DNA of 64,000 bases. It comes from Bacteroidia bacterium (GTDB taxonomy: Bacteria; Bacteroidota; Bacteroidia; J057). A program made the translations under genes and the position numbers. The DNA lies in contig JAWPMV010000001.1 in NCBI GenBank assembly GCA_033391075.1, forward strand, positions 5,642,001 through 5,706,000, in the 5' to 3' direction. Position 1 is the stretch's first letter; every line of letters begins with the position of its first letter. The notes beneath the pieces are model-generated. The model was not told where the DNA came from and ran no database searches. It was given only the letters and a program-made list of their open reading frames with translations. Below are positions 1-64,000 of this stretch, piece after piece.

Positions 1-2981
1 GGTTCCAGAGAAATGTCATAATATTTCTTAGCAGCTTTTTTGGGGTGAGAATACCCCAGTTTCGCCTGTCCTAATAACTTTCCATCTATTGATCCTTGCC
101 TGACCTCTACAGAACCTGCATAATTATAGTCCGCATTGTATGCTGCTGCCAATTGAATGCTCTCCAGGTTTTTGAAACTTACGCCTTCAAACTTCAGAAA
201 AGTATTATGTGCAATAGAGCCGACGAGTCTTGCTCCCTGGCTATTCCATACTCCCAAATCTTCACTTTTTTCATCTGCATCTTCAGCTTCCAATTTCGGA
301 AGGGTAAAGATGATTTGCTGACTACTGGCGAGTGTACTTTGTGCTACTTTTTCATTTCCCTCATCCAGATAGGAAGCCATTAGTATGTACTTTCCTCCTG
401 CCTTATTTCCTTTATATTCTTTAAAAGAAAGGCTACCAGAAAGAGGCATTTTATTGTCGGCATCCTTTTCTTCCGGACGAAGCGAGAAGATATAGTCAAT
501 GATTTTACCAACCTCTTCGACCTCTAATTGGGGATGAGCCGCCATCATGGTTTCCCCCCAAATGCCTGAACTTCCTTTAATAACCCTCCCAATCAGGGTG
601 TTTTTATCCTCTCTTGTGTATTTAGAAGCAATATCCTCATAAGAAGGGCCATTTACTTTCAGCTTTTCAGCATGGCAGGCTTTACAGTCAGAGTTTTCGA
701 TCAATAATTTCCCCTCTGGTTGAGTAGTTTGTTGATGCCCTATGGTGGCCATGACAATATCTTCCCCTTCCGGCAGATAGGTGAAGCTTACCTTCACTTT
801 GTCAGGATCTATGCTTCCATCCTCGGTCGAACCATCTTCCCGGTCCTTGACAACTACCTTATAATCAATCTTTCGTCCATCCCAGTAAATATTATCCTCA
901 ACTTCCATTTCTATCCTTAATTCCGGCGCTTCATTTCCTACCAGAATTTTATGGGTGGTATTCGCATGTCCTCCATCCGGATCTTCAACTCTTAGCTTGA
1001 CTGTATAGATGCCTTCTTTTTGGAAGGTAAAGGAAGGATTTTCCTCTGTGGACTGCACCTCATCCGAATCGAAGGACCACTGATAGGCAAGTTTATCCCG
1101 ATCAAAATCAATAGAACTTTCAGCCGAAAACTGCACGCTCAATGGAAGAGCCCCGACTTCTTTATCTGCCTCAATTTTGGCTATAGGAGTTCGGTTTCCT
1201 TTGATGTAGCTGATTTGGCTTAAACGGGCATCCAGATTTTGGGAATTCCATTTTTGTCCGTACTCAAGCACATATAGGTTCCCATCAGAACCAAAGATCA
1301 TATCCATAGGATGTGAGAATTCTGTTTCCGGCATAAAAGCTTCAGCTTTTACATATTGATGATTTTCATCCATTGTTACCACATACACCCAGTCCCGCAT
1401 CCATTCATAGACAAAGAGCTTATCTTCGAAATAGTCCGGAAATCCTTCTGCATAATCAGCCGCATGAAAAACTGGCCCAGCCATGGGATTTACCCCTCCT
1501 TTGCCCAACCAGGGAAATTCATCGGAAGAGTCATATGAAAACCAGATCATAGATTCCTGTGCGGGAGGGAGTTCCTGAATTCCGGTATTATTGGGGGAGT
1601 CGTTGATGAGTTTTTGGGGATTAAATTTCTCCCCGGCGGTAGAACTGGCGAATTGATAATCATTATAGCGTTGATTATTGCCACGGGTGTAGGGCCAGCC
1701 CCAGAATCCGGCTGCTCTGGCCTGGTTAAATTCGCCCATGCCTTTGGGGCCTCTATCCGGATCGGTTTCTCCTGCATCTGGTCCTACATCTCCCCAATAT
1801 AAATATCCGGTTTTGCTATCGATAGAAGGACGGAAAGGATTTCTACATCCCATCACGAATATCTCCGGACGCGTATTGGGAGTTCCGGGGGCGAAAAGGT
1901 TACCTTCTGGAATAGAATAGCTACCATCATCTTCCGGTTTTATTCTAAGAATTTTTCCTCTCAGATCATTGGTATTGGCAGCTGACTTTTGTGCATCCCA
2001 AAGTGCTCTGCCCGCTCTTTCATCGATGGGGGCATAACCGGAGGATTCAAAAGGATTGGTATTATCTCCCAATCCAATATATAAGGTGCCATCCGGGCCA
2101 AATTCGAGTGCTCCTCCACTATGACAACATTTTCTGATAGTAGGAACCGAAATGAGCAGTTTTTCGGAGGAAGCATAAAGCGAATCATCGATCAGATCAA
2201 AGCGGGAAATATGCTGAATGGGCTCATCACCGGGTGCAGAATAAAAAAGATACACCCAATTGTTCTTTTCGTAGTTCGGATCAACTGCCAATCCTAATAA
2301 TCCATCCTCATTTCCATAAAAGATGGGCAAAGAGGCAATCTTTCTCGTCTGGCCTTCTTTGAAATCGTACAATTTCATATCCCCTCTTCTCTCAACAAAT
2401 AAAATTCCTCTACCTGGGAGTTCGTCGAGCTCCATGGGTTCGGTGAGGTTGAAATCCAGAATCTCTTTATGAAAGCGGCTTTCTTCGGGAACTTGCTGCG
2501 TGCTTGCCAATTGGTAGTTGAGTGGCTTCTCTCCAATAGCTGCAGTTAGTTTTTTCCCTAAAGCTTCCATTTCCGGCGAAAGCTGTGAGCTTTCCTTTTG
2601 CATATGATCCGCATACCATCTCCACTCATTTTCGACTTTGGGAGCCGCATTCATTCCTAATACACCGCCTCCTGCCTGGGCAAATCTTTCTACCTCTGCT
2701 CTTTGTACATCATTTAATACTTCTCCGCTGGTATGAAGAAATACAAGGGCCGAATAGGATTTGAGGGAATCTTCGGTGAATACATCTGCTTCTTCACGAA
2801 AATCAAGGAGCATTTCTTGTGCATCTGCCAGGTTTTTGATGGCAGTCCTAGCGGCATCCACTTCAACCGTCTTGCTTTCGCTTGCTTGAGAAAATAACAG
2901 GAGCTTTTGCGGTTTCTGTTCACAAGCCAGAAAAAAAGTACAAAAGAAAATTATCAGGAGGGGTTTTAACCGTTGATTCAT
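1..2981 (-). CDS. PQQ-type sugar dehydrogenase / PKD / cytochrome c multidomain lipoprotein (partial)
   Basis: Probable exported oxidoreductase that oxidises a sugar with a PQQ-type propeller and passes electrons to its own heme. It runs from the ATG at 2981 off the window edge, so the C-terminus is missing; about 993 codons are visible. Seen in order: lipoprotein signal with FLAC box (Cys20); residues ~25-125 resembling only the first half of a ThuA-like domain (AQAGGGVLGMNAAP); ~165-590 a soluble glucose/sorbosone dehydrogenase propeller (RKCCHSGGALEFGPDG, YIGLGDNTNP); ~605-700 a PKD domain; a c-type cytochrome with CKACH at 766-770; then the start of a jelly-roll, possibly CBM6-like. ThuA-GSDH-PKD-cytochrome fusions are known in Bacteroidetes and are usually annotated as PQQ-dependent sugar dehydrogenases. 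The shortened ThuA part is odd. Substrate unknown. Confidence 0.85.
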   Translation of the reverse strand, partial: MNQRLKPLLIIFFCTFFLACEQKPQKLLLFSQASESKTVEVDAARTAIKNLADAQEMLLDFREEADVFTEDSLKSYSALVFLHTSGEVLNDVQRAEVERFAQAGGGVLGMNAAPKVENEWRWYADHMQKESSQLSPEMEALGKKLTAAIGEKPLNYQLASTQQVPEESRFHKEILDFNLTEPMELDELPGRGILFVERRGDMKLYDFKEGQTRKIASLPIFYGNEDGLLGLAVDPNYEKNNWVYLFYSAPGDEPIQHISRFDLIDDSLYASSEKLLISVPTIRKCCHSGGALEFGPDGTLYIGLGDNTNPFESSGYAPIDERAGRALWDAQKSAANTNDLRGKILRIKPEDDGSYSIPEGNLFAPGTPNTRPEIFVMGCRNPFRPSIDSKTGYLYWGDVGPDAGETDPDRGPKGMGEFNQARAAGFWGWPYTRGNNQRYNDYQFASSTAGEKFNPQKLINDSPNNTGIQELPPAQESMIWFSYDSSDEFPWLGKGGVNPMAGPVFHAADYAEGFPDYFEDKLFVYEWMRDWVYVVTMDENHQYVKAEAFMPETEFSHPMDMIFGSDGNLYVLEYGQKWNSQNLDARLSQISYIKGNRTPIAKIEADKEVGALPLSVQFSAESSIDFDRDKLAYQWSFDSDEVQSTEENPSFTFQKEGIYTVKLRVEDPDGGHANTTHKILVGNEAPELRIEMEVEDNIYWDGRKIDYKVVVKDREDGSTEDGSIDPDKVKVSFTYLPEGEDIVMATIGHQQTTQPEGKLLIENSDCKACHAEKLKVNGPSYEDIASKYTREDKNTLIGRVIKGSSGIWGETMMAAHPQLEVEEVGKIIDYIFSLRPEEKDADNKMPLSGSLSFKEYKGNKAGGKYILMASYLDEGNEKVAQSTLASSQQIIFTLPKLEAEDADEKSEDLGVWNSQGARLVGSIAHNTFLKFEGVSFKNLESIQLAAAYNADYNYAGSVEVRQGSIDGKLLGQAKLGYSHPKKAAKKYYDISLE

Positions 2982-3120
2982 AGTAGTAGTATAGAGTATA
3001 TACTAATATGGCTAAAATTCTTCAATGACTGCTAAAAATACGGGCCTATTTATTTCAAAATTCGGTAGGCTCTGGCAGCATATTGTAGTAATTTTCGCAA
3101 AGCCCAATTAATGCTTTCCT

Positions 3121-4854
3121 ATGAGAACTTCTTTTACCCTTCTTTTGCTTGGTTTCTTTTCCCTTTCAATAGCCCAATCCAATAGAATTTTTCTGGATGA
3201 AGCCTATGAGGATTGGAACAATATCACAGAGCTTGTAAGTGATCCTATTGGGGATCAGGGAAGTTCGAACGTGGATTTTGGGAAGCTTTGGATGAGTAAT
3301 GATGATGAATTTCTCTTTTTCCGGATAGAAGTAGGGCCGGAAATCAATCTTCAGGATGGGAATGAAGTCAAACTTTATATAGATACGGATAATAACAGCA
3401 ATACGGGTCTATCCAGCGGAGGCATAGGAGCTGATTTGGTGTATCATTTTGGCGGGCGAAATGGAGATTTTTTCATCAACGGAAATGCTGTAAATATCGG
3501 ACATGCAGACATCTTTCTGGTTACTTCTCCAACCGTTACTTCCAGCCAATTTGAGATCGCAATTGCCAGAAATAAGCAGATACAGGGACAAAATCTTTTC
3601 AGTGGAAATGAGATCAAAGTCCTGTTTAAAAACAACATATTGGGAGCAGATCAAATACCCGATGCTTCCGGCGGACTCAGTTATACATTTTCTAGCGAAA
3701 ATCCCGACCCTTTGCCTGCCTATTCTATAGATAAAATGGATCCTGCTCATCTTCGGATTTTATCCTATAATGTATTGCGCGATGACCTGTTTGCTCAGGA
3801 TAAGCAGGTATATTATTCCCGCATTTTGCAAGCCATTGAACCGGATTTGATCGGCTTTCAGGAAATCTATCAAAACGGTTCTTCTCAAACCGCCTCCAAG
3901 GTGGCATCTTTTCTTTCCAATAGTCCCAGTCAATGGTATCATGCAAAAGTAGATCCGGATGTAATTGCCCTTAGTCGTTACCCCATTATTTCCAGCTATA
4001 GCATTGCACCGGGAGGAAATGGCGCATTTTTGATTGATATGGATCCTTTCGAGCTTCTTTTAATTGTGGCTCATCCTCCTTGTTGTGGCAATGACAATGG
4101 TAGACAAGCAGAAATAGATGGAATTATGGCCTTTATCCGGGATGCAAAAAACGGAACGGGTCCCATAAGCCTGGCGAACAATAGTCCGATCATTATAGCT
4201 GGAGATATGAATCTGGTGGGATTGAATGAACAACTAGAAACCTTATTAACAGGTGATATTTCTAATCAGGCAGTTTACGGAAATGATTTCGATCCGGATT
4301 GGGACAACTCTCCTCTTGAAGATGCGAAACCTCCCATTACCGATCTACCACTTAGCATGACCTGGTACAATGAAGGTAGTTCCTTTAGTCCGGGCAGATT
4401 GGATTATATCGTGTATTCGGGTTCGGTGATCAATCTGGAGAATAGTTATACCCTTTTTACTCCCGCTTTGAGCCAAGCAGATTTGAATACCTACAACCTT
4501 CAGGCAGATGATGTAGTCAGGGCTTCCGACCACTTACCCTTGGTAGCTGATTTTCAATTGGGAAATAGCACCTCCATTGATCCCTCCTCCGGCAATTCCT
4601 TCAAGCTCAAAATCACGCCTAATCCTGTAAAAGGGACTGCGCGAATCACTTACTCCCTTCCCCAAAGTTCCAGGGTCCAACTGAAGATATTCAATAGCAT
4701 AGGGCAGGAGATTATGATATTGGAGGATCGTGCGTTGGGGATAGGGGAATACTCAACTAAATTGAGGAAAGGTCGCCTTCCAGCCGGGAGTTATTATTGC
4801 CAACTGATTACGGATTATGGAGTTGCTGTTGAAAAATTGGTGGTGCCTGAGTGA
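3121..4854 (+). CDS. Secreted endonuclease/exonuclease/phosphatase-family protein with T9SS sorting domain
   Basis: Secreted phosphoesterase of the EEP (DNase I-like) superfamily. Residues 1-19 are a Sec signal peptide. Residues ~20-195 form a beta-rich domain with a calcium-site-like segment (DTDNNSNTG). The EEP domain runs ~211-480 with its metal and catalytic motifs: SYN at 215-217, FQE with Glu248, GDMN at 361-364, RLDY at 426-429 and SDH at 469-471, so it should be active. Residues ~495-577 are a type A type-IX-secretion C-terminal domain (ITPNPVKG, then GxY-rich strands), so the protein is probably exported through the outer membrane. Substrate (DNA, phosphoinositide or other) cannot be told. 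It lies 62 bp upstream of a chitinase-like gene on the same strand and may be co-transcribed with it. Confidence 0.85.
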   Translation: MRTSFTLLLLGFFSLSIAQSNRIFLDEAYEDWNNITELVSDPIGDQGSSNVDFGKLWMSNDDEFLFFRIEVGPEINLQDGNEVKLYIDTDNNSNTGLSSGGIGADLVYHFGGRNGDFFINGNAVNIGHADIFLVTSPTVTSSQFEIAIARNKQIQGQNLFSGNEIKVLFKNNILGADQIPDASGGLSYTFSSENPDPLPAYSIDKMDPAHLRILSYNVLRDDLFAQDKQVYYSRILQAIEPDLIGFQEIYQNGSSQTASKVASFLSNSPSQWYHAKVDPDVIALSRYPIISSYSIAPGGNGAFLIDMDPFELLLIVAHPPCCGNDNGRQAEIDGIMAFIRDAKNGTGPISLANNSPIIIAGDMNLVGLNEQLETLLTGDISNQAVYGNDFDPDWDNSPLEDAKPPITDLPLSMTWYNEGSSFSPGRLDYIVYSGSVINLENSYTLFTPALSQADLNTYNLQADDVVRASDHLPLVADFQLGNSTSIDPSSGNSFKLKITPNPVKGTARITYSLPQSSRVQLKIFNSIGQEIMILEDRALGIGEYSTKLRKGRLPAGSYYCQLITDYGVAVEKLVVPE

Positions 4855-4915
4855 TTTATATGATTCTACGGCTTAGTCAGGTGATCCAAATGACTATATT
4901 AGGAGTAAAAATGCT

Positions 4916-6037
4916 ATGAAACTCCTGCATCCAGCTTTATTTCCTTTGACTTTGAGTCTGTTGATGAGTCTCCCAGGCTGTCAGGATGCTCCTACTCAAG
5001 TCACCGATGCTTCGGATGAGCTTAGTGTGATTGCTTATTATGCTGGAAATCCTCAGAAAGCAAATCAGTTTCCGGTTGAAAAATTGGATCAGATTATTCA
5101 CAGCTTTTTACATTTAGAAGGAAACAGATTGGTTCTTGAAGATGCGAACGACAGCATAGGAATCGCCAATCTGGTTGGCCTAAAAAAACGTAATCCCAAA
5201 CTAAAAGTCCTGATTTCTTTGGGAGGCTGGGGCGGATGCGAGAGCTGTTCGGAGGTATTTTCAGAGGCATCAGCCCGGGAAGAATTTGCCCAGTCAGTTC
5301 TGGATATTCTTACTCAGTTTGATGCGGACGGGATAGATCTTGATTGGGAATATCCCGGTATATCGGGTTATCCCGGACATGCGTTCAAAGCAGAAGACAA
5401 GCAAAATTTCACCTTTCTGGTGGAAGCATTGAGAAATAAACTGGGAGACTCATATATCATCAGTTTTGCTGCAGGAGGATTTGATGCATTTTTCACCAAA
5501 TCTGTCGAATGGGAAAAAGTTATGCCGCTTTTGGATGGAGTAAATATCATGACCTATGATCTCGTTAGCGGGGGCAGCCCCCGAACGGGTCATCATAGCG
5601 CGCTATACTCCACAAAAGAGCAAAGCCGATCCACGGATTATGCCGTCAACTTTCTGGATTCTTTGGGGGTTCCCAGAGAAAAAATGGTCATAGGTGCTGC
5701 TTTTTATGCTCGGGTTTGGGAAGAGGTGGAAAATATTAAGCAGGGCTTATATCAGGGAGGTAAATTCAAAGAATCCGTAACCTATCGGCGTTTGGATGAA
5801 TATTTTGAAACAAATCCCGGATTTGAACTATACTGGGATGAAGAAGCTCAGGCTCCCTATGCTTATAATGCAGATAGTATGTGGTTTGCCACTTTTGACG
5901 ATTCCCTTTCTGTAGCACGAAAAGCTCAATATGCTCAAGAAAAGAAACTGGGAGGCATCATGTTCTGGCAATTGGCGGGAGATAAAACAAGCAAAGGTTT
6001 ATTGGATGTGATAGATAAAACAAAGCGGGAATTCTAA
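4916..6037 (+). CDS. GH18 chitinase-family lipoprotein
   Basis: Glycoside hydrolase family 18 enzyme, expected to cleave beta-1,4-GlcNAc polymers by substrate-assisted catalysis. Residues 1-22 are a lipoprotein signal with box LPGC (Cys22), so it is membrane anchored. The barrel covers ~34-370: SLGGWGG at 101-107, the DxxDxDxE signature DADGIDLDWE at 136-145 with catalytic Glu145, MTYDLVSG on strand 6 and a terminal GGIMFWQLAGD. All catalytic residues are present. The length of 373 residues fits a single catalytic domain without a binding module. An ATG at 4911 is out of frame; the ATG at 4916 gives the signal peptide. Chitinase or endo-beta-N-acetylglucosaminidase specificity cannot be separated by eye. 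Confidence 0.88.
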   Translation: MKLLHPALFPLTLSLLMSLPGCQDAPTQVTDASDELSVIAYYAGNPQKANQFPVEKLDQIIHSFLHLEGNRLVLEDANDSIGIANLVGLKKRNPKLKVLISLGGWGGCESCSEVFSEASAREEFAQSVLDILTQFDADGIDLDWEYPGISGYPGHAFKAEDKQNFTFLVEALRNKLGDSYIISFAAGGFDAFFTKSVEWEKVMPLLDGVNIMTYDLVSGGSPRTGHHSALYSTKEQSRSTDYAVNFLDSLGVPREKMVIGAAFYARVWEEVENIKQGLYQGGKFKESVTYRRLDEYFETNPGFELYWDEEAQAPYAYNADSMWFATFDDSLSVARKAQYAQEKKLGGIMFWQLAGDKTSKGLLDVIDKTKREF

Positions 6038-6187
6038 GAAAATCATTCTTGCCAAAACTTCTATAGCGAATTTTGGTAAGGGTGGCTAAGGTGAAAAGTA
6101 AAGCTCCTGCTCGCGGATGCTTGCAGGAGGCTGTATATTACTTAGTAAAATGTGTATTAGCTTCTCTCTCAGATTATGTTATCTGGT

Positions 6188-7138
6188 TTAGTCCTTGATT
6201 TGGCCCCATTTGGGATCTGTATCCCAACCTGGTCCAGAGGTAAGTTGAATTTGTGCCTTCCCATCTCTTTTCATAACGTATATATCGAAATTCCCTGCCC
6301 GATCACTTGTAAAGGCAATACGGTTCCCACTGGGGGACCAGCTAGGATAAAACTCAACTCCCGGGGTATTGGTAAGGCGTGTCTGGCCGGAACCATCCGC
6401 ATTCATCACGTAAATTTCATTGTTGCCATCTCGATTGCTAACGAAAGCTATCCGATTGCCTTTAGGCGACCAGGAGGCATTCCCATCATAAGAAGAATTG
6501 TCTGTAAGCTTAGTCAGGTTAGCTCCATTAGCATCCATCACATAAACTTCTCCATCTCCATCTCTATCGCTGTCAAAGATAACTTTGCTTCCATCAGGAG
6601 ACCAGGAGGGGAATTGATCATTTGCCGGGTTGTTGCTAATATTGGTTTGAGCCGTACCGTTGATATTCATTCGATAAATCTCATTATTTCCATCTCGATC
6701 GCTAATAAAAACTATTTGCGAATTATCGGGAGAAAGCTCTGAGAAACGGTCTCCTGCTCCATTATTGGAAAGATTAGTTGCTCCACTTCCATCAGTATTC
6801 ATCAAGTAGATTTCCTGATTAAAGTCAGGTGCGCGATCCGAGGTAAAAGTGATGAGTTGGCCATCAGATGACAGTTTTGGCCAACCATTATAGAAAGGGG
6901 CTTCCGTAATTTGAGTTTCCTGTGTACCGTTTGATTTAATCAGGTAGACTTCAAATCTTCCCGTACGGTCACTAACAAAACTGATTACCTGCCCTTCAGG
7001 AACTACAGGATTAAGAACTTTTGCAGAAGCAACATTTGGGCCTTGCATCACTTCTGAAGACAGTAATGAATCGTTCGAACAACTCATCAAAAAAAGAAAT
7101 AAGCATAAAATTGATACTGAAATAGATAGATCTCTCAT
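6188..7138 (-). CDS. TolB-like PD40 beta-propeller lipoprotein
   Basis: Lipoprotein (box LMSC near residue 20) built of six to seven PD40/TolB-type blades. Blades repeat the pattern SPDGSxIxFxSDRDGxxEIYxMNxDG about every 43 residues from ~55 to 310; the last blades are the most regular. PD40 propellers are binding scaffolds found in TolB, oligopeptidases and many Bacteroidetes surface proteins. No catalytic domain is attached here, so the likely role is ligand or protein binding at the cell envelope. It is convergent with the chitinase gene at 4916-6037 and separated from it by ~150 bp. The opposite strand shows a long open frame, which is a by-product of the repeats. Confidence 0.8.
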   Translation of the reverse strand: MRDLSISVSILCLFLFLMSCSNDSLLSSEVMQGPNVASAKVLNPVVPEGQVISFVSDRTGRFEVYLIKSNGTQETQITEAPFYNGWPKLSSDGQLITFTSDRAPDFNQEIYLMNTDGSGATNLSNNGAGDRFSELSPDNSQIVFISDRDGNNEIYRMNINGTAQTNISNNPANDQFPSWSPDGSKVIFDSDRDGDGEVYVMDANGANLTKLTDNSSYDGNASWSPKGNRIAFVSNRDGNNEIYVMNADGSGQTRLTNTPGVEFYPSWSPSGNRIAFTSDRAGNFDIYVMKRDGKAQIQLTSGPGWDTDPKWGQIKD

Positions 7139-7321
7139 ATTCTAAGATTTTAAATATTAGGTCGTTAATGGCTAAAACAGGTGAGAGAAGAAGTCAGGAA
7201 TACGTCATGGAACTAGGTTTAAATGGTAGGTCCTCAAATTAAGGCATACCGTCTCGTAAAAAGTTAATATAAATATTTTAGTTGAAGGAGCAGCTACTCT
7301 AGGCAAGAAAGATGATTTTAA

Positions 7322-7400
7322 AGCCTGAGTTATAGCCGAATATACGATTGGGATTTTTCTCTTGTCTTGGGGGGAACAGAGGAGACAAATTGGAGCTATT
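7322..7400. repeat. Fic-associated hairpin repeat, copy H1
   Basis: Degenerate copy of a repeat found four times near fic genes. A lead-in resembling TTATAGnCGAATATAC is followed by a TTGTCTT ... GAGACAA inverted pair (about 7360-7388). It sits just downstream of broken fic copy 1 and may be a former terminator. The rest of 7139-7409 shows nothing else. Confidence 0.55.
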
Positions 7401-7409
7401 AAGCTAGTC

Positions 7410-7843
7410 TTAAGGATTAGGTAGAACTAGCAGAGAAACGAGAGGTTCATTAACGTAGTAATTGCTTTTACCAAGTTTTGCCTTTAATAGTAATCCATCC
7501 TTGGCCAAAGTATTAAGATAATTTGCTGCGGTAATTCTGCTTACCCCTGACTCTGCTTCTACAAATTCAATTTTAGTATAGGGGTGTTCGAATAAGTTAT
7601 TCAAGAGTCCATGACTATAAGGTTTATAATTTGAATTTTGTAGTTCTGCATGAGATCCCTAATTGTTTTAATCAATTCCATGCTTTGAAGAGAGGGTGTA
7701 TTTAATAAAATGTTTTGGTTTGGAATGCTTTGAACAATTCCTTTTAGTTCAGCCAAAACCCTATGCGCAGCAGCTAAAGCTTTAAGTACCTTCCTTGTTT
7801 CAATTTCTTCTTGACAGAGCAATAAACCCGCTTGCCAATTTAT
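7410..7843 (-). pseudogene. Broken fic copy 1 (internal deletion, frameshift, lost start)
   Basis: Remnant of a gene paralogous to the intact fic at 9208-10281. The N-terminal ~50 residues (NWQAG..., EIETRKVLKALAAAHR, KGIVQSIPNQNILLNT) join directly to the C-terminal helix and winged-helix part (SMELIKTIRDLMQ, then NNLFEHPYTKIEF to the end). About 210 residues, including the whole catalytic HPFxDGNGR region, are deleted. The junction falls at a short homology (TTGTAGA-like) present at both ends in the intact copy, suggesting slippage or recombination. The initiator ATG is ATA (7841-7843), and a frameshift near 7620 separates the two halves. No function is expected. Confidence 0.8.
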
Positions 7844-7923
7844 TCTTCTTTCTTATACTAATAGAAATAAAGTACTGTTTATAAACAGTGCTAGTATCTT
7901 TGATGCAAAGGATGAAGGAATTC

Positions 7924-8778
7924 TTAGTGATCAAAAATATCCTCCGAAAAACTTTCTGGTCCTACAAATTTCCTCAAATACACCTTATTCTCTTTTTTTC
8001 TGGACATCATTCGTTCTCTTAGTCCCTCAATTTGAAACTGGCTTTCATGGCACATCATAGCAGAAATAGCGGTTTCGAAGTCTTCATCCGTATAGGAAAT
8101 CTGAGTTCTCATATAATCATCATATACTCCTCTAAGTTTTTTGGATTCTTCATCTTGAATTTTACTGCTCGGACTTCCATAGAAAAACAAGGATTGTGGT
8201 TTCTCCCATTTTTGGGAAAGGAACACACTCGTTACTGTTGCGCCAATTAAGCGATGATCCATGTGATTTGATCCTCCATCAGGCCCCCAGCTAATAAGCA
8301 CGTCAGGTTTTAAATCCTTAATTAGTTGATGTACTTCAAGAATAAGTTTCTTTGCATGGGGCATGTGTCCATCATAGCCCTCGGCTGCTTTAAGTTGGTC
8401 ATGATAATCCAGGTGAATTAATTCAACGCCCAATTTTTCAGCCGAACACTTCATTTCTTCCTTTCGGATAGCAACCAGACCCTCTCCTGCCTCTAAACCA
8501 GAAAAGTCATTTACGCCCAATCTCCCATCCGTAGCGATCAGCAGATATACCTTTACCCCTTCTCTGACATAGCGAGCCAAGATAGGAGCAATAGTGGATT
8601 CGTCATCTGGATGGGCAAAAATCGCCATTATTACTTTGCCCTTAAGATCAGTGGAAGGATTTGAACCTTGGCTTTTGTCGCTAGGAGACTGACAAGCCGT
8701 TAACAGAAGCAGCAAGAGAGAAAAGATGCTGATACTTTGGAGCTTGTGAAGTCCCTGGAGTTTGGAGAAAAGTAGCAT
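7924..8778 (-). CDS. PIG-L/LmbE-family zinc deacetylase lipoprotein
   Basis: Member of the PIG-L (N-acetylglucosaminyl-phosphatidylinositol de-N-acetylase / LmbE) family, which uses zinc to remove acetyl groups from GlcNAc-type conjugates. The lipoprotein signal ends at LTAC (Cys29). The metal and catalytic motif AHPDDE is at 55-60, and the second zinc-ligand motif HMDHR is at 172-176, so the active site looks intact. It is ~284 residues, normal for the family. It stands alone between two fic-derived regions, and the fic fragments on both sides suggest the surrounding DNA has been rearranged. The substrate is unknown; exported PIG-L proteins in Bacteroidetes often sit in glycan-degradation settings. 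Confidence 0.85.
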   Translation of the reverse strand: MLLFSKLQGLHKLQSISIFSLLLLLLTACQSPSDKSQGSNPSTDLKGKVIMAIFAHPDDESTIAPILARYVREGVKVYLLIATDGRLGVNDFSGLEAGEGLVAIRKEEMKCSAEKLGVELIHLDYHDQLKAAEGYDGHMPHAKKLILEVHQLIKDLKPDVLISWGPDGGSNHMDHRLIGATVTSVFLSQKWEKPQSLFFYGSPSSKIQDEESKKLRGVYDDYMRTQISYTDEDFETAISAMMCHESQFQIEGLRERMMSRKKENKVYLRKFVGPESFSEDIFDH

Positions 8779-8794
8779 AGCCGATTTAATAATA

Positions 8795-8864
8795 TAGAGC
8801 TTGTTTTATAGGTGAATATACAGATTGGATTTGTTTCTTGTCTTGGGGGGAACAGGGGAGACAA
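8795..8864. repeat. Fic-associated hairpin repeat, copy H2
   Basis: Second copy of the repeat: TTATAGGTGAATATAC lead-in, then TTGTCTT ... GAGACAA inverted pair at ~8838-8864. It is immediately downstream (minus strand) of broken fic copy 2, the same arrangement as H1 and the intact fic. Confidence 0.6.
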
Positions 8865-8924
8865 ATTGGGGATTGTTTGGACGATCCCATTTTCATAGGG
8901 CAATACACCCGCTTGCCAATCCAT
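8865..8924 (-). pseudogene. Broken fic copy 2 (short N-terminal fragment)
   Basis: A 20-codon scrap with the fic start: MDWQAGVLPYE followed directly by GIVQTIPN. This equals residues 1-11 and 35-42 of the intact Fic protein at 9208-10281, with the ~23 residues between them deleted. After this the frame runs into the hairpin repeat. It retains an ATG (8924) but encodes no domain. The rest of 8925-9207 holds no gene I can support; a tRNA-end-like element and hairpin H3 lie at 9091-9196. Confidence 0.65.
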
Positions 8925-9090
8925 TTTTATGGAAATTAGGCTTTGCCGATTGTGTTACTATTGCTTACAAAGCTCTAATCGAACCATATCTCGTTTGCCA
9001 GGAATTCCATGTTCTAAAGACCTAAAAAACAACAGGCTAAATCATTGACCAACAGCCCATTAAAAGCCTACTTCAAGTAATGAGACTTAT

Positions 9091-9196
9091 AAAGAGAGTG
9101 GGGGATTACCAGAGTGATCCTGAAGGGAGGTGAGGTACAACTAGAATTTGTCTCTTGTCGCGCGAGTGAGATAATGCGACAAATTTGCGACAGAGA
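9091..9196. repeat. GAGAGTG-GGGATT element plus Fic-associated hairpin copy H3
   Basis: 9091-9140 is similar to 10459-10506: both have AGAGAGTG(G)GGGATTA, a GATCC-containing pairing segment and GGGAGGTGAGG(C/T)ACAA. Hairpin H3 follows at ~9152-9190 with arms TTGTCGC / GCGACAA, where the other copies have TTGTCT(C) / GAGACAA. The sequence change is matched on both arms. It lies just downstream of the fic stop codon, so it could act as its terminator. Confidence 0.55.
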
Positions 9197-9207
9197 ATAG
9201 CCTGCGC

Positions 9208-10281
9208 TTAAGTACTTGGTGAACTCAACAAAGACACCAGAGATTCATTAATGTAGTAATTACTTTTTCCCAATTTGGCTTTTTTCAGAAACCCATCCTT
9301 AGCTAATTTGTTAAGGTAATTAGACGCCGTTACTCTACTTATTCCGAGATCATCTTGCAGGAATTCGATTTTTGTATAAGGGTGTTTGAACAAATTATTT
9401 AATAACTCATGGCTGTAAAATTTATAATTCTCCCTAAGGTCGAATTTATACTTTTGCATAAGCTCGCGGATAGATTTGATCAGATCTATGCTTTGTAGAG
9501 AGGTTTCTTCGACAGCCTTAATCATAAAGAGCAACCAGGATTCCCACTGACCACCATCCCTTATTCCTTGCAGGTGCTTATAATAGTCTCCTTTATTTTG
9601 GTTAATAAATCTACTATGGTAAAGTATGGGTAATTCTAAAAGCCCTGATAATACGAGATACAAAATATTTATAATTCTACCTGTCCTTCCATTGCCGTCA
9701 TAAAAGGGATGAATACTTTCGAATTGGAAATGGATAATTGCCATCTTCACTAATGGATCATAATCAGTCATATCAGCGTCATTTATAAATCGTTCTAGAT
9801 TCTTCATCAGAGAAAGAATTGTGTCATATTTTTGGGGAGGTTGATAAACAACTTCACCCGTTTGCTGATTTTTGAGTGTTGTACCTGGAACTTTCCTAAA
9901 TCCAGCACTATTTTGTTCTAAGACAGATTGGATTGTCAGGATATGACGATCCGTCAACAATTTATGCTCGCTTACCAGATCAAATCCACGCTTTAGGGCT
10001 GCTGCATAGTTTTGGACTTCTTTCGCAGCAATAGATCTGACTTTGTTTAAATCCAATTCCGCTTTAAATAACTCATCATGCGTAGTGATTATATTCTCCA
10101 CCCCAGAACTATCCTTCGCTTCTTGTAGACCAAGTGTATTTAATAAAATATTCTGGTTAGGGATGGTTTGCACTATTCCTTTTAGTTCAGCCAAAGCTCG
10201 ATGAGCCGCTGGTAGAGCCTTGAGTACGGTTCTGGTTTCTATTTCGGTCTCGTAAGGTAATAATCCCGGCTGCCAATTCAT
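9208..10281 (-). CDS. Fic-family AMP-transferase with C-terminal winged helix
   Basis: Fic (filamentation induced by cAMP) protein, 357 residues. Members transfer AMP or another nucleotide moiety to a hydroxyl side chain of a target protein. The catalytic motif is complete: HPFYDGNGRTGR at 191-202. An inhibitory-helix motif of the N-terminal (class II) type, SSGVEN at 58-63, fits (S/T)xxxE(G/N), so the enzyme is probably self-inhibited. Residues ~285-350 form a winged-helix DNA-binding domain (ISRVTASNYLNKLAKDG), as in other chromosomal Fic-wHTH proteins thought to regulate their own promoter. The start at 10281 is supported by the conserved MNWQPG start seen in the broken copies. Three phased dyads lie immediately upstream (10302-10408). 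It stands as a single gene with two decayed relatives nearby; the target is unknown. Confidence 0.9.
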   Translation of the reverse strand: MNWQPGLLPYETEIETRTVLKALPAAHRALAELKGIVQTIPNQNILLNTLGLQEAKDSSGVENIITTHDELFKAELDLNKVRSIAAKEVQNYAAALKRGFDLVSEHKLLTDRHILTIQSVLEQNSAGFRKVPGTTLKNQQTGEVVYQPPQKYDTILSLMKNLERFINDADMTDYDPLVKMAIIHFQFESIHPFYDGNGRTGRIINILYLVLSGLLELPILYHSRFINQNKGDYYKHLQGIRDGGQWESWLLFMIKAVEETSLQSIDLIKSIRELMQKYKFDLRENYKFYSHELLNNLFKHPYTKIEFLQDDLGISRVTASNYLNKLAKDGFLKKAKLGKSNYYINESLVSLLSSPST

Positions 10282-10301
10282 TTCTCCTTCTTTTTTAGGT
10301 T

Positions 10302-10408
10302 TTCATGTAAAGATAATGCCATTTTCTTTACATGAAATAGTCTTCATGTAAAGATTTTTCGATTTTCTTTACACGAAACGGTTCTCATGTAAAGTTGCTT
10401 TGCATGAA
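10302..10408. promoter_or_regulatory. Three tandem dyads upstream of fic (candidate operator array)
   Basis: Half-sites TTCATGTAAAG / CTTTACATGAA occur as three inverted pairs: 10302-10312/10326-10336, 10343-10353/10367-10377 (one mismatch) and 10384-10394/10398-10408 (weaker). The left arms are spaced exactly 41 bp apart, close to four helical turns. The first pair ends 21 bp before the fic start at 10281. This looks like a cooperative operator, plausibly bound by the Fic winged-helix domain itself. Confidence 0.7.
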
Positions 10409-10456
10409 AGAGAATCAACACAAGATACAATTTGAGGAATTGAGCTAAGGAAACTT

Positions 10457-10523
10457 GCAGAGAGTGGGGATTAACTTCGTTGATCCCGTTCGGGAGGTGA
10501 GGCACAAGCAAACAAATACCTCC
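10457..10523. repeat. GAGAGTG-GGGATT repeat element, second copy
   Basis: Relative of the 9091 element: TGCAGAGAGTGGGGATTA, a GGGATTA ... GATCCC pairing core, GGGAGGTGAGG, then GCAAACAAATACCTCCT (10507-10523). The last block pairs with AGGAGGTATTTCTTTGTTTGC at 10626-10646, making a long interrupted inverted repeat. A smaller hairpin with CTCCTGC/GCAGGAG arms lies at ~10606-10631. No gene is supported between 10410 and 10873; the open frame on the minus strand there is made of these repeats. Confidence 0.5.
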
Positions 10524-10643
10524 TCCCTCCAATCGGGTTTTTATTCCTCTCAATTGCTTATCAAAATCCTGCCGGCTTTTGAACGCTCTTTCGGGAAATA
10601 AGAACTCCTGCTCGCTTTCGCTCGCAGGAGGTATTTCTTTGTT

Positions 10644-10662
10644 TGCAGAGAGTGAGGGATTC
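10644..10662. other. Candidate attachment site, left copy
   Basis: 19-bp exact copy of the tRNA-Ser 3' end found at 50544-50562, same strand orientation. It stands ~210 bp before the A/T-rich NACHT gene. Confidence 0.5.
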
Positions 10663-10712
10663 CCGGATGCATTTTTAATTACCTGATTTATAGGCGAATA
10701 TACGGATTGGTT

Positions 10713-10748
10713 TTGTCTCTTGTCTCCGGATGGAGACAAAGGAGACAA
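10713..10748. repeat. Fic-associated hairpin repeat, copy H4 (near-perfect)
   Basis: The best preserved copy. Doubled arms TTGTCTC-TTGTCTCC and GGAGACAA-a-GGAGACAA enclose a 4-nt loop (GGAT), preceded by TTATAGGCGAATATAC at ~10689. No intact fic lies upstream on either side; it may be left over from a deleted copy, or may serve as a terminator separating the fic region from the NACHT gene. Confidence 0.65.
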
Positions 10749-10873
10749 TTTGTCCATGTAAGTGTTATGAAATTCTCTAATTCGTCCACTTCAACCCTAC
10801 TAGTAAAAATTAATTCGATGAATTATGTAAATTCACTAAAATTACACTCATCAAACTATTTAATTTTACCGAA

Positions 10874-13800
10874 ATGTTTAAGTGGTTCACTGGGAAAAAG
10901 GGTAAAAATGAGAAAAAAACAAAAGAATCCATAAACCAAAATACAAGTCAAGGGAAATCATCGCAATTTATAGTGCCATCTATAAAGAAAGCGACGGAAC
11001 TGGAGAAATTGGATGAAGAGAGCGCTGTAGTGGCTAATTTTCAAGAGTTCCAAGATCAAAAGAATCTTTTTATTTTGGGTGAACCAGGAATAGGGAAATC
11101 AAATTTCTTAAGAGAGTATAAAAAACACTTAGCGAAAGAAGGATATAATGCTTTTTTGGTTGAATTAAAAGATGTAAAAAGTACTCTGGGGAATTTTGCA
11201 ATCAACTCATTATCACTTTTCCCAGACACCGATGATTATCTCTTACTAGATGCCCTAGATGAAGTGTCCCCTCAGAAATTCATAAACGTAGCGAAAGAGA
11301 TTAAAGAACTCTTGGCACAGTTTCCTAAAATTCATCTTTGTATTTCATGCAGAACTCACCACATACTTCGTGAGGGTAAGCCTAATTTCTTTAGTGAAGT
11401 TGAGTTTACTTACATTGAGCTACAACCTTTTTCCAATCAACAAATCGAGCTTTTTTTATCTCTCACCGAAGATAATATATCAAAATTTCGAGCTAGCCCT
11501 CAATTTAAAAGTAATCATAGAAACAAAATCATTTCTATCCCAAGATATTTGACTTACATGTCAAATTTAATTGAGGAGGATGGGTTAGCCGATGTATTAG
11601 CTTTAAACAAGTGGGATCTTTTTGAAAAATTTGTTCTCTACGGGATAAAATCTGAGGAAAAGCATGAGAAGTTTGATCATTTACGGGAACTTTTTTTAAT
11701 CGTCCTTGAACAATTAGCCCTCGTATTGGAGATCCATCAAACAAATAGAATTAGGAGAGAAGATGTCCCCACTTTTTTAAATGATATTCACTCCAACATG
11801 AACATTGCATTGGTATCTAGTGACAAACTTATGCATAAATTCCTTGATGGAACTTTGATAAAAGCCAACCTAGATCATCTTGAATTCCATGATACTGAAA
11901 TACAAGAATTTCTCGCAGCAAGACATATTGCAAGAATGGGAAGAATAGAACAGAGTGTTTTTGATTTAGCCATAAACAATCGCTTACAGGATTTGATGCC
12001 ATCATGGGAAAATGTACTTGAATTTCTTTCTATAAAAAAGCCTGAGCTTGTCCTGCCAATCATTCAATTTCTTACTGTTAAAAACCACAGCGATCCGACA
12101 TCTGTCTCTAGTAGATTCCTAAGACATTTTGATTCAACGAATGAAGATTCAGAAAAGATTTTTGGAATACTATTAGATTATCACCTAGGAAAAGAATTAT
12201 ACTTTTATTCATCTATGACCTATGAAAATTACACTAATTATATAGCAGGTCTTTTTAATCCTAAACTATATTCAATCATCAGTAAATGGTTAGAAAATCC
12301 TGATTTGACCTATAGAAGGAAAAGTATTCTAACCAAATTAATTATAGAGCTCTTCAACTTAGATAAGCTTGGGGAAAAAGAAAAAAATGCTTGGCTAAAA
12401 ATCGCAGTCGAAAACTCAATTCATCCTGTAGAAAACGAGGATATTTTACAAAATGACTCCATTAGACTAATTGAAATAGGCAACAAATTTTCATTGTTCA
12501 AAAAAGTAATCGAAACAATAACAAAAGAGGATAGAAAAAAATTATTAAGCTCTTTAGTGCTTGCTGCTCAGAACATAGACGTTCACCAAACTGAGTCAAT
12601 AGATCTCTTTATTGAATATATCAAAACGAATCAATTTCATATCCACAAGCCGCTTTTAAAAGTTAAGTCTTCTAAATATGTCTTCTATTTATGGGAAAAA
12701 ATTTCATCTGATCGAGATCTGATTGGAAAAATTTCTCAAGACCTGGATTATTTATCTCTCATTGAGACTTTGAAAGATGGTTGGGATGAATCTTTAAAAG
12801 AACCTATTTTTAAATTTATTAAAGAAAACTGTAAAGGCAGGATTTATAGAAATGTACAATTTACGGATTCTTTAATTAAAAGCTTAGCAGAAATTTATCC
12901 AAATTTATTTTTTGATTTAATCGATGAAATTGATGATAAATCGTTAGAAGAATCTTTTACTTCTATAGAATTGTTAGAGCCAATTTTCAAACTAGATTAT
13001 CTTCCAAGAATCCTTGAGGAGAATCTCAATTTTCAGTATCCCACTTTAATCTTTAATCTCATTTTTAGCAGTAAAGAAACAAGTGCACAGTCCCTTGCAG
13101 AGAAATATTTTCCTGAATTATTTAAAAGCCGAATCAAGAATATCATCGAATTCGAAAATGAGAACAAAAAATGGGAAAAGAAGAGGAATGAAGATTATAA
13201 AAGGCGACAAATTACTCTGAGAGATACTTTTGTGCAGCTTCTCGAATTAGAAAATCTAGATGTATTACCTTTTCTCGCACAAAACCGAGGATTGCTTGAA
13301 GAAACCATAACTAAGCAAGAATATACAAAGCTTTCAAGTATTTCGGAGAAAGTATTCGAAAGCTATGATCCTATGGACTTCGAGTTAACAGTTAAAAGGA
13401 TAGATCACAGGTCCTCTAGAATTTCAACATCTAGCGTAATTGCGGTTTTTCGTAGCATTCTAATCCTAGATCAACTATTGAAGTTTGATTATTCTAAATT
13501 CAGGATTAAAATATTTAAATTTTTGCCTTTTATCATTGGTACAGACCAGATGGAAAAAGTCTTATCAATTCTAGGCACTCCATCAAGCCAGGAAATTGAA
13601 ATTCTAACCACTTTTTATGAACAGGAGCGCGAAGATGATTTAAAAGAATATGGAATGAATAAGCTTATCAGTTTAGTTGAGGAACATAAAATTGTTCAAC
13701 TAATTCCTATTCTTAAGAAGTTTCTAGAAGAAAACAAAGAATCATATCTAGCATCCAGAACCATAAATATTATTCACGAATTAAACTATGATCATGAATA

Positions 13801-14866
13801 TTTTCTAGACCTATTTCAAAAATTCGAATCGACTGATTCATCATTAGCTAGCTTGATAAATGCCCATATTATTGATAAAAGCCAAGATCTAGGATCAATT
13901 AGGTGGAGACTAGACCTAATAAAGAGAGAAATAAAAATCCGTGAATATACTTTTGGAAGTGGTACTCGGATTTATAGCGGAAATGAAATAATAAAAAGAG
14001 ATAGTGTTTCTATACTTCGAAACACAAGGCATCCAAATCTAAAAACAGACTACCTATCCCTACTTAAGTTTTCTTTTGAGCATTTAAGTAAAGATACAAG
14101 GTTTTTGGCTTATTGTTCAGAAGTAATTTGGCCCACAATCGATAATTATATAACAAATCTTTTCCCAACAAGGGATTTAAGTTATATATATGAAGTCGAA
14201 AGCCTTCACACCAAATTTAATGATATTCGTATACTCAGCTCCTTTAACAACTATATTTCCAAATGGAGAAGGGGTTTCGTCGACTTAATTAGTAGGCCAT
14301 TAAACATAAGTGACTCCGTTAAAAGGCTAAACCAGATTAAATCTCGTCAATACCTTGATCTATCAACGTCGGAAGAATTATTCCGCCTTTTAATTAGAAT
14401 TATTAACACTGAATTGAGAAACTGGGTAGAAGCAGGTGCTTATAGTTACCTAAATCGCATATCACGTAAGCAAGAGGACACTATTCAAAAAACTATAGTT
14501 CCACAACTAAAATTTCTACTCTTAAAAGAAGGTATCAGAGATATAGATATATATAGAGAAGTCGAATCAGATGATGGAAAAAGAATTGATTTATTAATTT
14601 CTTATGGAGGTATTGCACCAATAGTAGTGGAAATAAAAAGAAGAGCTAATGATGATTTAAAAGAAACGAACAGAAAGGACTATAAAACTAAGCTCGTTCA
14701 TTATATGAAATCTGTTAATTCCGATAGATGTATTTACCTGATTTTTGATGACACCGGAGGAGATGAATTCTTCAAATTAATTGACCAAGTCAAAAAGGAA
14801 TACGAAAAAAACATTGGAAGTGATCGTGAAATTCGTGTTTTGGGGATAGACTGCAAACCCGAATAA
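10874..14866 (+). CDS. NACHT-type STAND NTPase with helical repeats and C-terminal PD-(D/E)XK-like domain
   Basis: Large (1330-residue) intracellular NTPase. Walker A GEPGIGKS is at 69-76, Walker B YLLLDALDE at 122-130 with the paired acidic residues typical of NACHT, and the CISCRTH sensor-1-like segment is at ~156-162. Residues ~350-1150 are alpha-helical repeat-like and could form the sensor. The C-terminus (~1200-1330) carries a restriction-nuclease-like core: RIDLLISYGG with Asp1239, then VVEIKRR with Glu1253-x-Lys1255. Known Avs/NACHT defence proteins mostly carry nuclease effectors at the N-terminus, so this order is reversed. The gene is strongly A/T-rich, unlike 26835-29087. The AAA/TOPRIM gene follows 115 bp downstream on the same strand and may be a partner. 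Anti-phage role is inference. Confidence 0.8.
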   Translation: MFKWFTGKKGKNEKKTKESINQNTSQGKSSQFIVPSIKKATELEKLDEESAVVANFQEFQDQKNLFILGEPGIGKSNFLREYKKHLAKEGYNAFLVELKDVKSTLGNFAINSLSLFPDTDDYLLLDALDEVSPQKFINVAKEIKELLAQFPKIHLCISCRTHHILREGKPNFFSEVEFTYIELQPFSNQQIELFLSLTEDNISKFRASPQFKSNHRNKIISIPRYLTYMSNLIEEDGLADVLALNKWDLFEKFVLYGIKSEEKHEKFDHLRELFLIVLEQLALVLEIHQTNRIRREDVPTFLNDIHSNMNIALVSSDKLMHKFLDGTLIKANLDHLEFHDTEIQEFLAARHIARMGRIEQSVFDLAINNRLQDLMPSWENVLEFLSIKKPELVLPIIQFLTVKNHSDPTSVSSRFLRHFDSTNEDSEKIFGILLDYHLGKELYFYSSMTYENYTNYIAGLFNPKLYSIISKWLENPDLTYRRKSILTKLIIELFNLDKLGEKEKNAWLKIAVENSIHPVENEDILQNDSIRLIEIGNKFSLFKKVIETITKEDRKKLLSSLVLAAQNIDVHQTESIDLFIEYIKTNQFHIHKPLLKVKSSKYVFYLWEKISSDRDLIGKISQDLDYLSLIETLKDGWDESLKEPIFKFIKENCKGRIYRNVQFTDSLIKSLAEIYPNLFFDLIDEIDDKSLEESFTSIELLEPIFKLDYLPRILEENLNFQYPTLIFNLIFSSKETSAQSLAEKYFPELFKSRIKNIIEFENENKKWEKKRNEDYKRRQITLRDTFVQLLELENLDVLPFLAQNRGLLEETITKQEYTKLSSISEKVFESYDPMDFELTVKRIDHRSSRISTSSVIAVFRSILILDQLLKFDYSKFRIKIFKFLPFIIGTDQMEKVLSILGTPSSQEIEILTTFYEQEREDDLKEYGMNKLISLVEEHKIVQLIPILKKFLEENKESYLASRTINIIHELNYDHEYFLDLFQKFESTDSSLASLINAHIIDKSQDLGSIRWRLDLIKREIKIREYTFGSGTRIYSGNEIIKRDSVSILRNTRHPNLKTDYLSLLKFSFEHLSKDTRFLAYCSEVIWPTIDNYITNLFPTRDLSYIYEVESLHTKFNDIRILSSFNNYISKWRRGFVDLISRPLNISDSVKRLNQIKSRQYLDLSTSEELFRLLIRIINTELRNWVEAGAYSYLNRISRKQEDTIQKTIVPQLKFLLLKEGIRDIDIYREVESDDGKRIDLLISYGGIAPIVVEIKRRANDDLKETNRKDYKTKLVHYMKSVNSDRCIYLIFDDTGGDEFFKLIDQVKKEYEKNIGSDREIRVLGIDCKPE

Positions 14867-14981
14867 GAAAGAAATTTAGACAAGGTGTTTTAAATTCTGT
14901 AAATCCTATTTCCTTAAAAAATGGTTCCTCCCAAAACCTCTGCCTACTATAATATAAAGGACTTTTGAGAAAAATTCATTT

Positions 14982-16715
14982 ATGAAAATACAATTCGGAA
15001 AAGAATATAAAAGCTTCCCAAAAGGATTCAGTTGCGAAATAAACGATTTTTCCATCATTACTGGAGAAAATGGGTCGGGTAAAACAAACTTTTTAAAGGC
15101 AATAGAAGAAGGGGTAGCCACAATCGATGGTATTACAATTGATCACTTCAAAAAGAATATTCAATATTTTAGCTATTATTCATTCAACACAAGGGGGAAC
15201 CAAGACGGATACTCTTTTTATATTAGTAATGATATCCCCTTAAATTCATTATGGAACGAGTATTTGGCTTGGCAGCAGGGTAAGGAGATGAAAGATTATC
15301 AGATTGAGCATTTTCAAGAGATTGCTCAAGAATTGGATATTAATGTAAATGATTTAAAGGAGACAGATTTTAAATCTGTCCCTTTCATTAGAAATACTGA
15401 TGACATAAAATTATTCGATCTGACATTTTTTGAAGATTCTGCCAGATATATACAAGATCGTGAACGAAATAAGTTTAATCACTTTTTAAATAATGAATAT
15501 AATGAAACGAACCTGGTATACTCAGAGACGGAATTTTTGAAAAAATATGGAAACCCGCCATGGGATTTTATTAATGAAATGTTAGGCAAAGTTGGACTAA
15601 AGTATAGATTCAAATTACCAAGGCTGAAAGGAAATCGGAAAGTAATTTATCCAACCCTATTTGATTCTAGTATTAATCTTGAAATTGATGTCAATGACCT
15701 TTCAAGTGGGGAACAGATACTACTATCACTGGTAGCATTTATTTATAATAGAACAATATTAAATGAACTTCCAGAAGTTATTTTGTTTGATGAACCTGAC
15801 GCATTATTACATCCTAGTTTCTCCAAACAATTCCTTGACTTCATTACAGGTATTTTGATCGAGGATCTCAATATCAAAGTAATATTGGCTACCCATTCTC
15901 CCGCAACAATCGCACTTTCGAATGAAGACAATATTTATGTGATCAATAAGTCCGGATCAGGGTTGCAAAAAATTGAAAAACAAACAAAGAAAGTAGCGTT
16001 CGAAATAATAACACAAAAATTTGCTTCCCTTACTATAGAAGAGGCTGAATTTGGATTATTCTATAATATTGGGAAGACAAATAAACCCATAATTTTTACT
16101 GAAGGAATAACCGATAAAATAATTTTAGAACATTCTTGGAAAGTATTATTTGGTGATGAAGATATGCCTTTTATTATTCAGGATAGCTTTGGAGTATCCT
16201 TTCTTTCCAATTTATTTCAAAGAGCTGATGATAATCAGAATGGTCTTTTCGCTCTCTATCCAAATAAGACCTTTATTGCCTTATTAGATTTCGATAAAGA
16301 AGGATATTCTTGCTGGAATGGTTTTAGAAAAAAAAGGAAGGAAGATATTACTGTCTGGAAAAACATCAACTCAGATCCATCTTTGTGTTTAGCACTTCAA
16401 CACCATAATCATAAAGGGTATTTATTATTACTTCCTGTACCAGAAGAACAAAAAATCAAAAACCAAGTGATAAAATCTGGTAAACAAACCTATGAAGATA
16501 AATCGTTTTTAACTATAGAGCTTCTATTTTATGGTATTAAAAAACTTTCAAGTTATTATCGTACCGAAGGATTACCTGGGGGAGGAGAAATTATTAAATT
16601 TCAAAAATCTAAGATGAAATTTGCTAGAGAAATTGAACGAATGAAGAATCCTGAGAATTTTAGAAATTTTAGGCCCTTATTTGAGAAACTCATAGAGTTA
16701 GCAGGCGCAAACTAA
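14982..16715 (+). CDS. OLD-like AAA ATPase / TOPRIM nuclease-family protein
   Basis: Protein of 577 residues with an ABC-type ATPase interrupted and followed by further domains, as in the overcoming-lysogenization-defect (OLD) nucleases. Seen: Walker A GENGSGKT at 28-35, ABC signature LSSGEQ at 240-245, Walker B VILFDEPD at 266-273, and H-loop ATHSP with His305. After ~365 comes a TOPRIM-like fold: FTEG with Glu374, and LLDFDKEG with Asp436 and Asp438, the metal-binding pattern. OLD proteins cut or nick DNA, and some act in Gabija, PARIS-like or retron defence. No GajB helicase is adjacent; the partner here, if any, is the NACHT-nuclease upstream. It ends 10 bp before a convergent HNH gene. 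Confidence 0.8.
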   Translation: MKIQFGKEYKSFPKGFSCEINDFSIITGENGSGKTNFLKAIEEGVATIDGITIDHFKKNIQYFSYYSFNTRGNQDGYSFYISNDIPLNSLWNEYLAWQQGKEMKDYQIEHFQEIAQELDINVNDLKETDFKSVPFIRNTDDIKLFDLTFFEDSARYIQDRERNKFNHFLNNEYNETNLVYSETEFLKKYGNPPWDFINEMLGKVGLKYRFKLPRLKGNRKVIYPTLFDSSINLEIDVNDLSSGEQILLSLVAFIYNRTILNELPEVILFDEPDALLHPSFSKQFLDFITGILIEDLNIKVILATHSPATIALSNEDNIYVINKSGSGLQKIEKQTKKVAFEIITQKFASLTIEEAEFGLFYNIGKTNKPIIFTEGITDKIILEHSWKVLFGDEDMPFIIQDSFGVSFLSNLFQRADDNQNGLFALYPNKTFIALLDFDKEGYSCWNGFRKKRKEDITVWKNINSDPSLCLALQHHNHKGYLLLLPVPEEQKIKNQVIKSGKQTYEDKSFLTIELLFYGIKKLSSYYRTEGLPGGGEIIKFQKSKMKFAREIERMKNPENFRNFRPLFEKLIELAGAN

Positions 16716-16725
16716 TATTGACTAA

Positions 16726-17451
16726 TCAAGATTTGATCCTCATCCTTAATTCCTCAACCCCCATTGTCTCAATTCCCCTGTGCAGCATCCGATGACAATT
16801 CGCACATACCAAAGCTAAATCTTCCAATCTGGTAACCGTCCCATATTCCAGACTAGCCAGCGGAACCCGATGATGACATTCTATATACCCTTTCCCTAGT
16901 TCCCCATAAACCTGATAAAAGTCAAAGGTACATGCCTCACAAGCTAGGCGACCCTCTTTTTTCAGAACAGATTCTTTTTTCTTTCGACTTATCTTGGAAT
17001 CGCGTTCTCGGTATTTATGGAGTTTGTAAATGACCTGGCCTTCTTTAACTGTGAAGTTTTCTTCATCCTCATCCGGCTGAATCTTGTAGATCTGTTCATT
17101 CAAATCAGAATCTGATACAATTTGTTTTACCTTTTGTGCGAGTAGTGATAGCTCTTGTTTTTCCTGGCTGAATTCTTCAAATACCGATTTGTCAAGTTTA
17201 CTATAAGCTTCCATGCCTTTTCCATGATAATCAGGATCAATTGCCAGGAAATTGCTCATTTTGAGACTTACTCCATTCGGGTTGCGGAATTTTTCTGTAT
17301 CGGGTCGGGCACTGTGAATGGGGAGCTTATTTAGGGTTTCTGAAAGTTGAATGATTTCAGGGTTTCGTGCATGGATTTGACCGGGTTCTATACGGAAGTA
17401 AAGCTCTAATGCAAGGATGATTTCGTCGCGGTGCCATTTGGGGTTACGCAT
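16726..17451 (-). CDS. HNH endonuclease, McrA-like
   Basis: 241 residues. The C-terminal HNH (beta-beta-alpha-metal) domain shows a zinc pair CEACTFDF, the catalytic stretch IECHHRVPL and a second pair LVCANCHRMLHR, all intact. The N-terminal ~120 residues (WHRDEIILALELYFR, GVSLKMSNFLAIDPDYHGKGM) resemble the module of McrA-like modification-dependent HNH nucleases, which may recognise modified DNA; this is family knowledge, not tested. Base composition is more balanced than in the Roco gene upstream on the same strand (gap of 53 bp). It may be co-transcribed with the Roco gene or be an older backbone gene. Convergent with the OLD-like gene. Confidence 0.82.
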   Translation of the reverse strand: MRNPKWHRDEIILALELYFRIEPGQIHARNPEIIQLSETLNKLPIHSARPDTEKFRNPNGVSLKMSNFLAIDPDYHGKGMEAYSKLDKSVFEEFSQEKQELSLLAQKVKQIVSDSDLNEQIYKIQPDEDEENFTVKEGQVIYKLHKYRERDSKISRKKKESVLKKEGRLACEACTFDFYQVYGELGKGYIECHHRVPLASLEYGTVTRLEDLALVCANCHRMLHRGIETMGVEELRMRIKS

Positions 17452-17504
17452 CGGGAATTATTGGAAGCCATTAAGAAATCATATATGATATGAGTATTCT
17501 TTAT

Positions 17505-20500
17505 CTATTGTTCTACTTTATCCCCATTGCCCCACAATATCGGTACCGATACACCATCTAAATCCTCAAGATCTATTCGATTTCGACCAAGTTTAAATGC
17601 AAAATCAAAATCTCGGCCACTGCCAACAGCATCATAAAAACCGGCAGCAAAATCAATTGCACTTTCGTCGTCAATTTTATGAGACATCCCTACTACATAT
17701 GGAATATGCTGAGCAATAGCTTTTGCCTGAGTCTCAGAATAACAGGCATTAAGAACTACACACTTAACTTTATCCTTGAATAATTCAAATAAACCTGTTA
17801 GTGCTTTTGGGCTAATAGAGCTTAATTGATTTTGCTTGTCCTCTACTTGAAGGCCTTCATGTTGAATGCCACTTCCAGAAAAATGAACAATCATAGGTTC
17901 ATTATCTAATATGGCTCTACTGATATCTTTAGCTCTTATAGCTGATACCTCAATTAAAGTAAACCCTTCACGTTCCTTTGCAAGTTTTAAACTTTCTCGA
18001 ATTTCTCTTATTTCTTTAGCCATTTGCGTTCTTCCCCCTTTTGTAGGAGATGATGATAATATCAAGATCTTATGTTTTAGCTCTTTTACTTGAACCGATT
18101 CCACAACTGTTTTGACGACATGTTTCTTTCGGGGAGGCTTTTCTTTTTCTCTCTCTTCTCTAGCTTTTTCTCTCTCTTCCCTTGGGAGATAACCATCTAA
18201 TAGACTACTTACAGGAAAATGCTTATGTAGTTTTGTACTGTAGTATGTTTCTATTTTATCTTGTTCAAGGATTAGTAATTCTTCAAAATTGACAAGAATA
18301 TTGCCATCTTCATCAAGTGGTATATATCTCCTAACTTCGATTCCCTCTAGTATTTTATGAATCTGGCGAAAATACCGTCTAATTATCTGCAAAAGTCCTC
18401 TCTTATTTCCCGTGCCAGTTACTTGAATATATATTTTCCGATCTCCCGGATCAGAACGGATTAATGCCTCACAAGATTCGTCATGAATAATCACTCCATT
18501 CCTCCAAAAGTTTTTCCCTTTAATAATATCATGTACGTTGGTTATAAAACGACTAATTACTATATCAGGGAGTACATCGTAATGGTATTCGAAGCGAAGT
18601 AACTCTGATGGCTTATGCTCCCATTTTATCTTGGAGGGGCGATCTACAGGAAAAGCTCCAGGCACAAAGAATTTTCCTGGAGAATTAGTCAGCTCAAAAC
18701 TTAATTGAAATCTAGCCATTATCTCGGTTATAAATTGCCACTCTTTTTTTGTAGGGTAGGATTCTGAATCCAGCAATTCGCCTACCTGAGTCTGAGTCAA
18801 AACACCTTTTTTTGCTATAAGGGTCTGGGAGGTAATGACTTTGTAGACACCTTTTGTTACCCATTCAGGATTCAAAACTTGAGTGTCAGCCAAGGTTTGC
18901 TTATCATCATCTCTAAAATTGAGCATCACACCCAGATCATGCAAGAATCGGATAAGTCGATCTTTCTGATAATTAGGCATATTTGGATATAAATTCTTGC
19001 ACAGTTTTTCATAATCTGGGTAAGAAATGTATTCCAAATTAGTTTTCTCCAGTTCAGTTTTTATGGCAAGATCTCCACTAAGCATATAATCGTTGACATG
19101 CTTCATGTTCTTGAGGCGGAGAGCCTGGCGTATCAAGGATTTTAATTGTTCTATTCCCTTTGCATCTTTTGCAGATGTTTCTACAAAATCAACTATATTA
19201 GGATATTTGTCTTTTAGGCTTCCTCTTCCGATATCCATCTTATGAACTTCAGATTTATTTATGGCAACGATTATGGGAATCTCATTTCCAGCATATGATC
19301 TAATCAGTTTTAGCCAGTATTCTAATTCTGTATCTCCATGCATATCTTCCATCCTTGGATTAATCACGAGGACATAAATAGATCTACGAGTCATAAAGAA
19401 CTTATGTGTAGCATGCATAATCTCCTGCCCACCGAAATCCCATATATTCAACCGAATATTATGATTTCCTCTTCGAATCTTCCATTTGACGATATCTATT
19501 CCTTCTGTTATCGATTCACTAGAATTATACCGGATTCCTCTTAGACATTTTATTAGAGAAGTTTTTCCAACTCCACCTGAACCAATGAAGATAAGCTTTG
19601 CTTCGTGAAGAGGAAGAGCTTTCTTTAAGCTTATTTCTTTCTGAATCTTTAACAAATAGTCAATTAACTCCTGTGGTTCATTTTCAAAAATTTCTTCAGC
19701 AAGTCCAAAATCATTCCCTTTTAGATTAAGACCAGAGTTTCTTTTTTCGCCAGCATACAAATTGGGTCTTAATTTCTTTAGTTCTCTAAAACTTTCAGGA
19801 ATTTCGTTCAAGCTATTAGATGAAAGATCAATTGACCGAAGATTTTGCAACTTGCTTATATAATCAGGTATTTTTTTTATTTGATTACGCGCAAGATTTA
19901 ACGTATGTAGTGAAGGTAAATTCTGTATGGAATCTGGAAAATCTTTTAGTAGATTATCATCAATACCAAGCCATTCTAGGGCACAAAAATCTTTAAAAAA
20001 GTCTGGAATATTATCTAATTGATTACCAGATATATGTAACCACTTTAAATTCCTTAGACCTCCCACAAAGTCAGGAATAGTCTTTAAATTATTTACTGCT
20101 AAATTTAACTCTTCTAAAGAAGTAAGGTTCGAGATAAAATCGGGAACCTTGCCAAGCTTGTTTCCTGATAAAGTTAGTTTTCTTAGTTTTTTTAGAGTTC
20201 CAAGCTTATGTGGGAATTCCATTTTCTTGCAATTCCATAAAATCAATTCTTCTAATTTGGGTAGTTCATCCAATCCTATAGGGATCTGTGATAATCCTGT
20301 TGATGAGATATCTAGTTGTTTTAGATTTCTAAGTTTTTTGATTTTGAGATCAAACTTATTGATTCTATTATCTCTTATATTTAAATACTCAAGGAGATTA
20401 AGTTTGCCTAAAAAATCAGGAATCCTGGTTAAATTATTATGTGAAATATCTAAAACCTTCAATGAATTTAACTCTCCAATAAATTCTGGAACTTCACCTA

Positions 20501-21332
20501 TCTTTGTCTCTCTAAGATTGAGGTTCTCAATAGATTCTAATTTTATAAATGATTTAGGAATATGGCTAATAGGGTTACGTGAAATGTCTAAATATTTGAT
20601 AGAAGATAATTCTCCTATAAAACCCGGAATCTTAGTTAATGAACAACCTGATAGGGTGAAATATTCAAGGAATTTTAATTTGGCTATAAATTCTGGAATT
20701 TCTTGAATAGGGTTATCATACGAAATAATTGTTTTAATTTGATGAAGATATTTTATCGGTAATGGGATTTCATTAAAATTGTTATATGAAATATTAATAA
20801 ATTCCAGAAGGGACAGATTCACAAAAGATTTGGGTAAGCTATTTAGCTTATTATTGGAAATGTCAAAGTGAGTAAGTGAAGTTAAATTTCCTAATTCCTC
20901 TGGAATTTCTCTTAATTGGTTTGAGGATAGGCTTAGCTGCTGTAGTGATTTAAAATTAATTTTAGTGCTAGGAATCTCAACAATTTTGTTATTTCCTAAA
21001 TCAACTTCTTTAAGAAATTTGAGCTTACCTAAAGTTGGGAACTCTTCTATTTCATTTGATTTCAAATTAAGAATTTCAAGTGATTCCAGATGTTGAATAT
21101 CAGCATTAACTTCATTAATATAGTTTCGATAGGAATAATTCCAGGCCAATCCATTATCGTTAATAGGCCCAAGGTTTAATTCCTTTAACCAATGTAACTC
21201 AAAGACACTCTTAGGAATATTTTTTAACCCTAAACCTGATAAATCTAAAATATCACTTTGATTCTTTTTACAGACTGAAATACGAGAAAAAACTTCTTCT
21301 TGTAATTTCTGGGTATTTTTCATGTTATTCAT
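17505..21332 (-). CDS. LRR-Roc-COR (Roco) GTPase with C-terminal CHAT domain lacking the catalytic His
   Basis: 1275-residue Roco protein. About 20 leucine-rich repeats (~26-545) are followed by a Roc GTPase: P-loop GSGGVGKT 584-591, DFGGQE 632-637, NKSE 692-695. A COR dimerisation domain follows (~745-1050), then a charged linker rich in EERE and a C-terminal CHAT (caspase/separase-like) protease fold (~1086-1270). The CHAT keeps the nucleophile NACYSE (Cys1197). The first motif reads HFSGSG where the family has HFSGHG, so the catalytic His is Ser1154, and the domain may be a pseudo-protease. Bacterial Roco proteins are GTP-regulated switches of unknown pathway. A paralogous Roco lies at 22874-25582 and a fragment of its HTH regulator lies just upstream (21446). 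Both genes look like products of one duplicated module. Confidence 0.88.
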   Translation of the reverse strand: MNNMKNTQKLQEEVFSRISVCKKNQSDILDLSGLGLKNIPKSVFELHWLKELNLGPINDNGLAWNYSYRNYINEVNADIQHLESLEILNLKSNEIEEFPTLGKLKFLKEVDLGNNKIVEIPSTKINFKSLQQLSLSSNQLREIPEELGNLTSLTHFDISNNKLNSLPKSFVNLSLLEFINISYNNFNEIPLPIKYLHQIKTIISYDNPIQEIPEFIAKLKFLEYFTLSGCSLTKIPGFIGELSSIKYLDISRNPISHIPKSFIKLESIENLNLRETKIGEVPEFIGELNSLKVLDISHNNLTRIPDFLGKLNLLEYLNIRDNRINKFDLKIKKLRNLKQLDISSTGLSQIPIGLDELPKLEELILWNCKKMEFPHKLGTLKKLRKLTLSGNKLGKVPDFISNLTSLEELNLAVNNLKTIPDFVGGLRNLKWLHISGNQLDNIPDFFKDFCALEWLGIDDNLLKDFPDSIQNLPSLHTLNLARNQIKKIPDYISKLQNLRSIDLSSNSLNEIPESFRELKKLRPNLYAGEKRNSGLNLKGNDFGLAEEIFENEPQELIDYLLKIQKEISLKKALPLHEAKLIFIGSGGVGKTSLIKCLRGIRYNSSESITEGIDIVKWKIRRGNHNIRLNIWDFGGQEIMHATHKFFMTRRSIYVLVINPRMEDMHGDTELEYWLKLIRSYAGNEIPIIVAINKSEVHKMDIGRGSLKDKYPNIVDFVETSAKDAKGIEQLKSLIRQALRLKNMKHVNDYMLSGDLAIKTELEKTNLEYISYPDYEKLCKNLYPNMPNYQKDRLIRFLHDLGVMLNFRDDDKQTLADTQVLNPEWVTKGVYKVITSQTLIAKKGVLTQTQVGELLDSESYPTKKEWQFITEIMARFQLSFELTNSPGKFFVPGAFPVDRPSKIKWEHKPSELLRFEYHYDVLPDIVISRFITNVHDIIKGKNFWRNGVIIHDESCEALIRSDPGDRKIYIQVTGTGNKRGLLQIIRRYFRQIHKILEGIEVRRYIPLDEDGNILVNFEELLILEQDKIETYYSTKLHKHFPVSSLLDGYLPREEREKAREEREKEKPPRKKHVVKTVVESVQVKELKHKILILSSSPTKGGRTQMAKEIREIRESLKLAKEREGFTLIEVSAIRAKDISRAILDNEPMIVHFSGSGIQHEGLQVEDKQNQLSSISPKALTGLFELFKDKVKCVVLNACYSETQAKAIAQHIPYVVGMSHKIDDESAIDFAAGFYDAVGSGRDFDFAFKLGRNRIDLEDLDGVSVPILWGNGDKVEQ

Positions 21333-21445
21333 ATGATTAATGAACTGGCCGCTTTAGATAGTTATTTTACAATTCATTTTATTGACTGATTGTGGGATTA
21401 GCATTAATACTCGAATAATTATGTTTAAACCCCATACTTTGGAAT

Positions 21446-21503
21446 GCTCGCCCATCAGCAAGCCAATCAATCGCTCATTTTTCGCAATAATCCATTCACA
21501 ACC
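21446..21503 (-). pseudogene. Fragment of the XRE regulator (C-terminal end)
   Basis: Minus-strand translation gives GCEWIIAKNERLIGLLMGE, matching the C-terminal DCERIIAEKERLIGVLMGE of the HTH protein at 25704-26030. Only about 19 codons survive. Its position upstream of Roco gene 1 mirrors that of the intact HTH upstream of Roco gene 2, so it marks an old duplication of an HTH-Roco module. Nothing else is seen in 21333-21587. Confidence 0.7.
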
Positions 21504-21587
21504 TAAACCTACTTATCCAGCCTTTAGGTAATTTAGTCCTTCTTCCCTTATACCTGATTTTTTGACCTAAATACCTAGAAAAACACT

Positions 21588-22877
21588 CTAATTCATTCTA
21601 ACTCCATTTTTTAAAAGAATTGGTAATTCCTCTTCAATCATTCCTTCAACTTTCAAGCTTCCTACCGCATATTCGAATGAAAACTCTATATCTTTTCCAG
21701 CCCCTAAAGAATCATAAAAGGCTGTCGAAAAAGTAGAGGAATATTCTTCTTGAAGAGGAACCTGAAGGGCAATTACGTAGGGTACAATTTGTAATATTGC
21801 TTTCGTTTGCTTGCTCAAGTAATTTATGTTAAAAATTATACATTCAAGGTTCTCGGTTGCAGTATTTATCAAGTCTTTTAAGGCCTGATCCGGAACTACC
21901 CTACTGATTCCTAAGTTATTCTCAATTGTCAATCCCTCAAAAGTTGATTCTGAACCTTGGCAAAAGTGAAGAATTTGAGGATTATTATCTAGTAAAATCC
22001 TTCTGAGATCTTTAATCTTAGCGATATGCTTATGTACAAAACTATATGTATCTCTTTCCTTTGCTAGTTTTAGGCTTTCTTGTATTTCCCTTAACTCTCT
22101 TCCGAATTGCATATTCGCATATGACAGAAATAGAATTTGTGAGGTATTAATTTGTGGGAGGTCAATCAAGTATCTATTCATTGCCAGCATGATGGAATCA
22201 TTATGTCGATTTTCGATGATACACCTTATTAATAAGTCTCTAAAACCGTCATGCGTTACAAGGAAACTTCTGCTCAGGGTTGAAAAAGAAGATTCCGCTC
22301 TTTTTCGGAATAAATCTAGTGGAGCAGTTACTGGGTTGAGGGTAGGATATAATCCTTTAAATTCATCTAGAAATTGGGCAGCCTCCTTATATAACTCCTT
22401 ATATAATTTTTGCTCAAATAATCTTTTGATCCGAAATACTTTAAGCCTAGAATTCAGTTCATAATAAAGTGTTGTAGAATTAAATTTATCTATAATTAAG
22501 AGTTCAAAATTTCGGACAACATTACTTATTAAATGATCCTGAGTTTCTTTGAAAGAAATCAATAGTAATTCTGTATCAAGACTACTGAAAGTTTCTAGAA
22601 TACGTGTTATCCCCAATTTATAAAAGCTTAAAACGCTATTTTGATCAAAACAAAGTATAACTATCTCAGTATCAGAAATAGTTTCTATCAATAGATCTAT
22701 AGCTTGATTATCTATTCTGCTTTTATCAAAAATAGAGAAATCTATATTTCCCCAATATTCCTCTAATCTCAATTTTGCACTATTCAGACAGTTATAAGAA
22801 ATCAGATCTATCTTGTTTTCTTCAAATAAGGGAATGAACAAGCACTTGACATTTTCCTTTTTAGTAATCAAGCTCAT
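21588..22877 (-). CDS. Degenerate CHAT-domain protein coupled to Roco gene 2
   Basis: 429 residues. The ATG at 22877 overlaps the TGA of the upstream Roco gene as ATGA, so the two are translationally coupled; a TTG at 22901 is a less likely start. Residues 1-~240 have no domain I recognise (alternating beta/alpha, IVILCFDQNSVLSFYK). Residues ~242-425 align with the CHAT domain of Roco gene 1 (RELREIQESLKLAKERD; AFYDSLGAGKDIEFSF). Both catalytic positions are lost: HFCQGS replaces HFSGHG (Gly308 for His), and FNINYL replaces LNACYS (Asn352 for Cys). The fold is kept across ~185 residues without stops, which suggests it is retained for binding rather than proteolysis. Confidence 0.75.
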   Translation of the reverse strand: MSLITKKENVKCLFIPLFEENKIDLISYNCLNSAKLRLEEYWGNIDFSIFDKSRIDNQAIDLLIETISDTEIVILCFDQNSVLSFYKLGITRILETFSSLDTELLLISFKETQDHLISNVVRNFELLIIDKFNSTTLYYELNSRLKVFRIKRLFEQKLYKELYKEAAQFLDEFKGLYPTLNPVTAPLDLFRKRAESSFSTLSRSFLVTHDGFRDLLIRCIIENRHNDSIMLAMNRYLIDLPQINTSQILFLSYANMQFGRELREIQESLKLAKERDTYSFVHKHIAKIKDLRRILLDNNPQILHFCQGSESTFEGLTIENNLGISRVVPDQALKDLINTATENLECIIFNINYLSKQTKAILQIVPYVIALQVPLQEEYSSTFSTAFYDSLGAGKDIEFSFEYAVGSLKVEGMIEEELPILLKNGVRMN

Positions 22878-25582
22878 TTCAGTAAAATACTTTTTGTCCA
22901 ATTAGCAATTTGATCCAAAGTAACCTCTAAGTTATTTGGAGAATATTTGAAATAGGTACTGAGGTCCAGGCTATGTATCCAATTAGCATCTTCAATCACT
23001 ATTGGGATCAGTGTTGTTTTTGTTTCCTGACAAATGCTAAACGTTTTCATTGTCAAAGGATTAGGGATAGAGAAATCCGCGATCACATAATTTGATCTAT
23101 TTATGCGATTCTTAAGGTCTGGTATTATTTCATTATCATAGAAAAATATTTCTACCCCATTATCTACAAAGTATTGGCTTATCAACTCCTTTTTTTGAAA
23201 AATAGAAGAACTCTCAGGTAAAATGAAAAGTCCTTCATTAGATTTGTACTCTTTCTCTTGGAAGGATTTACTATATAGAGGTTCCTTCGGCGGCGGCATG
23301 ATTTCATTAAACGAAGAACCTCCTACTCCATCTAATAAGTCTTTTACCAGGAACTTTCGTCTTAGCTCTGGAGCAAAATAATCTTTCATCCCCATTTCTT
23401 CATAAATTAGAAGGCTTTTATAGTCTACAACTTCCTTGGAGTATTTATCTAGTGGAATCATTGCTTTAACACCAATGTCTACATAAGTCCTATGGATCAA
23501 GTCAAATTGTCCCCTGATAAAAGACAGCAAATCTCTTTTATATCCATCACCATGTACCTCAATAAAGATTTTGCGTTCTGTTAAATCTGCTTTAATAAGA
23601 GATTTACATCCATCCTTCTGAATAATAGCCCCATATCTCCAATAATTATTCTCATTTATGAGTGAGTGAACCTTAACAATAAATCTAGACATTATTGCTG
23701 GAGGCAGAACATTATAATGGTATTGGAATCTTAAAATATCACTATTATGGTTATCCCATTCGATTTTTGGTCGATCTTTAGCAAAACCACTGGGAACGTA
23801 ATATGTCTTGGGCTTATCAGGAATCTGATAACAAAGCTCAAATTTAAGCATCATCCCAATAATGAATTGTCTCTCTCTAATGGTAGGGTATTTGTAATTA
23901 TCAAGAATCAAATCAATTTCTTGGTCTGTTATGACCCCTCTATTAGCAATTAAAGCATATGAATTAATGATTTTGTAAACTCCATGGGTGATCCATTCTG
24001 GATTAATTACATAGGTGTCACTAAGTATTTTATCTTCTGTAAAATTCAATACGATACCAAGATCATGTAAAAGGTCTACCAAAACCTGCCTGCTCCTATC
24101 ATTTAGCTCTGGAGCTATACGCATTGTTAAATTCTCATACTCAGAATAGCTTATATAATCTTTATTTATTGAAACCACTTTTTCTTTTATTGCTAAATAG
24201 CTCTCTGGAATATGATCATCAAGGTGAGGCAAATTCCTGAGCCCTTTGATGATATTTTCTTTTAATGATTCTATACCAAAATTCGCTACGCAAGAAGTTT
24301 CTACAATTTCAATTACATTAGGATATTTCTCTAGAAGACTTGCTTTTCCTATATCCATAGGATGTGTCTCACATTTATTTATAGCAATTATGATAGGAAC
24401 AGATCCAGCGTATGATCCTATCAATTTCAACCAATATTCAAGTTCAGAATCTCCATATGAATCTTCTATCCTGGGGTTGATTACCAAAACGTAAACAGAT
24501 CTTGAGGTCATAAAGAATCTATGCGTTGCATGCATAATTTCTTGACCACCAAAATCCCAAATATGAGCAACTATTTCAGTGTCATTAACCCTTATTCGCC
24601 AATCATTTATAGCTATACCATCGGTTTTTACTTCATCCGAATTGTACAAACCTTGCGTCAACATTTTGATCAAAGACGTTTTTCCAACAAATCCTGATCC
24701 AAGAAAAATTAGCTTTGCTTCTTTAAGAGAGTAATTGTTCTGAGGAATTTTTTCTACATTCTTTAAATCATTAATGAATTGAATAATTTCAAGAGGCTCT
24801 CTTTTGTATAGCTGATCCGGAATATTAAATTGGTTCCCCTTTAAGTTTAACCCTAATTTTCTGTCATCATATCTCTTATTCGTCTGAAGGTTTGATAAGC
24901 TCAAAAATTCCTCAGGCAAATCACTTAAATTATTCCCCTTTAAGTCTAGGCGTTCCAAGTACTTTAATTTTGCCAATTCCTTTGGAACAGATAATAACCT
25001 ATTATCTCTTAGGTAAAGCTTCTGTAGGTTTTTTAAGTTTCCTATTTCTTCAGGTAGAGCTACAAGTTGATTATCGCTTAAAATCAACTTCTCAAGCTTA
25101 TCAAGATTAGTTAACCCTAAAGGGATTTCTTTTAACCTATTCCCTTTTAAATTTAAATTCTTTATTGTTGATAAATTTTCAATTTTATGCGAAATCCTAT
25201 CAATATAGTTGTTAAATAAATCAAGCAGTTCCAGATTGCTAAAATCAGAAATATAATCAGGTATTATCTCAATTAAATTTTTCCGGGCATAAAATTCTTT
25301 AAGATTTTTCAAGCCTGTTATCTGTTTGGGAATATTTTCAAATTTATTGGAGCTTAAGTGTAGAGTCTTAAGACATTTTAGTGAGCCTATTTCTTCTGGG
25401 AGAGAGCTAAGCTCATTCCATGCTAGATGAAGAAGTTCTAAATTTGGAAGATCACCTATTATCTTAGGTAATTTAGTCAGCTTTAGACCCGTTAAATCTA
25501 ACTGTTTAGAGTCCTTATCAATTGCTTCCTCAATCCTTAAAACTGCCTGCTCAAAAGGATCAAGGTTGATATCAACATTCAT
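22874..25582 (-). CDS. LRR-Roc-COR (Roco) GTPase with C-terminal TIR-like domain
   Basis: 902-residue Roco protein, second of the pair. About nine LRRs (28-250) are followed by Roc: GSGFVGKT 295-302, DFGGQE 343-348 and NKCE; then COR (~430-755). The last ~120 residues (785-902) form an alpha/beta domain with NYVIADFSIPNP and TTLIPIVIED, which recall TIR or nucleoside-deoxyribosyltransferase-like Rossmannoid effector domains. I do not see a clear catalytic Glu, so this is tentative. The Roc-COR part is close to that of Roco gene 1 (WDFGGQEIMHATH, EYWLKLI.SYAG in both). It is the first gene of a two-gene unit with the CHAT-like protein. A perfect 24-bp palindrome lies 45 bp upstream of its ATG. 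Confidence 0.85.
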   Translation of the reverse strand: MNVDINLDPFEQAVLRIEEAIDKDSKQLDLTGLKLTKLPKIIGDLPNLELLHLAWNELSSLPEEIGSLKCLKTLHLSSNKFENIPKQITGLKNLKEFYARKNLIEIIPDYISDFSNLELLDLFNNYIDRISHKIENLSTIKNLNLKGNRLKEIPLGLTNLDKLEKLILSDNQLVALPEEIGNLKNLQKLYLRDNRLLSVPKELAKLKYLERLDLKGNNLSDLPEEFLSLSNLQTNKRYDDRKLGLNLKGNQFNIPDQLYKREPLEIIQFINDLKNVEKIPQNNYSLKEAKLIFLGSGFVGKTSLIKMLTQGLYNSDEVKTDGIAINDWRIRVNDTEIVAHIWDFGGQEIMHATHRFFMTSRSVYVLVINPRIEDSYGDSELEYWLKLIGSYAGSVPIIIAINKCETHPMDIGKASLLEKYPNVIEIVETSCVANFGIESLKENIIKGLRNLPHLDDHIPESYLAIKEKVVSINKDYISYSEYENLTMRIAPELNDRSRQVLVDLLHDLGIVLNFTEDKILSDTYVINPEWITHGVYKIINSYALIANRGVITDQEIDLILDNYKYPTIRERQFIIGMMLKFELCYQIPDKPKTYYVPSGFAKDRPKIEWDNHNSDILRFQYHYNVLPPAIMSRFIVKVHSLINENNYWRYGAIIQKDGCKSLIKADLTERKIFIEVHGDGYKRDLLSFIRGQFDLIHRTYVDIGVKAMIPLDKYSKEVVDYKSLLIYEEMGMKDYFAPELRRKFLVKDLLDGVGGSSFNEIMPPPKEPLYSKSFQEKEYKSNEGLFILPESSSIFQKKELISQYFVDNGVEIFFYDNEIIPDLKNRINRSNYVIADFSIPNPLTMKTFSICQETKTTLIPIVIEDANWIHSLDLSTYFKYSPNNLEVTLDQIANWTKSILLK

Positions 25583-25626
25583 ATTACGAATTTGGAAAAG
25601 TTGTGAACTAGTAATTTAGTATTTCT

Positions 25627-25650
25627 TCTGAAATGAATATTCATTTCAGA
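25627..25650. promoter_or_regulatory. Perfect 24-bp palindrome upstream of Roco gene 2
   Basis: Half-site TCTGAAATGAAT followed directly by its exact reverse complement. It lies 45-68 bp upstream of the Roco ATG (25582) and downstream of the HTH stop (25704). Candidate operator, or alternatively an HTH-gene terminator stem; there is no U-run, so operator is favoured. Confidence 0.65.
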
Positions 25651-25703
25651 GAAATAAAAAAGGACAAAGGGCCAAAATATTTATAGTTTTTGTAATAGGC
25701 TGG

Positions 25704-26030
25704 TTAACCACTATTTTCCCCCATCAAAACCCCAATCAGCCTCTCCTTCTCCGCAATAATCCTTTCACAATCCTCAACCCGCTTCTCCAGTCCCTGGATA
25801 ATCAGATCCTTCTTCCCAACTACCTCCTTCACCTCGAAAAAATAAGCAGGCTCCACCTCAAAGGCCGTAATCACCGCCTGGATCTTACTAGCCTTCCAGT
25901 CGGGATTATCCAACAGCTTAGTAATATGCTGTTTAGTTGTTCCCAATACTTCCGCCAACCTAGTTTGGGTAATATTTTTTTTTGAGAGTAATTCTCTCAC
26001 TTTCAGACCGATGTGTTGTTTGTAGTCCAT
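25704..26030 (-). CDS. XRE-type HTH regulator with C-terminal coiled coil
   Basis: 108 residues. Residues ~7-65 form a Cro/C1-type helix-turn-helix (ITQTRLAEVLGTTKQHITKLLDN). Residues ~75-105 form a charged coiled coil (LEKRVEDCERIIAEKERLIG), probably for dimerisation. It is divergent from the small gene at 26350. Both promoters carry the same 13-mer GTAATAAAAATAT in opposite orientation, so it probably represses itself and the divergent element genes. It lies upstream of Roco gene 2 in the same direction (121-bp gap); a fragment of a second copy sits upstream of Roco gene 1. Confidence 0.85.
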   Translation of the reverse strand: MDYKQHIGLKVRELLSKKNITQTRLAEVLGTTKQHITKLLDNPDWKASKIQAVITAFEVEPAYFFEVKEVVGKKDLIIQGLEKRVEDCERIIAEKERLIGVLMGENSG

Positions 26031-26051
26031 GGATGTATATCTGAATTTTGG

Positions 26052-26075
26052 ATAGTAACATATTTTTATTACTAT
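26052..26075. promoter_or_regulatory. Operator-like dyad in the HTH promoter
   Basis: Inverted repeat ATAGTAA / TTACTAT with 10-nt spacer, 22 bp upstream of the HTH ATG (26030). It contains the 13-mer GTAATAAAAATAT (minus strand, 26060-26072) that recurs at 26308-26320. Confidence 0.6.
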
Positions 26076-26166
26076 TGTGTTCTGTAATTATTTAGAATCT
26101 ATGACGATTATTTGGTCGACACTTTCTTTTTGCTTTTGTCTTGGAAGAAATTCCTTTAATGTCTTT

Positions 26167-26265
26167 CCAACTTTTTCTCTCAAAAGTTGGGCAAAAAGTC
26201 GAAACGAATTAACCAAGGCCAAATGCACATATCCATCCCCGTCGCATTCGTTTCATCCCCAGCGC
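26167..26265 (-). repeat. Two-hairpin structured repeat, copy 1
   Basis: Minus-strand element. GTGCGCTGG lead, outer arms GAAACGAAT (26201-26209) and ATTCGTTTC (26246-26254) around a loop containing GGCCTTGGTT, then a CTTTTTGC linker and second hairpin CCAACTTTT/AAAAGTTGG (26167-26190). One of five such elements in the window. With the two dyads it fills most of the 26031-26349 gap. Confidence 0.75.
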
Positions 26266-26307
26266 ACTTTCTTTGTTTCTTTTACTCATCTTCGATTTTA
26301 AGTTTCT

Positions 26308-26332
26308 GTAATAAAAATATACTACAAGTATA
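26308..26332. promoter_or_regulatory. Operator-like dyad upstream of the 26350 gene
   Basis: GTAATAAAAATAT (26308-26320), shared with the HTH promoter, overlaps a perfect dyad TATACT-aca-AGTATA (26318-26332). It ends 17 bp before the ATG at 26350. Confidence 0.6.
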
Positions 26333-26349
26333 CACAAAATAAGCACAAT

Positions 26350-26655
26350 ATGGACCCAATTACCCAAAAACTCATCGAATTAAACCCCAAAAGGCGTAAG
26401 TATGCCATTAGCTATTTGCTGGAGAATTATGAAAAAGGAAGTCGCGGGAAGGTTGTAGGACAGCTCATTGAGCTATGTGGAGAAGGAATGAGGTTAGCGA
26501 CCTTTCACAAAATCAGAGGGCTAAAGATTGGAGAACATGGAAGCATGCGCGGAGATCATATCCTCCTGATGATGGACTTCTTTGGTATAGAGGAACGAAA
26601 ATACTTCGAGCTCTACAATGCCCAAGATTTATCCTATACCCTTCCCCAAACCTGA
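26350..26655 (+). CDS. Small basic/helical protein of the island backbone, unknown function
   Basis: 101 residues, no signal peptide or membrane segment and no domain I recognise. The N-terminal half is helical and basic (NPKRRKYAISYLLENYEKGSRGKVVGQL). The middle (LATFHKIRGLKIGEHGSMRGDHILLMMDFFG) could be a degenerate helix-turn-helix or plasmid-type copy/replication regulator. It is divergent from the XRE gene and lies just before the structured repeat and primase-helicase, sharing the putative XRE operator. A regulatory or replication-accessory role is inferred from position only. Confidence 0.65.
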   Translation: MDPITQKLIELNPKRRKYAISYLLENYEKGSRGKVVGQLIELCGEGMRLATFHKIRGLKIGEHGSMRGDHILLMMDFFGIEERKYFELYNAQDLSYTLPQT

Positions 26656-26668
26656 TAGCCCCAAATAA

Positions 26669-26768
26669 GCGCGCTGGAGTTGAACCGAATGTGCGCGGAT
26701 GGAATTGCGGGTAGGCCTTGGTTGATTCGGTTCGATTTTTTGCTCCACTTTTTTCTAAAAAAAAGTGG
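26669..26768 (+). repeat. Two-hairpin structured repeat, copy 2
   Basis: GCGCGCTGG lead, arms GAACCGAAT (26682-26690) and ATTCGGTTC (26725-26733), GGCCTTGGTTG in the loop, GATTTTTTGC linker, second hairpin CCACTTTTTT/AAAAAAGTGG ending at 26768. It lies between the small gene and the primase-helicase; a TTG at 26718 that would extend the latter lies inside this element. Confidence 0.78.
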
Positions 26769-26834
26769 AAAGACATTAAGAAAATCATTCAAGAAATATG
26801 CAATCCCATTTATGGGACCAGACCAGCTATTACC

Positions 26835-29087
26835 ATGACTAATACAAAATCCTACTGCCAGGAAAGACTAGAAGAACTCGGTATAAACCCTGAGATAAAC
26901 AAAATCCGAGTTGTCGAACCTCAATCCGGCCAAAGACGAGAAATCGCTTTCTTTGTACCTGATCATCTAAACGACGATATTCTGATACATTATGTATCTC
27001 TTCAGTCAGAACGGGAAACTTATCTAAAATCCAAAAAGGAAAGACCCTATATCGTTCGCCGCAAGAAGGTGATTGAGAAGGGCGCCAAATATATTTCCCC
27101 TGCTGGAGCCAGTACCCGGCCATTCTTTCCGAGGTCCATTATCCAGAAATATGCTTTGGGCGAAAAGATCAGAACCTTGATTATCACCGAAGGGCAGTTC
27201 AAAGCCTTCAAAGGCTGTATGCATGGCCTGGATGTGATTGGGGTTTCTGGTATACATAACCTAAAGAATGCAGCTAAGGATCGCTTGCATAAGGACCTGG
27301 GAGAGATTATTGAAAAATGCCAGGTGGAGAATGTGGTATTTCTGATTGATGCGGATTTGAAAGAAGTACATTATGCTCCAGATCCTGATGATCCAGAAGC
27401 AGAAGAGAATCGCGACCTGGCCAAGCGTCCCTATTCCTTTTGCTCTGCTGTAAACAATTTCAAAGAGCTCCTAAAGGCATTTGAGGTGGAGACCTACTTC
27501 TGCCATATTCGAGAAGAACTTTCTGTCAAAGCCAAAGGCCTGGATGATCTCCTGGTTTATCACAAAGGAAGAGAAGAACTGGTTGTTTCTGATCTATTAC
27601 TCCTCGGAAGTGCTCCTCAAAAGTATTTCAAAACCCAGCAGCTATCCAAAATGAGTTTCCCACAGTTTAAGCAGTATTTCCACATCAACAATGTGCAGGA
27701 CTTTTATACCACTTATAGCCATATTATTGGCTCAGGAATCTTCACCTGGCTTCGAGGTAAATATCAATACAAAGATACGCCCGATGGTGGTGAAGTCGAG
27801 CTCCTTCGGCATCCAGATAGCTATATGTACATCCGAGTAGGCTGCGATTATTATAAAAAGATCAATAAGCTCAACGCAGCTGGAGAACTGGAACCTCAGC
27901 TGAAGATTTGGCGGGTAGGAGAAATTCAGCGGGATTATGTCTATACCAAAGTTTGTCCCAATATCTTTTCCATGATCCCCAAATATGACTGCTTTACCAA
28001 TTATCCCGACCATAGCGAAAATTACAAGCAAATTATCAAGGCCCAGGATTCGGTGAATTACAATATATATTTCCCCCTCCCCCACACAATGCAGCCAGGT
28101 ACTTGGGAATGCATTGACAAATTCATCCACCATATCTTCGGCAAGCAGTATGAAATGGGCATGGATTATCTCAACATCCTCTACCGCTTTCCTTTGCAAA
28201 AGCAATACATCCTCTGCCTGGTCAATGAACTTCGAAATACGGGCAAAAGTACCTTTCTCTTTTTCTTGCGAATGATGTTTGGAGAGAATGTTACCATTGC
28301 CTCTTCCGATGATTTCAATGATTCCTTCAACAGCTCCTATGCTTCCAAATTGGTGGTAGGAATTGATGAGGGTTTTATTGACAAGAAGACGGTACTTGAA
28401 CGGCTCAAGTCTATGTCCACCAGCCCTAAGATCAATATGAATGCTAAGGGCCGGGACAAGCAGGAGATTGATTTCTTCGCCAAGTTTGTGCTGACCTCCA
28501 ATGATGAACGCAATTTTGTCAACATAGATCAGCAGGAAATTCGCTTTTGGGTAGTAAAGGTTCCGCAGTTCAAGGAAGAGGATCCAGACCTTATCCACAA
28601 GATGAAAGCTGAGATGCCCGCCTTTCTCTATTACCTATCCAATAGGCAAATTACTCACCCCAAGAAAAGTCGCATGTGGTTTTCTCATGAGCTTGTTGAA
28701 ACGGATGCCCTCAAGCATATCAAGCAGTCTTCCAAATCCTGGATTGAGAAATCCATCATTCATTATGTTACGAGTATGATGAAGGACTTTGGGGAAGAGC
28801 GGATTTTGCTTACCCTGAGTGATATTGTTCGATACCTCAATAAGGAGCAAGGGAATCGATATAAGGATTTTCATATTGCTCAGACCTTGAAAGAGAAGAT
28901 GAAGCTAAAGCCACTCAAGCAGCAACGTTATAAGATTCCGGTTTGGGATTTTGGAGAGTTTGCTGATATCAAAATATTTCAAAGTAAAAATGGGAGGCCT
29001 TATGAGTTCTTATCAACTGAATTTTTGAATGAAGAGGAGCTTTTGGAGGTCAAGGAAACCCAAGAACTTTTGGCAAATTCTAGGTAA
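26835..29087 (+). CDS. Primase-helicase (TOPRIM plus SF3-type helicase) of a mobile element
   Basis: 750-residue replication protein if started at ATG 26835; the upstream frame to TTG 26718 crosses the structured repeat and is rejected. N-terminal TOPRIM-like primase part: LIITEG with Glu119, and FLIDAD at 169-174. The C-terminal superfamily-3 helicase has Walker A NELRNTGKST 464-473, Walker B VVGIDEG 507-513 and the polar sensor VLTSND ~552-557. Such proteins start replication of plasmids, satellites and integrative elements. It ends ~33 bp before a GTTAC/GTAAC array with 11-bp spacing that may be its origin. Base composition is balanced, unlike the cargo on both sides, so it belongs to the element backbone. 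Confidence 0.85.
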   Translation: MTNTKSYCQERLEELGINPEINKIRVVEPQSGQRREIAFFVPDHLNDDILIHYVSLQSERETYLKSKKERPYIVRRKKVIEKGAKYISPAGASTRPFFPRSIIQKYALGEKIRTLIITEGQFKAFKGCMHGLDVIGVSGIHNLKNAAKDRLHKDLGEIIEKCQVENVVFLIDADLKEVHYAPDPDDPEAEENRDLAKRPYSFCSAVNNFKELLKAFEVETYFCHIREELSVKAKGLDDLLVYHKGREELVVSDLLLLGSAPQKYFKTQQLSKMSFPQFKQYFHINNVQDFYTTYSHIIGSGIFTWLRGKYQYKDTPDGGEVELLRHPDSYMYIRVGCDYYKKINKLNAAGELEPQLKIWRVGEIQRDYVYTKVCPNIFSMIPKYDCFTNYPDHSENYKQIIKAQDSVNYNIYFPLPHTMQPGTWECIDKFIHHIFGKQYEMGMDYLNILYRFPLQKQYILCLVNELRNTGKSTFLFFLRMMFGENVTIASSDDFNDSFNSSYASKLVVGIDEGFIDKKTVLERLKSMSTSPKINMNAKGRDKQEIDFFAKFVLTSNDERNFVNIDQQEIRFWVVKVPQFKEEDPDLIHKMKAEMPAFLYYLSNRQITHPKKSRMWFSHELVETDALKHIKQSSKSWIEKSIIHYVTSMMKDFGEERILLTLSDIVRYLNKEQGNRYKDFHIAQTLKEKMKLKPLKQQRYKIPVWDFGEFADIKIFQSKNGRPYEFLSTEFLNEEELLEVKETQELLANSR

Positions 29088-29119
29088 AATTTCTAGTGGG
29101 GAATTTTCCTGTTTAAACT

Positions 29120-29238
29120 GTTACTTGTTACATTTTATTTTTAAGTATAAGAAAGTCAAAGGATTATGTGTGTAACAAGCATGTAACCACAAGGTAACAA
29201 GAGTGTAACTGGTTACATAGGTGTTACCACCTTGTCAC
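29120..29238. repeat. Iteron-like GTAAC array with 11-bp phasing (candidate origin)
   Basis: GTAAC at 29172, 29183, 29194 and 29205, each exactly 11 bp apart. Then, in the opposite sense, GTTAC at 29212 and 29223 and GTCAC at 29234, again 11 bp apart. Two more GTTAC lie at 29120 and 29127. The array lies between the primase-helicase stop and the convergent NACHT gene. Helical phasing and position next to the replication gene suggest iterons of an origin, or an operator. Confidence 0.65.
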
Positions 29239-29328
29239 ATCTGCAAAAAGCAAAAAAACACACTGATAATCAATCACTTAATTTCACAAAAATTATTTGT
29301 AACAACAATAAAATACCAAACAGGAAGG

Positions 29329-32073
29329 TCAAGACAAGGGGTTTAACTCTGATGACCTTCTAACAAGTCTGAAGCCAACAGTTGAGCCTGTATTAGTTGG
29401 ATGGCTAAATACTCTCCTAGCACATCTGGCGGTGTCTTTTGATCCTTTATACGTACCACCTCTGAAGATCCGAGCTTCATTTTGTTTTGGAGCAATCGGA
29501 TTTTTTATCAGTTTTTTGTCCCAAGCTATATCTTTATATTCATAATAATTATCCAGACACCACTCCCAAACATTTCCAAGCATATTTGCAATCCCCAATC
29601 GATTTAAATTTGTTTCTCCAGTTTTGGGATTTATTTCATCTACGGCATAAGCTTCTTTCCTCTTGGGTTCACCAAACCAGGCATAATTTTCAAGCTTATC
29701 ACTTTCATCTCCAAAAAAATATCTCGTTCGGACTGCTTGCTGCCCCCCTCTAACCGCATACTCCCACTCTGATTCTGTAGGTAAACTGGAATTAAGAAAG
29801 AGTGAGAAATAATATGCCTCATACCAAGTTCTGCCTGCAACAGGAAGATTGTCTTTATCATCTGGGATTTCTGAATTTTTAAAAGGAAATATAGAAAACA
29901 ATCTATTTGTTACAGGGTGCTTAGAAATCTCAAAGGTATCAATATGCACCGCATGAAGAGGCACCTCATTGAAATATGTATCTTCCTGTCCCATCCAAAA
30001 TGTTCCTCCGTCAACTTTAACCCATTCTAGCTTAGAAGCCTGATCTTTTTCAAGTTTTGCTAGTCTTTCTTCTGAGTTCCCTAAATCAAACAAATCATAT
30101 ATTAATCCTCCCGGTTCTAAAGGATGTAGCTCTTCTCGTTCCAATAATTCATGTGCATGATATATCACCTCGCAGTCTTTTTCATTCAAGGTCTTTAGTA
30201 AAATATTTAAGGTCTCATGAATCAGCATTTTCTGCATAGATTCATGAATTAAAGGTAGGGATGCCTCAAGAGAATTGATTAACATTAGTTTCGCCTGATT
30301 ACCTCCCTCCAAACTGACTAGAGATCCGATTAGCTCTGCGGAAGAAATTTTGATTTCAGTGGTGGTTCTCAAAGCAAGAGGTCTATTGATATTCCAAAGT
30401 CCATTAATTAGTCTTTGAATTTCTTCTTCTGAGTCTAATAAACCCGCAAAAAGTCTGATCACCTCTTCCCAATGAGGATTTCCAGCCTGACAAATCACAA
30501 AGTCAATGTCTTTTTCCAATAAGGAAAGTGCAGTAAAATATTCCCAAAGAGATCTATGTGTAAATGTAAAACCCTCACTTGAATTCTGAATAATGCCCGT
30601 ATCTCTTTGAACCCTTTCTAAAAATTTTGAAGTTTTACCTATGATATTAGGAGTAATAATTCTTTTCCCAAAAACATTAACATGGTCTACCGGAAAGTGA
30701 GATTCCTGCCACAAAAAGAAACGCAGAGACAGGTCTTTCAAGATATTTAATGCTTCCTCAAAATTCTTTTCTTCTAATTTGCCAAACTCGGGATCATATA
30801 ATCTACCTAGCAGAAATCGAATGCAATTATGATATAGGTCACTTCTTCTTTCAATTAGAGCCGAATCACCACTTTGTTCAAAAGTGAAACAGATCATACT
30901 TAGAAGAAAAGGGTTTTCTGCCAGAGATAGGATTCGAGGTGATTTATTTAAAGTATTTATGAGTAAAGAAGCCTTTTCCTTATGATCAAAAAACCACTCA
31001 TTAATATATTTATGGATCAATTCCTTTTCAAGAGGTTTTACTCTCAAATACTCAAAATTTTGGTAATTGGCTGGATCTAAATTAATTGGCCTAGATGTAA
31101 CTATTATTCTGCACCTTGGATATTTTTTTGTCAATTTCCCAAGCTCCTCATGAAATGTATTATTAGTAGACTGATCTTCTATTTCGTCAACTCCATCTAA
31201 CAATAATACCATCGAATTACCAAGAAAAGTATCCTTTTCAGTGAAGATTTCTAAATCGCTGAACTTTTCTAGGCTCCTGTCAATAGCCCATTCAATAAAT
31301 TTGATTAATGAGCTCTTCTTTCTATTAAAATTTTTGAGCCTTATGTAAACAGGAATAATTTCTTCTTGCTTTTGAATTGATTTCTGAGATGACCGAAAAG
31401 CTAAATATCTCAGAAGAGTGGTCTTTCCACTTCCTGGCAGGCCAGAAATAAGAAAAAGCTTTTTAGAGTCATCAGATAATATATTATAGATTTCAAAAGT
31501 ATGTAAGTCTTCTCTGCTAGAAAAAAAACTTAAAGGGATGAATCCTGAATCCATACCTTTAACTCTATCATTAACCTTTATATCCTGCGATGAACTTTTC
31601 TTACCAAATAGAAATATAGTCCCAAATTCCTTGAATACTTTATGACAATATTTTAGTAAAATCTTTGATTTTCTGATATTATCATCTTCACCTGGAAATG
31701 CTTGACTTTCATTAAAATCATTATGCCTCTTAATTAATTCAGATAGTTCATCATTACTTATAATTGCTGAGACAAAACTCTTGTAGAATATTTCTACGGA
31801 TTGGAATGAAAATTTATGCTTTTCAATAAGAGTTTCACTTAACTCATAAAATTTAGGTAGCTGACTTACTTTAAACCAGTTCAATGATTCTAAATCCGCT
31901 TTTATTATCTTGATTATTCTTTTTGTCTCTCTCTTTCTTAATCCCTCTTCTTTTCTTAAATGTTTTTTCAGACACTTATAAAATGTTCTTTTGAAGCTCT
32001 GCTTCCCTTTAATTAATCTTGTAGCTCCCTTAAAACCTCGTTCTAAGATAAAATCTAAGCCAGGAATATCCAT
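29329..32073 (-). CDS. NACHT NTPase fused to FGE-sulfatase/C-type-lectin-like domain
   Basis: 914 residues. Residues 1-~200 are helical and unrecognised. NACHT follows: Walker A GLPGSGKTT 211-219, Walker B VLLLDGVDE 289-297, and IIVTSRP sensor. A helical middle runs ~330-670. The C-terminal ~681-906 is a formylglycine-generating-enzyme-like domain (VDGGTFWMG, PTESEWEYAVRGG, MLGNVWEWCLDNY, RIFRGGTYKGS, STVGFRLVRR). The paired active-site cysteines of true FGE are not both present (a single Cys in TARCARR), so it is probably a binding fold. FGE/lectin folds act as recognition modules elsewhere. It is the last gene of a six-gene operon, 35 bp after the acyltransferase. A STAND immune-type sensor is the best guess. 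Confidence 0.85.
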   Translation of the reverse strand: MDIPGLDFILERGFKGATRLIKGKQSFKRTFYKCLKKHLRKEEGLRKRETKRIIKIIKADLESLNWFKVSQLPKFYELSETLIEKHKFSFQSVEIFYKSFVSAIISNDELSELIKRHNDFNESQAFPGEDDNIRKSKILLKYCHKVFKEFGTIFLFGKKSSSQDIKVNDRVKGMDSGFIPLSFFSSREDLHTFEIYNILSDDSKKLFLISGLPGSGKTTLLRYLAFRSSQKSIQKQEEIIPVYIRLKNFNRKKSSLIKFIEWAIDRSLEKFSDLEIFTEKDTFLGNSMVLLLDGVDEIEDQSTNNTFHEELGKLTKKYPRCRIIVTSRPINLDPANYQNFEYLRVKPLEKELIHKYINEWFFDHKEKASLLINTLNKSPRILSLAENPFLLSMICFTFEQSGDSALIERRSDLYHNCIRFLLGRLYDPEFGKLEEKNFEEALNILKDLSLRFFLWQESHFPVDHVNVFGKRIITPNIIGKTSKFLERVQRDTGIIQNSSEGFTFTHRSLWEYFTALSLLEKDIDFVICQAGNPHWEEVIRLFAGLLDSEEEIQRLINGLWNINRPLALRTTTEIKISSAELIGSLVSLEGGNQAKLMLINSLEASLPLIHESMQKMLIHETLNILLKTLNEKDCEVIYHAHELLEREELHPLEPGGLIYDLFDLGNSEERLAKLEKDQASKLEWVKVDGGTFWMGQEDTYFNEVPLHAVHIDTFEISKHPVTNRLFSIFPFKNSEIPDDKDNLPVAGRTWYEAYYFSLFLNSSLPTESEWEYAVRGGQQAVRTRYFFGDESDKLENYAWFGEPKRKEAYAVDEINPKTGETNLNRLGIANMLGNVWEWCLDNYYEYKDIAWDKKLIKNPIAPKQNEARIFRGGTYKGSKDTARCARRVFSHPTNTGSTVGFRLVRRSSELNPLS

Positions 32074-32108
32074 AATCGATCATTTTCAAAAAAGTAGTAA
32101 TATCAATA

Positions 32109-33080
32109 CTATTTTGCTAAAGTTTGAAGAACTTTTAAGCTCTTATTCAAAACATCAAAATCATTAAAACCTTTATCCAAAGTTGGTAGAGTAAGACCTT
32201 CAACATCTTTATATCCTAGGCATTCATCTATTGATCCTAATAATAAAGGACGAGGGCTAATCTCAACGAAATTATTAATTCCCTCCTCAATTAAAGCTTC
32301 AATTCCAAATCTAAAAAGAACCGTATTCCTTATGTTAGCACTCCAATAATCCTCACCAAATCTTTCTCCGTCAAGGAATGTACCTTCTACTGTAGAAACA
32401 ATGGGTATTTCATGAGAAGAAGCCTTAATTCCTCTTAATGAAGATACTAATTCTGGGCACAAATCATCAACCAAATAGCAATGAAAGCCATAGTTAAAAC
32501 TTAATTCAATAGCGCCTATTTCTAAATCTAAAAGGTAATAATAAAAGTTTTTTATCGACTCTACTTCGCCAGAAAATACAGTTGAAGAAGGTTCATTTAC
32601 AGCACAGATTGAAACTTTCTCTTGGCCAGGATACTCCACTAATATTTTTTTTGCTTCTTCGTAAAATAACTTAGCCCATAACATTCGTCCTTTACCTGTT
32701 AACCTTTCCATTAGCCTACCTCTATGATAAATTACTTTGATTGAATCCTCGAGATTCATAACTCCTGCACAATATGCCGCTGCAACTTCACCAGTACTAT
32801 GTCCAATAACTGCAGCAGGTTCAAAGCCTTTTTTCTGTAATAAAGTAAAAAGAGCAACTTGAAATGCAAAATAGGCCGGTTGAGCTATTGCAGTATTATC
32901 GATTTTCGCATCACTTTTAGAAAGGAATAAAGTATCCTTCAAGGACCAACCACCTATTCTTTTTATCAAATACTCACACTCTTCAATAACATGTCTAAAT
33001 ACTTGTTCCTTTTTGAATAGATCCTTACCTGTTTCTGGCCAAAAGGGGCCCTGACCGGAGAATACAAATGCGGTGTTCAT
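32109..33080 (-). CDS. Stand-alone acyltransferase (malonyl/acyl-CoA:ACP transacylase family)
   Basis: 323-residue AT as in polyketide synthases or FabD. It moves an acyl group from CoA to an acyl carrier protein through a Ser-His dyad. FSGQG at 7-11; GHSTGE at 93-98 with nucleophile Ser95; His200 in YGFHCYL; and the terminal ISPRPLL. Substrate-specificity motifs are not canonical: the usual YASH/HAFH stretch reads YGFH, so malonyl specificity should not be assumed. It overlaps the ligase gene upstream by ATGA (33077-33080) and is followed by the NACHT gene. No ketosynthase is nearby, so it either serves the small ACP at 35099 in trans or a remote synthase. Confidence 0.85.
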   Translation of the reverse strand: MNTAFVFSGQGPFWPETGKDLFKKEQVFRHVIEECEYLIKRIGGWSLKDTLFLSKSDAKIDNTAIAQPAYFAFQVALFTLLQKKGFEPAAVIGHSTGEVAAAYCAGVMNLEDSIKVIYHRGRLMERLTGKGRMLWAKLFYEEAKKILVEYPGQEKVSICAVNEPSSTVFSGEVESIKNFYYYLLDLEIGAIELSFNYGFHCYLVDDLCPELVSSLRGIKASSHEIPIVSTVEGTFLDGERFGEDYWSANIRNTVLFRFGIEALIEEGINNFVEISPRPLLLGSIDECLGYKDVEGLTLPTLDKGFNDFDVLNKSLKVLQTLAK

Positions 33081-34447
33081 ATTATGTCGTTGGAGTTTCT
33101 ACTTTTTTTAAATCTCTGATTATGTAAATCCTTGGTAGTAAAGTCTATCTCCATTGGAACTTTAAAGTGGTCATCCAAATTTTCACTACAATAATTCAAG
33201 ATTATACTTCTCATATCATCCTCTTCTGATGAAGTTATTTCACTTATCAACCGAACTTTTGCACAAACAAAATTACCTATAATAGGATTTTCCTTTCCAT
33301 AAACGACTACATCAATGACACTTTCTATTTCTTGAATCAAATTCTCAACTTCTCCCGGATAGACTTTTTGTCCTCCAACATTAATTATATCTGACTTTCT
33401 TCCAAGTATTCTGATAAATTCTCCTTTCTCTTCTACTAAGTCTTGAGTATTAAACCAACCATCCTTACTAATGGGGTTTGGTGAATTTAAATACCCCACC
33501 ATAGATGATTCTGCCTTTATATGAAGAATCCCATCCACAATTTTTGTTTCAAATCCCTCTCCTCCAACTTTTAAAAATAATGAATCAGAGCTTTCAGACT
33601 TAGAGCGTAATATCCCAACCTCTGACAATCCGTAAGTCTGTTGAAGTTTTATTGAGGGAAAAACACTACGAAATTTTTGAAGAGTAAATTCCAGCATTGG
33701 CTCTGTACCATATGTAATTAACTTCAAAGATGAGAGGTCATAACTCTCATAATTCCCCCCCAAAAGAATCAAATTCATGAAGGTTGGAGATGTTGGTAGG
33801 AGTTCGACCTTATGATTCTCTATCAATTCAAGAATATAATTTGGATCTCTCTGCTCTGCTATCACTAGTGAGCCGCCGTTTGATAGACAATAAAGCATTG
33901 TATTTAATCCACCAATATGATCAAACAACAAAAACGAAACCGTTACGAACTTTCTTTTCTTTATAAAGAACTTTTTAAACAATCTGACAAAATCAAGTAA
34001 AATGACTTTCATTTCCCCAGTTGATCCAGATGAAAAGAGAATTAATCCTGGTCTTTTATCCACTTTTAAGCTAAGAATAAGGTCATTAGATAACTTATTT
34101 CTAACCTTAATTATTTCGAACTCGTCATTCGAGTCTTTTCGAAAGATTAGATCAACATAAGAAGCTTTAACTAAATATTCTATTTGATTTTCATTAATAC
34201 TTGTTATTGGAACTACAATACAATTCTTACTAATCATTGCAAAAAATAAAGCGATCGTATTAGGGGAATAGTTACTTTGTATTGCACATACAGTCCCAGC
34301 CAATACCTTACTCTCATCTAATAGATTTCGGTACTTTTTAATTGATTTAATAAGCCATCCATAATCATACTTTTTATTGCGCCAGATTATAGATGTATTA
34401 TTCCTTTCTTCGGTGAATACATCAATCAAAAATTTGATATTATCCAT
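33077..34447 (-). CDS. AMP-forming acyl ligase (ANL superfamily)
   Basis: 456-residue adenylating enzyme, short for the family (usually 500-550). It activates a carboxylic acid as acyl-AMP and loads it on CoA or, here more likely, the ACP at 35099. Visible core motifs: SSGSTG (A3) near residue 140, TYGLSE (A5) near 268, GWFNTQD (A7) near 332, and GRKSDIINVGGQKVYPGEVE (A8) around 348-367. A possible A10 lysine lies in the basic C-terminal tail. The acid substrate is unknown. Fourth gene of the operon; strongly A/T-rich. Confidence 0.86.
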   Translation of the reverse strand: MDNIKFLIDVFTEERNNTSIIWRNKKYDYGWLIKSIKKYRNLLDESKVLAGTVCAIQSNYSPNTIALFFAMISKNCIVVPITSINENQIEYLVKASYVDLIFRKDSNDEFEIIKVRNKLSNDLILSLKVDKRPGLILFSSGSTGEMKVILLDFVRLFKKFFIKKRKFVTVSFLLFDHIGGLNTMLYCLSNGGSLVIAEQRDPNYILELIENHKVELLPTSPTFMNLILLGGNYESYDLSSLKLITYGTEPMLEFTLQKFRSVFPSIKLQQTYGLSEVGILRSKSESSDSLFLKVGGEGFETKIVDGILHIKAESSMVGYLNSPNPISKDGWFNTQDLVEEKGEFIRILGRKSDIINVGGQKVYPGEVENLIQEIESVIDVVVYGKENPIIGNFVCAKVRLISEITSSEEDDMRSIILNYCSENLDDHFKVPMEIDFTTKDLHNQRFKKSRNSNDII

Positions 34448-34466
34448 TGTGGTAATTATTGAAATA

Positions 34467-35069
34467 TTATTTTGATAGAGCTTCCTTTAGTATTGCTTTC
34501 TCCCCGTGACCAGGGAGAATTGTTAAATTTCCTGGCAAACTTCTTAATAACTCAATTGAGTCTAGCATCAGTTTACTATTTCCCCAGTATTCATCTACAC
34601 TTCCAATTCCACCCTTGAATATGGTGTCTCCGGTAAATAAAATATTTCCAATCCTTATACATATACTACCTAAAGTGTGTCCAGGAGTATAAATGATTTT
34701 AATCTGTTGGTTATTTAGATGGACCGAATTCTTAATTGGATAAAAATCAATTAATGGAATCTGAGCTTCAAGATCCTTTTCAATTAAGCCAAGATAAAAA
34801 GGCAAGTGCTCTAATAATTCTTCATCTTTTTCATGTAAAAAAAATGGTGAATTTAATACCTCTTTTAGTTTTGAAGATTGCCCAACGTGATCGAAATGCC
34901 CATGAGTTGCTATAATTCCTTTTACATTTAGATCATTTTTTCTTACGAAATTAATTATCAATTCATAAGCGCTAGCTGGGTCAATTATAAAACTTCGTTT
35001 ATCATTATCATGCAAAACATAAGAATTCGTTTTAAGTCTGCCGGTTTGGAATTTTTTAACTTTTAGCAA
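34467..35069 (-). CDS. Metallo-beta-lactamase-fold hydrolase (glyoxalase II-like)
   Basis: 200 residues; binuclear metallohydrolase fold. The metal motif THGHFDH gives His56, His58, Asp60 and His61. Further ligands lie in YTPGHTLGS, FTGDTIF and LPGHG. Glyoxalase II-like members often cleave thioesters, so release or proofreading of an acyl group from the neighbouring carrier protein is plausible. It begins at a TTG (35069); no in-frame ATG lies between the preceding stop and the conserved start. Third gene of the operon, 29 bp after the ACP gene. Confidence 0.85.
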   Translation of the reverse strand: MLKVKKFQTGRLKTNSYVLHDNDKRSFIIDPASAYELIINFVRKNDLNVKGIIATHGHFDHVGQSSKLKEVLNSPFFLHEKDEELLEHLPFYLGLIEKDLEAQIPLIDFYPIKNSVHLNNQQIKIIYTPGHTLGSICIRIGNILFTGDTIFKGGIGSVDEYWGNSKLMLDSIELLRSLPGNLTILPGHGEKAILKEALSK

Positions 35070-35098
35070 AACGAAAGGAATTTCTATATGTGTTTAGA

Positions 35099-35461
35099 TT
35101 AAAAATCTTCTTCTATTAAATCACAAACAAATATTTTTAACAATTCTATCCTTAAAAATGGACTCGTCTCCTGATTTATGGCACGTTTAAATGTAGCCTT
35201 GCTAGTCAAAGAAAAGGTAGGTGCAAATTCTTTTTTAACCTTTCTATCTATTATAACAATTAAATTCACCAACCCAAGAGAATCGAGAACACCAAATTTT
35301 CCGAACAAATCTATCTGCTTTAGTAATTCAATTTTTTCAATCTTAGGTAAACCAAGCTCTTGTTCAGAAAAAATCTGCTTTTTCTTTGGCAAAAACCTCA
35401 TCAATTCAAACAACGATTCAACAATAATTTTTTCTACTATATTCCCATTATCTTTTTTCAT
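35099..35461 (-). CDS. Acyl carrier protein-like protein
   Basis: 120 residues, longer than the usual ~80. The 4'-phosphopantetheine attachment motif is GVLDSLGLVNL with Ser61, followed by the helix-II-like stretch VIIDRKVKKEF. The first ~45 residues and the last ~20 extend beyond a minimal ACP. It would carry the acyl group activated by the ligase at 33077 and transferred by the AT at 32109. It is distinct from the housekeeping acpP at 56629, which has the [10 protein letters not shown] motif. Its presence ties the operon to carrier-bound acyl chemistry. Confidence 0.75.
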   Translation of the reverse strand: MKKDNGNIVEKIIVESLFELMRFLPKKKQIFSEQELGLPKIEKIELLKQIDLFGKFGVLDSLGLVNLIVIIDRKVKKEFAPTFSLTSKATFKRAINQETSPFLRIELLKIFVCDLIEEDF

Positions 35462-35510
35462 TAAACTGATTTCACCTAAATAATGAATTAGAGTTAGCCC
35501 TTAATTGTTG

Positions 35511-36053
35511 TCAAATTAATAAATCGAAAATCTGAGTTGCAATATCCTCTGGCTCAGATAATCTACCTATACCATAGTATCCACAGGTTTGATTACCGAG
35601 TGTGGGCTCAATAATTTTATAGCCCCATTTTCTTAAAATATTCAGATTATTTTGTGTGGAAGGGTGCCCATACATTTTTGAATTCATTGCCGGGGCAATT
35701 AAACATGGTATTTCTGAGGGCAGAACAGCTACAGCTGATGTTGTGAGAGCATCATCAGCAATTCCATTAACAAGCTTTCCCAGGAAATTAGAGCTAGCAG
35801 GAGCTATACAAAATAGCTGTATTTCATTCGTAAATGCAATGTGAGGATGATAGGACTTATCTTGCTTATGATATAAATCAGTTAGAACTGGATTCCCGGT
35901 CAAAACTTCAAAATAAAATGGAGTTATAAACTCAGTAGCATTCCTTGTCATGATTACTTTGATATTGAATTTCTTAATTAAAATTCTAATCAAATGACAG
36001 GTCTTATAAATGGAGCTAGATCCCGTAACCCCTATTGTAATGTTAGGTCTCAT
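35511..36053 (-). CDS. HFCD-family flavoprotein (PPC decarboxylase-like)
   Basis: 180 residues from ATG 36053 (an upstream in-frame TTG-type extension is not family-like). Homo-oligomeric flavin-containing Cys decarboxylase family, as in CoaC, EpiD and MrsD. Signature pieces are all present: active-site-type His71 in HIAF, NGIADDALT, PAMNSKMYGHP (PxMNxxMW motif, 121-131) and CGYYGIGRLSEP with Cys157. The CoaB half is absent, so it is not a normal CoaBC. In other pathways such enzymes oxidatively decarboxylate a C-terminal cysteine or a cysteinyl conjugate. As the first gene of the operon it may act on a carrier-bound or cysteine-containing product. Divergent from the XRE-type gene at 36192. 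Confidence 0.85.
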   Translation of the reverse strand: MRPNITIGVTGSSSIYKTCHLIRILIKKFNIKVIMTRNATEFITPFYFEVLTGNPVLTDLYHKQDKSYHPHIAFTNEIQLFCIAPASSNFLGKLVNGIADDALTTSAVAVLPSEIPCLIAPAMNSKMYGHPSTQNNLNILRKWGYKIIEPTLGNQTCGYYGIGRLSEPEDIATQIFDLLI

Positions 36054-36160
36054 AAAGCAAAAAGTCCTCAGATTAACATAATTTAGAAAAAAACAACTGA
36101 TTATGGTAACAAATAGAATTTTAAACAAAATTTTTTAAATTTTTATTTTCATTTTATTTT

Positions 36161-36175
36161 AAAACTTGTAGTTTT
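36161..36175. promoter_or_regulatory. Operator-like dyad AAAACT-tgt-AGTTTT
   Basis: Perfect 6-bp arms with 3-nt spacer in the divergent promoter region, ending 16 bp before the ATG at 36192. It has the same ACT-NNN-AGT core and position as the dyad in front of the 26350 gene. Confidence 0.5.
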
Positions 36176-36191
36176 ATAAAAAAGCAAAACT

Positions 36192-37061
36192 ATGATTCAC
36201 TATTCTGATTTGGTTGCGGGGATCAAGTCGATCATGAAAGTCAAAGGCATAGATCGCCTTCAGGATCTGGCCCACAAACTCGACATCAAGCCCAGCACCC
36301 TTACTAATAACCTCAAATACCTGGCAAAGCATGAGAACTATGATTCGACCTTTGCTCGCAAAGTCTATGAGGTTCTAGGCATAGACGAACAGACACTAAA
36401 AAATACTTTAGGAGATCATAGTACCCCTCTCAACACCAGCCACCTCAAACTTCTCGACAGCAAAGCCAATGCCTTTCGCCCTTTGCACAATTCCTATCAC
36501 CAGGAGATTTTTGACCTTTTAACCAATCTCAGCAAAGGCGATACCTATACCCTGGTTACAACCGACTTCCCTATCGAATTCAAAGATGAAAGCTTTCGCA
36601 ATACCATTTTGCAATGCCTAAAAGCTGGGGTTGTTTTCCGTTATGTCTTCCCCAATCCCAAGAATAAAGAACTCGAAGCTTTTTTGAATAAATACTGGTC
36701 CGGTTTCTTTCCCCATTGGAAATACCTGGGAGAGCAGCATGCAGAGTTTATTGAGCATATTAAGCAGGAAGTAGCCGAAGATGATGACTTCAAGGAGATC
36801 CCTGACTTTAGCATGGAAGGCCTGGAAGATCAACTGAGGTATTACCTATGCGATGATCCCCTACTCATGCATCCTATGTTCAAGTTTATGCTTTTGGATA
36901 AAGATGTTCTGGGAGAATCCCAGAAGCATGTATTCATAGAAGCCAGTGTGGGAATGTCCTTTTCTTCTGTTTCCTCTGGCTCCTTTAAGTTCTGGTATCC
37001 CAGTCCTCATTTAGAAGCCCAGACCTTAGCCAAAAACATCGAATCAACCCTTAAGCTCTAA
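36192..37061 (+). CDS. HTH-domain protein with unknown C-terminal domain
   Basis: 289 residues. Residues ~5-75 look like an XRE/phage-repressor-type HTH (LQDLAHKLDIKPSTLTNNLKYLA). Residues ~95-285 form a conserved-looking globular domain that I do not recognise. The segment TYTLVTTDFPIEFKD...AGVVFRYVFPNP recalls phospholipase-D-like folds, but no HKD motif is present. It may be a ligand-binding regulator. Divergent from the A/T-rich operon and followed at 8 bp by the YhhQ-type transporter gene, with which it may be co-transcribed. Balanced base composition. Confidence 0.7.
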   Translation: MIHYSDLVAGIKSIMKVKGIDRLQDLAHKLDIKPSTLTNNLKYLAKHENYDSTFARKVYEVLGIDEQTLKNTLGDHSTPLNTSHLKLLDSKANAFRPLHNSYHQEIFDLLTNLSKGDTYTLVTTDFPIEFKDESFRNTILQCLKAGVVFRYVFPNPKNKELEAFLNKYWSGFFPHWKYLGEQHAEFIEHIKQEVAEDDDFKEIPDFSMEGLEDQLRYYLCDDPLLMHPMFKFMLLDKDVLGESQKHVFIEASVGMSFSSVSSGSFKFWYPSPHLEAQTLAKNIESTLKL

Positions 37062-37069
37062 GCACACCC

Positions 37070-37744
37070 ATGAACGAACAAAAAGTTGATAGAAAAACCA
37101 TTGTATTATTTCTCTGCATTGCAGGATTTATAGGTGGGCTATTAATAAGCAATATCACAGCTTCCAAACTCTACTTTGTTAGCATCTTTGGTCAGGACTT
37201 TACCATACCTGTTGGAACCAGCCTTTTTGCTCTGACCTTCATTTGTACGGATGTCATTTCTGAGGTTTGGGGAAAGCATTATTCATCTCTATTGGTATTA
37301 GCAGGATTTCTGGCAAGGATAGGAGCTTTGATCTTCCTCTACTTTGCTGTGAATATCGAAGGCGCAGGAGCTCCCGTTTGGGATAGCCAGGAAGCCTATA
37401 GCAATATCTTATCTGGCTCCAGCAGAATCATCCTGGCAGGCATCCTCACCTACCCCGTAAGTCAGCTGACAGATATTTACCTCTTTCACTACCTCAAGAA
37501 AAGGCAGCAAGGGAAAAATCTCCTTTGGCTTCGAAATACCACATCTACCTTCTTTTCTCAATTGGTAGACAGTGCAGTATTTGTTTTTATCGCTTTTGGA
37601 GGATTATTAGAAACGCCTGTCCTGATCAACATCATCATTGGACAGGTATTGGTAAAATGGGTCATAGCCATGATAGACACGCCAGTTGTCTACATGGTTC
37701 GGAATGTAGCATTGGATCGTAAAATCTTTGACTTTTCGGGATGA
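37070..37744 (+). CDS. yhhQ: Queuosine precursor transporter (YhhQ/DUF165, VUT family)
   Basis: 224-residue inner-membrane protein with about six hydrophobic segments. It resembles the VUT/DUF165 family of 7-deazaguanine (preQ0/preQ1, queuine) importers. Family-like stretches: NITASKLYFVSIFG, FALTFICTDVISEVWGK, STFFSQLVDSAVFVFIAFGG and the final GQVLVKWVIAMIDTPVVYMVR. The import substrate feeds tRNA queuosine modification. It overlaps the methyltransferase gene by ATGA (37741-37744). Its place in the middle of the island is unusual. The gene symbol is by family resemblance. Confidence 0.82.
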   Translation: MNEQKVDRKTIVLFLCIAGFIGGLLISNITASKLYFVSIFGQDFTIPVGTSLFALTFICTDVISEVWGKHYSSLLVLAGFLARIGALIFLYFAVNIEGAGAPVWDSQEAYSNILSGSSRIILAGILTYPVSQLTDIYLFHYLKKRQQGKNLLWLRNTTSTFFSQLVDSAVFVFIAFGGLLETPVLINIIIGQVLVKWVIAMIDTPVVYMVRNVALDRKIFDFSG

Positions 37745-38352
37745 GTAGAGAAGAATACCTGGGCTATTGGAAGCGGGAAACCAACCGCAACTATGTCAAG
37801 AATTTGGACATAGCGGATTTGGAATTAAAACTTCCGCCTCACGTCTTTGATCCGGATCCGGAAATCACCTATTCCACCTCCATCATCCTTGACAATTTTC
37901 CTGAGGTAAAAGGGAAAACGGTTTTAGATCTAGGAACCGGAAGCGGAATCATCGCCATGAATTCCAGCAGGCAAGGAGCCAAACTCTGTGTAGGATCAGA
38001 CATCGACACCAAAGTTCTCCGAGCGGCCAAGGTCAACATCGAGCGAAACGAATTACACAAAGAGGTCATTCTCATTTGGAGCAACCTCTTCCAAAATATC
38101 TACAGTTCTTTTGACATCATATTCGCCAACCTCCCCATCTGGGACGAACAAACCTTCGAAACCCATATGGAACTCCTCCAAAGCTATAAGCGCCACCTCA
38201 ACGAAGGTGGAGAACTTTGGATGTCTTATGCATCCTTTGGAGATAAGCGAATGAATAGCAGCTTCCTCATGCAAAATCATCAGCTAAAGGAAGTATTCGA
38301 AGTAACTCGCTTCGGCATTAATTGGAGTCTATTTGTCCTAAAAGGAGACTGA
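37741..38352 (+). CDS. Class I SAM-dependent methyltransferase
   Basis: 203 residues, Rossmann methyltransferase. Motif I VLDLGTGSGIIAM (~61-73), the acidic ribose-binding GSDID (~84), and motif IV FANLPIW (~137-143), where N(D)PP(Y) enzymes such as HemK/PrmC have NPPY. The Leu-Pro-Ile form makes N5-glutamine specificity uncertain; base or small-molecule targets are possible. The start codon is fused to the transporter stop (ATGA), so the two are expressed together. Confidence 0.8.
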   Translation: MSREEYLGYWKRETNRNYVKNLDIADLELKLPPHVFDPDPEITYSTSIILDNFPEVKGKTVLDLGTGSGIIAMNSSRQGAKLCVGSDIDTKVLRAAKVNIERNELHKEVILIWSNLFQNIYSSFDIIFANLPIWDEQTFETHMELLQSYKRHLNEGGELWMSYASFGDKRMNSSFLMQNHQLKEVFEVTRFGINWSLFVLKGD

Positions 38353-38417
38353 TTTAAAGAGAAGCATAAAATGAAAGGACAATACAAAAAATACTATCCT
38401 CCTTAACCTCAAAAAAA

Positions 38418-38511
38418 GCGCGCTGGAGATGGAACGACCGTGCGCGGATGGATTGTGGAGAAGGCCTTGGTTGGGTCGTTCCGATTTTGCGCAACTTTTC
38501 TAAAAAGTTGC
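38418..38511 (+). repeat. Two-hairpin structured repeat, copy 3
   Basis: GCGCGCTGG lead, arms GGAACGACC (38431-38439) and GGTCGTTCC (38474-38482), AAGGCCTTGGTTG in the loop, GATTTTGC linker, second hairpin GCAACTTTT/AAAAGTTGC (38491-38511). It occupies the centre of the 38353-38690 gap; no gene is supported in the rest of it. Confidence 0.78.
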
Positions 38512-38690
38512 AAAAGCTCCCATAAAAAAAGGCAGACTCCGGAAACTTTCGACGGCAACCGGAAATCCACCTGGCAAAACGAACCGAGCTATCGGCCCAT
38601 TTCATTTCAAATGTATGGCTTGATGGCTGGATAAACAACAAAAGACAAGATTATGAACCACCAACGAAGACAAGCCAAACATTTGGACCT

Positions 38691-39053
38691 ATGGAAACAC
38701 ATACGCACCTAGCCCCTGAATCCATCCTAAAACAGGGCACAGAAACTACTATTGCCTACCTGAAAGCCTTGCAAAAGCAGTTCGACTTCGCCAAACACGA
38801 ATTCGAAGAACAGTATGCCATTAACCAGGAACTCATCCAGGAGAAAATCTGGCTTATGGCCCATCTCTATGCTTTTGTAACCCACTTTCAGATGAACGGC
38901 CAGCACCTGGAAAGCTTCCTCGAATCGCAACGGGAATTCATCCACACTCAACATGCATTCATACAGGAAGACTTTACCCACGAACACAAAGACTTGCACA
39001 ATCTCCAACGTTTTTGCGCTAATCTCCCTACAGTTCAACCCAAAACACAATAA
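38691..39053 (+). CDS. Helical protein of unknown function, partner of the 39059 membrane protein
   Basis: 120 residues, Glu/Gln/His-rich and almost entirely helical (LKALQKQFDFAKHEFEEQY, then further amphipathic helices), likely a coiled coil. No signal peptide, no membrane segment, no known domain. It ends 5 bp before the ATG of the membrane zinc-finger protein, so the two are surely one operon and may interact. Small coiled-coil plus membrane-coiled-coil pairs are common in conjugative or mobilisable element backbones, but no mobilisation motif is seen. Confidence 0.7.
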   Translation: METHTHLAPESILKQGTETTIAYLKALQKQFDFAKHEFEEQYAINQELIQEKIWLMAHLYAFVTHFQMNGQHLESFLESQREFIHTQHAFIQEDFTHEHKDLHNLQRFCANLPTVQPKTQ

Positions 39054-39058
39054 CCATC

Positions 39059-40384
39059 ATGAGCATTCCATTTTTCAATCGTTCTACCCGTGAATACCTG
39101 GGAACAGACATTTACGAAGACAGTCAAATCCTCTCAGATCGCAAAGACGATTACGAAGGTTTTCAAGAAGATTTGGCTCCCGTTACCTATCGGGATCGAA
39201 AACGCATGCAATTCCTTTTTTCCAATGCCTTCAAGCAGCTCTTCCCCTATCTCTCTGGGATTACCCTGCTCTTCCTGGTTGTATTCCTATCCTTCAACAT
39301 CAATCGCATCTTGGAGGAAGGAATTACCTTAACAGATGGCATCATTGGCGTTATTAGCCTCATCATGTGCATAGGCCTGGTATCCCTCAATGAAATTGTC
39401 AAAACCCGTTCGCTCTCCGACTTCTTCAAGGCCAAGGTCAAAAAAGAGAAAGCAGGTTCCAGCCTTTTGTACCAGGCCGTGGGAACGTCCCTCCTATCCA
39501 TCGTAGGAAGCGGATTGGGACTATACCTTCTGGTCTATCAGATCAATGACAAATCTGCGCACATAAAGCTCGGAGCGCAGAACAGTCAATTGGCCACCAA
39601 AAGCACTTGGACCAGTGATTCCCTTCGCATCGTCCAAAACTACCAATCCTCTATCGACCAAAAGCGGGAATCTATCATGCGATATGATCCCAAAAAATAC
39701 CGCACCCTAAGAGATCGCCTGAATAATGAAGCCATTGCTCTATCCGACAAAATGCAGGATGAACTTAGCAAAGCCCGAGGCAATCGGGAGCGTCAAAACC
39801 TCCAAACACAATCACAACTCTCTACAGCACTCATGAAAAACGACGAGCTCGCAGGTGGCAATGCATGGATAGCGGTATTCTTTATTGTTTTGGCTGAGAT
39901 CCTCAATATTCTTTGCCATAGGTTCTGCTGGGTTTATAAAGCCAGAGCTACTCGTGAAGGTATTGAATTCGGTGCACTTGAAGCATCTTTAGATAAGACG
40001 GCTTATGAGATTCAGCTGCAACGTTTAGGCGCTTTTCTCCAATCTCGCAACTTTCAAATCACAGGAATTGAATCTGGTGATATACCTAGTCAGGCTCCTG
40101 GAAAATCAGAGCCTGAATCTTCTAAGATCGGCTACAAAGTTAATGCGCATACACGCAGACACGACCCGTCTGCATCCGAAAACCCCGATATCATTGAAAA
40201 GGTGGTGGAGAAGGTTATTGTGCAGAATAAGGAAATTCATGGGTACGAAATCACTTGTCAGAACTGTGGGAAGCAGGCTATCATGAAGCGAAAGTCAGCG
40301 AAGTTTTGTTCGCGGAAGTGCAGAATCAAAAAGTATAATGAGGGCGTGAGGGAGAGGAGGAGGAGGTTGAATTTTGAGGGGTAG
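39059..40384 (+). CDS. Membrane protein with coiled coil and C-terminal zinc ribbon
   Basis: 441 residues. Cytosolic N-terminus (~60 residues); two hydrophobic segments at ~62-80 and ~90-112, a third at ~140-160, a long charged coiled-coil region (~185-260) and a fourth membrane segment at ~270-292. The soluble tail ends in a zinc-finger-like CQNCGK...KFCSRKCRIKKYNEG with a basic C-terminus. The last part resembles the CxxC/CSxxCR motif of replication or DNA-binding island proteins. Membrane attachment plus DNA-binding tail suggests anchoring of element DNA, but this is inference. Balanced base composition, as in other backbone genes. I cannot name the family. Confidence 0.7.
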   Translation: MSIPFFNRSTREYLGTDIYEDSQILSDRKDDYEGFQEDLAPVTYRDRKRMQFLFSNAFKQLFPYLSGITLLFLVVFLSFNINRILEEGITLTDGIIGVISLIMCIGLVSLNEIVKTRSLSDFFKAKVKKEKAGSSLLYQAVGTSLLSIVGSGLGLYLLVYQINDKSAHIKLGAQNSQLATKSTWTSDSLRIVQNYQSSIDQKRESIMRYDPKKYRTLRDRLNNEAIALSDKMQDELSKARGNRERQNLQTQSQLSTALMKNDELAGGNAWIAVFFIVLAEILNILCHRFCWVYKARATREGIEFGALEASLDKTAYEIQLQRLGAFLQSRNFQITGIESGDIPSQAPGKSEPESSKIGYKVNAHTRRHDPSASENPDIIEKVVEKVIVQNKEIHGYEITCQNCGKQAIMKRKSAKFCSRKCRIKKYNEGVRERRRRLNFEG

Positions 40385-40625
40385 CCTAGTTATAACTAAT
40401 AATAAATCTATTTGAAAAGTCAGACCTTCTTTCTATAAAATTAAGTTTGCAGATTTCGTAGATTATAATTACTTTAATTAATCATAATGTTTACTTCCTC
40501 AAAAAATATTAATGGCTCATTTTATTAGCCTAGCATGAGGAAACGGGCGACTAACTTCTTGACTTATAATTATTAGACATGGCTACCTGTAGCCTCTAAT
40601 TCTTATTTTTCTCAAGTAAGTTATA

Positions 40626-41453
40626 ATGCTGACATACAAAGAATTTCAACCGTCCAAAGCGCTTTCTGATATAGTTTTAAGGTATTATGATATATCAGGT
40701 AAGTCTTCAATTGAAAATCCCTATGAGCTTAGCGCATTCCCTTTAGTAAACTCGTCTTGGGTATTTCATTATGGAGATATTATTCAAGTCGAAGGGCAAT
40801 ACTATCCTACAGGTAATACTCTACCTCGTCAATACATGCTAGGCCAGTTTAATAGGCCTATTTTTATTAAGCATAATTTTGGCACAATAGGGGTCTTCGG
40901 AGTCGTTTTTAGAGCTGGATCAGCCTATCGATTGAATAATAATTCACAACTTGATTTTAAAAACCTATCCGTAAGTTTAGAAGATATATATGGGCGTCAG
41001 TTTCGAAGTATTCCAGAAAAGTTTTTTTATGCTAAGAATTCCGTTGAAAGGGTAAATATTATCGAAAAATTAATTAAGTCTTGCCTAGCTAGAACTGACT
41101 CGCAGGAAAGCATAATTGATGATGTCGTTTTAAAGATTATTTCAAATTCTGGCGAAATAAACGTGGGTTTTTGGGCTAAGGCTCACAATATAAACAGAAG
41201 TTATCTTACAAATTCTTTCAAAAAAAAGGTAGGATTGAACATCAAAGAATTTGCAAAAATTGTACGGTTTAATCATGCTTTAGCCTATTGGAAGCAGTTT
41301 CCAGATATAAAAAAGTCACACCTTGTTGGTGCATTTGGATACCATGATTTTTCCCACCTAAGTAAAGATTTTAAAGAATTTACTTTTAACAAGGATTCAA
41401 AAACTCATAATACTGACGATGAATTAGCACTTTTTCTGAACAATAAAAGATAA
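40626..41453 (+). CDS. AraC-family transcriptional regulator
   Basis: 275 residues. Residues ~1-150 form an effector domain of the type common in Bacteroidetes AraC regulators (F.LPLVNSSWVFHYGD). Residues ~165-255 carry the two HTH motifs (VGFWAKAHNINRSYLTNSFKKKVG and VGAFGYHDFSHLSKDFKEF). A/T-rich and in the same direction as the secreted glucanase operon starting 122 bp downstream, which it most likely controls. A small inverted repeat GGCTAC-ct-GTAGCC lies at 40581-40594, 31 bp before its start. The rest of 40385-40625 holds nothing I recognise. Confidence 0.82.
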   Translation: MLTYKEFQPSKALSDIVLRYYDISGKSSIENPYELSAFPLVNSSWVFHYGDIIQVEGQYYPTGNTLPRQYMLGQFNRPIFIKHNFGTIGVFGVVFRAGSAYRLNNNSQLDFKNLSVSLEDIYGRQFRSIPEKFFYAKNSVERVNIIEKLIKSCLARTDSQESIIDDVVLKIISNSGEINVGFWAKAHNINRSYLTNSFKKKVGLNIKEFAKIVRFNHALAYWKQFPDIKKSHLVGAFGYHDFSHLSKDFKEFTFNKDSKTHNTDDELALFLNNKR

Positions 41454-41574
41454 CTAAGCCCTTTAAAAAATGTCACATTTTTACATATTCCATAGAAGGA
41501 GAAAATCTATAATACCATTTTCGAAGATGTAGGAAATGCATTGAGTAGAATACTTAAACACCTAACGCCCTAAA

Positions 41575-42504
41575 ATGAAACTATGCATAACTATTTTAGT
41601 TTTTGTTTTTTCTTGCACTGAATCGATTGGTCAATCAAAAAAATTATTAAAAGTCCTTGACCCTTCCTTTCAAGGGGATTCACACTATTCTTTATATAAT
41701 AGTACAGACTGGGTTGTACCGTACCATGGGGTCGATTCATGGATTGAATTCCGTGCTCATGGTTGGTTTGAAAGAAAACATATTTTTGGACCTTTTGTTA
41801 GTGCTATCGGTTCTAACATGTTTTATCTTTTCCCAAAGCATAATGTAAATCCTTTTGACTGGCAAAGATACGTTCAAGGTACAGTAGGGCTAGAATTCTA
41901 TCCGGCAAATATTTGGATTGGAAGAGGAGTACCGAATGTATTAAAAGGGATTAGATTTTATGGATGGATTTCAGGAAGAAAATACTATGGGGGTAATAGA
42001 TCAATTCGTTCGACATTTCAGAAGAATGATTCAAGAATAGGGCTAGACTACTATTTTGACAATATCTTAAATAAAAAATCCACTGTTCATTGGAGCCTTT
42101 GGACAGATGCTAGCCGACGAAGTTCCAATTTTAGTCATCCTGACTACAATGTATTTTTCACTAATGGACTATTCCGAATTGGGCATTCTCGTTCGCAAAA
42201 TTCAACTGACAGAAGGTGGTTTAGCTACCTTTTTGGAGATTGGGCTTTTGCCTCAGGATGTCCCTGTAGATGGTGGGAAAATGTAATAAAACCCGGATTG
42301 GGAATTGCCTATTTTCCGATAGAAAATATAGATAAAACTACTTCTCAGGAACATAGATTATTTGGATTTAGAAGGGTCAATTTTTATTTGGAGTGGATGG
42401 TTCATGCTATCTGGCTGGGGGATAATGCACCTACGGAAGTCATCCCTTGGGATATACGTTTTGGAGTAAGTTTTTCTACGTCAAGGCTTTTAGGAGGTAA
42501 ATAA
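41575..42504 (+). CDS. Secreted/outer-membrane protein of unknown function
   Basis: 309 residues with a Sec signal peptide (cut near IGQS, residue ~20). It is rich in aromatic residues and alternating polar/hydrophobic strands (RFYGWISGRKYYGG, SKSTVHWSLWTDASRR), ends in strand-like RFGVSFSTSRLLGGK and has no long helix. This suggests a small outer-membrane barrel or surface beta-protein. No family is recognised. First gene of the six-gene operon 41575-49341; 7 bp separate it from the next gene. Confidence 0.65.
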   Translation: MKLCITILVFVFSCTESIGQSKKLLKVLDPSFQGDSHYSLYNSTDWVVPYHGVDSWIEFRAHGWFERKHIFGPFVSAIGSNMFYLFPKHNVNPFDWQRYVQGTVGLEFYPANIWIGRGVPNVLKGIRFYGWISGRKYYGGNRSIRSTFQKNDSRIGLDYYFDNILNKKSTVHWSLWTDASRRSSNFSHPDYNVFFTNGLFRIGHSRSQNSTDRRWFSYLFGDWAFASGCPCRWWENVIKPGLGIAYFPIENIDKTTSQEHRLFGFRRVNFYLEWMVHAIWLGDNAPTEVIPWDIRFGVSFSTSRLLGGK

Positions 42505-42511
42505 AATTAGC

Positions 42512-43213
42512 ATGAAGCTGCAAATAATACTAAGTATAGGTTTTTCAATTCTGATAAGCGCAAGTTGCGACCCAAATTGCAATGAAGTCCTTGTAGTTTA
42601 CGAGGACTGTCAAAAAATTGACCTGCTAAAGGATACCCTTCTTATTTCAGATTTTGAAAAAGGGGAAGATCCTACTGAGTTTTGCGGATCGCTGGGGATA
42701 TGGGCTTTCCCACCTGAGCAAGTCAAAGTTGCTGTTGCCTATGATAATTCACCTCCATTTACCGGATCTGGATCATATTCGGCAAAATTAACCATTAAAG
42801 GGAATCAACTGATGCCTCCAAATCCCGACGGGTGGGTAGGTGGTGGCTTAGTTTTGTCTTTATCCAATGAGGAGGAAGGAATAGATATAACCTCTTATAA
42901 AAACATCGAATTTGATATGAGAATTCCTCAAGGAAGCTTTCTCCGAGAAGTTCAAATCAGGTTAGAAGATAATTCACATAGGCTAACACCTGAGCCATTT
43001 GTATTACAATTTGGAAGCATTTCACCTGATTGGAATCACTTTACTATCCCTTTAGATGCATTGGGAAAAGCAACTCAACTTCCCTCTGGAAATATTCACT
43101 CTCTTATCACTTCAAATGTACTGAATTTAGTGACTATTTCAATTCATAATGGAACTTCACCACATCCAACTGATGGAACTTTATATATCGACAATGTCAG
43201 TTTTACTCGATAA
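42512..43213 (+). CDS. CBM11-like carbohydrate-binding lipoprotein
   Basis: 233 residues with lipoprotein box SASC (Cys19). Residues ~45-233 form a jelly-roll typical of CBM11/glucan-binding modules: DFEKGEDP, GSYSAKLTIKG, GGGLVLSL, ITSYKNIEFDMRI, DWNHFTIPL and the terminal LYIDNVSFTR. It probably holds a beta-glucan at the surface. The same fold recurs in the two other binding proteins of this operon (43230 and 46066). No catalytic domain. Confidence 0.75.
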   Translation: MKLQIILSIGFSILISASCDPNCNEVLVVYEDCQKIDLLKDTLLISDFEKGEDPTEFCGSLGIWAFPPEQVKVAVAYDNSPPFTGSGSYSAKLTIKGNQLMPPNPDGWVGGGLVLSLSNEEEGIDITSYKNIEFDMRIPQGSFLREVQIRLEDNSHRLTPEPFVLQFGSISPDWNHFTIPLDALGKATQLPSGNIHSLITSNVLNLVTISIHNGTSPHPTDGTLYIDNVSFTR

Positions 43214-43229
43214 AATTACAGTAAAAAAA

Positions 43230-44327
43230 ATGAACAAGAAATTACGAACTTGGATTATTACTCTCGTATTATTCTCCTTTAAGGTAAACCTCATTGCCCA
43301 AGATTTACAGTTCAATCCTCCTGCCACATGGGAATGCGAGAAACCCGGAGTTTATTCAGTGTCAGGTAAACATGACCATATGGATAAAGAATTCGTTTGG
43401 TTGTTTCTAAAAGATTCCCATGCAAATCTATACATGCAATATCCCCCCATTGAGTTCCTATACCCTGAGACCTGGGAGGTTAACAATATCCGTATAAACA
43501 GTGGGAATACAGACCTTTTAGCCATTCAGGTAAATAAAAAAGGTAATAAAGAACTATTAGAATGGAAAGAAAAAAGTCGATGGGGGGCTATTGAATTTAA
43601 AGAGGTTAAAAACCTCCCAGGTTATAAAATACTTACAGCTGCTAGAATTGTAAACCTCTCGATGAGTTGTAAGGACATTGATACATCCATTACTCTTCCT
43701 CCATCAGTAAGGAAAGAACCAGATCTTCAAATCCATAGCTCAATTAATGAAAAACTGATAGTAGCAGATTTTGAAATTGAATCTTCAAGTAAAGGCTATC
43801 CTATGGGAGGAGCTATTAGCTCTTGGGAATCAGACACAAATTTTGAGGTTAAACTAGATACATTTCAACTACCTAAAGGCCCACCATACTTAGGCAAATA
43901 TACTTTGAGTATAAAGCATTCTGTAAAATTAGGTGCCCCAAAGGCTGATTGGAGAGGAGGAGGTTTAGTAATACAGGTTCAAAAAGAAGATAAGCCGTTG
44001 GATATATCAGAATATGGTTATTTAGAATTTGATATACGAGCAATTTCCAAATCACTAGAGACTCTAAAAGTGAAGCTTCAAGATCCAAAATCTAATACCG
44101 GAATAGAACTATTACTAAAAGATTATGAGGTCAAATTTTCCCGGGAATGGGAACATGTGAAGATTCCTCTGAGGTCTTTTACAAAGATGAAAATCGATTA
44201 TCCTCCTCATTGGAAAAAAGTAAATCTAAAACAGGTCAATAAAATTGTTTTTGTCGGTATACAAGACCAAAATGCTAAGAATTTTAATGGGCAAATTTTA
44301 ATAGATAACATAGTTTTCTCTAAATAA
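43230..44327 (+). CDS. Secreted protein with C-terminal CBM11-like domain
   Basis: 365 residues from ATG 43230 (an open frame reaches back into the previous gene, but the signal peptide begins here and cuts near LIAQ). The N-terminal ~25-165 is an unrecognised beta domain (ATWECEKPGVYSVSG). Residues ~185-365 repeat the CBM11-like jelly-roll of the preceding gene: DFEIESSSK, ADWRGGGLVIQV, DISEYGYLEFDIRA, REWEHVKIPL and ILIDNIVFSK. Probably another glucan-binding surface component. Gap of 16 bp from the previous stop. Confidence 0.72.
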   Translation: MNKKLRTWIITLVLFSFKVNLIAQDLQFNPPATWECEKPGVYSVSGKHDHMDKEFVWLFLKDSHANLYMQYPPIEFLYPETWEVNNIRINSGNTDLLAIQVNKKGNKELLEWKEKSRWGAIEFKEVKNLPGYKILTAARIVNLSMSCKDIDTSITLPPSVRKEPDLQIHSSINEKLIVADFEIESSSKGYPMGGAISSWESDTNFEVKLDTFQLPKGPPYLGKYTLSIKHSVKLGAPKADWRGGGLVIQVQKEDKPLDISEYGYLEFDIRAISKSLETLKVKLQDPKSNTGIELLLKDYEVKFSREWEHVKIPLRSFTKMKIDYPPHWKKVNLKQVNKIVFVGIQDQNAKNFNGQILIDNIVFSK

Positions 44328-44373
44328 AGAAAGCCTTAAAAAATAATGTTTTGCTAACAATAATTCATTTGTA

Positions 44374-45123
44374 ATGAAAGATGATGACGCAAATAAAAAT
44401 ATAGAAAAAGACCAAGAAATTGAAAATAAGTCTATTAACAATACTGAAGTATTAAATAGTGTCGAAGATTCTGATTTAAAAAACCAGAACTCTTTAGACG
44501 ATTCCAAAATTAACGGTAATTCAGAGCAGGTCTCCAAGAGAAAATGGGGGTTTGGTGATCTAGAGAAAAATGAAAAGAGAAGCACAATATTGGCAAACCT
44601 CTTAGTAATAGTGGGAATCGTTTTCGGTATAAGTCAGTATAATCAAATTGAACGTCATGAAAAGAAAACTGTGGCATTAGAGATTGTAAAACAAGCCAAC
44701 ACAGCTGAGATTTTGCAGAGATTAAAGCGCCTGAAAATATTGAGTTCACCGATAATAGATATTGATACCGCTGAGTTAAATATTCTTTTTTTCTCAGATT
44801 TGAAAAACGATTCGATAAGACAGGTACGGAAGGCTTCAATAGATCAAGAGATAAAAAAAGAATTTTTAAGGGCATATGAATCAGTAAACAATTGGTCCAA
44901 GGTCTCAGATGATTTTAACGTTATTTTCAATGCTTATGAACAAGCTGCTGGACTATATAATCACGATTTAGCTAACAAGAAAATAATTGCGGAATCTCTA
45001 TATGGATACATATTGCTTTTTTCGAAGATCAAAATAAGATGGCCCATAATAACAGAGGACTTAAACGAAGGATTCCAGAGTAAGCAGATAGATAATTTTT
45101 TAAAAGACTACAACCTAGAGTAA
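44374..45123 (+). CDS. Single-span membrane protein, unknown function
   Basis: 249 residues. Acidic, low-complexity N-terminus (~1-65, rich in D/N/E/K), one membrane helix at ~70-90 (STILANLLVIVGIVFGIS), then a helical domain of ~155 residues facing the other side. No domain recognised. It lies within the secreted operon without a signal peptide, so it is probably an inner-membrane accessory (possibly regulatory) component. 11-bp gap to the next gene. Confidence 0.65.
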   Translation: MKDDDANKNIEKDQEIENKSINNTEVLNSVEDSDLKNQNSLDDSKINGNSEQVSKRKWGFGDLEKNEKRSTILANLLVIVGIVFGISQYNQIERHEKKTVALEIVKQANTAEILQRLKRLKILSSPIIDIDTAELNILFFSDLKNDSIRQVRKASIDQEIKKEFLRAYESVNNWSKVSDDFNVIFNAYEQAAGLYNHDLANKKIIAESLYGYILLFSKIKIRWPIITEDLNEGFQSKQIDNFLKDYNLE

Positions 45124-45134
45124 CCGAAATAGCT

Positions 45135-46046
45135 ATGCACTTATTGACAAAACTTTTGATTATCCTATTAACACTACTGTTGAATTTTAACTTTTTATCT
45201 GCCCAAAACTCAACCGATAAGATTTCCACTCCAAATATTCCACGGTGGTTAGATAATAATAAAAAGATCAAAAAAAACTATCAACTAGGTCAGAGAAATA
45301 CTTGTGATAAAGTCAATTATAAAGACATAAGCAACATTGTAAAAATTCTTCAATTAGATGGAGCCCGATATGACTCCTTACGAATGGATCAAGGAAACAG
45401 GAGTTATTGGCATAAACAACAATTGAGTATTGAAAGGTTCCAGTTAGTTGCCTCAGTTATGAAAAGTATCCTGGATGAGGCTTTGGATATGGTGGTAGCA
45501 TCCCCAAATTACAATTCTATCCTGGATGTTATTCCTAATACTGGGATGCTAGCTTATTATATTCAAAAATGGATTTCGAATCAGTCTTTAGTAACAGCTT
45601 ATTCTCTTGATAATAACCCTTGTAATTGTCCCCTAAAAAGTTATTGGACAGGAAATGAAGTTTATACAGAACTATTTAAAAACGGAGAAGTACTATCTAT
45701 CAACGAGGGAGATATCAAATATGCTTTAAATTTAACTAGAAACAGAGGTCTTGTTACTAGAGATTTGGAAACGGACCAAGATCTTTTTGATGCTGCGAAG
45801 GACTTAGACTTGAGGTGTAACATGCAGTCAAACCTACATCTCTACTATTATAGCGGGAATGGAACAAACCTAATCAACCAGTATAAACCTGAATGTCGAC
45901 TTGCACAACTTATTGCTTGGAAGAGCACTCTCCTTGCTGCTGAAAGACAAAATGTGACTATTCACGATATTGGAGACTTAACAAACCTTGCTACAAATGT
46001 CTTGCAAAATGATAAACTCATAATAGATTTTTGTAATTGTAAATAA
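45135..46046 (+). CDS. Secreted protein of unknown function
   Basis: 303 residues with a Sec signal peptide (cut near LSAQ, residue ~23). The mature part is mostly helical and has several cysteines (CDKVNYKD, NPCNCPLK, LRCNMQ, CNCK at the very end), which could form disulfides in the periplasm. No known domain. It precedes the large glucanase-like gene by 19 bp and is presumably periplasmic or surface-located. Confidence 0.65.
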   Translation: MHLLTKLLIILLTLLLNFNFLSAQNSTDKISTPNIPRWLDNNKKIKKNYQLGQRNTCDKVNYKDISNIVKILQLDGARYDSLRMDQGNRSYWHKQQLSIERFQLVASVMKSILDEALDMVVASPNYNSILDVIPNTGMLAYYIQKWISNQSLVTAYSLDNNPCNCPLKSYWTGNEVYTELFKNGEVLSINEGDIKYALNLTRNRGLVTRDLETDQDLFDAAKDLDLRCNMQSNLHLYYYSGNGTNLINQYKPECRLAQLIAWKSTLLAAERQNVTIHDIGDLTNLATNVLQNDKLIIDFCNCK

Positions 46047-46065
46047 ACTTTAAATCTACTTTGCC

Positions 46066-49000
46066 ATGGTTTCCCACTTCAGTAAAATTATCCTATTAAT
46101 AGGATACATCTACTTTACGTTATTAGCTTCGACGATGGCACAAACTCAGTCCATTGAGTTCGTAGATGATTTCGAAAATTTTCCAATTAATCAATTAGGA
46201 GCAGCTAATCCACCTCCTTTTGTTATCGGAAACTCTACGAGCTTAATACGAAGTGTTGTAATTGACGAAGAAGCATATGGAGGAAGGGGAAAATCTTTAA
46301 AACTTGAATTTAACGTTAGAGACTCTCTTGGTGCTTGTGGGCAGGTTATTCCTTTGCTCAATTCCGATTTAAGTGCTTATAATTACCTTTCTTTCAAGGT
46401 AAAAAGTCCAAATCCGAATCTTTTCTTCCAAATTGAATTACAAAGGGCCAATGATAGTACTTCTTCAAAAATAGCTATTGGAAATTATTTACAAGGAGGT
46501 CCAACCTCAAATTGGCAAAAAGTCGTTATACCGCTACAAGCATTTTGGAACTTTAATGATCTAACAGATATCAGTGCGCTTGTATTTGTTTTCGAAAATG
46601 TGGGCTCAAACTTAAATAATTCTCCTTTTGAAGGGGAAATATTGTTAGACGATATGTTATTTGGTAGCTATTTTCCAGGATATGTGAAATTAGATCATTT
46701 CGATGATTTATATGGTTCCAACGCTACCGGTGCTAATTGGGGAACCCTTTCATCATCAGGAAATCCAAATAAATATACTGCTGCTATCGATTGTTCAACC
46801 TTTCATGAGGAGGAATGCGGGTTGGAAATACAATACGATAATGACCTTGGTACATTTGGAGGGTTGTTTTTCATTTTAGGCGGCGGAGAGACTGGTTGGA
46901 TACAAATGCCTCAAGATCTTTCGGCTTTTGAATCCCTTCATATCGCTCTAAAAGGAAATGATCCCAATAATAATCCTGGTAACTTAAAATTGGAGTTAAA
47001 AACGCAAGGAGGCGGTTTCCCTGCTCCTAACTATAGAGTTTTTAATATTCCGGATACAGGCTTTATGGAGTTTGATATTCCCTTCTCATCATTTAGCCCT
47101 CCTTTAAATTCAAGTATTATCAATGAGTTAACTATTATTTTTGAGGATGGCTGGCAAAATCAATCTGAAGGAATAGTACACGTAGACGAAATAGAATTCC
47201 GGGCCCAAGGGTATTCTGGGCCAGATCTAGAATTTCCTTCTACTCCTTCAGGGCTTATGGTCAATGGTCATAACCCAGAGAAACTTATTTCCCTTCCCTC
47301 CCAGCAATCTGTAAACTTAAGAATTGCCCAACCCTCTATTGGCCCAAAACTTGAAAATATTCGATTGGAATATAAAACAACATGCGAACCTGATTGGAAG
47401 ATTTTAGATGTTAAGTATATCCCATTTGTAGATTCAGTATTTTTTACGATTTCTGGATCAGATTTCATTTCTGGAGAACTAATATCACTACGAGTATGTG
47501 CTGAGAATTATAATGGGTTAAGATCATGCAGTGAGGAATTTGACTTAATTATTGAACCTTCAAATTATTCAGTAGATAGTCTTTTCCGCGATGCTTATGA
47601 AGTAATGAGGATTCTCCGATCAGAAACCGGGGTTTATCGAGACTCATGGATTTTGGATGGTGCACCTTACCATCCAGCTTCTGTTGCAACTACTGGCATG
47701 GGAATCATATCCTTATGTATTGCAGACTCAATGGGCTGGATATCCAATGCAGAAGGTCAAGTTTTGCATACACTAAAAGCTATGAACGGACTAAATAAAG
47801 GATTTCTTCCTGACCGAAATCAGCGGGGTTTATTTCGGCATTTCATAGACCTTAATAGTGGGGCTAGGGCATGGGATAGTGAATATTCTTCTATTGATTC
47901 AGGCATTCTTACAGCGGGAGCTCTTTTCGCGAAAAAATATTTTCCAAATAATGATTCGATTTCCCTACTTGCAGATTGGCTGTATCTCAGTACTGATTGG
48001 GCAAGTAATATATCCAATCCCAATATAGGAGCTATCTTTAGAATTCAGAATAAAAATGGGATGGGAACCGGAATTACCCTTCCCTTTAATGAATATATGA
48101 TAGTCGCATGGCTAGCCTCTAAGGACCTAAGGTATACACCCAATGGAGAAGTTCTGTGGTCCAACTACTACCAAAATCCCAGTCAACTTCCTCAGTCAAG
48201 TTTCTGTAATTTTAATGTTTTAACCGATAATTCAGGGTCATTTTTATCGAATTTTATTCCTCAGTTTTGCTATTTCTTATGTGCACCATTTTCCCAAGAT
48301 CAAGATTACATGTCCTTTTTTGATCAGTCAAGAAAAAAAGATTCTTGCTGGTGGAGAACAAATAGCTCAGAACCTTGCTTTGTTTGGGGTTTTGGGGCTG
48401 GAGCTTCCCCTGACTCTGTAGGAGGATATCATGCTGATAATTGTACAGAACATCCAGGAGATATAGTGTCTCCACATATAATCGCGGGTTTCATTCCAGT
48501 GAATCAAAATTTAATTGGTGATTTAATGAGACTATATGCTGAAGGCAAGGGGCGATTCCGTCTCAATTCTACATCAACAACTGAATTCTTATGGAGATTT
48601 TCCACCTTGGACTCAAACTGGATTCCTAGGGATCTCCAAGGAATCGATTTCTCTAGTATGTTATTTGGTCTAGCATCTCATCAACGCTTTTTGGGGCCTA
48701 ATTTTTTCCCTTTTTTCAATGATTTTGATTTTCCCGATCCTAATTCAATGAACAAAGCTCCATATATAAAATTGAATCAGGATACTTTATGTATCAAGAA
48801 TGGAAGGAAAGACACAATTAATTTAGTTGATCGATTCGGCGATTTTGATGACCCTAATATTCACCTAAAATGGAGGTTTGAGCATGGAAACGGAGTAGTT
48901 ACTTCTTTTGACTCAAGTACTTATAGGCTTTTAATAGAGTCAAGTTCTACAAGCGATAGTATCGAAACCATTTTTGTTCACCTTGAAGACAGAAACGGAA

Positions 49001-49341
49001 ATACCACAGTTGACTCATTGGTCATAAATACTATATCCTGTTTTAATACAAACATAAATGACCTAGGTGATGATATTCATGATTTCAATATATTTCCAAA
49101 TCCTAATTCAGGCGAACTCACACTTAGATTAGTATTAAGATATAATACTTATTCGAAAATTAACATTCACTCGATAGATGGTAAGCAAATTTACGAGACT
49201 TTACAACGATTTAACCAAGGTGAGAATTATTGGAAATGGAACTCTACTGCTGATTCCAAAATCCAATTAATAAAAGGAATATATATACTCAGTATCGAAA
49301 CTAAATCCTCCCGAATTATGAGAAAATTAGTAATCCAATAA
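46066..49341 (+). CDS. T9SS-secreted glycoamylase-like (GH144-type) glucanase with two CBM11-like domains
   Basis: 1091 residues. Signal peptide to ~26. Two jelly-roll modules follow (~30-205, DDFENFP...ILLDDMLFG; ~210-400, DHFDDLYG...VDEIEFRA), then a fibronectin-like stretch (~405-500). An (alpha/alpha)6-type domain runs ~510-890 with the glycoamylase-like signature WDSEYSSIDSGILTAGAL and GVYRDSW, plus the late acidic segment. GH144 endo-beta-1,2-glucanases have this fold. After a linker come a cadherin/Ig-like repeat and a T9SS C-terminal domain (FNIFPNPNSGELTL to the end), so the enzyme is exported to the surface. Beta-1,2-glucan specificity is inferred from fold only. Last gene of the operon. 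Confidence 0.8.
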   Translation: MVSHFSKIILLIGYIYFTLLASTMAQTQSIEFVDDFENFPINQLGAANPPPFVIGNSTSLIRSVVIDEEAYGGRGKSLKLEFNVRDSLGACGQVIPLLNSDLSAYNYLSFKVKSPNPNLFFQIELQRANDSTSSKIAIGNYLQGGPTSNWQKVVIPLQAFWNFNDLTDISALVFVFENVGSNLNNSPFEGEILLDDMLFGSYFPGYVKLDHFDDLYGSNATGANWGTLSSSGNPNKYTAAIDCSTFHEEECGLEIQYDNDLGTFGGLFFILGGGETGWIQMPQDLSAFESLHIALKGNDPNNNPGNLKLELKTQGGGFPAPNYRVFNIPDTGFMEFDIPFSSFSPPLNSSIINELTIIFEDGWQNQSEGIVHVDEIEFRAQGYSGPDLEFPSTPSGLMVNGHNPEKLISLPSQQSVNLRIAQPSIGPKLENIRLEYKTTCEPDWKILDVKYIPFVDSVFFTISGSDFISGELISLRVCAENYNGLRSCSEEFDLIIEPSNYSVDSLFRDAYEVMRILRSETGVYRDSWILDGAPYHPASVATTGMGIISLCIADSMGWISNAEGQVLHTLKAMNGLNKGFLPDRNQRGLFRHFIDLNSGARAWDSEYSSIDSGILTAGALFAKKYFPNNDSISLLADWLYLSTDWASNISNPNIGAIFRIQNKNGMGTGITLPFNEYMIVAWLASKDLRYTPNGEVLWSNYYQNPSQLPQSSFCNFNVLTDNSGSFLSNFIPQFCYFLCAPFSQDQDYMSFFDQSRKKDSCWWRTNSSEPCFVWGFGAGASPDSVGGYHADNCTEHPGDIVSPHIIAGFIPVNQNLIGDLMRLYAEGKGRFRLNSTSTTEFLWRFSTLDSNWIPRDLQGIDFSSMLFGLASHQRFLGPNFFPFFNDFDFPDPNSMNKAPYIKLNQDTLCIKNGRKDTINLVDRFGDFDDPNIHLKWRFEHGNGVVTSFDSSTYRLLIESSSTSDSIETIFVHLEDRNGNTTVDSLVINTISCFNTNINDLGDDIHDFNIFPNPNSGELTLRLVLRYNTYSKINIHSIDGKQIYETLQRFNQGENYWKWNSTADSKIQLIKGIYILSIETKSSRIMRKLVIQ

Positions 49342-49365
49342 TTTTAAAAGTTTTATAAGATAAAA

Positions 49366-50445
49366 CTATATCCCCGGGAACATCTCCGCCAGCCGTCCCA
49401 AATCATGCACCCCCATCTTCCGGAGATACTGGTTCACCTGATCCAGGCTATGATGCCTCAGCTGAATCTGCAGCATCTTAATCGGTACTCCAGCCTTTAC
49501 GGCTGAAACTGCTCCTGTATGCTTCCAGGAATAGAGCTTATGCCGTTTGGTATCAAAGCGCAAATTCTTCAAAATCTCCTGATGCCTTCGATTCATATAG
49601 CGAATGCCTATGCAATGCGGACCAGGTTCATAGGCATGTGAAAACAAATAATCCGTAGGAGCATATCAATGCAGCTGCAGAGCTTCTATTTCCTCCAGAA
49701 AAGCATCCGGAATCGCCACATACTGTAGCTTACGATTCTTGCTAATCTCAGCACGAATCCGAATCCGCTTTTCTTCCAGAATAATATCGTCTACCTGCAA
49801 AAGCCTAAGCTCACCAGGCCTGATAAAAGTGTAATAGATAAATTGACAGAATAACCAAAGCTGAGGATCTCTTTTAGATAGCTCATGCCTCAACTTGATC
49901 ACTTGAGCTTTGGAGAAATACAAAGCTGATTGCTTGGAGTCTGGAAAGTACTTGATGACCTCAAAAGGATTCTTTTCGACATTGGGCCAGCATTCAGAGA
50001 AAAACTCTCTAAGCGTCTGTCTATAGGCGTTGTAAGTGGTTTTAGAGAGCTCCCGCTCTTCGATGAGGTAGGTAAAAAACTTTCGGCAATGATCTTCTGA
50101 AATAGGGGATAGGCCATCAGTCCACCATTCAGAAAATACTTTAAGCTTGGAATGATAGGTCTGCCAGGTCTTTTTGGCCAGACTCTTTTTGATGGATTGG
50201 AGTCGGGCTAACATCTGTTCCGGTGGGCTGCTGCATTCCTCCTGGCTATTTTCGGAGAGTTTGTCTATGATAAGCTGAGCAGCTTGCCTTCTTTCCGCAA
50301 CTGTTGCAAAGCGATTGATGTCGCCATATCGGCGTACACGCTTTCCTTTTTCGGGATAATAGACTACAAACCATCGTTTGGAAAGGTCTCCACTTGCGTC
50401 GTAGAGTTCAGGAGATTTGAAATAAATTTTTTTATCTGATGTCAT
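49366..50445 (-). pseudogene. Tyrosine recombinase (integrase) interrupted by one in-frame TGA
   Basis: Island integrase read from ATG 50445. 259 codons lead to a TGA at 49666-49668, after which the same frame continues for 99 codons to the true end. Core-binding SAM-like domain ~85-165; catalytic Arg209 in FIRPGELRLL. Past the stop come YSWKHTGAVSAVKAG (the R/K-x-x-H-type box, typical for Bacteroidetes integrases), LRHHSLDQVNQYL with the second His, and the Tyr nucleophile. The stop removes the nucleophile, so the protein would be inactive unless read through. It is a single substitution from a sense codon, so a recent mutation or sequencing error is possible. It begins 100 bp from tRNA-Ser, the likely target. 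Confidence 0.85.
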
Positions 50446-50543
50446 ATGAAATTTAATTCTGACATCAGGGATTCCTAAAATTTGTCTCCGTATGTGTCTC
50501 CAAATCCTGTAGAAATGCCCCTGAGAGGCAAGGAAGGGAGATG

Positions 50544-50562
50544 TGCAGAGAGTGAGGGATTC
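50544..50562. other. Candidate attachment site, tRNA copy
   Basis: 19 bp at the 3' end of tRNA-Ser, identical to 10644-10662; the tRNA gene itself stays intact, as expected when an element brings a copy of the tRNA end. Confidence 0.5.
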
Positions 50563-50633
50563 GAACCCTCGGTACCCTTTTGGGGTACATCCGCTTTCCA
50601 GGCGAACCCGTTCGACCACTCCGGCAACTCTCT
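50546..50633 (-). tRNA. tRNA-Ser (GGA)
   Basis: 88-nt class II tRNA on the minus strand. Acceptor arms AGAGAGT / ACTCTCT pair fully; the anticodon stem TTCGC/GCGGA holds the loop CTGGAAA with anticodon GGA (serine UCC/UCU). The long variable arm is TACCC..AAAA..GGGTA, and the T-loop is GGTTCGAATCC. CCA is not encoded. It is the apparent integration target of the island. Confidence 0.93.
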
Positions 50634-50782
50634 GTATAGGATCTTGTGATCGGGATGCAAATTTAGCAGAATTAAAGAGAAGGACAAAAAAGTAGGGGCT
50701 TTTTCCAACTGTTTCTTCTAAAAATGATTTCTGAACATTTATCTTACAAGTACTACTCACAGTTAGTTATTCGGATATTCTT

Positions 50783-50886
50783 TTTCTTTTTCCTTAGATG
50801 AAAAAGAAACAAAAAATCAAGCTGCTGCAAAGCCGCCCGCAATCCGGCCCCCACACCCGATGCAGCAGCGTGGCCCCGGCGCGCAA
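50783..50886 (-). repeat. Two-hairpin structured repeat, copy 4
   Basis: Minus-strand element with GCGCGCCGG lead. Arms GCTGCTGC (50821-50828) and GCAGCAGC (50862-50869), a GATTTTTTG linker and second hairpin TTTCTTTTTC/GAAAAAGAAA (50783-50809). Lies outside the tRNA end of the island. Confidence 0.75.
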
Positions 50887-50969
50887 AAGGAAAGGTGTTG
50901 GTGTTTTTGAGTGTTAGGGTGTTAGGGTTTGTTCAATAATTAAATCCACTAACTGCCACCCACTACCCA

Positions 50970-51069
50970 AGCGCGATGGCCCTGCAGAGCCCATCGGGAG
51001 AAGGGGCGGCTTGCTGGGATGGTTCTGGGCTCTGCGATTTTTGACTCCATCTTTTTCTAAAAAAGATGG
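50970..51069 (+). repeat. Two-hairpin structured repeat, copy 5
   Basis: GCGCGATGG lead, arms GCAGAGCCC (50984-50992) and GGGCTCTGC (51027-51035), GATTTTTGA linker, second hairpin CCATCTTTTT/AAAAAGATGG ending at 51069. Faces copy 4. The gap 50634-51094 otherwise holds nothing I can support. Confidence 0.75.
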
Positions 51070-51094
51070 AAACAAGCCCTCAAAACATTCAACA

Positions 51095-52726
51095 TCAACC
51101 CAATAAAACGAAGAGAATCTGCACGTAAACAATCTTCAGAATGATGGCAATCGGAAACATCAAAGCATAGCCAATATTAGGCAATTGATTGCCGGAATTT
51201 TGAATCGCATAGTCCAGAATGGCCGGTTGGTTAGCAGACATACCTCCGAGGAAAGTATATGGGATTTTGAAGAGTTTGAAACCCACAAAAAGCATACTGA
51301 TGGTAGACAAAACTGCAATGAGGGTTCCAGTCAGGAAAATCATTCCCCCACCTCCAGCAGCAACCGTATCAAAAAAGGTATGGCCCGAACGAACACCAAT
51401 GGCTGCTAATAACAAGATCAGACCTAATTGCCGCAAGGTGTGATTGGCGCTATAGGGTAAGGACCAAACGATCATACCCGTTCTCCGTTGAGCTCCCAGG
51501 ACCAAAGCCACAATTAAAGGACCGCCCGCAAAACCCAGGCTAAATTCAATCCCACCTGGCAATTGGAATTTGATCATACCGAGTAGAAGACCTGCAGCCA
51601 TCCCCAAACCAAAGGACAACAGATTAAGCTGACTGAGGCTATAATAGGAATCTCCAAAAAGCTTTTTCAATTCGTCCAAATCCTCCCTCAAAGCAACAAA
51701 GCGTACCCGATCGCCTAACTCTAAGATAGTATCTCCATGAGCGATCATATCTACATCCCCTCGCCTTACACGCGTAACAATAATCGGGAATTGACCGCTA
51801 AGGTTTAGAGAAGCAATGCTACGCCCCGCCAATTTGGGGTTGGAGACAAACATGCGTCGCTGAACATAGGTATTGGACTCCGTGCTAAGGGTTTCTTCTG
51901 AGACTTTCCCCAATCTTTCCACGACCTCTCCCCAATCCGCTTCCCGCGCTGCCAGATTTACTTTATCGCCTATTTCCAGCTTTGTATCGTAATTGGAAAA
52001 AATCACCTCATCACCCCTGAATACCCTCCCAAAGACCACCGACCAGTCCATCTCTTGCAGGATATCTCGCAACACATAGCTTTTGAGGTTTTCCTGGCTA
52101 ATATCAACCGTTCCGTTTATGATTTTTTGTGCAACCGGATAGTCTTTTCTGAGATCCAACTCCTCCTTTCTGTAATCTACTTTCAGCCATTTCTGCATCA
52201 GGAATAAGCCGAACATCACCCCAATAACTCCCATAGGATAGGATAGGGAATATCCGACGACCGCCTCTTGTATCATTTGATCTCTTTCTGCTCCGCTAAA
52301 TCTTTCACTAATAGAATCCAGCAAGCCTGCCAAAGCAGGGGTATTGGTGGTCGTACCGGCAAATATCCCACCGGTAGTCGCGGCATCCAGGCCAAAAATA
52401 AAATGAAAGAGAACCGTCCAGGCTGCAGAGAGGGTGAGCATGAATATAATGAAACCCACTTCCCGGTAGGCCCCTCTACGAAAGGCAGCGAAAAAGCCTG
52501 GCCCACTACTGATCCCGATAGCATAGACAAATATGCTCAGGCCCATTAAAAAGACGATATCAGGAATCACCAGCCTTTCATCCAAGCCCCCGAATAAGAG
52601 CCCCACGAAAAGCACTCCTGCTACGCCCAGTTTATTGCCACGAAAACTTATACTCCCTAAACCATAGCCCAGGGCAGCAACAAGAAAAAGTAATAATAAT
52701 GGATTGGTACTCAGTGATTCAATCAT
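51095..52726 (-). CDS. AspT/YidE-type antiporter with two TrkA-C domains
   Basis: 543-residue inner-membrane transporter of the aspartate:alanine exchanger family (AAEx, YidE/YbjL). Two homologous membrane halves with ~5 helices each (1-~165 and ~355-543) contain the paired motifs GGIFAGTTTNTPALAG and FLGGMSANQPAIL. Between them lie two RCK/TrkA-C-like regulatory domains (~205-345; RRMFVSNPKLAGRSI, TILELGDRVRFVA). The family exchanges amino or dicarboxylic acids; substrate unknown here. Its last codons lie close to repeat copy 5, and its start overlaps the glycosyltransferase stop by 8 bp, so the two genes are linked. Confidence 0.88.
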   Translation of the reverse strand: MIESLSTNPLLLLFLVAALGYGLGSISFRGNKLGVAGVLFVGLLFGGLDERLVIPDIVFLMGLSIFVYAIGISSGPGFFAAFRRGAYREVGFIIFMLTLSAAWTVLFHFIFGLDAATTGGIFAGTTTNTPALAGLLDSISERFSGAERDQMIQEAVVGYSLSYPMGVIGVMFGLFLMQKWLKVDYRKEELDLRKDYPVAQKIINGTVDISQENLKSYVLRDILQEMDWSVVFGRVFRGDEVIFSNYDTKLEIGDKVNLAAREADWGEVVERLGKVSEETLSTESNTYVQRRMFVSNPKLAGRSIASLNLSGQFPIIVTRVRRGDVDMIAHGDTILELGDRVRFVALREDLDELKKLFGDSYYSLSQLNLLSFGLGMAAGLLLGMIKFQLPGGIEFSLGFAGGPLIVALVLGAQRRTGMIVWSLPYSANHTLRQLGLILLLAAIGVRSGHTFFDTVAAGGGGMIFLTGTLIAVLSTISMLFVGFKLFKIPYTFLGGMSANQPAILDYAIQNSGNQLPNIGYALMFPIAIILKIVYVQILFVLLG

Positions 52727-53792
52727 GCTGCATCATTTGCAATAACCAGCTTTCCAAAGGATCAATTACGGCTTTTGACAGGCTAAAGTTTTCTTCTGCT
52801 CGTTTTCTTCCGGCAATTCCCATTTTCCGTCTCAAATCTCCATCTTTCAAGAGCCTAATCAGCTTCTTTGCCAGCCCCTCTATATTCCCATCTTCTACTA
52901 CAAAACCGCTTTCCCCATTAGCTACTACTTCTGCCATTGCTGGCGTATCAAAAACTACACAGGGCAGTTCCATAGCCATCGCCTCTATCAAAGCAATACT
53001 GGTTCCTTCTCCTAATTTTGGTGTGAAAAGAAATATACTTGTTCGTGAAAGAGCGGCTTGCACATCTTTCACAAAGCCATGAAATACCACTTCTTTCTCG
53101 AGCCCTCTATCGATACTCATCTGAATCAATTTCTCCCGATCTGGCCCATCTCCCAAAATGTGCAATTGGGCTTCCGGGATTTCCTTCACTACTTTCTCCA
53201 TCGCCATAATAGCTCGGTCAATTCCTTTTACTCCTGCCAGCCTAGCCGACATTCCGATATACAGAGGCTCTTGCTTTTCCGGATAAGCTTTCCAATCGCT
53301 CATTCGGATTCCATTATTCAGGCGGAGGTGCTTCTTTTTCAGTAATATCGGGAAGCTGGAGGTTACGGCATTAAAGGTCGCATGAGAATTGGCGAGAAAA
53401 GCCGTTACGATGCGATCCATATACCATTTATTGAGCCGATTTTGCCCTATTGAATAAGAGACTCCCCTGCGAAAAATCACATGGGAAACCCCACTCATAG
53501 CTGCGATCAACCCAAAAGTCTTCAATTCATGTGAAGCATTCATCATGATCATATCCGGTTGATGTTTTTTTACAATCGACCGAATAGATCGCACGCTAAA
53601 TGGATTTAAGAGGGAACTAAATCGTGCAGAAGAAACTTCAAAAGGGAATCCTTTGTCCAGCAGTCTTTGATGCAAAACTGACTGAGGATAAGCGACCCAT
53701 ATTATCGTAAATCCTCTTTCTTGCAAAGCTTCCCCAACGGTCAAAAACCATTTTTCCCCACCTCCCCAGGATTTAGAGAGGTTGACCATCAT
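52719..53792 (-). CDS. Glycosyltransferase family 4-type protein
   Basis: ~357 residues from ATG 53792 (an upstream TTG at 53816 would add eight). GT-B fold: N-terminal NLSKSWGGGEKWF (glycine-rich acceptor loop). In the C-terminal half, GMSARLAGVKGIDRAI and LHILGDGPDREKL precede the EX7E-type donor motif PKLGEGTSIALIEAMAMELPCVVFDTPA. It probably adds a sugar to lipopolysaccharide core or a surface glycan in the cytosol. It lies between the AspT-type antiporter and another glycosyltransferase, on the same strand. Confidence 0.85.
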   Translation of the reverse strand: MMVNLSKSWGGGEKWFLTVGEALQERGFTIIWVAYPQSVLHQRLLDKGFPFEVSSARFSSLLNPFSVRSIRSIVKKHQPDMIMMNASHELKTFGLIAAMSGVSHVIFRRGVSYSIGQNRLNKWYMDRIVTAFLANSHATFNAVTSSFPILLKKKHLRLNNGIRMSDWKAYPEKQEPLYIGMSARLAGVKGIDRAIMAMEKVVKEIPEAQLHILGDGPDREKLIQMSIDRGLEKEVVFHGFVKDVQAALSRTSIFLFTPKLGEGTSIALIEAMAMELPCVVFDTPAMAEVVANGESGFVVEDGNIEGLAKKLIRLLKDGDLRRKMGIAGRKRAEENFSLSKAVIDPLESWLLQMMQHD

Positions 53793-53974
53793 GAGAGTTG
53801 GAGGAAGAGTTGACAATTTTCGAGAGAATTTTGGGCAAAGCTACGAAAAGGAGGGATAAAGTGCGCCTGGGTTCTTGTGTTCTCGTGTTTATGTAAACTC
53901 TTTGACAAAAGCCAAACTACAAGACTACAAACTGAAAAGCACCTGAATACAAGAACACCTGAACACCTGAATAC

Positions 53975-54727
53975 TCAGGCTCCCCACATTTCCCTCAACT
54001 TCTTATACCGCAAATAAGAGGCATAGGCCGAGATTACAGCAATCTGCAATCCTTTGTATCCATCCAGAAATCCTAGTTGAAACAGATAGCCTTTGAGAAA
54101 TTTAAAGATAGGGGCGAAAAAAACTTTCAGTAGAGAGGCCTTTTTTCCGGCTTCGAATTTTGCCTCAGCGGCATAGGTGGAAAAAGCATGTACCGTTTTA
54201 AGATGTTCTTCCCGATTGGCGATGGTGTAGTGGAGAATGTGAGATTTCAGTTCTTTCACCGGAATATCAGCATTTACCTCAAGTTTATCATGGGGGTTTC
54301 TTCCCGTCCATTTTCCTTTATTTCGGTCCAGGAGTCGTAGTTTTTTGTCGGGATACCAACCCCCAAAACGAATCCATTTTCCGCAATAATTATTTCTCCG
54401 GCGAAAGATATAGGCTTCTCCTGCCCATTTCTCTTTGATCTCTTTTACTTCGGATTGAGCTGCCTCATCCAATGCTTCGTCTGCATCGAGCGAGAGAACC
54501 AGATCATATCTTGCCTGTGTGAGGGCAATATTCTTTTGAGCGACATGTCCTTCGAATGTATGCAAAATAAGCCGGGCTCCATTGGCCCGGCCTATCTCGG
54601 CTGTTTTATCCGTAGAATGAGAATCTACGATCAATATTTCATCTGCAATCTCCGCAACAGAATCCAAACAACGTTGCAGATTCTTTTCTTCATTATAGGT
54701 AATAATGACTACGGAGAGTTTATGCAT
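53975..54727 (-). CDS. Glycosyltransferase family 2, LPS core type (WaaE-like)
   Basis: 250 residues from ATG 54727 (TTG 54733 is less likely). GT-A fold: SVVIITYNEEKNLQRCLDS at the start, DEILIVDSHSTDKT, and the DxD motif LSLDADE near residue 85. NPHDKLEV and the hydrophobic C-terminal region (FKFLKGYLFQLGFLDGYKG) are typical of the WaaE/KdtX-like beta-glucosyltransferases of the LPS core. Downstream of pyk by 8 bp. The 180 bp between this gene and the GT4 gene downstream contain no further gene. Confidence 0.87.
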   Translation of the reverse strand: MHKLSVVIITYNEEKNLQRCLDSVAEIADEILIVDSHSTDKTAEIGRANGARLILHTFEGHVAQKNIALTQARYDLVLSLDADEALDEAAQSEVKEIKEKWAGEAYIFRRRNNYCGKWIRFGGWYPDKKLRLLDRNKGKWTGRNPHDKLEVNADIPVKELKSHILHYTIANREEHLKTVHAFSTYAAEAKFEAGKKASLLKVFFAPIFKFLKGYLFQLGFLDGYKGLQIAVISAYASYLRYKKLREMWGA

Positions 54728-54735
54728 AGGCAAAA

Positions 54736-56190
54736 TTAACTCCTAATATCGCCTTTCTGGCGGACTTTACTAATCTTGATCATATTGGTGAGCCCATGAT
54801 CATGCAAAGGCATACTACCGGTATTGATCATGACATCTCCGGGATTTACGAGTTCTTCCTTTTTGAGAATTTCGTGTACATCCTGAATCGTATCATCCGT
54901 ACTTACTGTTTTATCATAATGGAAAGCTCGGATTCCCCAAACCAAATTTAGTTGGGCAAGCAATTGACGATTGCTGGTGAAGGCATAGATAAAGGCCTTG
55001 GGTCTACAACGGGAAAGCTGAATAGCTGTATATCCCGAGCGTGTCATGGCCAATAAAGCCGCTCCATCCGTTTCCTGAGCCAGTTTACAGGCGGTAACAA
55101 TGATGGAAGTACTCAATTGCTCTGCATAAGCCGGAAGGGTATCCATGTTACGATAGTAAATGGAATCGTCTTCCTTTTCTACACTCTTCAAAATTCTATC
55201 CATACTGGAAACCACACGGGTCGGGTGCTTTCCAACAGAAGTCTCACCACTTAACATCACCGCATCAGCTCCATCCACCAAGGCATTCGCTACATCATTG
55301 GCCTCTGCACGGGTAGGACGAATATTTTCAGTCATGGTCTCCATCACCTGAGTTGCCAGGATCACTGGTTTACCCGCTTTATTGGATTTCTTGATGATGC
55401 GTTTTTGCCAGGCGGGAAGTTCTTCCATAGGAATTTCAACTCCCAGGTCTCCCCTGGCTACCATGAGTCCGTCAGCCGCCTCGATAATCTCATCCAGATT
55501 TTCCAGGGCTTCCGGCTTTTCTATTTTAGCAATTACCTTGCTGACTCCATTCTTCAAACGGATAAGTTCTTTCAACAATTTGATGTCATCTGCTGAACGA
55601 ACGAAAGACAAAGCCACCCAATCCACGTCATGTTTGATCGCAAAATCAATGTCTTTAAAGTCCTTCTCCGTAATAGTCGGGATAGAAATATTTGTCTCCG
55701 GCAAGTTGACCCCTTTTCGACTTTGGATCAGGCTTCCGGCATTGACTTTGATTTTAACCCGATTTTTATTGTTGGTCTCAATGACCTTGCATTCTACTTT
55801 TCCATCATCAATCAAAACGGTGTCTCCTACACTCACATCGATGGCAAAGGATTCATACTGAATCGGCAGGACATTTCCTTTATGCTCTTCCGTATCTGTT
55901 CGAATAGTCAGAACATCTCCGGATTTTACTTTTACAGGTTCATTTAGGTTCCCAATTCTAATTTTGGGTCCCTGCAAATCTTGCAGAACAGTTATATGGG
56001 CACCGTTCTTTTTGTTGATATCCCGAACCATATTCAGGGATTTCTCATGCGTCTCATGATCGGCATGTGAAAAGTTAAGCCTAGCGACGTCCATACCCGC
56101 TTTAGCCATTTCCAATAGGGTTTTTGGATCAGAACAAGCCGGCCCAATGGTAGCAACGATTTTGGTTCTTCTTAGATGAAAAAATGCCAA
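54736..56190 (-). CDS. pyk: Pyruvate kinase
   Basis: 484 residues. Converts phosphoenolpyruvate and ADP to pyruvate and ATP, the last step of glycolysis. KIVATIGPA start, DVARLNFSH, QDLQGPKIRIG and the signature IAKIEKPEALENLDEIIEAADGLMVARGDLGVE are all present, followed by ATQVMETM and NDVANALVDGADAVMLSGE. The full barrel, B-domain (~68-165) and C-domain are present. It starts at TTG 56190; no ATG occurs before the conserved start. Divergent from acpP over a 438-bp intergenic region. Two glycosyltransferases follow closely and may be co-transcribed. Confidence 0.96.
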   Translation of the reverse strand: MAFFHLRRTKIVATIGPACSDPKTLLEMAKAGMDVARLNFSHADHETHEKSLNMVRDINKKNGAHITVLQDLQGPKIRIGNLNEPVKVKSGDVLTIRTDTEEHKGNVLPIQYESFAIDVSVGDTVLIDDGKVECKVIETNNKNRVKIKVNAGSLIQSRKGVNLPETNISIPTITEKDFKDIDFAIKHDVDWVALSFVRSADDIKLLKELIRLKNGVSKVIAKIEKPEALENLDEIIEAADGLMVARGDLGVEIPMEELPAWQKRIIKKSNKAGKPVILATQVMETMTENIRPTRAEANDVANALVDGADAVMLSGETSVGKHPTRVVSSMDRILKSVEKEDDSIYYRNMDTLPAYAEQLSTSIIVTACKLAQETDGAALLAMTRSGYTAIQLSRCRPKAFIYAFTSNRQLLAQLNLVWGIRAFHYDKTVSTDDTIQDVHEILKKEELVNPGDVMINTGSMPLHDHGLTNMIKISKVRQKGDIRS

Positions 56191-56542
56191 GATAAATAGG
56201 ATTAAATAATGTGAGTGCTAATAAATATGATAAGAGCGCAATTTTGGGAAGCGGGAATTGACTTATAGATCTTTATAAAAGATAAAATTAGCCGAGGGCA
56301 ATTTTGCAAGTTTTTTTGTCATTTAACAAGTAGAGAATTGATTTTTTGCAAATAATAACAGGAAAAAACCAATATTGTGCCGAAATGGAAACCAGGCTTT
56401 TCTTTCAAAAATCTTTTCGGGTCCATTCTTAGCTCAAAATTACATAAGCAAATCCCTGATTTTCAGATACTTAATATTTAAGTCATAATTACGATTTTAG
56501 TAGGCAAGTGCTACGAAAGAGCAAATTAAAGCGGGATAAAGC

Positions 56543-56571
56543 TTGTGTGTATGTAAAAAGTATTATATTTG
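56543..56571 (+). promoter_or_regulatory. acpP promoter, Bacteroidetes type
   Basis: -33 TTG at 56543-56545 and -7 TATATTTG (TAnnTTTG) at 56564-56571, 18-bp spacer, ~57 bp upstream of the acpP ATG. The rest of 56191-56628 shows no gene; the pyk promoter must lie there, but I could not place it. Confidence 0.75.
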
Positions 56572-56628
56572 CCCCGTCTTTTAAAACAGACTTAACGTAC
56601 TGATTATTACCTTAAAATAGTAAAGAAA

Positions 56629-56868
56629 ATGTCAAGCATTGCAGAGAAAGTAACAGAAATTATTGTTGACAAGCTAGGTGTTGAAGCTTCTGAGGTTACT
56701 CCTGAAGCTAGCTTCGCCAATGATCTGGGTGCAGATTCTCTTGATACTGTAGAATTGATCATGGAATTTGAGAAAGAATTTAACCTCAGCATTCCTGATG
56801 AAGCAGCAGAAAAGATCGTTACAGTAGGAGACTCTATCAAATACCTCGAAGAAAACGCTACTGCTTAA
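56629..56868 (+). CDS. acpP: Acyl carrier protein
   Basis: 79-residue housekeeping ACP, which carries growing fatty acyl chains on phosphopantetheine. The attachment motif [15 protein letters not shown] is typical, with the modified Ser in DSL; the acidic four-helix layout and length are normal. In many Bacteroidetes acpP is followed by fabF and rnc; here rnc follows after 384 bp and no fabF is present between. A strong TAnnTTTG promoter lies upstream. Confidence 0.97.
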
Positions 56869-57252
56869 GGCAAGCGCGATTCTTTTAGATCAACAAATAA
56901 GTCTCTTTATTCCATACGACAAATCTTTACACTCCCAAGCCATCTTGTTAGCACAAATACTCTCATAAGCCTCGCTTGTGCCCAATGAGTTAATCTTTTC
57001 TGTTGACAGGTGAAAAGCCCCCCGGAGTTGTTAAATGTAGTCGTAAGAAGCTGAGCAAGCCCCTGCAAAGCCTGATCAAAATCGTATCAGGAAGCAAATA
57101 GAACGTATATTAAAACACTTATAGGTCATCCTTTCTTTCGCAGAAGGGATGACTTTGTTTTTAGGCGAAACTGCTCCAATCCTTATTTTTGGAAAATTTC
57201 CAATACATTTTGTATTTTGCATACGTAGATTTGTAGCGTTGGGAATCTCCTT
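56869..57252. other. Intergenic region where fabF would be expected
   Basis: 384 bp without a credible gene. I could not find a fabF fragment in any frame. A weak hairpin-like segment (GTCATCCTTTCTTTCGCAGA / AGGGATGAC) is at ~57127-57152, and the region near 57200-57220 (AATACATTTTGTATTTTGC) could hold an rnc promoter. Confidence 0.5.
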
Positions 57253-58011
57253 ATGATCAGTATTCGCCAATTTTATAACCTTAACTTTTCTAAAGACAAG
57301 CCTTTTGTAAGGCAGATCAAGTTGATCTCGGGTTTTACACCCAAGGAAATCTTCTTGTACAGACTCGCATTGACCCATAGTTCTTCTATTCAAAAGAATA
57401 AAAGATCTGACACGAACAGGGGACTGGAAACAGCAAGAGGTTGTAATGAAAGATTGGAATTTCTGGGTGACTCTATCCTGGATTCTGTGATTGCCGAATA
57501 CCTTTTCAAGATCTATCCATTCAAGGATGAAGGCTTTCTGACCGAAATGCGGTCCAAAATCGTGAACCGCAAATCCCTCAATGAAATCTGTCGCAAACTC
57601 AGCATTGATTCCCTGATTCAGCACAAACAAAGTGGATCGGTAAACGAATCTATGTACGGAGATGCACTGGAAGCTTTTATAGGTGCCGTTTATCTGGATC
57701 TGGGTTATCTCAATACCAAATATTTCGTATACAATCGCATCATTGAGCCCTATATTCATCTGCATTCCGTAGAAAATCAGATCATCAGCTATAAAAACAA
57801 GCTGATTGAGCATGTGCAGAAAACCAAAATGGGTATGCTGATCTTCGAGGTGATTGGTGAATTAGGAGATGGGCGAAATAAAACCTTCCGTATTCAGGCG
57901 AAAGTAGGAGAAAAAGTCCTCGGGACCGGGGAAGGGAAAAATAAAAAATCTGCTGAACAAAGAGCCTCTGAAGATGCCCTGCATAAATTGCAGCTTATTC
58001 CCCAGGTCTAA
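57253..58011 (+). CDS. rnc: Ribonuclease III
   Basis: 252 residues. Cleaves double-stranded RNA in rRNA and mRNA maturation. The RNase III signature ERLEFLGDSILDSVIAEYLF is complete, with the second acidic pair in YGDALEAFIGAVYLD. A C-terminal double-stranded-RNA-binding domain follows (~178-248; KNKLIEHVQKT, GEGKNKKSAEQRASEDAL). A normal Bacteroidetes-type enzyme. Its stop overlaps the convergent lipoprotein gene at 58008-58011. Confidence 0.95.
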   Translation: MISIRQFYNLNFSKDKPFVRQIKLISGFTPKEIFLYRLALTHSSSIQKNKRSDTNRGLETARGCNERLEFLGDSILDSVIAEYLFKIYPFKDEGFLTEMRSKIVNRKSLNEICRKLSIDSLIQHKQSGSVNESMYGDALEAFIGAVYLDLGYLNTKYFVYNRIIEPYIHLHSVENQIISYKNKLIEHVQKTKMGMLIFEVIGELGDGRNKTFRIQAKVGEKVLGTGEGKNKKSAEQRASEDALHKLQLIPQV

Positions 58012-58460
58012 CGCACCAATATCAAGGTATCTGAACTTACCTCTTCACTCCAGTTTCCCGCACGATCCTGTACTTTTACTTTGTAGACGATTTCCTCTAC
58101 CTCATCATTACTCAGCATAAAAGGACTTCCCAGATCTATTCTGAATCTTCCCTGTATATGGACTTCTATTCCTTCAGGGGCCAATGGGGGAATGTGATAC
58201 CAATCTGCTTCTTCCAGTCTGCTATCTTTAATCCATAAGCTCTTTTGATCCGGCGATGAATATCCCAGGTCTCCATTTGCATCCTCATAATCCAGATAGA
58301 GAAATAAAGAATCCTGGAACTCTACCAGGCTATCCTGAGATAGATGGATCTGATGGAGTATCGGCACAGGATCAAATGGCCCGATAGGCGCTGGCCTTTC
58401 GCAGGACCAACTAGCAATCAAACAAGTCCAAAAGAGAATATGTACCCAGGCTTTTTTCAT
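58008..58460 (-). CDS. Lipoprotein with Ig-like/cadherin-like beta fold, unknown function
   Basis: 150 residues from ATG 58460 (TTG 58463 also possible); the ATG overlaps the previous stop as TGATG. Lipoprotein box SWSC. The mature part is beta-rich with a DxNGDLGY-type segment (DYEDANGDLGYSSPDQ) seen in Bacteroidetes surface proteins of the DUF-type Ig family, and ends VYKVKVQDRAGNWSE. Last gene of the five-gene operon running 62208 to 58008; probably a surface-exposed structural or binding component. Confidence 0.75.
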   Translation of the reverse strand: MKKAWVHILFWTCLIASWSCERPAPIGPFDPVPILHQIHLSQDSLVEFQDSLFLYLDYEDANGDLGYSSPDQKSLWIKDSRLEEADWYHIPPLAPEGIEVHIQGRFRIDLGSPFMLSNDEVEEIVYKVKVQDRAGNWSEEVSSDTLILVR

Positions 58461-59413
58461 CAAAATCTTTTAAAGGAAAAAATCTCTTTGATATAATCAG
58501 GACTATCCGCTCCCGGAATCCATAGAAATTTACCGCTTTCAGGGTCTCTGAGTCTCAGATGCATAAAAACTCTTTTTCCGGCCTCATAATCTGCTAATTG
58601 AAGCGAAGCCTGATGCGAGAAAATCGCTTCTTCCCCTTCGAAACCTGCTCCGCTTATTTGATTGCCTGTAGACAGGCTTATTCCATTGATCTCGCGAAAA
58701 TCATCCACCTCATAAGTGAGATATAGTTTAGCCAGTATCTCCTGATTATTTGCGGCATCATCCTGTATGCTAAACCAGAGACTTAAGTCTGAAACCGTAG
58801 CAGGGATCAGAACAGCACCATTGCCCCCATCGCGGGAAAGCGCTGCTGTCGTATTATCAGCAAAGCCCTGCATTCCTTTCACATAAGGATTGATTTTACC
58901 TTCTTCTGCTATATTTCCGAATACATCAGGAGCTCCTTTATCAATCCACTCCTGAATCATTCGCAAATACATATCTCTATTTTCCTCCCAATCTGAGTCT
59001 GGATCAAGCGCCAAAGGCATAATGCCTGACTGTCCATCTATGTCTCTATTCAAACGTTCCCAAAGCACCGAATTAGCTGATTCGAACGGCAAGACTCTGT
59101 AGCTAAAATTTCCTCCCGGATCATTCTTGATAATGGGATGATAGACCAGGGTATTATAGGCACTTTCTATTTGGCGAAAGTCGGGTTCGAATTGACCATC
59201 ATGACAACCGGCATTGGCGCAAGTGGGAGCAAACACATCTCTATGCAGTTGAGCAAAACTTCCAGCTTTCAGGACCAGGCCATCATCTGCACTTAGGCTC
59301 AGGGTATCTCCAAAAGCTGCATAGGGATTATCAGGCACCACCTTATCAGAGGTACATGCAGCAATAAAGAGGATAGCCAGGAGGAATAGCCCAAATTGAA
59401 ATTTTGTATCCAT
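58460..59413 (-). CDS. Lipoprotein with c-type-cytochrome-like heme motif
   Basis: 317 residues from ATG 59413 (longer upstream frame lacks a signal peptide). Lipoprotein box IAAC near residue 20. CANAGCHDG around residue 65 is a C-x4-CH heme-binding motif used by cytochrome-like modules in Bacteroidetes and Planctomycetes. A second part (~150-317) is beta-rich and unrecognised. MPLALDPDSDWEENRDMYLRMIQEWIDKGAP is typical of the DUF1549/DUF1588-type cytochrome region that sits beside DUF1501 proteins, as here. Likely periplasmic or surface redox partner of the DUF1501-like protein upstream. Confidence 0.78.
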   Translation of the reverse strand: MDTKFQFGLFLLAILFIAACTSDKVVPDNPYAAFGDTLSLSADDGLVLKAGSFAQLHRDVFAPTCANAGCHDGQFEPDFRQIESAYNTLVYHPIIKNDPGGNFSYRVLPFESANSVLWERLNRDIDGQSGIMPLALDPDSDWEENRDMYLRMIQEWIDKGAPDVFGNIAEEGKINPYVKGMQGFADNTTAALSRDGGNGAVLIPATVSDLSLWFSIQDDAANNQEILAKLYLTYEVDDFREINGISLSTGNQISGAGFEGEEAIFSHQASLQLADYEAGKRVFMHLRLRDPESGKFLWIPGADSPDYIKEIFSFKRF

Positions 59414-59414
59414 A

Positions 59415-60749
59415 TCACATCCTGTCATACCAACTTTTTGCAGCCGAGTCAATAAAACCTTTTCCCATAACCGCATCTTTCACCCCTAAAATATCTGCTA
59501 CAGTAGGAACCAGATCTGCGTTCATGCCAATGGGTCGATTTTCATCTCCCAATTCAAGCCCCTGCGGTACATCCTTTCCTACCATCATCCCAAAAATTCG
59601 ATGGGCATTTTCATCCGAATGATCATAAGCAAACCAGTCATTCTCATCCCGAATCGGATTGGGATCCAGATTACGTCCGCATTCCGGACTTAGCAATAAA
59701 ACGGTTTCATCCGCCATCTCAGGAATCTCGCGCTGTATATAATCCCATAAAAAACCTACGGCATGATCCGCCCGATGCAATTGCTTCAGATATTCTGTGA
59801 AGTTGCTATGGCAGATATCTGCATTTTCCAGATTGATCAGGAGCAGATTGGGTTTAAAACGAGCCATCACTTCACAGGCATAACCAATAGTCCTTAGGTC
59901 AGGATTGTCCCGAACCAATGGCTGAATGATCTGTCGATTCTTTTTCTTTTCAAACAGATCTTTCAGGAAACTATGAATCTCCTCCTGTTCCTCTTCTGTA
60001 TTCTGAATTCCCCGCATTGGACTTGCTTCTAATTGAAAACGACTGTCCAGAAAAAATTTCATTTTTGAAATAGGATCCATTTCAAATTCCGGATGAAAGC
60101 CTTCGCTGAGAGAAAGGTGCTGGGTGCCCTCTTCTGAAAAGGTAATGGAAGGTGCAAGAAAATTTGCTCCATAAGCAGCTCCATAGTCCGGATGCTCACT
60201 GGCATTGAGCAAAGGCACAGAATTACCAATTCCACTTCCTACAAACCAGACTTTACTCGCAGGAAATCCTCCATGCCTCCGAATGTATTCAAACATGGTC
60301 GGATAAACCGGCCTTTGCTTTAAACCCTGTGTACTGAAATTTGCTCCCTGCACACATACATTCAAGCCCCCATAATGGGCCACATGTTGGGTGCGCATCT
60401 CTCTAAATAACACGCCTTGCTCTTGCAAAGATCTAGTAAGAAGTGGCGCAATGGGATGTTCTCCCGGACGAGTTCCGTCCGTTCCAAAGGCAACCTTTTC
60501 ATCTGGTAATGCTCCAGAGAAGAGATTCGGAAGAATATTGCCGGGAATATCCTCATTCTGGCTGCCGGACAGGTAACGTTGAAGTACCGATTCCTGTTGC
60601 CGAATTCCCCCGCCAAAAATCACCACGACCACATGATTGGCCCTGACGTTTTGAGTTTTGGCAAACAATCGTCCAGAAGGTAAGATAAAGGGTGCGCCGA
60701 TCGCAGCAGCCCCAAGCAGGGATGATTTGAAAAATTGCCTCCTTTTCAT
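59415..60749 (-). CDS. DUF1501-like protein with Tat signal (alkaline-phosphatase fold)
   Basis: 444 residues. The N-terminus MKRRQFFKSSLLG is a twin-arginine signal, so the folded protein is exported by Tat. The rest resembles DUF1501/sulfatase-superfamily proteins: VVVVIFGGGIRQQES, ENADICHSNFTEYLKQLHRADHAVGFLWDYI, TVLLLSPECGRN and a terminal MNADLVPTVADILGV. Metal-ligand Asp/His residues of the alkaline-phosphatase fold are plausible (AYDHSDENAHRIF). DUF1501 genes are often paired with DUF1549/1553 cytochrome genes, matching the gene just downstream. Only 1-4 bp separate it from its neighbours. Function unknown. Confidence 0.8.
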   Translation of the reverse strand: MKRRQFFKSSLLGAAAIGAPFILPSGRLFAKTQNVRANHVVVVIFGGGIRQQESVLQRYLSGSQNEDIPGNILPNLFSGALPDEKVAFGTDGTRPGEHPIAPLLTRSLQEQGVLFREMRTQHVAHYGGLNVCVQGANFSTQGLKQRPVYPTMFEYIRRHGGFPASKVWFVGSGIGNSVPLLNASEHPDYGAAYGANFLAPSITFSEEGTQHLSLSEGFHPEFEMDPISKMKFFLDSRFQLEASPMRGIQNTEEEQEEIHSFLKDLFEKKKNRQIIQPLVRDNPDLRTIGYACEVMARFKPNLLLINLENADICHSNFTEYLKQLHRADHAVGFLWDYIQREIPEMADETVLLLSPECGRNLDPNPIRDENDWFAYDHSDENAHRIFGMMVGKDVPQGLELGDENRPIGMNADLVPTVADILGVKDAVMGKGFIDSAAKSWYDRM

Positions 60750-60752
60750 TTC

Positions 60753-61262
60753 CTAGTAAAACTGATATTCATCTGATAGAGCAAAAGTTGTATAAATAAT
60801 ATGAGGTTCTAATTGGGGTCTGGCTTCGATGAAATTACTCATGAAGATGAGTTCTGCTTGTGTAGGTTGGCGAATGAGAAAACGGACATAGGCTTCCTGA
60901 ATAAAAGCATTGATATCCTCTCGCATCTCCTCCATAGTGGGTACATTCGCCGCTGGATTCCGCATAAAACTTCCAATGACCATTCGCTTTGCAAGGCTTT
61001 TATCTCCAATTGAAGCAATCGCTTCCTCTATTTCTTGTAATTCTGCAGGATTTATCGCTTCCTGGAAAATATTGGTATGCAAAACCGCTATATACTGACT
61101 CATGCTTTTGAGCTGAGTTTTTTCTGTGCCCTCTCCCTCCACTTCGACCTGATTCAAACCATATACATAGTGATCATCCTGAGGTTTACATCCCCCTGCT
61201 ATCCATGCTCCCAGGCAAAGGAAACATATGAGCTTATATGTCCTTACTTTAAAAACCTGCAT
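60753..61262 (-). CDS. Small lipoprotein, unknown function
   Basis: 169 residues, lipoprotein box AGGC. The helical mature part has YVRFLIRQPTQAELIFMSNFIE, reminiscent of the repeated helical modules in the gene upstream (61249), which begins FINRAFIDLIGREALDSEME. This may be a shortened paralogue or partner. It overlaps the upstream gene by 14 bp and precedes the DUF1501-like gene by 3 bp, so it is firmly in the operon. Confidence 0.75.
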   Translation of the reverse strand: MQVFKVRTYKLICFLCLGAWIAGGCKPQDDHYVYGLNQVEVEGEGTEKTQLKSMSQYIAVLHTNIFQEAINPAELQEIEEAIASIGDKSLAKRMVIGSFMRNPAANVPTMEEMREDINAFIQEAYVRFLIRQPTQAELIFMSNFIEARPQLEPHIIYTTFALSDEYQFY

Positions 61263-62208
61263 AGTCTTCTGTTATCATGATCATCCGCTGCAACTGTTCA
61301 TAATCCTGCTCCACATATAAGACCGGCAGTAATTCCATCATTTCTTCATGGCTCGCCCTGCGTCCAAGAAAGGATAGGAAATCGGCCTGTATACAAGCCT
61401 CATGAAATTCACGGGAATTGGTCAGTACCTCGGCATACTCTCTTTTACTTTGACAATTCTCTCCGAGGACTATTCGCGAGCGATTGTATTCTATCACATC
61501 AAATCCAGCCTCAAACTCAGCATCTGTAGGAAAGCGGAAAAAGAGATCATCGAAAGTTGCATTTACATAATTGAAGCTCCCCATATTGATCTCATCATAA
61601 ATCTCATTATAGATCATTCGCCGATGTAATTCGGCGAGGGACAGACGAGAGGCTTCTATTTCCACAGGTGCCTTCAGAAGGGCTTGTAATTTCAGGATTT
61701 CCTGATTGGCGAAAGACATACCGATCTCATTTCCCAAGAGAGAATCCTTGACATATTTTTGTTCCAGTTGAGCAATATCAAAAGCGATTTCATCATCGGC
61801 TTCTCCTTCAATGATGCGAGCCTTGGCCCGTACATATAATTGCCATGCCCATGCCTGCCGATAAGAGATGCCTCCACTCCTTTCTGTAGTATCCTGTTGA
61901 AGTTTCAGAAGAAAAGTATCGATTGCCAATGGATGAAGTTCTCTCAATTGGAGATAGTTCAACTCCTTTTCCATCTCACTATCCAGGGCCTCTCTTCCAA
62001 TAAGATCAATAAAAGCCCGATTGATGAAATTCATGACCGTCAGTTCATGGACCCCCGAATAAGGCGGAGGAGTATTATCAGGCACAAAGACCATTTCTCC
62101 CGTTTCCTGGCAGGCCCCAAAAAGAAAGCACAATAATATAATTGAATATCTGTTCAATTTCTTTCGGTTTTTCGAACAATCCAATTTGTAAAAAAGACAG
62201 GAACCCAC
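61249..62208 (-). CDS. Helical lipoprotein, DUF1549/DUF1800-like organisation, unknown function
   Basis: Up to 319 residues. The frame opens at GTG 62208, but the true start may be a later TTG because the signal (SIILLCFLFGAC) begins at ~residue 21. Lipobox FGAC. The mature protein is helical; NFINRAFIDLIGREALDSEMEKEL and DLFFRFPTDAEFEAGFD look like the repeated LLGRxPT-type module of DUF1549/DUF1800 proteins. First gene of the five-gene surface operon ending at 58008. Role unknown; by analogy with planctomycete-type clusters it may process polymers together with the DUF1501-like protein. Confidence 0.72.
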   Translation of the reverse strand: MGSCLFYKLDCSKNRKKLNRYSIILLCFLFGACQETGEMVFVPDNTPPPYSGVHELTVMNFINRAFIDLIGREALDSEMEKELNYLQLRELHPLAIDTFLLKLQQDTTERSGGISYRQAWAWQLYVRAKARIIEGEADDEIAFDIAQLEQKYVKDSLLGNEIGMSFANQEILKLQALLKAPVEIEASRLSLAELHRRMIYNEIYDEINMGSFNYVNATFDDLFFRFPTDAEFEAGFDVIEYNRSRIVLGENCQSKREYAEVLTNSREFHEACIQADFLSFLGRRASHEEMMELLPVLYVEQDYEQLQRMIMITEDYAGF

Positions 62209-62335
62209 AAGGCCTATAGTTCCATACTCATTACAGAAAAGTCATACTACGAAAAATCGTATAAATTGAAAGGGCGTTCAAGAAATGCCCCTGAAAGAAA
62301 AAAGGAAAGGAAAAATTAAAATCTCAAAAGAGCGA

Positions 62336-62878
62336 TTAGTCTTTGAGGGTGAGGATTTCCAGGTTATGGTTGGTATAAATACAAATATCTGCTGCGATAG
62401 TAAGGGCTTGCTTTACAATCTCTTCGGCACTCAGATGAGGAGCATGTCGTTTCAGGGCTAAAGCCGCAGAACGGGCATAATTTGATCCAGAACCAATAGA
62501 AAGGATATCTTCATCTGGAGAAAGGACATCGCCGGTTCCGCTTATGATTAGGCCGGACCCTTTATCCATTACCACCAGCATAGCTTCCAATTTCCGGAGA
62601 TAGCGATCCGTTCTCCAGTCTTTGGCCATCTCAATCGCTGCACGGGTGAGGTTGCTCCGATACATGTTGAGTTTTTCCTCAAATCGTTCGACTAAAGTAA
62701 AAGCATCAGAAGTAGATCCGGCAAAACCGATCATGATCTTACCTTCACCAATCAGGCGAACCTTCTTCACATTGCTTTTGGCAACGGTATCTCCCATGGT
62801 AGCCTGACCGTCTGCGCCAAGGGCTACCTCTCCATTATGCAAGACCCCCAAAACGGTGGTTGCGTGAATTTTCTGCAT
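62336..62878 (-). CDS. hslV: ATP-dependent protease peptidase subunit HslV
   Basis: 180-residue threonine protease that forms double hexamers with the HslU ATPase in the cytosol. The propeptide MQKIHA is followed by the nucleophile TTVLGV (Thr7 in precursor numbering). ADGQATMGDTVAKSNVKKVR and IMIGFAGSTSDAFTL are family-typical, and the length is normal. HslU is not in this window. It lies 10 bp after nuoI on the same strand. Confidence 0.95.
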   Translation of the reverse strand: MQKIHATTVLGVLHNGEVALGADGQATMGDTVAKSNVKKVRLIGEGKIMIGFAGSTSDAFTLVERFEEKLNMYRSNLTRAAIEMAKDWRTDRYLRKLEAMLVVMDKGSGLIISGTGDVLSPDEDILSIGSGSNYARSAALALKRHAPHLSAEEIVKQALTIAADICIYTNHNLEILTLKD

Positions 62879-62888
62879 TTTTTATGAC

Positions 62889-63473
62889 TTATTCGCGATT
62901 GCGAAGGGTGTGGATGTTATTACCTTTCTCAAAGTTATACACCTCACCAAAGTTTTTGTTGCGACGCTCCTCCAAAAAGTCCAGTCTGGGCTTAAGTTGA
63001 TCTTTATCAACTACCAGACGATCCTTTCCAAATACTGCATCTTCACGAGATTGGAAATTGAGGTCATACTCGGGGCTCATAACGATGGCCTCTTCCGGGC
63101 AAACTTCCTCACAGAATCCACAATAGATACAGCGAAGCATGTCGATTTCGAAGCGCTCCGGGAATCTTTCCTTTTGATCTTCTTCCATTTCGGCAGCTTG
63201 CATGCTGATCGCAAGAGGTGGGCAGGCACGAGCACAGAGTCCACAAGCTACACATCTTTCTTTTCCCTGTTCAGCAACCAATACAGGACGGCCTCTGAAT
63301 TCAGGACCTAGTACCGGTTTTTTCTCAGGATATTGAATAGTAACAGTTGGACGGAACATATGCTTGAAAGAGAACCACATGCCTTTAAATACTTCTGGGA
63401 AATAGAGTTTCCCACTCAGGCTGAGTCTGCGCTCTTTCTTACTTCCTTTTATGATGCCTTTTTGCGTGCCCAT
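62889..63473 (-). CDS. nuoI: NADH-quinone oxidoreductase subunit I
   Basis: 194 residues, ferredoxin-like subunit of respiratory complex I carrying clusters N6a and N6b. Two complete 4Fe-4S motifs: CVACGLCARACP and CIYCGFCEEVCP. The N-terminal amphipathic part (FKGMWFSFKHMFRPTVTIQYPEKKP) fits NuoI. No other nuo genes are in the window, so the operon is split or lies elsewhere. Divergent from the UbiA-family gene. Confidence 0.95.
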   Translation of the reverse strand: MGTQKGIIKGSKKERRLSLSGKLYFPEVFKGMWFSFKHMFRPTVTIQYPEKKPVLGPEFRGRPVLVAEQGKERCVACGLCARACPPLAISMQAAEMEEDQKERFPERFEIDMLRCIYCGFCEEVCPEEAIVMSPEYDLNFQSREDAVFGKDRLVVDKDQLKPRLDFLEERRNKNFGEVYNFEKGNNIHTLRNRE

Positions 63474-63587
63474 GTTTTATCTATAGTAGATTTAAGTACT
63501 CAATTTATTGGTCTTTTCTTTTGTAAGCAAACATTTGGGGCAATTGTTTCGATCTACCGGACCGAAAGCTTTATTTCTGCTAAAGGC

Positions 63588-63616
63588 TTGAAGAGATTTA
63601 AAAATTTGTACTTTTG
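63588..63616 (+). promoter_or_regulatory. Promoter of the UbiA-family gene, Bacteroidetes type
   Basis: -33 TTG at 63588-63590, 18-bp spacer, -7 TACTTTTG at 63609-63616. It lies only 4 bp before the ATG at 63621, implying a leaderless or near-leaderless transcript. Confidence 0.65.
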
Positions 63617-63620
63617 TGTC

Positions 63621-64000
63621 ATGCTGCGTGACGCCCTCAACTTTTTGCGAATTTCGCGGCCCGTGAATGTATTCATATCCTTTCTTGCTTTCGGGGTTGC
63701 GGCTTTCATATCTCAGGATAAATCCTGGGCTTTTCTCACAGATTCGGTTTTCTGGGCTACTGCCATTTGCATCATTGTCATTGCATCAGCAGGATATTGG
63801 GTAAATGATGTGTATGACTTTCGCATCGACCGAATAAACAAACCGGGCAAGACCATTGTAAATGCTTTTCTCTCAGTAAAAAAGGTATTGACGGTTTACT
63901 TTTTTGTAAATGGAGGAATCCTCATTTTTTCTTTTATCTACCTGGGCTATATGAATCAGATGTATCACATCTTTGTGATCAATTTGATTTCTGTTGGGCT
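63621..64000 (+). CDS. UbiA-family prenyltransferase (partial, N-terminal part)
   Basis: About 126 codons to the window edge. Integral membrane prenyltransferase that attaches an isoprenoid chain to an acceptor. Membrane segments at ~14-28 and ~40-60 are followed by the first Asp-rich motif NDVYDFRIDRINKPGK (NDxxDxxxDxxNxP), which binds Mg-diphosphate, and a third segment at ~95-115. The quinone- or heme-type acceptor cannot be decided; geranylgeranylglyceryl-phosphate-type Bacteroidetes members look similar. Confidence 0.88.
   Translation, partial: MLRDALNFLRISRPVNVFISFLAFGVAAFISQDKSWAFLTDSVFWATAICIIVIASAGYWVNDVYDFRIDRINKPGKTIVNAFLSVKKVLTVYFFVNGGILIFSFIYLGYMNQMYHIFVINLISVG

Follow-up and report, generated by a model that had tools for sequence, protein, structure and literature searches.

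An iteron array beside a primase-helicase gene as the probable replication origin of a tRNA-Ser island in Bacteroidia, with a spacing that recurs in relatives and in P4

The alpha protein of P4, which carries a TOPRIM primase, a helicase and a winged-helix DNA-binding domain in one polypeptide, binds its repeats with the winged helix and then unwinds and primes the DNA (PMC4234260). The Rep protein of SaPI recognises, and the Cch2 protein of SCC binds, iterons found 3' of their own genes, in both cases by means of C-terminal domains (PMC7581432). A rep-ori segment of PICIs has been shown to replicate in E. coli DH5alpha in a manner dependent on both rep and ori; the compact gene order of these islands is int-rpr / xis-pri-rep-ori, and their layout, with an origin 3' of rep, two iteron sets and AT-rich DNA, was considered in 2018 to be unique to PICIs (PMC6092414).

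In the present work, a cluster of short repeats from a Bacteroidia bacterium, contained in a 64-kb stretch of contig JAWPMV010000001.1 (the window), is compared with these systems. By analogy with them, the array is interpreted as the replication origin (oriV) of an integrated tRNA-Ser island, an origin that would be recognised by the adjacent primase-helicase in a P4/PICI-like manner; a probability of about 0.85 is assigned to this reading. The features of the locus, in window coordinates, are the following:

10644..10662, no strand: left att copy, an exact 19-bp direct repeat of the tRNA 3' end
25704..26030, minus strand: Cro/CI-type HTH protein, probable repressor, divergent from the primase unit
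26055-26072 and 26308-26325: inverted-repeat arms, 89% complementary, each near-palindromic by eye
26350..26655, plus strand: 101-aa protein with no family match, upstream of the primase and in the same direction
26835..29087, plus strand: primase-helicase P0001, of 750 aa when read from ATG, with a possible alternative TTG start at 26718; predicted domains are a TOPRIM primase (residues ~2-295), an SF3 helicase (~320-610) and a C-terminal winged helix (~636-726)
29119..29132, plus strand: left outer iteron pair, TGTTACT TGTTACA, 7 bp apart
29133..29170, no strand: AT-rich spacer, putative melting site, inside the 45-bp convergent step
29171..29210, minus strand: left inner block, four inverted iterons (29171, 29182, 29193, 29204) at exact 11-bp steps
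29211..29239, plus strand: right inner block, three iterons (29211, 29222, 29233) at 11-bp steps, the last being TGTCACA
29298..29304, minus strand: lone outer iteron on the right, at a 65-bp step from the inner block
49666..50544, minus strand: tyrosine integrase beside tRNA-Ser, with an in-frame stop at 49666 (listed ORF 49666-50760)
50544..50562, no strand: right att copy, 19 bp, the 3' end of tRNA-Ser(GGA)

The primase cassette and the array lie inside a tRNA-integrated island, as indicated by the 19-bp repeats, the integrase and a lower GC content. The tRNA-Ser(GGA) gene is located at 50545-50633, the segment between the repeats measures 39.9 kb (10644-50562) and its GC content is 0.357, compared with 0.414 and 0.431 in the flanks. 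The compact PICI order is not seen in this island, where the integrase is ~20 kb from the primase; moreover, PICIs are phage-inducible islands with a gene order of their own, and the window island shows no phage link. Since the integrase is interrupted, the present activity of the island is uncertain and it may no longer move. As for the cargo, it includes two Roco-type and two NACHT-type genes, and regions resembling immune-type cargo are found at 10874-25582 and 29329-32073. A NACHT-like protein is encoded at 10874-14866, and an AAA_21 ATPase with an HNH nuclease, matched in PADLOC by PtuA/AriA-like and HNH models, at 14982-17451; two LRR-Roc-COR proteins and one NACHT protein fused to an FGE-sulfatase domain are also present. 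On the minus strand at 32109-35461, the translations alone point to a cluster of an acyltransferase, an AMP-ligase, a metallo-hydrolase and a carrier protein, perhaps a small acyl or polyketide pathway.

P0001 has an intact reading frame of 750 codons, the Pfam domains DUF3854 and DUF5906, and a predicted structure with a mean pLDDT of 92. In this model, residues 2-295 match DnaG primase cores (Z 12.5-13.8), and residues ~320-726 match both the helicase region of NrS-1 (Z 25.7), which is the closest solved relative of this part (6k9c, 6lrb; profile E 2e-20), and the SaPI5 primase-helicase, similar in fold (Z 17.8). Predicted alone, residues 617-750 (pLDDT 92.5) show the winged-helix order of helices and strands. 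Their top structural neighbours are winged-helix domains (Fur, STIV F93 and MCM8 WH; Z 6.3 and below) and the realigned neighbours are mainly winged-helix proteins, all with Z <8; a Foldseek search with this domain alone gave no match at E 0.001. On the basis of the DnaG, NrS-1 and SaPI5 matches and of the C-terminal fold, the domain order of P0001 is most likely TOPRIM primase, SF3 helicase and winged helix, the combination found in P4 alpha. P4 alpha differs in its cysteine-rich N-terminus, starting with CxxC pairs; a cysteine-rich N-terminal (zinc-binding) motif is absent from the P0001 sequence. Furthermore, the cassette is unlike the iteron plasmids in which a Rep_3 or RepA initiator adjoins long direct repeats: the three cassette proteins do not contain a Rep_3/RepA domain, and the sites are of ~8 bp and in both orientations. 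Searches with P0001 found no relatives among viral contigs and one partial match, at 30%, in a phage collection. Upstream, the arms at 26055-26072 and 26308-26325 are possible operators for the HTH protein, unlike the non-palindromic iterons, and another inverted repeat of 39 nt (26182-26220 / 26714-26752, 87% complementary) flanks the 101-aa gene.

When TGTTACA is sought with up to one mismatch, the array spans 29119-29304 and comprises 10 sites in 190 bp, compared with 0.37 expected and with three in the next-densest stretch of the window. The successive steps are 7, 45, 11, 11, 11, 7, 11, 11 and 65 bp, a near-symmetric arrangement in which nine of the 10 sites retain the exact 7-, 11- and 45-bp steps. 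The first-pass annotation had located GTAAC at 29172, 29183, 29194 and 29205, GTTAC at 29212 and 29223, GTCAC at 29234 and two upstream GTTAC at 29120 and 29127, and all these coordinates are correct. The 11-bp phasing proposed there holds within each orientation, but the single grid has to be replaced by two, one per orientation, offset by 7 bp. The upstream pair exists, with a 7-bp step between its members and a 45-bp step to the first inner site; and the array does not stop at 29238, a further inverted site being found at 29298. It does adjoin the primase-helicase gene, as had been claimed, starting 32 bp past the P0001 stop.

The array is non-random. GTAAC-N6-GTAAC has four matches in the window against 0.02 expected, and eight in the whole genome (9.49 Mb), four of which are in the array, the backwards-read pattern giving five. 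The 64 kb contain no other chain in which four or more copies of one pentamer recur with a constant period of 9-22 bp, and the window, whole island included, contains only one dense TGTTACA-like cluster. The cluster score is 11.6, the maximum over 102 dinucleotide shuffles being 7.31. In addition, the spacer at 29133..29170 has an AT content of 0.79, compared with 0.65 in the surrounding 19 kb. The possibility that the genome contains the array twice was considered and rejected, the other four GTAAC-N6-GTAAC matches being single and the paralogous locus (L070) having a four-site cluster at null level. A hairpin origin was also discarded, the single-strand fold being unexceptional (z-score only -1.6).

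P4 provides the closest comparison of sites. In its annotated record, the type I repeats of crr are found at + 4314, + 4323, - 4366, - 4384 and + 4398, and again 180 bp further on, and the six of ori include + 9353 and - 9396. All three adjacent convergent pairs (two in crr, one in ori) have a gap of 43 bp, the two sites of the same-way crr pair lie 9 bp from each other, and crr, whose word is TGTTCACC, is directly 3' of alpha. Both systems thus share 8-bp iterons starting with TGTT, in both orientations and 3' of the gene, as well as a same-way pair followed by a convergent gap, of 7 and 45 bp in the window and of 9 and 43 bp in P4; the rule applied, a pair at 7-10 bp plus a convergent gap of ~43-46 bp, was derived here and is not a published criterion. 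On the other hand, crr and ori form distinct sites in P4 and the window has a single cluster, the words differ (TGTTCACC versus TGTTACA), and the kinship of the proteins is weakly detectable, since hhalign aligns the helicase core alone (E 0.014, probability 3%). When P4 was submitted to the cluster scan, ori ranked first and crr fell outside the top three.

The remaining systems share part of this organisation. In PICIs and, by description, SaPIs, the origin is directly 3' of the initiator gene and two sets of short iterons surround AT-rich DNA (PMC6092414), as in the window. In SCCmec, the Cch2 helicase uses its C-terminal domain to bind short direct repeats immediately 3' of its gene; however, the putative origin has only three iterons and the primase resides on separate proteins (PMC7581432). 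Similarly, pRN1 has an operon of a repressor and the primase-helicase orf904 with the origin 3' of the gene, but this origin is a stem-loop without iterons (PMC4234260).

The P4 geometry is not restricted to P4 itself. P4 alpha matched 23 plasmid and nine phage records (three of the nine being P4), and 10 records besides P4 were examined. The array is at the 3' end of the gene or within ~1.1 kb of it in nine of the 10, and a gap of 42-47 bp is present in seven of these 10 gammaproteobacterial elements; when P4 crr and ori are counted separately, 9/11 fitted P4-type arrays have a convergent gap of this size. The words include TGTCTACC (L114), CGTCTACC (L115) and TGTTCATA (L117), the L117 array scoring 7.9 and being second in its own locus. 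L115, L119 and L120 are counted on one gap each (47, 43 and 43 bp), their other gaps being 33 and 56, 64, and 52 bp, respectively. No array was found by the scan in L113, and both L112 (33-bp gaps) and L118 (irregular) break the 45-bp rule, perhaps as a different geometry class.

Relatives of P0001 were collected as 16 loci from named genome contigs, together with sampled genomes. In the family sample, four of 13 genomes have a relative at E 0.001; at E 1e-50, relatives occur in 11 of 392 genomes phylum-wide and 25 of 396 class-wide, the own genome being counted in each case and the latter samples overlapping. A k-mer cluster scan of 51 loci, with no assumption on spacing or position, often gave the best array beside the helicase stop. 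Between -50 and +300 bp of this stop, and for clusters containing sites in both orientations, the score is at least 8 in 24 of 43 loci (window included), compared with four of 568 other gene ends under the same test, three of these four being the displaced arrays of L027 (twice) and L020. The eight loci dropped from the 51 in this test were L080 and L103, duplicates of L029 and L021, and the cut or partial L028, L096, L097, L098, L099 and L102.

Because related loci are not independent, counts were also made by groups, defined by a helicase identity >60%. Forty-eight loci (the 51 minus seven, namely the same eight with L028 kept, plus four plasmid loci, window included) form 29 groups, 22 of which have an array. 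At least eight different iteron words are found among the array groups; the adjacent convergent gap of 42-47 bp occurs in 12 and is absent from 10. The array abuts the helicase gene in 14 of the 22 and is displaced in the others, seven times at 1.2-5.2 kb downstream and once (L082) 5.9 kb upstream. The cluster scan found no array in seven of the 29 groups, including that of the same-genome paralogue L070; two of the seven have a member (L025, L083) whose contig stops no more than 0.8 kb from the gene. As a separate observation, small P-loop ATPase genes are found downstream of the primase in L020, L029 and L024, and only that of L020 has packaging-type matches (terminase, Zot-like), which are weak; these matches hint that some elements of this type are unusual phages.

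Motif fitting ignored spacing, with seeds and regions chosen after the scans. The 34 arrays retained are 37 minus L070, L101 and L033, whose near-gene scores are within the null; they include L093, not found near its gene by the unbiased scan, and L023, entered as a TCGAC cluster, its scan-level array being ATCTAC at +790. Over this set, the tandem steps show two peaks, at 8 bp (46 cases) and at 11 bp (52), and among the 60 pooled convergent steps 26 measure 43-46 bp. Twenty of the 34 arrays have adjacent convergent sites with a step of 42-47 bp, compared with a mean of 1.68 and a maximum of 7 after randomising array positions and orientations. Conservation of the spacing in relatives had been set beforehand, in the first-pass annotation, as a test by which its reading of the array could be refuted; many relatives do share the spacing, and the repeated word varies between them. 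The fullest form (L090, L091 and L094, and L077 with extra central sites) is symmetric: a pair at 8 bp, 44-46 bp, an inverted 11-bp block, the centre, an 11-bp block, 44-46 bp and a pair at 8 bp. Thus, the right outer arm of these four loci is a pair at 44-46 bp, and that of the window a single site at 65 bp. Convergent spacers of 40-49 bp have an AT content of 0.73 against 0.62, and are AT-richer in 28 of 33 cases, the reference being whole loci and not other intergenic DNA.

The words themselves are diverse. TGTTACA is found in the window, L020 and L072, with L071 and L081 close to it; TTGTAGAT in L022 and L026; TGTGGAT in L034 and L035; TTGATGAT in L030 and L031; TTGTTGA in L073, L075, L088, L089 and L091; TTGATGCA in L079 and L100; and TGTAAAA (L084), TTGTTCC (L086) and more in other loci. 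In 29 loci, with words aligned by hand, the distance between iteron motifs correlates with that between C-terminal domains (r 0.45) and with that between helicases (0.52); once helicase relatedness is removed, the partial r with the C-terminal domain is 0.13 (p 0.018). A code linking iteron and winged helix is not claimed, this value being too weak for it and L074 and L089 having alike C-terminal domains, yet the different words TTGATGA and TTGTTGA.

Four circular Bacteroides and Phocaeicola plasmid records (L104-L107) also have a related helicase followed by an array, L104 and L105 being complete circles of 15.9 and 15.0 kb. The gaps are 45 bp on both sides in three of them and 51 bp in L104. 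Their cluster scores of 6.6-7.8 only border on the shuffle maximum, and that of L104 is third in its record, so that these arrays were counted on position and spacing. The 16 annotated features of L104 comprise an integrase and no further replication gene, such gene tables being incomplete; this is as expected for an excised element relying on a helicase-array origin; L104 may be such an element. L107 (NZ_AP019725.1 96326-109378) is a region of a 124-kb plasmid of Bacteroides uniformis with integrases, the helicase, the array, a toprim gene, a MobV relaxase and the beta-lactamase MUN-1.

If the array is an origin, the predicted C-terminal winged helix of P0001 would bind the ~8-bp iterons read as TGTTACA, as in the analogous systems, and the 11-bp steps would put the bound subunits on one face of the helix. 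The convergent blocks ~45 bp apart would make helicase assemblies face each other across AT-rich DNA, which the SF3 helicase could then melt and unwind; the TOPRIM domain would prime, and a host polymerase would presumably finish. The near-dyad layout would permit two opposed hexamers and hence two-way replication, and the divergent HTH protein would probably keep the unit silent while integrated.

Whether this origin still works is a separate matter, as the array could be the fossil of a former one in a stranded island, with primase and array surviving and neither excision nor replication taking place. The in-frame stop in the integrase, the incomplete right outer arm and the lack of any other recognised mobility gene among the island ORFs scanned (32109-35461 and 37070-37744 falling outside the scan) speak for such decay; the intact 750-codon primase frame and the exact steps kept by nine of the 10 sites speak against it, and complementation in trans by another integrase or a helper is conceivable. 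A fossil is regarded as unlikely, with a real share of doubt remaining in its favour.

The first-pass annotation had proposed an iteron origin or a cooperative operator, with the 26350 and HTH proteins named as candidate binders. An operator for the HTH protein (25704) or the 26350 protein, serving transcription and not replication, would be suited by the 11-bp phasing, which favours cooperative binding, and one TGTTACT (26054) and two TATTACA are found at 25590-26360, around the HTH gene and the divergent promoter region. However, the array follows the 3' end of the last gene in the unit, the gene on its other side is convergent, and the likely HTH operators are the near-palindromes between the divergent genes, the iterons being non-palindromic. 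Arrays also follow the helicase gene in integrative elements with differing upstream genes, and in P4, and the primase-helicase has a winged-helix C-terminus of its own, as predicted, so that the two small proteins are less apt binders. Because the spacing recurs in relatives, and in P4 crr and ori, while the word changes, the iteron origin is strongly favoured and the operator is considered improbable.

Partition centromeres of the parC type are formed by tandem 11-bp repeats in two sets with a gap, and the 11-bp steps and two gapped sets of the window recall them. A ParR/parC-type centromere or a transfer origin (oriT) is nevertheless very improbable: the sets of the array are inverted and not direct, the proteins scanned include no recognisable partition or relaxase gene product, and in L107 the relaxase gene is downstream of the helicase, the array and the toprim gene. 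Finally, a transcription terminator or a chance repeat, which the position between convergent genes and the inverted repeats might suggest, is hardly credible with a fold z-score of only -1.6, a density and spacing far beyond those of shuffles, and recurrence in relatives.

With the array taken as a replication origin, a wider proposal can be made, which is somewhat better supported than its contrary: in Bacteroidota and Pseudomonadota at least, one origin architecture (short iterons with 8- and 11-bp tandem steps, a convergent gap of ~45 bp and AT-rich DNA) would be common to P4, phage-plasmids, integrative mobilizable elements, genomic islands and phage-like elements, with a geometry imposed by the self-loading primase-helicase and a diverging word and winged helix. 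If so, incompatible replicons would be built on a common chassis, the layout would not be exclusive to PICIs, and candidate origins would be available for Bacteroides mobilizable elements. What is new is the layout with a numerical ruler and different words in Bacteroidota islands and mobilizable elements, and the demonstration of this ruler in P4; the same layout stands beside the primase-helicase of islands, mobilizable elements (L107, with its beta-lactamase gene) and circular plasmids of Bacteroidota. No description of the ruler in Bacteroidota elements or in P4 was found in searches of open-licence full texts, a scope that excludes the primary papers on the P4 and SaPI origins, and the spacing may therefore have been noted already for single elements. 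The ruler offers a sequence rule for finding origins and predicts compatibility groups, and the series of arrays is a natural set for working out how a winged helix reads an iteron.

Two words deserve mention apart from the geometry. The palindrome-like TGATAATCA is found at 29264-29272 of the window and also in or near the arrays of L026, L030, L092 and L093, and it occurs near five of the 43 helicase stops, compared with 19 of the 1732 tiles used as control; as the word was picked after looking, no claim is made on it. Furthermore, the DnaA box has the consensus TTATCCACA, and the iteron TTGTGGAT of L034 and L035 (~10245-10450) resembles one strand of this box, so that host DnaA might also bind these arrays.
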